Positions 1 to 18,406 of a stretch of 18,406 nt of DNA are shown here, in pieces. The position numbers and the translations under genes are program-made. Source of the stretch: Caldifarciminota bacterium. Its GTDB lineage: Bacteria > Hydrothermota > Hydrothermia > UBA1063 > CAJXJZ01. How positions within the stretch are numbered: position 1 is the first letter of the stretch; every line of letters begins with the position of its first letter. A model generated the notes under the pieces. The model was given only the letters and a program-made list of their open reading frames with translations. It was not told the origin of the DNA and ran no database searches. Location of the stretch: assembly GCA_027033555.1 (NCBI GenBank), contig JALVLE010000004.1:1-18406 (forward strand), in the 5' to 3' direction.

Positions 1-1342
1 CTTCCTCAAAAAAGGCTTTGTATGCAAGATACGCTGAATAAAGGTCTGCCTTGGACACAATTTCAAAAGGAGAATGCATTCCTAATAGAGCAGGACCTGC
101 ATCCACTGTATCTATCCCGCAACGAGAAAGATATTTAGCAACGGTTCCACCTCCTCCCTCATCAACTTTCCCCAACTCTGCTGGTTGCCACGGAACATTA
201 TTCTTGTTCCAGATTCTCCTTATAAGAGCCACGTACTCTGCATGGGCATCGTTTGCACCATATTTACCTCCGTGTCCGGTATATTTGGAAAGAACAATTC
301 CATGCCCCAATATCGCGGCATTTTTAATTTCATGTACCTCCTTCCAGTCGGGATTAAGCGCTGCTGAAACATCTGCTGATATTGCCTGTGACTTAAAGAG
401 AATATCTCTCAAAATAAGGGGACTGGCCTCAACACCTTCATGCTCAAGGATTTTAAGGGTTATATATTCAAGGAAAAAGGACTGAGCTCCCGTATTGCCA
501 TCTGAGCCAATTTCCTCTTTGTCAAATAGTAGCACAACAGAGGGCCACACAGGCTCTTGTGCATCAAGGAGAGCACGGAAAGCAGTATAGCCACATACTC
601 TATCATCATGTCCATATGCACCTATCATGCTTCTGTCAAACCCCACTTCCCGCGCCCTACCGGAGGGAACAACCTCAAGCTCCGCAGAAACAAAATCTTC
701 CTCTTCTATCCCGTATTTTTCTTTTATGAGGTCCAGTATGTATTTTTTAATATTGAACCCGTTTTTCTCTTCCTCCTCCTTTTCCTCGTGATAACTTCCT
801 ATTAAAAGATCAAGTTTTTCAGCTGGTATCGCCTCACCGAGGTTTTTACTGTACTGGACTTTTCTTGCAAGATGTGGCAAAAGATCAGCAAATGTGAAAA
901 CCGGGTCTTGCTCATCCTCACCAATTGCTACCTCAATCTTTGTACCATCTTCTTTGAGAACAACGCCAACTATAGAAACAGGACGGGCTACCCATTGATA
1001 TTTTTTAATTCCCCCATAATAGTGAGTTTCCATGAGAGCAACCTTTGCCTGAGAATCATCATAAACAGCTACAGGCTTTAGATCTATTCTTGGTGCATCT
1101 ATATGCGCTGCCACGTACCTTATTCCATCTTTTATATTTCTTTTGCCTCTTTTGTAAAAAGCTACGGATTTTCCCCTATTATTTATCACAAATATGTCTC
1201 TTCTTTCTTTTACTTTCTCAAGCACATAATCTACAACCCTTCGTTCGGTTTTTGCATAGGAGATGAATGCAATGTAGTCCTTTGCAAATTTTTCAATTTC
1301 TTCTTTTCTGTCTTTTAAAAGTGTCCAGGCACTTTTTTTCAT
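1..1342 (-). CDS. M18 family metallo-aminopeptidase (C-terminus cut by window edge)
   Basis: Zinc aminopeptidase of the M18 (aspartyl aminopeptidase / aminopeptidase I) family, expected to trim N-terminal residues from cytoplasmic peptides. The reading frame is open from the ATG at 1340-1342 to the left edge, about 447 codons. Visible family motifs in order: AHIDAPRIDLKP (HxD zinc ligand near residue 80), a HDDR motif in mid-protein, DKEEIGS (catalytic Glu pair), SADVSAALNP, ANDA, and MHSPFE close to the end. The sequence reaches SKADLYSAYLAYKAFFEE, so only a few C-terminal residues should be missing. The start is supported by GAGGAGG just upstream, which lies against the preceding porB stop; the gap is 9 bases, so it is the last visible gene of the POR operon. 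That link is probably a general peptide-fermentation context and is inferred. Substrate specificity cannot be read from sequence. Confidence 0.9.
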   Translation of the reverse strand, partial: MKKSAWTLLKDRKEEIEKFAKDYIAFISYAKTERRVVDYVLEKVKERRDIFVINNRGKSVAFYKRGKRNIKDGIRYVAAHIDAPRIDLKPVAVYDDSQAKVALMETHYYGGIKKYQWVARPVSIVGVVLKEDGTKIEVAIGEDEQDPVFTFADLLPHLARKVQYSKNLGEAIPAEKLDLLIGSYHEEKEEEEKNGFNIKKYILDLIKEKYGIEEEDFVSAELEVVPSGRAREVGFDRSMIGAYGHDDRVCGYTAFRALLDAQEPVWPSVVLLFDKEEIGSDGNTGAQSFFLEYITLKILEHEGVEASPLILRDILFKSQAISADVSAALNPDWKEVHEIKNAAILGHGIVLSKYTGHGGKYGANDAHAEYVALIRRIWNKNNVPWQPAELGKVDEGGGGTVAKYLSRCGIDTVDAGPALLGMHSPFEIVSKADLYSAYLAYKAFFEE

Positions 1343-1351
1343 CTTACCTCC

Positions 1352-2290
1352 TCACTTATAGAATACCTTTCTTACAATGTTGTCTGTAGTCCCATGTGTA
1401 AGCCTGTGCCTCATAAGCAGATAATCCCACCTTTTCTTCACCTGCTCCTTTATAACCTCTATCTTTTCTGGAGTCTTGAACAAATGCTTAAACCTGCCCT
1501 GAAGTTTAAGGTATTCTTCTATGGGCACCTCTCTGGGATACTCATAGTTTATGGTGTATTTCTCACCATTTTCAATTTCAAGTAAGGGGAAAACCTTGGT
1601 CTGAACCGCAAGTCTTGCAGCCTGCACAGAATAGTCAGAAGGCATTTTCCAGCCAGGAGGACAGGGTGCAAATATATGGAAGAACCTGAACCCCTTGATT
1701 TCCTTAGCCTTTTTAACTTTTCTTATAAAATCCTCAGGATATGCGGGTGTTACAGTGGCAATATAAGGCACTCTATGAGCTGCAAGTATTTCCACAATAT
1801 CTTTTTTGGGCTTATCTTCGGGTCTTTTTGCAGGCGTTGTGGTAGTCCATGCACCATAAGGTGTGGCACTTGAACGCTGGATTCCAGTATTCATATACGC
1901 TTCATTATCATATACCGCATATATAATATCTTCGTTCCTTTCTGCCGCACCAGAAATTGCCTGAAGCCCAATATCAAAGGTTCCCCCATCTCCTGCCCAG
2001 GCAAGCACCGTAGTATCTTTCTTTCCCCTCATTGTAAGCCCGGCTTTTATGCCAGTCGCAGCGATTGCTGCTGTCTCAAAAGCGGTATGAAATACAGGGA
2101 CTTTCAAAGCATGGTATAAAACATCCCCGGATATAATAGTCCAGCAACATGCTGGAATTGCTATGGCAACGTTGTCCCCAAGGCCCTTTAACATTAATCT
2201 CATAGCAAGGGCACCTAAACATCCCTGACATGCAACATGTCCGTTAAGAAGGTTCTCTTCAAGTGGAACCTGCCAGTTTCTCATTATCAT
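1352..2290 (-). CDS. porB: 2-oxoacid:ferredoxin oxidoreductase beta subunit (PorB-like), operon 1
   Basis: Thiamine pyrophosphate-binding catalytic beta subunit of a POR-family enzyme, which oxidatively decarboxylates a 2-oxoacid to an acyl-CoA while reducing ferredoxin, or runs in reverse. It is 312 residues, typical for PorB/VorB. The proximal [4Fe-4S] ligands are visible as C21-x2-C24, a Cys in PACCW (48/49) and the Cys of APCPPGW near residue 212. The TPP/Mg motif GDGGTFDIG near residue 99 is followed by YDNEAYMNTGIQRSSATPYG. The ATG overlaps the porA stop in an ATGA, implying translational coupling. It differs from the second beta subunit around the cluster (PACCW against NATGC), so the two enzymes probably differ in substrate or direction. 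Pyruvate is the default guess; branched-chain 2-oxoacids are possible. Confidence 0.93.
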   Translation of the reverse strand: MIMRNWQVPLEENLLNGHVACQGCLGALAMRLMLKGLGDNVAIAIPACCWTIISGDVLYHALKVPVFHTAFETAAIAATGIKAGLTMRGKKDTTVLAWAGDGGTFDIGLQAISGAAERNEDIIYAVYDNEAYMNTGIQRSSATPYGAWTTTTPAKRPEDKPKKDIVEILAAHRVPYIATVTPAYPEDFIRKVKKAKEIKGFRFFHIFAPCPPGWKMPSDYSVQAARLAVQTKVFPLLEIENGEKYTINYEYPREVPIEEYLKLQGRFKHLFKTPEKIEVIKEQVKKRWDYLLMRHRLTHGTTDNIVRKVFYK

Positions 2291-3444
2291 AACTTAACCC
2301 CCTTCCAGATAATTTCTTCCATTTCTTCTCTTTTTACAAGGTCCTCATATATGTCTTTGATGTCTTTTACTGTGATGTCTCTTCCTCCAAGTCCGAGAAT
2401 ATAACCGTATATAGGCACTCTGGGCTCCACAGGATACATGGCAGACTTGATCTCCTCATAAAATATACCATGATGGCCAAATGATATATTTCTATCAAGA
2501 ACCGCTACCTTTTTTCTGCCCTTTAACATTTCTCTAACCTTCTTAAAGGGGAAAGGTCTAAATGTTTTCATCTTCAAAAGCCCAACTTTCTTCCCTTCCT
2601 TTCTCATTTCATGCACTGCTGCTCTCGCCGTGGATGTCATTGCCCCTGACGTGACTATTACATACTCTGCATCATCCATCATATAGGGCTCAACAAGCCC
2701 ATAATTCCGGCCGAACATCTCATTAAACAACTTCATCTCCCTTTCCATTACATCAACAGCCTTTTCCATCGCTTTTTGCATCTTATATCTGAATTCCATG
2801 TATGTATCCGGTTTTGAGAGAGCACCATAGCTGATGGGTTTTCCTGGTTCAATGGTATATTTCGGCTCATAAGGCGGCAGAAATTCATCCACTTTTTCCT
2901 GATCGTATATTTCAACTGGTTCAGAAGTATGGGAAAGAACAAATGCATCAAGAACAAGCATAGCAGGAAGGAGTACCTGTTCTGCTACCTTATAAGCTAT
3001 AATTACATAATCATAGGCCTCCTGATTTGACTCTACATAGAACTGCATCCATCCTGTATCCCTTTGAGAAAGTGAGTCATTTTGCTCAGTCCATATAGAC
3101 CATGGAGGAGCCATGGCTCTATTAACATTGGCGAGCACAATGGGCAATCTTGCACCTGCTGCCCAGTGAAGCATTTCATGCATGAGAGCAAGTCCCTGTG
3201 CACTTGTGGCAGTAAACGCCCTTGCTCCGGCCGCAGAAGCACCTATACAGGCACTCATAGCAGAATGCTCTGACTCAACATTTACAAAAATTGCATCCAG
3301 TTTCCCCTCTGCCACTATTTCAGACAACAACTCCACTATTGTTGTCTGAGGGGTAATAGGATATGCAGAAATGACCTGCACCCTTGCCGATGTTGCACCA
3401 TAAGATACCGCATGGTTTCCAGTTAAAACCTTCTTAAAACTCAT
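2287..3444 (-). CDS. porA: 2-oxoacid:ferredoxin oxidoreductase alpha subunit (PorA-like), operon 1
   Basis: Alpha subunit carrying the pyrimidine-binding and substrate-pocket domains of the POR heterotetramer. It is 385 residues, the usual PorA length. Motifs: AYPITPQTT at 27-35, whose Thr31 matches the substrate-contacting Thr of the PFOR family; ESEHSA at 57-62, containing the Glu expected to activate TPP; ATSAQGLALMHE; and RAMAPPWSIWTEQNDSLSQR. A transketolase C-terminal-like domain follows, with EYVIVTSGAM and FRPFPF. The start is preceded by AAAGGGGG, which overlaps the end of the delta-like gene. The region coding for residues around TTIVELLSE contains a perfect 11-bp inverted repeat, listed separately. 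The substrate is not determinable: the pocket-side motif (APPWSIW) differs from the SAPINIH of the second alpha subunit. Confidence 0.93.
   Translation of the reverse strand: MSFKKVLTGNHAVSYGATSARVQVISAYPITPQTTIVELLSEIVAEGKLDAIFVNVESEHSAMSACIGASAAGARAFTATSAQGLALMHEMLHWAAGARLPIVLANVNRAMAPPWSIWTEQNDSLSQRDTGWMQFYVESNQEAYDYVIIAYKVAEQVLLPAMLVLDAFVLSHTSEPVEIYDQEKVDEFLPPYEPKYTIEPGKPISYGALSKPDTYMEFRYKMQKAMEKAVDVMEREMKLFNEMFGRNYGLVEPYMMDDAEYVIVTSGAMTSTARAAVHEMRKEGKKVGLLKMKTFRPFPFKKVREMLKGRKKVAVLDRNISFGHHGIFYEEIKSAMYPVEPRVPIYGYILGLGGRDITVKDIKDIYEDLVKREEMEEIIWKGVKL
3320..3349. repeat. Perfect 11-bp inverted repeat inside porA of operon 1
   Basis: TCAGACAACAA (3320-3330), an 8-base loop, TTGTTGTCTGA (3339-3349). 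It lies about 30-45 codons into the alpha-subunit gene, over the codons for QTTIVELLSE. The equivalent part of the second porA has no such repeat, so the protein sequence alone does not demand it. Confidence 0.75.
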
Positions 3445-3447
3445 TTT

Positions 3448-4551
3448 TTACCCCCTTTCAGGTACAAGTATTAGTACACTTCTTGGACATTCGTTTACAC
3501 AAATACCACATCCTTTACAATAGTCATAATTGATAACAGGAAAATCATTAACCCAGGATATAGCTGCGTCCGGACAGAATATATAACAATTCCCACAGGA
3601 ATTACAGTGCCCACAGGAGAAACATCTGTTTCCCTCTCTTACAGCCTCCTCCATTGTATTTATTGTATTAATTCTCTCCTCTGGTTCAAAGTAATCTGTC
3701 ACAATGTTGTTAAAGGATACAGCTCTTGGAGGAGGAGCATCCTTTGTTATTTCCTCTCCTTTTAAATATTGCCAGACTGACTTCGCCGCTCTCTTCCCAA
3801 AGTAAAAATCTCTTGAAATATCCTTTCTCTCAGGCTTTGCTGCAAATATCTTTTCATCCTGTGTTTTAAATGTAAGCTTATCTTCCACATCTTTCTTATC
3901 TGTAATCACGGCATCAACTTTATTCTTTAATTCATCCGGTTCCCTGTCCTCCGCAACTACCTCTATTCCCCATCTTTCTAACCTCTCAACCTCTCTTCTT
4001 ACTTCCTCATCAGAAAGTCCCAGTCCATCAAATGGTTTTGCAGCGTAGAGAGTAACATCCATCCCATACATGTAAGCAAAATAAGCGGCACTCATCATTG
4101 TCTCAGATCCGCCAACCACAGCCACCTTTTTACTCAAACTTTCCATTCTCTCTGGGTAAAGCCCCTTTTCATACGCAATGCTACCGGTAAAGCCCTCAAG
4201 CTCTCTGATGGAAATGGGCTTATCGTACTTCTTTCTATTACAGGCTATTTCACATTTTGCTTTACATAACTTTCTCGTAAGAAGGGGAAAAGGATTATTC
4301 CGGAGTATCTCTATTGCACCCTCCTCAGGCTTTCCACGCGTCAAAAGGTCTATAAAGGACTGAACCCATACCTTAAGTGGACAGGCATTCTGACAGGGTG
4401 CATTTTGTTCTTCCAGCACAGGCTTTACATTTCGCCATGACCCTGTTTTATTCACCAGGGTAAAACCCTGGGAAATTGGGGCCTCAGGCAGATCTTTTAA
4501 AGACTCTACTTTTATTATTTTATCTGTAAACTCAAAGGATTCCCTGGCCAT
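3448..4551 (-). CDS. PorD/GltD-like fusion: iron-sulfur delta subunit with degenerate flavoprotein scaffold
   Basis: Occupies the delta position of POR operon 1 but has 367 residues instead of about 95. Residues 25-45 (TGSWRNVKPV) match the N-terminal arm of the normal delta subunit in operon 2 (TGDWRTQKPV). Residues 50-120 resemble the Fer4_20/GltD N-terminal iron-sulfur domain, with C53, C57, C96, C100 and C104. At 142-172 a Rossmann-like strand reads VAVVGGSETMM where GltD-type proteins have an FAD-binding GxGxxG. The NADPH-binding half is missing: the sequence passes from a stump near residue 220 to FFGKRAAKS-like GltD C-terminal sequence (FYFGKRAAKSVWQYLKGEE, 249-267). RCFSCGHCNSCGNC and a second CxxCxxCxxxCP (C310-C326, C345-C355) supply at least two [4Fe-4S] clusters. 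It probably wires electrons from the enzyme to ferredoxin or a partner; flavin binding looks unlikely. The start has an AAGGAG site. Confidence 0.85.
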   Translation of the reverse strand: MARESFEFTDKIIKVESLKDLPEAPISQGFTLVNKTGSWRNVKPVLEEQNAPCQNACPLKVWVQSFIDLLTRGKPEEGAIEILRNNPFPLLTRKLCKAKCEIACNRKKYDKPISIRELEGFTGSIAYEKGLYPERMESLSKKVAVVGGSETMMSAAYFAYMYGMDVTLYAAKPFDGLGLSDEEVRREVERLERWGIEVVAEDREPDELKNKVDAVITDKKDVEDKLTFKTQDEKIFAAKPERKDISRDFYFGKRAAKSVWQYLKGEEITKDAPPPRAVSFNNIVTDYFEPEERINTINTMEEAVREGNRCFSCGHCNSCGNCYIFCPDAAISWVNDFPVINYDYCKGCGICVNECPRSVLILVPERG

Positions 4552-4554
4552 AAA

Positions 4555-5115
4555 TTAACTCCTTATTTTCACGCTTTCAAATGCCTCTTTCGCTGCATTC
4601 ACATTTTCTTCCTTTTTAACTGGTGCATTTTCAAGTATGGCTTCTTCAAGTGCTTTAAGGCTCACAATACCTGTAACCTTTGAAAATGCTCCTAAAATGG
4701 CAGTATTTACGATGGGTTGTGTCTTACTTCCCAGCCTCCATTTTACCGCTATACTCGCTGCATCCACGGTAGCAACTCTATAATCCTGCGGTATATCAAG
4801 AGCCTCTGGAGGTTCAGGAGTGTTTATGATAACCCATCCCCCCTTCTTAAGGCCTTCAAGGATGTTTTGCGTTGCAAGAAGCGTTGGATCAAGCACCACC
4901 ACATGATCAGGCTCATATATAAAAGACCGCACTATAAGCTCTTTCTCACTATCTGCTATCCTGGTAAATGCTGTAACCGGCGCCCCCCTTCTTTCCACTC
5001 CATACTGGGGGAAAGACTGGGCATACTTACCGTCCTTGAATGCTGCATCAGCAAGTACTTTTGATGCCACAACAGTACCCTGTCCTCCTCTGCCATGCAT
5101 TCTTATCTCTATCAT
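4555..5115 (-). CDS. porG: 2-oxoacid:ferredoxin oxidoreductase gamma subunit (PorG-like), operon 1
   Basis: Gamma subunit of the POR complex, first gene of operon 1. The protein is about 186 residues. Family signatures: MHGRGGQGTVVASKVLADAA at the N-terminus, FPQYGVERRGAPVTAFTRI, and DHVVVLDPTLL. I start it at the ATG of 5113-5115 because AAGGAGG lies 5 bases upstream; an in-frame TTG at 5130 would add five residues but would place the ribosome site inside the gene. The gamma subunit closes over the CoA-binding side in characterised PORs (family knowledge). The stop is 3 bases before the delta-like gene's ATG, consistent with one mRNA. The promoter is read at 5148-5176. Confidence 0.93.
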   Translation of the reverse strand: MIEIRMHGRGGQGTVVASKVLADAAFKDGKYAQSFPQYGVERRGAPVTAFTRIADSEKELIVRSFIYEPDHVVVLDPTLLATQNILEGLKKGGWVIINTPEPPEALDIPQDYRVATVDAASIAVKWRLGSKTQPIVNTAILGAFSKVTGIVSLKALEEAILENAPVKKEENVNAAKEAFESVKIRS

Positions 5116-5120
5116 TTTAT

Positions 5121-5127
5121 CCTCCTT
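5121..5127 (-). promoter_or_regulatory. Ribosome binding site fixing the porG (operon 1) start
   Basis: AAGGAGG on the minus strand, 5 bases before the ATG at 5113-5115. It decides against the slightly longer TTG start at 5130. Confidence 0.8.
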
Positions 5128-5147
5128 CAAAGGAACTCATTGTATTT

Positions 5148-5176
5148 ATGTTAAATCAATCCTAATGGATGGTCAA
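5148..5176 (-). promoter_or_regulatory. Promoter of POR operon 1
   Basis: On the minus strand, TTGACC (5176-5171), a 17-base spacer and TAACAT (5153-5148). The -35 matches consensus at 5 of 6 and the -10 at 4 of 6. Transcription would begin near 5141, giving a leader of roughly 25 bases that carries the AAGGAGG site. It mirrors the stronger plus-strand promoter about the same centre. Confidence 0.6.
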
Positions 5177-5177
5177 G

Positions 5178-5202
5178 AAAAGCCTTGAATTCTAAGGGTT
5201 TT
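5178..5202. repeat. Inverted repeat between the divergent POR promoters (candidate operator)
   Basis: AAAAGCCTT (5178-5186), a 7-base spacer, then AAGGGTTTT (5194-5202): arms match at 8 of 9 positions. It fills the gap between the two -35 boxes, ending 1 base from one and 2 bases from the other. Such a site could bind a dimeric regulator acting on both operons; the A- and T-rich outer arms could also act as UP elements. The regulator is not encoded in the window. Confidence 0.5.
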
Positions 5203-5204
5203 TA

Positions 5205-5233
5205 TTGATAGTACTTCTCATGTGGTTTATAAT
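5205..5233 (+). promoter_or_regulatory. Promoter of POR operon 2
   Basis: TTGATA (5205-5210), exactly 17 bases, and a perfect TATAAT (5228-5233). Transcription would start near 5240, leaving an about 19-base leader that includes AAAAGGAG before the porG ATG at 5259. This is a near-consensus housekeeping-sigma promoter. Confidence 0.8.
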
Positions 5234-5258
5234 TACTACAGCTTAAAAGGAGTAAGAA

Positions 5259-5831
5259 ATGGCAAAAAAGTATCTGGAAATCAGATGGCACGGTAGAGGT
5301 GGAATGGGCGCAAAAACAGGAGCCCTTTTACTCGGAGAAGCTATGATGCAGCAGGGCAAATACATACAGGCTTTTCCCGAATATGGCCCTGAAAGGAGAG
5401 GCGCGCCGGTTACAGCTTATAACAGAATAGCTGATGAACCTATTAGAATCCATTATGGAATAAAGAGCCCCGATGTAATTATGATCCTTGACCCCACTTT
5501 GCTCAACACAGAAAATGTATGGAGAGGCGTACGAGAGGATACATTGTTCATTGTCAATTCAGCCCTCTCTCCGGAGGAACTTAAAAAGAAATTCAACATA
5601 AAAAACAAACTCTTTGTTGTAAACGCCACGGAAATATCAGAATCTATAATAGGCAGAAACCTGCCCAACACTCCCATGCTCGGCGCTTTTGTAAAAGCCA
5701 CAGGAGCGCTTCCCTTTGACAAATTTTTAAAGAGTGTTGAAGAGCGCCTTCGGATGAAATATAAGGAAGATATTGTAGAAAAGAACCTGAAAGCTATAAA
5801 AAAGGCTTACGAGGAGGTAAAAGAAGGATGA
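5259..5831 (+). CDS. porG: Pyruvate:ferredoxin oxidoreductase gamma subunit (PorG), operon 2
   Basis: Gamma subunit, 190 residues, first gene of the plus-strand POR operon. It shows WHGRGGMGAKTGALLLGEAMM near the N-terminus, FPEYGPERRGAPVTAYNRI, and DVIMILDPTLLNTENV, and is clearly a paralogue of the operon 1 gamma subunit. The ATG is preceded by AAAAGGAG at good spacing and a strong promoter. Its end overlaps the porD start by 4 bases (ATGA). It works with PorD, PorA and PorB encoded directly downstream as a soluble cytoplasmic heterotetramer (family knowledge). Confidence 0.95.
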   Translation: MAKKYLEIRWHGRGGMGAKTGALLLGEAMMQQGKYIQAFPEYGPERRGAPVTAYNRIADEPIRIHYGIKSPDVIMILDPTLLNTENVWRGVREDTLFIVNSALSPEELKKKFNIKNKLFVVNATEISESIIGRNLPNTPMLGAFVKATGALPFDKFLKSVEERLRMKYKEDIVEKNLKAIKKAYEEVKEG

Positions 5832-6115
5832 AGTTAAAATCCTGGAAAGAACTACCTGAAGGGGCTATTATCCCAGGTTCACCTAATTCAGCTGAATTTA
5901 AAACAGGTGACTGGAGAACACAAAAGCCTGTAATAGATTTTAATAAGTGCACCCATTGCCATTTATGCTGGCTATATTGTCCTGACACATCTGTCCTGAC
6001 AGAAAATGGTAAGATTACAGGTTTTGACTATGACCACTGTAAGGGCTGTGGAATCTGTGCAGAAGTATGTCCTCCAAGAATTAAGGCAATAACAATGGTG
6101 AAGGAGGAAATATAA
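5828..6115 (+). CDS. porD: Pyruvate:ferredoxin oxidoreductase delta subunit (PorD, 2x[4Fe-4S] ferredoxin), operon 2
   Basis: Standard delta subunit of 95 residues that passes electrons from the catalytic core to free ferredoxin. An N-terminal arm with TGDWRTQKPV is followed by two clusters: CTHCHLCWLYCPD and CKGCGICAEVCPP, each C-x2-C-x2-C-x3-C-P. It starts inside the porG stop (ATGA) and its TAA shares a base with the porA ATG (TAATG), so the operon is tightly coupled. It is a useful normal reference for the oversized delta-like protein of operon 1, which shares the same arm and second cluster. Confidence 0.95.
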   Translation: MKLKSWKELPEGAIIPGSPNSAEFKTGDWRTQKPVIDFNKCTHCHLCWLYCPDTSVLTENGKITGFDYDHCKGCGICAEVCPPRIKAITMVKEEI

Positions 6116-7302
6116 TGGAAAAAGGGAAATTCATTAAGATGGCTCTCACAGGGAACGAGGCCTATGCATATGCAATGAAACAAATAAACCCTGACGTGGT
6201 TGCCGCGTATCCCATTACTCCTGCCACAGAAATCGTCCAGATCTTCTCTAAATACGTTGCAGATGGGCTCGTTGACACAGAGTTTGTCCCGGTAGAATCA
6301 GAACACTCGGCTTTAAGTGCATGCGTGGGTGCCTCTGTGGCTGGCGCAAGAGTGATGACAGGTACAGCGTCACAGGGGCTTGCTCTTATGCATGAGGTAC
6401 TATACATAGCAGCTGGATTAAGGTTGCCCATTGTAATGGCTGTTGTGAACAGGGCTCTTTCTGCCCCGATCAACATTCACGGTGACCAATCTGACACAAT
6501 GGGATCAAGGGATTCCGGCTGGATACAGATATACACAGAAAATGCAGATGAAGCATATCACTCTGTCATCATGGCTGTAAAAATTGCAGAAACTGTTAAT
6601 CTCCCCGCAATGGTAATGCTTGACGGGTTCATTATCAGTCACGAGATGGAAGTGGTGAATACATTGCCGGATGAGGCAGTAAAGGAGTTCATTGGCGAAA
6701 GAAAACCCTTATATAATCTCTTTGACTTTGATAACCCTGTTACTGTTGGCCCCCTTGATCTGCAAGACTATTACTTTGAGCACAAAAGGCAGCAAATGGA
6801 GGCAATGTTTAATGCCAAAAAAGTAATTCCTCAGGTAACAAAAGAATACAACGAAAAATTTGGCACCAATATTCCAGCTTTTGTAGAACCATACAGACTT
6901 GAAGACGCAGAATATGCAGTGGTTGCAATGAGCTCTGCAGCAGGTACCATGAAAGAAATTATAGACCAGTGGAGAAATAAAGGTGAAAAGGTGGGACTTT
7001 TGAGATTGAGAATAACCCGTCCATTCCCTTATGAAGAGATAAGGAAACACCTTGGAGGTCTGAAAGCAGTAGGTATAATGGATAGAGCGGAATCTCATTC
7101 CACACAGGGCGGCCCCATGCTTCAGGAAATAAAAGCAGCCCTTTATGATCTTGAGACCAGACCTAAAGTTACAGGATTTGTATTCGGACTTGGCGGAAGA
7201 GACTTTGATGATGAACAGGCAAACAGAGTTCTTACAATGATAAAGGATTTAAAAGATGGAAAAGATTTACCGCTATACTCCTTTATAGGAGTAAGAGAAT
7301 AA
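6115..7302 (+). CDS. porA: Pyruvate:ferredoxin oxidoreductase alpha subunit (PorA), operon 2
   Basis: Alpha subunit, 395 residues, full length. It carries AAYPITPATE (Thr35 at the substrate pocket), ESEHSA at 61-66 with the expected TPP-activating Glu, TASQGLALMHE, and RALSAPINIHGDQSD followed by SRDSGWIQ. The SAPINI motif is the form I associate with pyruvate synthases. A C-terminal domain with ITRPFPYEEI and FGLGGRDF completes the fold. AAGGAGG sits 7 bases before the ATG. It forms the catalytic core with PorB immediately downstream. The likely reaction is pyruvate + CoA + oxidised ferredoxin to acetyl-CoA + CO2, reversible; the substrate is inferred from motif likeness only. Confidence 0.94.
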   Translation: MEKGKFIKMALTGNEAYAYAMKQINPDVVAAYPITPATEIVQIFSKYVADGLVDTEFVPVESEHSALSACVGASVAGARVMTGTASQGLALMHEVLYIAAGLRLPIVMAVVNRALSAPINIHGDQSDTMGSRDSGWIQIYTENADEAYHSVIMAVKIAETVNLPAMVMLDGFIISHEMEVVNTLPDEAVKEFIGERKPLYNLFDFDNPVTVGPLDLQDYYFEHKRQQMEAMFNAKKVIPQVTKEYNEKFGTNIPAFVEPYRLEDAEYAVVAMSSAAGTMKEIIDQWRNKGEKVGLLRLRITRPFPYEEIRKHLGGLKAVGIMDRAESHSTQGGPMLQEIKAALYDLETRPKVTGFVFGLGGRDFDDEQANRVLTMIKDLKDGKDLPLYSFIGVRE

Positions 7303-7312
7303 GGAGGATAGA

Positions 7313-8260
7313 ATGCAAAGATTGAATTTAAAACAGCTTGCAGAGAGGTCTCAGGGATTTGCACCCGGTCACAGGGCATGCGCCGGTTGTGCGTTTCCAT
7401 CAATTATAAGGATGCTTCTTGCAGCAGGAGCAGATTATAATCTCGTAATAGCCAATGCTACAGGGTGTATGGAAGTTGTTACTACAATCATGCCCTACTC
7501 TGCGTGGCCCGTGCCATGGGTACACAATGCATTTGAAAACGCCGCAGCAACAATAAGTGGAATTGAAAGAGCATACAGGGCTCTCGTCAAAAAAGGGAAA
7601 ATCAAAGAAACTGGCAAACCTGTAAAATTTGTGGCCATTGGAGGAGACGGTGGAACATATGATATAGGCTTCCAGGCCCTTTCTGGAGCCATTGAAAGAG
7701 GACATGATTTTCTTTATGTACTTTACGATAATGAAGGCTATATGAATACAGGCATTCAACGTTCAAGTGCAACACCAATGTATGCACACACCACAACCTC
7801 TCCTTCTGGAAAAGTGATACCCGGAAAACAACAGCCCAGAAAAGACCTCACAAAGATTATAGCAATGCATAAACCAAGATATGCAGCCCAGGCGTCACCT
7901 GCGTTCTGGAATGACCTTGTTAAGAAATTTCAAAAAGGCCTTGAAGTAGAAGGACCAGCTTTCGTTGCAGTTTTATCAACATGTCCTCCAGGATGGGGTA
8001 CCCCCGAGCATATCAGTATAGAACTCACGAAACTGGCAGTTGAAACACGTTTCTGGCCGCTTTATGAATATGAAGACGGCTATTGGAAGGTGAACTACAA
8101 GCCACGCAAGTTTGTACCAGTAGAGGAGTTTCTGAAACCACAGGGCAGATTTAAACACATCTTGAAAAGACCGGATCTTATAAAACAAATTCAGGATGAA
8201 ATAGAAAAGAACTGGGAAGAACTCCTCTGGCTTGAGTCAAGGAAACCCAAAGAGGAGTAA
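7313..8260 (+). CDS. porB: Pyruvate:ferredoxin oxidoreductase beta subunit (PorB), operon 2
   Basis: TPP-binding beta subunit, 315 residues. Cluster ligands: C23-x2-C26 in GHRACAGC, C52 in NATGC, and the Cys of STCPPGW near residue 221. The TPP motif GGDGGTYDIG lies near residue 110, followed by YDNEGYMNTGIQRS. NATGCMEV and PYSAWPVPWVHNAFENAAA are the forms seen in characterised archaeal and Thermotoga-type pyruvate enzymes, which supports a pyruvate assignment for this operon. AAGGAGG precedes the ATG, 10 bases after porA. An 11-bp hairpin starts 9 bases after the stop and probably ends the transcript. Confidence 0.95.
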   Translation: MQRLNLKQLAERSQGFAPGHRACAGCAFPSIIRMLLAAGADYNLVIANATGCMEVVTTIMPYSAWPVPWVHNAFENAAATISGIERAYRALVKKGKIKETGKPVKFVAIGGDGGTYDIGFQALSGAIERGHDFLYVLYDNEGYMNTGIQRSSATPMYAHTTTSPSGKVIPGKQQPRKDLTKIIAMHKPRYAAQASPAFWNDLVKKFQKGLEVEGPAFVAVLSTCPPGWGTPEHISIELTKLAVETRFWPLYEYEDGYWKVNYKPRKFVPVEEFLKPQGRFKHILKRPDLIKQIQDEIEKNWEELLWLESRKPKEE

Positions 8261-8268
8261 GTGCTATT

Positions 8269-8295
8269 AAATGGGGGCGAATAACGCCCCCATTT
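8269..8295 (+). terminator. GC-rich hairpin after porB, overlapping the next start codon
   Basis: AAATGGGGGCG (8269-8279), loop AATAA, CGCCCCCATTT (8285-8295): a perfect 11-bp stem followed by one more T, then G. The T run is short (four, three of them in the stem), so termination may be incomplete. The most upstream ATG of the following permease gene (8271) lies in the left arm, so folding would also hide that start codon. Confidence 0.6.
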
Positions 8296-9044
8296 TGTCC
8301 GCAGTGGTATATAAATTTCTATTTTCTTTTCTTTTTCTCTTCATACCGTGCCTGGTTTTTTTGTATTTAAGAATCAACGTATTTAAAAATCTCATTCTCC
8401 CGGCCTTGAGAGGTTTTATACAAATAGCAGGCCTTGGCGTAGTACTTCTTTACTTTTTCAAAATAGACTTCGCGTACTCCCTTATTATTGCATTTTTCAT
8501 GCTCATTACAGGTTCTTTTATCACAACTGAACGTGGTCATGTTTTCGGTGGAGATGTTTTCCTTATATCTCTTTTTGCAATGTTTACCTCTTATCTTTTA
8601 CTTTACATCCTTCTCTATCTTGCTGGTATAATGAAAAATGTACCGCGTGTGTTCATTCCCCTTACAGGAATACTCATCGGAAACATGACAAAGTACATAG
8701 GAAGTGTTTACGCCTTTATCCAACGCGAAATAATGGAGAAACGAGAATTACTTGAGGCTCTTTTAATTGATGGTGCATCCCGGCATGTTATCCTGACATT
8801 TTTATTTAAAGAAATCGCCTTTTTTATACTCCTCCCATCAGTTGAAGGAATGAAAGTACTCGGGATTATTCATATTCCAGGCGCGATGACAGGAATGCTT
8901 CTTGGTGGAGCTTCCCCGATTGACGCAGCCCTTTATCAGATATACATCGTTTTTTCATTACTTGCTGCCTCAGCTCTTGCTCCTTTTATTGCTGCTTTTT
9001 TCATTTTCGGAAAACTGGAAAATATGGTCGGGATAAAATTTTGA
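8271..9044 (+). CDS. fetB: FetB-like (UPF0014) ABC transporter permease
   Basis: Integral membrane permease of the FetB/YbbM (UPF0014) family, which in E. coli pairs with the ATPase FetA and has been linked to iron export. It is 257 residues if started at the ATG of 8271, about the family length, with six to seven hydrophobic segments. Family motifs: RGFIQIAGLG near residue 47, PLTGILIGNMTKYIG, RELLEALLIDGASR, and HIPGAMTGMLLGGASPIDAALYQI. The start is uncertain. The ATG sits inside the post-porB hairpin with GAGGAG 13 bases upstream; TTG at 8295 and GTG at 8304 are later in-frame choices that still keep the first membrane segment. No FetA-type ATPase is encoded in the window, so its partner must be elsewhere. 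Substrate is unknown. Confidence 0.85.
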   Translation: MGANNAPILSAVVYKFLFSFLFLFIPCLVFLYLRINVFKNLILPALRGFIQIAGLGVVLLYFFKIDFAYSLIIAFFMLITGSFITTERGHVFGGDVFLISLFAMFTSYLLLYILLYLAGIMKNVPRVFIPLTGILIGNMTKYIGSVYAFIQREIMEKRELLEALLIDGASRHVILTFLFKEIAFFILLPSVEGMKVLGIIHIPGAMTGMLLGGASPIDAALYQIYIVFSLLAASALAPFIAAFFIFGKLENMVGIKF

Positions 9045-9068
9045 AGAACACATTTATTATTTTATCAT
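9041..9068 (+). promoter_or_regulatory. Candidate promoter of the GT2 gene
   Basis: TTGAAG (9041-9046), 16 bases, TATCAT (9063-9068). The -10 ends 7 bases before the ATG at 9076, so a transcript from here would be leaderless or nearly so, and no Shine-Dalgarno sequence is visible. The match is moderate (4 of 6 and 5 of 6). Confidence 0.4.
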
Positions 9069-9075
9069 TTTACTC

Positions 9076-9801
9076 ATGAAATCGCTTGTCATCATTCCTA
9101 CCTACAACGAAAAAGAAAATATCAAAGAGATCATTCACTCTGTATTAAAAGTTGTTCCGGAAACAGATATTCTTATAGTGGATGATAATTCACCTGATGG
9201 AACCGGTAAAATTGTAAAAAAACTTATGGAAAAAGACAAAAGAATACATTTAATTGAAAGGGAAGGGAAACTGGGACTTGGGACAGCGTACGTGACCGGA
9301 TTTAAATTCGCTATAGAAAAGGGATATGACTGGGTGATTCAAATGGACGCGGATTTTTCCCATAATCCAGAGGACATACCCCGTTTTTTTCAATATACTG
9401 ACGAGTACGATCTTATCATAGGTTCCCGATACGTAAATGGAGTAAGCGTGGTAAATTGGCCTCTATCCAGGCTTTTTCTTTCTTACTTTGCCAATTTATA
9501 TGCACGAATTGTTACAGGTGTGCCCGTAAAAGACCTTACCGGTGGCTTCAAATGTATAAAAAGCGATGTCCTCAAAGCCATAGACCTTGATTCTATAAAG
9601 GCAGATGGATACGGTTTTCAAATTGAAATAAATTTTCTCGCCTACATTAATGGCTTTAAAATAAAAGAAATTCCTATTATATTCATTGACAGAAGGGCCG
9701 GGTATTCCAAAATGTCAAAAAAGATTATCTGGGAAGCTTTCTGGCTTGTTTTAAGGTTAAGACTGGAAAAGATTCTGGGAAAAAAAAAGATTAAAAATTA
9801 A
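9076..9801 (+). CDS. Polyprenyl-phosphate mannosyltransferase-like GT2 glycosyltransferase (DPM1/Ppm1 family)
   Basis: GT2 enzyme of the dolichyl/polyprenyl-phosphate mannose synthase type. These transfer a sugar, usually mannose, from a nucleotide sugar to a polyprenyl phosphate at the inner face of the membrane. It has 241 residues. Motifs: IPTYNEKENI at 7-16, DDNSPDGT at 36-43, QMDADFSHNP at 89-98 (metal-binding DAD), IGSRYVNG, DLTGGFKC and GYGFQIE, then EIPIIFIDRRAGYSKM. It lacks the C-terminal membrane helices of some relatives, so it should be soluble or peripheral. The stop codon overlaps the convergent kinase gene's stop by 4 bases. The sugar donor is not readable from sequence. No Shine-Dalgarno site precedes the ATG. 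Confidence 0.9.
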   Translation: MKSLVIIPTYNEKENIKEIIHSVLKVVPETDILIVDDNSPDGTGKIVKKLMEKDKRIHLIEREGKLGLGTAYVTGFKFAIEKGYDWVIQMDADFSHNPEDIPRFFQYTDEYDLIIGSRYVNGVSVVNWPLSRLFLSYFANLYARIVTGVPVKDLTGGFKCIKSDVLKAIDLDSIKADGYGFQIEINFLAYINGFKIKEIPIIFIDRRAGYSKMSKKIIWEAFWLVLRLRLEKILGKKKIKN

Positions 9802-9807
9802 TCTTTT
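9785..9807. terminator. AT-rich palindrome at the convergent gene ends (possible weak two-way terminator)
   Basis: AAAAGATTAA (9785-9794), loop AAA, TTAATCTTTT (9798-9807): a perfect 10-bp stem that contains both stop codons of the convergent GT2 and kinase genes. It has A and T runs on its flanks but only one G-C pair, so it would be weak as an intrinsic terminator. No other terminator is visible at this junction. Confidence 0.35.
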
Positions 9808-11888
9808 ACGAACTTCCAGAGCTTTAAAGTACCTTTTTCATCTCCTGTCATGAAATAAAGGCTATGAGGTGCATACCCCATCGCAGTTACCCTGTGCTGG
9901 GCTGAAAAACGTGAAATCTCTGATTTTTCTTCCATATCAAAGACATGTACATCCTCACCTGTTGCAAAAAGCAACATGCTTTTGTCCGGAGTTGTGGTTA
10001 TTGCCGTTATATTTTGTGAAGTAAGCTTCCCCTTCCATACCGGTTTTAGATTTCGTGCACTCCATATAATAAGCTCCCCATCTTCAGTAGCAGAGATGAT
10101 TTCACCTGTGGTAACCTTAAAAGTTATATAGTTTATCCAGCCATCATGCTCTTTTAAAATTTTCTTAAGCTTTCTCAGAGCAATGTCCCATATGTAAATG
10201 TGGCCATTATTGGTACCGGCAAAGAGATACCTGGAAATAGTCTCCAGTCTTAATACCCACCCTCCAAGGTCCGAAACCTCAAATATTTTATTAAACGTGA
10301 CTGTATCCCAAGCTTTTATGCTACCGTCGGCAAAACCTCCAAAGACAAATTGTTCATCCTGTGAAAAGACAACGGTATTTGCTTCAAAATTTGACCCTTT
10401 TATGGCCTTCGCAAGTAACCAGGTTCCTACCTCCCATACCCTTATCTCTCCTGTGGCACTTGCTGCAGCGAGTTTCCTTGCATTAGGAGAAAGTTTAACA
10501 TCAAGGACGTGCGGAGAAATCCCTGAAGAGGCTTTCAAGGCAACAAGCCTTTGCCAGGTTTTTGTGCTGAAAACTTTAACAATTCCATCCCAGCTCCCCG
10601 TTGCGAGCAAACTACCATCCTCTGAAAATTCTATTTTAGCCACTTTATTATTCATTGCCCTGAGGCTTCCCACAAGTTTTACAGGCATTGCGCTATGTGA
10701 AGAGATTATCTTCTTAAGTCTTTCTCTGAAAGTTTTACTCTGGGTAGTTGTGTTCTTTCTGTATGAAATACTGCCCTGAGTTTTGGGAGGTTCAGCTTCC
10801 TGTTTACTTTCAAGCTCTTTTATCAAAGCCTTTGCTTTTTCTCTCGGGATTCCAAGATCCTCTGCTGACTTGAGTATAGCCTGCTTCTGTTCTTCCGATA
10901 ATGCACCGGTTATACCCATAGACTGGATGAACTTTCTCAATGTCGCCATTTTGGTGACAACTTCAAGGTCTGCAAGGGCTTCTTTTGCGTTTTTAAACCT
11001 TAACGAGGGATTGGGATTTGTCATTTTAACCAAGAATTCTACAAGCTCCTGCCTGAAGTTGGAGAGTACATTGTAATCTATTTCTTTTGTTTCTTTATTA
11101 ATAAACTTATCAGGATGAAGCCCGGTTAAAAGCTCAATAGCCACAACGCCCAGAGAATACAAGTCTGAAGATAAGGTGGGTTCACCTTTCCTCTGCTCTG
11201 GCGAAACATATCCCTTTGTATAAATTATGGTTTTATGTTTTAAAGCCTCCTTGGAGAGTTCCTTTACTGCTCCAAAGTCAACAAGATATGTTTTGCCATT
11301 TGAGACGATGAGGTTCTCTGGTTTAATATCTCTATGTACAAGAGGAGGGTCAAGGCTCTGTAAATATACCAGTGTATCAAGAACATCGTGCAGTACTTTG
11401 AGCACAAAATCTTCAGATTGCTTTCCTTTAGATTCCAACAATACTCTCAAGTTTTTCCCTTCAATGTAGTCCTGCGCGAGATAAATCTTGCCCCTATCTT
11501 CAAAGAAACCGTGTATCTTGGGGATCAAAGGATGGTTGAGTTTTGCAAGAATCATCCCCTCTTTCATTATTACATCAGAACTCTTTTTTTTCTGGGTGAA
11601 TTCTTTAAGCACAACCTTTCTGCCGAACAGTAATTCATCTGTTGCAAGATAGGTTCTTCCGAAACCGCCTTCACCTATCATCTTCAAGAGCCTGTATCTG
11701 CCCTTGACAAGCCTGGTTATGGGTTTTAAAGGACTGCCACAAACACGGCAGAACTCGGCATCTTTCGGATTCTTGCTGCCGCATACTTTACAGACAAGAC
11801 TTCCCTGCTCAAGCGGAGCTCCGCATTTATTGCAGAATTTGGCATTATCTGGATTCTTTGCTCCACACAATGGACAGATTTTACTCAT
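9798..11888 (-). CDS. Double zinc-ribbon Ser/Thr protein kinase with C-terminal WD40 propeller
   Basis: Eukaryote-like Ser/Thr kinase, 696 residues, no membrane segment. Two zinc ribbons come first (C5, C8, C19, C22 and C33, C36, C47, C50). The kinase domain spans about 64-320: GEGGFG loop at 72-77, K95 in VVLKEF, E110, HRDIKPEN at 185-192 with catalytic D187, DFG at 204-206, GYVSPEQ, and DLYSLGVV. All catalytic residues are present, so it should be active. A helical stretch (320-360, SEEQKQAILKSAEDLGI) and a low-complexity linker lead to seven WD40 repeats (about 405-696), enough for one closed propeller, probably a substrate platform or sensor. It is the last gene of the vWA-FHA-PP2C-kinase cassette, 10 bases after the phosphatase stop. 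Targets are unknown; the vWA and FHA proteins are the obvious candidates. Confidence 0.93.
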   Translation of the reverse strand: MSKICPLCGAKNPDNAKFCNKCGAPLEQGSLVCKVCGSKNPKDAEFCRVCGSPLKPITRLVKGRYRLLKMIGEGGFGRTYLATDELLFGRKVVLKEFTQKKKSSDVIMKEGMILAKLNHPLIPKIHGFFEDRGKIYLAQDYIEGKNLRVLLESKGKQSEDFVLKVLHDVLDTLVYLQSLDPPLVHRDIKPENLIVSNGKTYLVDFGAVKELSKEALKHKTIIYTKGYVSPEQRKGEPTLSSDLYSLGVVAIELLTGLHPDKFINKETKEIDYNVLSNFRQELVEFLVKMTNPNPSLRFKNAKEALADLEVVTKMATLRKFIQSMGITGALSEEQKQAILKSAEDLGIPREKAKALIKELESKQEAEPPKTQGSISYRKNTTTQSKTFRERLKKIISSHSAMPVKLVGSLRAMNNKVAKIEFSEDGSLLATGSWDGIVKVFSTKTWQRLVALKASSGISPHVLDVKLSPNARKLAAASATGEIRVWEVGTWLLAKAIKGSNFEANTVVFSQDEQFVFGGFADGSIKAWDTVTFNKIFEVSDLGGWVLRLETISRYLFAGTNNGHIYIWDIALRKLKKILKEHDGWINYITFKVTTGEIISATEDGELIIWSARNLKPVWKGKLTSQNITAITTTPDKSMLLFATGEDVHVFDMEEKSEISRFSAQHRVTAMGYAPHSLYFMTGDEKGTLKLWKFVKD

Positions 11889-11898
11889 AACAGCTTCT

Positions 11899-13371
11899 TT
11901 AGAAAAGTTTATTCCTCCTTACTTTTCCCATAATTATTGTCACATTATCTATTCCACCTCTTGAAAGCGCAAGGGACATGAGTCTCTGAGTCGCACTCTT
12001 TACATCATCTTCCTTTAAAGCATCCTCAATTTCAGAAAACTTCACAAGATCAGTAAGACCATCGCTGCAGAGCAAAAAACCTAACTCTTTTTCTATTCTG
12101 TATTTGGAAATGTGTGGATTGAGCTTGGTGGATTCTATAACCCCCACTGCCTGAGTAAGTGCTTTTTTATTGGAAAACATTACATCATCCACAGATACTT
12201 TAAGAAGACTTTTTCCATCATAAAGCATCACAGAAGAGTCACCCACATTAAAGTACCAGATTTCCTCCCCAAATACAAGAAGACCAGCTACTGTAGCTCC
12301 CATTTTCTCTCGCTCAGTCTTTGCACCTGCATTCTTCTGAAAAACCACAACATTTGCCCTCATTATAGCTCTTTTAATGACAGGCGCAAGATCAAAAAAT
12401 ACATGATCTTTTGATAAATATGAGAGAATCTCCTCTGATATCACCTTTACTATCAGGCGACTTGCCTCCTCTCCTCCCCGATGCCCTCCCATCCCATCCG
12501 ACACAATATACAAGCCTACTTTTGTGTGAGTTGGTGCAAGTCCATCAAAGCTCTGCCGGGCAAATTCCACCATTACGTAATTATCTTCATTATGTCCCCT
12601 TACAAGGCCCTGCGACGTCATCCCAAAGGATTTTATATCACAGGGAGCATACTCCGCGAAAGAAGCATATAAAAAGTTTACAAGATCGGAAACACTTTGC
12701 TTTTCTTCAAATTCTTTGCTATTTATAAGGTTATAAAAGAAGCTATCCGGCTCCGCCTCAAGGGACCTGTAAAACTCCTTCAGCCATGTTACTGAAGAGA
12801 GATACCCATCCTTTTCCACTTCGCTTACATTCACAATGAGTCTGCCATTGGCATCAAATAATATGCCAGAAGATGCAAAGTAGAGCTTTGAGTGCCTTAG
12901 CACCTTATTGGCAACCTCAAAAACCAGCCTGAGCTTTTCACCATTTTTTAAAATATCCCAGTATTCTTTGAGAGAATAAATGGGATAAGCAGGTAAAAGC
13001 ACAGGTATTCTTTGTTCATCATCTACAAATATAAGGTCATAAAAAATACCCTGACTGGTATAAAAAAAATCTTCAAGAGATACAGGCTTATATTTTTCAA
13101 GTGTAATATTCTCCTCTCTAAGCACGGTATAGCCATCTTTAACTTCTACCACCTTATACCGTTCATCATCAAGGGAATTTAATACAGCAGGTACAATTAC
13201 CTCTTTTCTCAGCCGGGTACCACAATAAGGACAGGTATCCAGGGAAAGATCAACTTTTTTAAGGCACCCTTCACATATTGTCTTGGTAAGGTCAAAACCA
13301 CAATACGGACAAAAAGCAGCGTTTCTCAAAACTTCTCTCCCGCAATGGGGACACAGTCTTCTTCTCTTCAA
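11899..13371 (-). CDS. Double zinc-ribbon PP2C-type protein phosphatase with degenerate kinase-like middle region
   Basis: Metal-dependent Ser/Thr phosphatase, 490 residues, likely the eraser for the kinase downstream. Zinc ribbons: C7, C10, C21, C24 and C33, C36, C47, C50. PP2C spans about 250-490: RGHNEDN, VSDGMGGHRGGE with metal Asp, MGATVAG, VGDSSVMLYDG, LCSDGLTDL and GGIDNVTIIMG, so all metal-binding Asp motifs are present. Residues about 65-240 read like the skeleton of a protein kinase without catalytic residues: RYKVVEVKDG, then LPAYPIYSLKEYW at the hinge position, then LRLVFEVANKVLRHSKLYF and GILFDANGRLIV where HRD and N would be. The start codon is TTG, fixed by GGAGGAG 8 bases upstream and by the first zinc ligands at residue 7; no ATG serves. 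The gap to the FHA gene is 2 bases. Confidence 0.9.
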   Translation of the reverse strand: MKRRRLCPHCGREVLRNAAFCPYCGFDLTKTICEGCLKKVDLSLDTCPYCGTRLRKEVIVPAVLNSLDDERYKVVEVKDGYTVLREENITLEKYKPVSLEDFFYTSQGIFYDLIFVDDEQRIPVLLPAYPIYSLKEYWDILKNGEKLRLVFEVANKVLRHSKLYFASSGILFDANGRLIVNVSEVEKDGYLSSVTWLKEFYRSLEAEPDSFFYNLINSKEFEEKQSVSDLVNFLYASFAEYAPCDIKSFGMTSQGLVRGHNEDNYVMVEFARQSFDGLAPTHTKVGLYIVSDGMGGHRGGEEASRLIVKVISEEILSYLSKDHVFFDLAPVIKRAIMRANVVVFQKNAGAKTEREKMGATVAGLLVFGEEIWYFNVGDSSVMLYDGKSLLKVSVDDVMFSNKKALTQAVGVIESTKLNPHISKYRIEKELGFLLCSDGLTDLVKFSEIEDALKEDDVKSATQRLMSLALSRGGIDNVTIIMGKVRRNKLF

Positions 13372-13373
13372 AT

Positions 13374-13994
13374 TTACATCTCCTCCAGCAAGAATTTCAG
13401 GGTTTTACCAAGTATTATTTCGTCTCCATCCTTTAATTTCACCTTTTCGTTGGGGGGAAGCTTTTTGCCATTAAGATATGTCCCATTAGTGGAACCTATA
13501 TCCATTATAAAAATTTCTCCCGTATTCCCATCCAGTATAATTTTGGCATGTCTTCTTGACACAAGTTCAGCCCCCTTTATACCTGAAAGGTCTATATCCG
13601 GAACATTTTTTCCACTTTTCCTTCCCACAAGATATTCCTTGACCTTCCCCTCATACATGGAAAGTTCTATAACAAATTCATTGTCACGATTGGTGAGTTT
13701 AAAGTTTTTTATTACCCTCCCTTCTTCTCCGGCTTCCTCTGGAGGAACAAGGAACTCATCCTGTGATTCTTTCTCATGCAGCGGAATACCACACACCTGA
13801 CAGAATTTTGCATCCGGTGGATTCCAGTGCCCATTTGGACAATAAATTCCAATCCCCTCTCCTATATCTTCTATCCCCTCCTCCTGTGCTTCAACGTTTA
13901 GCTCATCTACTTCCTCCAGATTAAAAAGACATTTTTCACAATACTCCACAAAATCCTTATTCCTATAGCCACATATTGGACATATCTTAGTCAT
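13374..13994 (-). CDS. Zinc-ribbon FHA-domain protein
   Basis: Phosphothreonine reader of 206 residues. Two zinc ribbons: C5, C8, C19, C22, then a variant second ribbon with C52, H56, C65, C68; between them is an acidic linker (27-47). A Pro/Glu linker precedes a C-terminal FHA domain (about 95-206) with the core residues GR (124-125), S146 and H149 in VSRRHAKI, and GSTNGTYLNG (167-176), so phosphopeptide binding should be intact. It overlaps the vWA gene's end by 8 bases, implying co-translation. By analogy with other FHA/kinase/PP2C sets, it probably binds a phosphorylated partner made by the neighbouring kinase; the partner is inferred, not seen. Confidence 0.93.
   Translation of the reverse strand: MTKICPICGYRNKDFVEYCEKCLFNLEEVDELNVEAQEEGIEDIGEGIGIYCPNGHWNPPDAKFCQVCGIPLHEKESQDEFLVPPEEAGEEGRVIKNFKLTNRDNEFVIELSMYEGKVKEYLVGRKSGKNVPDIDLSGIKGAELVSRRHAKIILDGNTGEIFIMDIGSTNGTYLNGKKLPPNEKVKLKDGDEIILGKTLKFLLEEM
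13380..13386 (-). promoter_or_regulatory. Ribosome binding site fixing the TTG start of the phosphatase
   Basis: GGAGGAG on the minus strand, 8 bases before TTG at 13371-13369. It lies inside the last codons of the FHA gene. The only ATG near it is followed at once by a stop, so TTG is the initiator. Confidence 0.75.
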
Positions 13995-15201
13995 CTTTAA
14001 TCACCGTTTTGGTGAACATCTTGGTTTTAATTAAATCCTCATTTGAAAGATCTACACCCTCTCTTATTTTGGTTACATTCTGATCAATAATAGTGGCAAG
14101 GTCTTCATCATTAAGCTTTGTAGCTGTCATCTGCATTGTTTGCAACAGTGTGAGAGCCTGTTCAGGTGTCCCACCCTCAAGAAGCTCATTAACAAGCTCA
14201 GACTGCAGATACACACTCAGTCTCTCTATAAGAGTATTTAGCTCTTCCACATTGTCATAAAGGGTACACGGGATTCCTTCTTTCCACGGTAGTTCTTTCC
14301 GCTGGCCATCAAGATCAAAATAGCTTATTTTGAAATCAAAAAGATACTTCTGGTCGCCCTTCATAAAAAGCTGCAAAAGAACGTCTTTACTCTCTCCTTC
14401 AAATATATCTCCTATATCAAGAATATACTCCTGTACATCAAGCACTGGTTCTAATGCTACAATCTGAGGTTTAACAATAAAAGCAGGATTAAGCTCAGAA
14501 AAACTTACACCTTCATGAAGACGAAGGGTTATTTCAAGGTTTTTAGCTACTGTTTTCCTTATTTTATTTGCTTTTTCTGAAAAAATCTCCTTAAGTTCTC
14601 GTGGTTCCTCCACATAAAACATTTCACCCTTGGTAATATCTGCAAGCTTCTCCAGCAAAGAGGGACTCCAGTGCTTTCCAAGTCCAATGGTAAATATTGA
14701 AATTCCAAGTTCTCTGGCCTTTGTAGCCATTTCAATGGCATGCTCATCTGAACCGTGTTCATTTTTCCCATCTGTGAGCAATATAATCCAGTTAACGTAT
14801 CCATCAAGCTTCACCTTCTCAAGTTCCTTAATACCAGCCTCCAGCCCCTCATCTATGCATGTCCCTCCCATAGCCTCAATAGTGCTTATAAGATGTTTAA
14901 CCCTCTTCCTATCAGGTCCATAAAGCCGCGTATTTTCAAGTAAAACCTCCACTTCGCTATCAAACATAACTATACTTACTCTATCCTCCTCGGTAAATAG
15001 GTCAAGAGCCCTTTTCAGACCCGCCTTAAGGCTCTCAATGGGTGCCCCATCCATTGAACCGCTTTTGTCAAGGACAAAGGCCACATTTAGACGAGGAGGC
15101 TTTTCCACCTTATCCCCATGGACTGAAAACAGGAAAAACCTCTGCACTTCTTTTTTATTTGGATCAGGTAACTTGTTCAGTCCATATTTAATAGTAAACA
15201 T
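13987..15201 (-). CDS. von Willebrand factor A domain protein (MIDAS intact)
   Basis: Soluble vWA protein, 404 residues from the ATG at 15201. The vWA domain (about 37-215) has a full metal-ion-dependent adhesion site: D45-x-S47-x-S49, T114 in GGTC, and D144 in LLTDG. A beta-rich region (about 225-320) and a helical C-terminal part follow, ending in a Thr/Lys-rich tail (TKMFTKTVIKDD) that could be phosphorylated and read by the FHA protein. An in-frame TTG at 15240 would extend it by 13 residues, but that TTG is itself the first base of the -35 box, so I reject it. The ATG lies 9 bases after the -10, with no Shine-Dalgarno site, implying a leaderless message. It is the first gene of the phosphorylation cassette. 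No signal peptide or membrane helix is seen. Confidence 0.9.
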   Translation of the reverse strand: MFTIKYGLNKLPDPNKKEVQRFFLFSVHGDKVEKPPRLNVAFVLDKSGSMDGAPIESLKAGLKRALDLFTEEDRVSIVMFDSEVEVLLENTRLYGPDRKRVKHLISTIEAMGGTCIDEGLEAGIKELEKVKLDGYVNWIILLTDGKNEHGSDEHAIEMATKARELGISIFTIGLGKHWSPSLLEKLADITKGEMFYVEEPRELKEIFSEKANKIRKTVAKNLEITLRLHEGVSFSELNPAFIVKPQIVALEPVLDVQEYILDIGDIFEGESKDVLLQLFMKGDQKYLFDFKISYFDLDGQRKELPWKEGIPCTLYDNVEELNTLIERLSVYLQSELVNELLEGGTPEQALTLLQTMQMTATKLNDEDLATIIDQNVTKIREGVDLSNEDLIKTKMFTKTVIKDD

Positions 15202-15210
15202 AGCAGTATT

Positions 15211-15240
15211 ATTATAATGCACTATATGCGATACGGTCAA
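15211..15240 (-). promoter_or_regulatory. Promoter of the vWA-FHA-PP2C-kinase cassette
   Basis: On the minus strand, TTGACC (15240-15235), 18 bases, perfect TATAAT (15216-15211). The vWA ATG begins at 15201, so the expected transcript start (about 15204) leaves only a few leader bases. It lies between the GAF gene's stop and the vWA start, and no terminator precedes it, so read-through from upstream genes is also possible. Confidence 0.7.
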
Positions 15241-15251
15241 TAATTAGAAAG

Positions 15252-16262
15252 CTATTCTATATCAGAGTAGCTTACTATTTTGTTCTTGCCTCGGTTCTTT
15301 GCCTCAAAAAGAGCCTCTTCCACGTGATTCATAAGATCATTATAACTCATACCTTCCAGAAGTTCTGCGACTCCAATATTTAGCGCCAGTGTAATATTTT
15401 TACCTTCAACTTTAAGCGGCCAGTCACTTATATACTCTATAATTTCCTCAGCTTTTTTAAAGGCACCCTTCTCATTTTCGCCCATGAGCACTACCATAAA
15501 CTCGTCTGCAGTGTATCTTGCTGGTATGTGCACAGGTTCAAGACGCTCAAGTAAAAGTTCTCCAAACCTTCTCAGCAAAGCATCCCCAAACTCAAAACCA
15601 TATTTTTTATTTATCTTTTTCATGCCATTTATGTCAATAAGCAAGACGGAAACACTATTTTCTTTCCGCCCACGCATGCTTTCCCTCTCCAGGATGGAAC
15701 GGACATAAAAATAATTGTACAATCCGGTTACAATGTCTTTTATCTGTCGCTTTCTGAGTTCTTCAAATAACTCATTGTTATACAACGCAAGGGCAGCATA
15801 TTCTGCAAAAATTTTTAATATTTCCACATCCTCTTCAGAAAAGCTTCTTGGCTGTCTGGAATACACATAGAGCACGCCCTTAACCTTATCGTTGTGAATA
15901 ATTGGAACACCAATAAAAGAACGAATCTTACCCATTTCCAGGAAGGGATGGTGCCCAAAAGGACTTTCATCTGTATTTTCAACTATAAGGGGCTTTCTGG
16001 TGTTAACTATTGTGTAAGACGCTCCTCTTTTTCTTACGAACTTGTGAATATCAAATCTGTGATTGGCATCTGAAGACACGCCTTTGACCCACATTTCCTT
16101 TTCTGGATCGTATAATATAATACTTGAGTAACTCTCATTAAAAAGCTCATCAGCCTTGGTAACAATAAGATCCAGCAGACTATCCAGGGGTTTTAAAGCA
16201 TTAATTTCCCTGCCAACTTCAAGTAAAGCACGCAGGGAACCAAGGAGCCTGCTCTCTTCCAT
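15252..16262 (-). CDS. GAF sensor protein with degenerate GGDEF domain (TADEF)
   Basis: Cytoplasmic signalling protein of 336 residues. The N-terminal half (about 20-165) is a GAF domain: SYSSIILYD, RKPLIVENT and RSFIGVPIIHNDKVKGVLYVYS. A short linker leads to a GGDEF-type domain (about 172-332) with DIVTGLYNYFY, LLIDINGMKKINKKYGFEFGD and NIGVAELLEG. The signature itself is TADEF at 251-255 instead of GGDEF, and no RxxD inhibitory site precedes it, so diguanylate cyclase activity is doubtful. It may bind GTP or act as a partner module. The ATG is 1 base after the serA stop, so it shares that operon. Whether it controls the phosphorylation cassette downstream is a guess from position. Confidence 0.88.
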   Translation of the reverse strand: MEESRLLGSLRALLEVGREINALKPLDSLLDLIVTKADELFNESYSSIILYDPEKEMWVKGVSSDANHRFDIHKFVRKRGASYTIVNTRKPLIVENTDESPFGHHPFLEMGKIRSFIGVPIIHNDKVKGVLYVYSRQPRSFSEEDVEILKIFAEYAALALYNNELFEELRKRQIKDIVTGLYNYFYVRSILERESMRGRKENSVSVLLIDINGMKKINKKYGFEFGDALLRRFGELLLERLEPVHIPARYTADEFMVVLMGENEKGAFKKAEEIIEYISDWPLKVEGKNITLALNIGVAELLEGMSYNDLMNHVEEALFEAKNRGKNKIVSYSDIE

Positions 16263-16263
16263 T

Positions 16264-17169
16264 CTAAAGGTTCCCTTCCAGAAATGCTTTTACCTTTTTG
16301 ACTATCTCCTCCCCAATTCTTGCCTGTGCTTCGTATGTAGACGCCCCAATATGTGGCGTAAAGGTAACATTGTCTAGCTCAAAAAGAGGAGAATTCTGTG
16401 GAGGTTCATTTTCAAAAACATCCAGCCCGGCACCTCTTACCTTACCTTTCTTCAAAGCATTGTAAAGGGCATTTTCATCAATCACACCACCGCGTGAACA
16501 GTTTATAATAATCACCCCATCCTTCATTTTTTCTATGGAATCCATGTTGATCATATGTCTCGTCTGTGGAATAAGTGGAACGTGTAAAGTTATTATATCG
16601 GATCTTTGATATAGTTCCTCAAGAGAAACCTTCTCTGCAAACTCCTCGGGGAAATCAACCACATCATGACCAATCACCTTCATTCCAAGCGCCTTTGCTC
16701 TTTTCGCAACTTCTCTTCCTATGCGCCCCATTCCTATAATGCCCAGCGTTTTTCCAAAAACCTCATGTCCTTTTAACAATTTCTTTTCCCACTTTCCCTC
16801 TTTTATACCTGTTGTTCCCCTCACTATATGCCTTAAAAGAGCAAACAAATGAGCAAAAACAAGCTCAGCAACTGAAATGGAGCTTGCTTCAGGGGTATTC
16901 ACCACTTTTATCCCTTTCGCCTTCGCAGCCTCAAGATCAATGTTATCAATCCCCACCCCGCCTCTTATTATCAACTTCGCACTCTGCAGGCTATCCATCA
17001 GTTCTCCTTTCACCTTTGTGGCACTTCTCACTATTAAAATATCTGCGTCTTTAACGTATTCCTTGAGCTCTTTTTTGTCAACGGTTGAATAATCAAAAAC
17101 TTCAAGACCGAGCTCTTTCAATTTTTCTATTGCTCTTTCATCAATAGGGTCGCATATGGCAACCTTCAT
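16264..17169 (-). CDS. serA: D-3-phosphoglycerate dehydrogenase, short form (SerA)
   Basis: NAD-dependent 2-hydroxyacid dehydrogenase, 301 residues. The best fit is 3-phosphoglycerate dehydrogenase, the first step of serine synthesis. Substrate-side motifs: VRSATKV (47-53) and RGGVGIDNID (69-78). The NAD-binding loop is GMGRIG at 146-151. Catalytic residues: R226 in NCSRGGVID, E255 in ENEPP, H273 in TPHIGAST. It ends right after the nucleotide-binding lobe, so it lacks the C-terminal ACT domain that gives serine feedback in longer enzymes; this short form is known in many thermophiles and anaerobes. AAAGGAGG lies 6 bases before the ATG, which overlaps the preceding gene's stop (ATGA). A glyoxylate or hydroxypyruvate reductase cannot be fully excluded. 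Confidence 0.9.
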   Translation of the reverse strand: MKVAICDPIDERAIEKLKELGLEVFDYSTVDKKELKEYVKDADILIVRSATKVKGELMDSLQSAKLIIRGGVGIDNIDLEAAKAKGIKVVNTPEASSISVAELVFAHLFALLRHIVRGTTGIKEGKWEKKLLKGHEVFGKTLGIIGMGRIGREVAKRAKALGMKVIGHDVVDFPEEFAEKVSLEELYQRSDIITLHVPLIPQTRHMINMDSIEKMKDGVIIINCSRGGVIDENALYNALKKGKVRGAGLDVFENEPPQNSPLFELDNVTFTPHIGASTYEAQARIGEEIVKKVKAFLEGNL

Positions 17170-17513
17170 TTTATTCCTCCTTTAAAAGGCAATAAAAAGG
17201 TTCGTTGGGAACCTGACAGGGGAAAAGAATAAAATACTTCCAGCGAAATAATAAAGTCATCCTCTACTTTCTTTTCAAAATTTGCATAGAAACTAGTATA
17301 ATTAAATACTTTTCCCCTGTATCTGAAGGATGCGAGACCAAACACAATACTTTTATCTGGCGAAAGAAAAATGGGTCTTGTCAAAGATACACTGATAATA
17401 CCAGATGAAAAATATGAGAAGGAGAGGGTGGTTGTCTTGCTGGAAGGAGCTTTTGTTAGAAAACTCCCATGAACTGGATAAAAACTCAAAAATAAAGATA
17501 ACAATAATCCCAT
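17166..17513 (-). CDS. Small exported protein, unknown function
   Basis: Not a family I recognise. It encodes 115 residues beginning with a short signal-peptide-like stretch (MGLLLSLFLSFYPVHGSF), then alternating hydrophobic/polar sequence rich in Ser, Thr and aromatics, suggesting beta strands such as an envelope or outer-membrane hairpin protein. Its ATG is 9 bases after the tRNA-Ala 3' end with no Shine-Dalgarno site. Its last codons form the serA ribosome site and its TGA overlaps the serA ATG. That coupling supports it as real. It could still be a chance frame in the leader between tRNA and serA. Confidence 0.55.
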   Translation of the reverse strand: MGLLLSLFLSFYPVHGSFLTKAPSSKTTTLSFSYFSSGIISVSLTRPIFLSPDKSIVFGLASFRYRGKVFNYTSFYANFEKKVEDDFIISLEVFYSFPLSGSQRTFLLPFKGGIK

Positions 17514-17522
17514 TCTTATTTG

Positions 17523-17595
17523 TGGAGATGGGGGGACTCGAACCCCCGACCCCCGGCTTGCAAAGCCGATGCTCTCCCAGCTGAGCTACATCCCC
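17523..17595 (-). tRNA. tRNA-Ala, anticodon TGC
   Basis: A complete 73-nt cloverleaf on the minus strand. Acceptor stem GGGGATG pairs with CATCTCC and includes the G3-U70 wobble that marks alanine tRNAs; the D arm is GCTC...GAGC; the anticodon stem (TCGGC/GCCGG) carries loop TTTGCAA with anticodon TGC; the T arm is GGGGG TTCGAGT CCCCC; the discriminator base is A73. No CCA is encoded: the next bases are CAA. The -10 box ends 10 bases before G1, so the 5' leader is very short. It is followed after 9 bases by the exported-protein gene, with no terminator between, so the primary transcript probably contains tRNA plus mRNA. Confidence 0.97.
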
Positions 17596-17605
17596 AAGTA
17601 TTTTA

Positions 17606-17634
17606 ATTATAATGTCTTCAAGAAGAACTTGCAA
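17606..17634 (-). promoter_or_regulatory. tRNA-Ala operon promoter (shares its -35 with the opposite strand)
   Basis: On the minus strand, TTGCAA (17634-17629), 17 bases, perfect TATAAT (17611-17606). Transcription should begin a few bases before the tRNA 5' end. TTGCAA is its own reverse complement and is also the -35 of the plus-strand promoter. Confidence 0.75.
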
Positions 17635-17657
17635 CTACTTCCTATGAGTCTTATAAT
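17629..17657 (+). promoter_or_regulatory. Lipoprotein gene promoter (shares its -35 with the tRNA promoter)
   Basis: TTGCAA (17629-17634), 17 bases, perfect TATAAT (17652-17657). The ATG at 17665 is 7 bases beyond the -10, so the message would be leaderless. The position of this -10 also rules out the upstream in-frame ATGs at 17569 and 17644 as starts for that transcript. Confidence 0.7.
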
Positions 17658-17664
17658 AATTCAC

Positions 17665-17859
17665 ATGAGGATAGGAATCTTTCCTGTAATATTTGGCTTG
17701 CTTGTGCTTTTATTCGGGTGCAAAAAGAAAGAAAATAACATAATCCACCAAGCATACGAACAGCCCCTTAAGACCTACAAGAGGGCAAAAAGCAAAGTAA
17801 AACAAATAGAGAAGGAACATCTAAACAGGCTCAAGGCTATTGAAGATAGCTTAAAATGA
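17665..17859 (+). CDS. Small predicted lipoprotein
   Basis: A 64-residue protein of unknown function. The N-terminus is a lipoprotein signal: MRIG, a hydrophobic stretch, and lipobox LLFGC with C19 as the lipidation site, followed by KKK. The rest is a charged, probably helical or coiled-coil tail (KSKVKQIEKEHLNRLKAIEDSLK). The frame is open further upstream, to 17569, but that extension runs over the tRNA and promoter, so I start at 17665. The stop overlaps the DUF72 start in ATGA, implying co-expression. It has no Shine-Dalgarno site. Small lipoproteins of this kind are hard to assign by sequence. Confidence 0.65.
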   Translation: MRIGIFPVIFGLLVLLFGCKKKENNIIHQAYEQPLKTYKRAKSKVKQIEKEHLNRLKAIEDSLK

Positions 17860-18406
17860 AGTGCCTCGTAGGCACATCTGGCTGGAGCTATGCCTGGAAT
17901 AAGGAGCGAAACTTATCCTGGTACCTGGAAAATACACCCTTTAACACTGTAGAACTCAATGCAAGTTTTTACCGCTTTCCATTCGCCTCTTATATAAAAT
18001 CTTGGAAAAAGGCAGGAGAAAAAGGACTTAGATTTTCCATTAAGGTACATCGTCTTATAACCCATGTACATAGATTCAAAGAAGAGGCCTTTGATGTCTG
18101 GGATAAATTCAAAGCTCTATTCCTTGAAATGGACGAATTTGTTGATTTTTATTTGTTTCAGCTTCCTCCATCACTCAAACCTGACAAAAAAGAAGATATT
18201 CTTCGCTTTATAAAATACACACAGCTTAAAGAAAGATTCGCCCTTGAATTCAGGAATATTGAATGGTTCAGCGAAGATATAGAAAAGGTCTTTTATGGTA
18301 TCACACTTGTTTCGGTAAGTGCGCCTAAGCTGCCTCTTGAAATATTCAACACCTCCCAGAAGGTGTATATGCGCTTTCACGGCAAAACAGCATGGTACAA
18401 ATATAC
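17856..18406 (+). CDS. DUF72 (YecE-like) protein, C-terminus cut by window edge
   Basis: The frame is open from the ATG at 17856 to the right edge, 183 codons of a family usually near 240-280. The N-terminal sequence VGTSGWSYAWN, then NTPFNTVELNASFYRFP, FSIKVHRLITHVHRF, YLFQLPPSLKPD, FALEFRNIEWF and VYMRFHGKTAWY, is characteristic of DUF72, a TIM-barrel-like family without an established general function (family knowledge). It overlaps the lipoprotein stop by 4 bases and has no clear Shine-Dalgarno site, so it probably depends on translational coupling. No sign of damage in the visible part. Confidence 0.9.
   Translation, partial: MKCLVGTSGWSYAWNKERNLSWYLENTPFNTVELNASFYRFPFASYIKSWKKAGEKGLRFSIKVHRLITHVHRFKEEAFDVWDKFKALFLEMDEFVDFYLFQLPPSLKPDKKEDILRFIKYTQLKERFALEFRNIEWFSEDIEKVFYGITLVSVSAPKLPLEIFNTSQKVYMRFHGKTAWYKY

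What the first reader, a model, noticed from the sequence alone, without database searches (positions are those of the whole stretch)
9798..15240. Self-contained phosphorylation cassette: vWA + FHA + PP2C + kinase, three of them with paired zinc ribbons
Seen: four consecutive overlapping or nearly abutting genes with their own promoter encode a vWA protein, a phosphothreonine reader (FHA), a phosphatase (PP2C) and a kinase with a WD40 propeller. The last three each begin with two zinc ribbons. Known: kinase/PP2C/FHA sets control type VI secretion and other machines, and vWA proteins often accompany them. Here no secretion, MoxR or Ter genes are nearby, and all proteins look cytoplasmic. Inference: the zinc ribbons are a common docking module that assembles one signalling complex, with the vWA protein as scaffold or effector. 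The combination of ribbons, degenerate kinase region and WD40 propeller in one operon is the best candidate here for an undescribed system.
Basis: partly seen in the sequence, partly recalled or inferred. Interest (0 to 1): 0.72.

Follow-up and report, generated by a model that had tools for sequence, protein, structure and literature searches.

The report
Bacterial ArnAB-like phospho-switch operon
Four neighbouring bacterial genes appear to form a self-contained protein-phosphorylation switch whose core pair resembles a motility-control pair known from hot-spring archaea, and the same set recurs in several distant bacterial groups.

Summary
The four-gene cassette is real: a vWA protein, a zinc-ribbon FHA protein, a zinc-ribbon PP2C phosphatase and a zinc-ribbon kinase-WD40 protein. 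The genome belongs to candidate division WOR-3, judged by named relatives. Gene order is kept in 8 of 9 genomes of its order. Equivalent cassettes occur in Anaerolineae (all four genes beside 35 of 46 full-length vWAs), Nitrospirota (8 of 12) and one Bacillota genome. The best solved-structure matches are ArnB and ArnA, the phosphorylation-dependent archaellum regulators of Sulfolobus. The vWA C-terminus carries a T-[KR]-x-[hydrophobic] motif: 65 of 66 cassette vWAs against 1 of 72 other vWA ORFs. It resembles ArnB T363-R-K-I, an ArnC phosphosite that supports fast ArnA binding. A cyanobacterial homologue, Sll0103, is phosphorylated at several threonines of the neighbouring region. I infer a kinase-written, FHA-read, PP2C-erased switch on the vWA protein; signal and output are unknown. 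Structure prediction could not be run. Not filed as 'the Arn system': kinase and phosphatase differ, and Pfam shows no ArnB_C match.

The parts
13987..15201 (-). vWA protein, 404 aa from ATG 15201: MIDAS vWA domain, middle region (beta-sandwich in ArnB), Thr-rich C-terminal region and tail; ArnB-like
14047..14250 (-). region of the vWA protein (residues about 318-385) weakly aligned to the ArnB regulatory helical bundle; T351, T370 and T377 align with phosphorylated T361, T380 and T387 of Synechocystis Sll0103
   Evidence: helical fold inferred
13999..14025 (-). C-terminal tail TKMFTKTVI (residues 393-401) with two T-[KR]-x-[hydrophobic] sites; proposed phosphothreonine docking site for the FHA domain
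   Evidence: phosphorylation inferred
13374..13994 (-). FHA protein, 206 aa: two zinc ribbons (residues 5-22 and 52-68) plus FHA domain (121-196, window 13407-13634); ArnA-like
11899..13371 (-). PP2C phosphatase, 490 aa: double zinc ribbon (7-51), middle region of unknown fold (58-243), PP2C domain (246-488)
9798..11888 (-). Ser/Thr kinase, 696 aa: double zinc ribbon matching the 4-Cys prefix of kinases, Hanks kinase domain (65-305, window 10974-11696), WD40 propeller (about 405-693)
15211..15240 (-). sigma-70-like promoter match (11 of 12) just upstream of ATG 15201; number of such sites not above chance

Best explanation
The operon encodes a closed phosphothreonine switch built on a bacterial counterpart of the archaeal ArnA-ArnB pair. 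The zinc-ribbon FHA protein is loosely tethered to the vWA protein, as the ArnA ribbon is to ArnB. On a signal sensed through its WD40 propeller and/or redox-sensitive 4-Cys ribbons, the kinase phosphorylates several threonines in the C-terminal region and tail of the vWA protein (candidates T351, T355, T359, T370, T377, T393, T397). The FHA domain then grips a tail pThr-[KR]-x-hydrophobic motif and turns the loose complex into a tight one. The PP2C removes the phosphates and resets it. The complex then controls an unknown output; a cell-surface or type IV pilus programme is the best guess by analogy. Shown here: gene order, domains, intact motifs, recurrence, the tail motif, best PDB matches to ArnB and ArnA. 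Shown by others in relatives: ArnC phosphorylation of ArnB and ArnA-FHA binding; multi-site phosphorylation of Sll0103. Inferred: that this kinase, phosphatase and FHA act on this vWA protein, and the signal and output.
For: Cassette in 8 of 9 genomes of the order. Same-strand partners within 5 kb of full-length vWAs: WOR-3 7 of 7 fetched loci (plus the window); Anaerolineae FHA 45 of 46, kinase 44, PP2C 38, all 35; Nitrospirota FHA 10 of 12 (both misses within 83 nt of a contig end), PP2C 11, kinase 9, all 8; Bacillota 1 of 1. Best PDB match of the vWA profile: ArnB, 8s05_A, E 7.6e-27; window alone E 4.6e-14, next 3.7e-11. Best PDB match of the FHA protein: ArnA, 5a8i, E 4.5e-8, ribbon and FHA aligned in order. 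Tail motif in 65 of 66 cassette vWAs, in 23 of 23 top-ranked database homologues (P0001 is the window's own) and in 89 of 97 further ones, every one with an organism name being cyanobacterial; 1 of 72 other vWA ORFs. T397 is one of six invariant columns in the C-terminal alignment of 13 sequences from four groups. The profile aligns its TRiv with ArnB QTRKI; by the paper's numbering that is T363-R-K-I, phosphorylated by ArnC within 5 min, and T359A/T363A weakens early ArnA binding. Sll0103 T361, T380 and T387 align with window T351, T370 and T377. Six of 11 Sll0103 phospho-events fall in a spkB mutant; SpkB has a Cys-rich N-terminal extension under thioredoxin control, and the window kinase passes the 4-Cys-prefix model, 28.7 against 24 bits.
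Against: No phosphorylation or binding is shown for any cassette protein. The FHA match to ArnA is barely ahead of the next chain (E 4.5e-8 against 9e-8), and its ribbon stretch alone is weak, 10.4 bits. The C-terminal match to ArnB is weak: 8.9 bits, i-Evalue 7, inside the full profile; alone, ArnB E 0.057 (12th) and ArnE E 0.18, behind designed repeat proteins. Pfam lists no ArnB_C for the window protein (that the library holds such a model was not checked). The motif does not sit in one column: cyanobacterial T-R-I-V aligns with T393, the Thr of the other groups with T397; T393 is Leu in the six Anaerolineae, Nitrospiria and Bacillota rows and T397 is Ser/Ala in cyanobacteria. T351 and the other helical sites are not Thr in the Anaerolineae and Nitrospiria rows, and T370/T377 not in the f2 family. 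Two of five mapped Sll0103 sites (T349, T384) are not Thr here, and Sll0103 abundance itself falls about 50% in the spkB mutant. Cyanobacterial gene neighbours could not be inspected. Most control vWAs differ over the C-terminus, so they are a loose control; 11 reach the profile end, none with the motif. L048 (vWA-FHA fusion) and L079 (vWA beside FHA) lack the C-terminal motif. Eight of 46 Anaerolineae vWAs lack a PP2C hit; five of them (L142, L170, L176, L177, L178) have at least 2 kb of upstream sequence in hand. ArnB sites are redundant, so no single tail site need be essential.
Confidence: 0.66

Rival explanations
1. Ribbon-scaffold model of the first reader: the ribbons of the FHA protein, phosphatase and kinase are one docking module that assembles a complex on the vWA protein, and phosphorylation regulates something else.
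For: Three proteins carry N-terminal ribbons; the ArnA ribbon binds ArnB directly in a crystal structure.
Against: The Thr tail and the FHA pThr-binding residues would be unexplained; in Anaerolineae my ribbon pattern matches 52 of 56 FHA ORFs but 20 of 55 kinase and 10 of 37 PP2C ORFs.
Confidence: 0.12
2. TerY-P-like triad (vWA, PP2C, kinase) as in E. coli yegI/pphC/yegL, with an FHA protein added.
For: Same three activities in neighbouring genes; PMC7159879 describes zinc-ribbon kinase, PP2C and standalone vWA in actinobacterial GAP1-N2 systems (passage).
Against: YegL matches the vWA only weakly, over the vWA domain (BLASTP E 2.6e-6; best profile domain 15.5 bits); PphC and YegI give no profile match. 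No Ter gene recognised in the window.
Confidence: 0.06
3. The C-terminal motif is structural and the FHA domain reads the autophosphorylated kinase or an outside target; the vWA protein is a metal-dependent effector.
For: FHA domains can bind kinase activation loops (recalled; a GarA-PknB reference title says so); the motif shifts by four columns between groups.
Against: The motif is in 65 of 66 cassette vWAs and 1 of 72 other vWA ORFs; the similar ArnB site is phosphorylated and supports ArnA binding.
Confidence: 0.13

Closest known systems
ArnA-ArnB module with kinases ArnC/ArnD and phosphatase PP2A (archaellum regulatory network, Sulfolobus acidocaldarius; PMC12852372, PMC6509490, PMC7472852)
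   Same: vWA protein with a Thr-rich C-terminal region; partner with N-terminal zinc ribbon and C-terminal FHA; neighbouring genes (Saci_1210 and Saci_1211 by locus tag; 'often encoded together', PMC4858521); a T-R-K-I site; best PDB matches of both proteins
   Different: Bacterial; kinase and phosphatase sit in the same operon; phosphatase is PP2C, not PP2A; kinase carries zinc ribbons and WD40, not the OB and tetratricopeptide-like regions of ArnC; two ribbons in the FHA protein; no Pfam ArnB_C match; output unknown
Synechocystis Sll0103 and kinase SpkB (PMC10651672, PMC4379935)
   Same: Same vWA family with a T-R-I-V-type tail in its relatives; multi-site Thr phosphorylation in the C-terminal region; kinase with a Cys-rich N-terminal extension
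   Different: Gene neighbourhood and FHA partner not examined here; described in print as a predicted membrane-embedded Ca2+-regulated chloride channel; spkB is slr1697, so not next to sll0103
TerY-P triad / E. coli YegI-PphC-YegL (TerY-P name recalled)
   Same: vWA, PP2C and kinase encoded close together
   Different: Only weak vWA similarity and no PP2C or kinase profile match; no FHA gene annotated in the 30 kb shown
Type VI secretion PpkA/PppA/Fha1 set (PpkA vWA domain seen in PMC1262709, Fha1 as PpkA substrate in PMC6213207; rest recalled)
   Same: Kinase, PP2C, FHA and vWA domains used together
   Different: No secretion gene recognised in the window; FHA match to the TagH model far below its cut-off, 28.9 against 120.25 bits; the vWA here is a separate protein

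Membership tests
ArnA-ArnB module | vWA protein whose closest solved relative is ArnB | tested here: met
   8s05_A best at E 7.6e-27 for the profile and 4.6e-14 for the window protein
ArnA-ArnB module | Partner with N-terminal zinc ribbon and C-terminal FHA encoded next to it | tested here: met
   8-nt overlap in the window; ArnA (5a8i) best PDB match, by a small margin, with ribbon and FHA in order
ArnA-ArnB module | C-terminal regulatory helical bundle (ArnB_C) | tested here: inconclusive
   In-order but weak alignment to ArnB; no ArnB_C among the window protein's Pfam matches; fold prediction unavailable
ArnA-ArnB module | Thr phosphosites in the C-terminus, including a T-R-K-I-type site | tested here: inconclusive
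   Motif present in sequence in 65 of 66 cassette vWAs and aligned to ArnB; phosphorylation not tested
ArnA-ArnB module | Phosphorylation-dependent FHA binding | not testable with these tools
   needs purified proteins
ArnA-ArnB module | PP2A phosphatase and ArnC-type kinase (OB and tetratricopeptide-like regions) | tested here: not met
   PP2C and zinc-ribbon kinase-WD40 in the operon instead
TerY-P triad | TerY/YegL-type vWA | tested here: not met
   only weak vWA-domain similarity to YegL
Type VI secretion phospho-regulation | T6SS structural genes nearby | tested here: not met
   None among the 8 window proteins scanned nor recognised by reading the other ORFs; whole genome not searched
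PD-T4-6 antiphage kinase | Defence kinase of that family | tested here: inconclusive
   Kinase scores well (E 3.7e-65), but the matches lie in the Hanks kinase region and no other scanned protein matches PADLOC (5 proteins scanned)

The most novel reading that the evidence does not exclude
A portable, self-contained ArnAB-type phosphothreonine switch (vWA substrate, zinc-ribbon FHA reader, own kinase and own PP2C) exists in at least WOR-3, Anaerolineae, Nitrospirota and Bacillota, with its vWA component also in cyanobacteria. All use a C-terminal T-[KR]-x-hydrophobic tail as the FHA docking site, and the module couples redox or nutrient state to cell-surface programmes in both bacteria and archaea.
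Probability: 0.4. Interest if true: 0.75.

Novelty: new variant of a known kind. Interest (0 to 1): 0.62.

Why it matters
ArnA-ArnB is a well-worked phosphothreonine switch in archaea, and the 2026 structure paper names bacterial proteins of ArnB shape without, in the sections I read, linking them to an FHA partner or to phosphorylation. Here the pair occurs in bacteria together with a kinase and a phosphatase gene, and a short tail motif predicts the docking site. That makes a direct test possible with four genes, gives a framework for the multi-site phosphorylation of Synechocystis Sll0103, and offers a simple signature (vWA tail plus adjacent zinc-ribbon FHA) for annotating many genomes.

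Tried and rejected
TerY-P triad by comparison with E. coli yegI/pphC/yegL: rejected. Plasmid-borne relatives of the cyanobacterial vWA: 51 records matched, none covering 80% of the query; the two inspected (L121, L122) have no FHA, PP2C or kinase in their (incomplete) gene tables. Degenerate kinase in the PP2C protein: not supported by hhalign or hmmsearch. A fifth partner: none shared by both WOR-3 families by inspection; in 47 non-WOR-3 loci one small-protein family recurs in 16. Pilus link: T2SSE-family ATPases match in 11 of 11 genomes searched (10 over the cut-off), including G004, which lacks the cassette, so presence is uninformative. Viral contigs with the cyanobacterial vWA alignment: 74 pattern matches, none confirmed. 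The FHA homologue search named no cyanobacterial partner (21 proteins). PADLOC matched only the kinase of the five proteins scanned.

Counting notes: L046 and L144 are the same locus and are both among the 46 Anaerolineae vWAs. Of 57 hit rows I fetched 40 regions, mostly the higher-scoring rows. 'Anaerolineae' is the class of the genome of L044 (record title: Ardenticatenales bacterium); it includes the genome of L046 (title: Anaerolineae bacterium). In Nitrospirota one of 13 loci (L224) drops out because its vWA is cut at the contig end. The window itself is not among the 7 WOR-3 loci. L048 and L079 (vWA with FHA) were counted among the 72 controls.
Full report
WHAT IS THERE. The window is a contig of a genome of candidate division WOR-3, inferred from named relatives of the same genus and order. 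It holds four minus-strand genes in the order vWA, FHA, PP2C, kinase, spaced by an 8-nt overlap and gaps of 2 and 10 nt.

CONSERVATION IN THE LINEAGE. Of nine genomes of the order, eight carry the set in the same order; G004, 99% complete, has no vWA match. In the own genus the flanks are SerA, a GGDEF gene (missing in G002) and 2-oxoacid:ferredoxin oxidoreductase genes; in the second family they are other genes, such as a CAYFNTFYN-type and a guanylate-kinase-like gene (names read from sequence, not scanned). The cassette therefore keeps together while its surroundings change. Among 147 WOR-3 genomes the full-length vWA occurs in these eight only; in the other 21 genomes with hits the match covers about the vWA domain alone. 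In L019 the kinase is split into two ORFs.

DISTANT RELATIVES. One scan of bacterial and archaeal genomes with the vWA alignment kept the best 80 loci. Ten hold vWA, FHA and kinase, nine of these PP2C too (L049 starts at a contig edge): three WOR-3, five Chloroflexi-type, one Nitrospiria and one Bacillota. Whole-genome searches then found the vWA in 47 of 100 genomes of the class of L044, and full-length in 12, cut in one, of 80 genomes of the phylum of the Nitrospiria locus. Counts for the fetched loci: Anaerolineae, 46 full-length vWAs, FHA 45, kinase 44, PP2C 38, all 35; Nitrospirota, 12 vWAs, FHA 10, PP2C 11, kinase 9, all 8; Bacillota 1 of 1. The vWA-FHA pair is thus the steadiest part; PP2C is sometimes absent. 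A quick tree puts WOR-3 beside cyanobacteria (SH-aLRT 99), the other three groups on the other side (midpoint root, short search).

LINK TO ARNA-ARNB. The vWA profile's best PDB match is 8s05_A and the FHA protein's best is 5a8i; the vWA lead is clear, the FHA lead is slight. PMC12852372 identifies 8S05 as the ArnA-ArnB complex and 5A8I as ArnA (abstract, sections 2.1 and 2.2 and the Discussion read, plus passages). There the ArnA zinc ribbon binds unphosphorylated ArnB, ArnC phosphorylates threonines of the C-terminal bundle, and the FHA domain then binds. The profile alignment continues weakly into the bundle (8.9 bits) and ends with TRiv against QTRKI of ArnB. Taking SIETT as 350-354 from the paper, that Thr is T363, one of three sites phosphorylated almost to completion within 5 min; T359A/T363A diminished binding at short times. 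The C-terminal region alone is marginal (E 0.057 and 0.18), so the fold there is likely but not shown.

THE TAIL. T-[KR]-x-[LIVMF] occurs in the last 40 residues of 65 of 66 cassette vWAs, at 3.75 per 100 residues against 0.37 in the rest of the same proteins; in 23 of 23 top-ranked homologues and 89 of 97 further ones. Of those eight exceptions seven keep the Thr with Ala at +3 and one lacks the Thr. Of 72 vWA ORFs from loci outside the cassette set one has it; most of these differ over the whole C-terminus, so the control is loose. In the WOR-3 f1 family there are two candidates (T393-K-M-F, T397-K-T-V); in f2 it is T397-K-M/L-V/I. In the alignment the cyanobacterial Thr falls on T393 and that of the other groups on T397, so the motif, not the column, is what persists. 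In 17 cyanobacterial sequences T, R and the following K-T of the tail are invariant. A hydrophobic +3 residue is a preference of several FHA domains (recalled). Sequences within a group are related, so counts overstate independence.

INDEPENDENT PHOSPHORYLATION DATA. Synechocystis Sll0103 belongs to this family: a Planktothrix hit bears that name, and the published peptides fit the family sequence; its own sequence was not fetched. Reported sites are T349 and T361 (PMC4379935, passages), and T380 with T384 or T387, 11 events in all, six reduced in a spkB mutant in which the protein is about half as abundant (PMC10651672, abstract and section 24 read, passages; supplements not seen). T361, T380 and T387 map to window T351, T370 and T377; T349 and T384 to E339 and Q374. 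The same paper mentions loss of motility and altered pilin levels in the mutant and thioredoxin control of the Cys-rich N-terminus. Archaeal ArnA also represses UV pili genes with ArnB (PMC10470591, passages). PMC4858521 says arnA and arnB are often in one predicted operon but never inside T4P or archaellum loci, and that ArnB-like vWAs more often go with MoxR/GvpN ATPases (passage). A surface output is thus an analogy, not evidence, for WOR-3.

LITERATURE. Searches (open-licence PMC only; one search listed 10 of 309) brought up no paper that, in what I saw, describes a bacterial vWA/zinc-ribbon-FHA/PP2C/kinase operon or ties bacterial proteins to ArnA-ArnB phosphorylation. Seen as passages only: PMC6509490, PMC7472852, PMC10470591, PMC7159879, PMC1262709, PMC11188069, PMC4858521, PMC6213207, PMC5898192, PMC7744417. 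Other listed papers were seen as listings. PMC12852372 says the ArnB three-domain shape is widespread, names a Catenulispora protein and YfbK, and calls it 'mostly not' involved in multi-phosphorylation. PMC7159879 reports an actinobacterial zinc-ribbon kinase, PP2C and vWA association. PMC1262709 cites clustering of FHA, kinase and phosphatase genes in M. tuberculosis. The TerY-P paper is recalled, not seen. Subscription papers are not covered.

VERDICT. A real, recurrent operon, best read as a bacterial variant of the ArnAB phospho-switch with its own writer and eraser. Mechanism moderately likely; signal and output open.

Noticed in passing
L154:8442-8684, L153:5152-5436 and 14 further Anaerolineae loci: A small-protein family lies directly downstream of an FHA gene in 16 of 47 loci compared (15 ORFs of 80-94 aa, one longer overlapping ORF in L172); possibly a lineage-specific fifth partner.
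   Followed up: partly
window 15252-16262: A GAF-GGDEF gene lies directly upstream of the cassette in three of four genomes of the genus but is missing in G002, so it is a neighbour rather than a part.
   Followed up: partly
window 1352-5130 and 5259-8260: Two divergent sets of 2-oxoacid:ferredoxin oxidoreductase-like genes stand back to back (read, not scanned).
   Followed up: no
L019:5801-7902: The kinase gene is split into two ORFs in G007, either a frameshift or an assembly error.
   Followed up: no
L048:1472-4066: A single protein joins a vWA domain and two FHA domains beside a PP2C gene; it lacks the C-terminal tail but has T-R-I-I near its N-terminus.
   Followed up: no
L061:1728-3497: The PP2C of the Bacillota cassette is fused to a kinase-like domain whose catalytic loop reads HRN and whose DFG position reads SGF, suggesting a pseudokinase.
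   Followed up: no
L149 (G224:C51): Two full-length vWA genes and several kinases lie in one Anaerolineae locus, suggesting duplication of the module.
   Followed up: no
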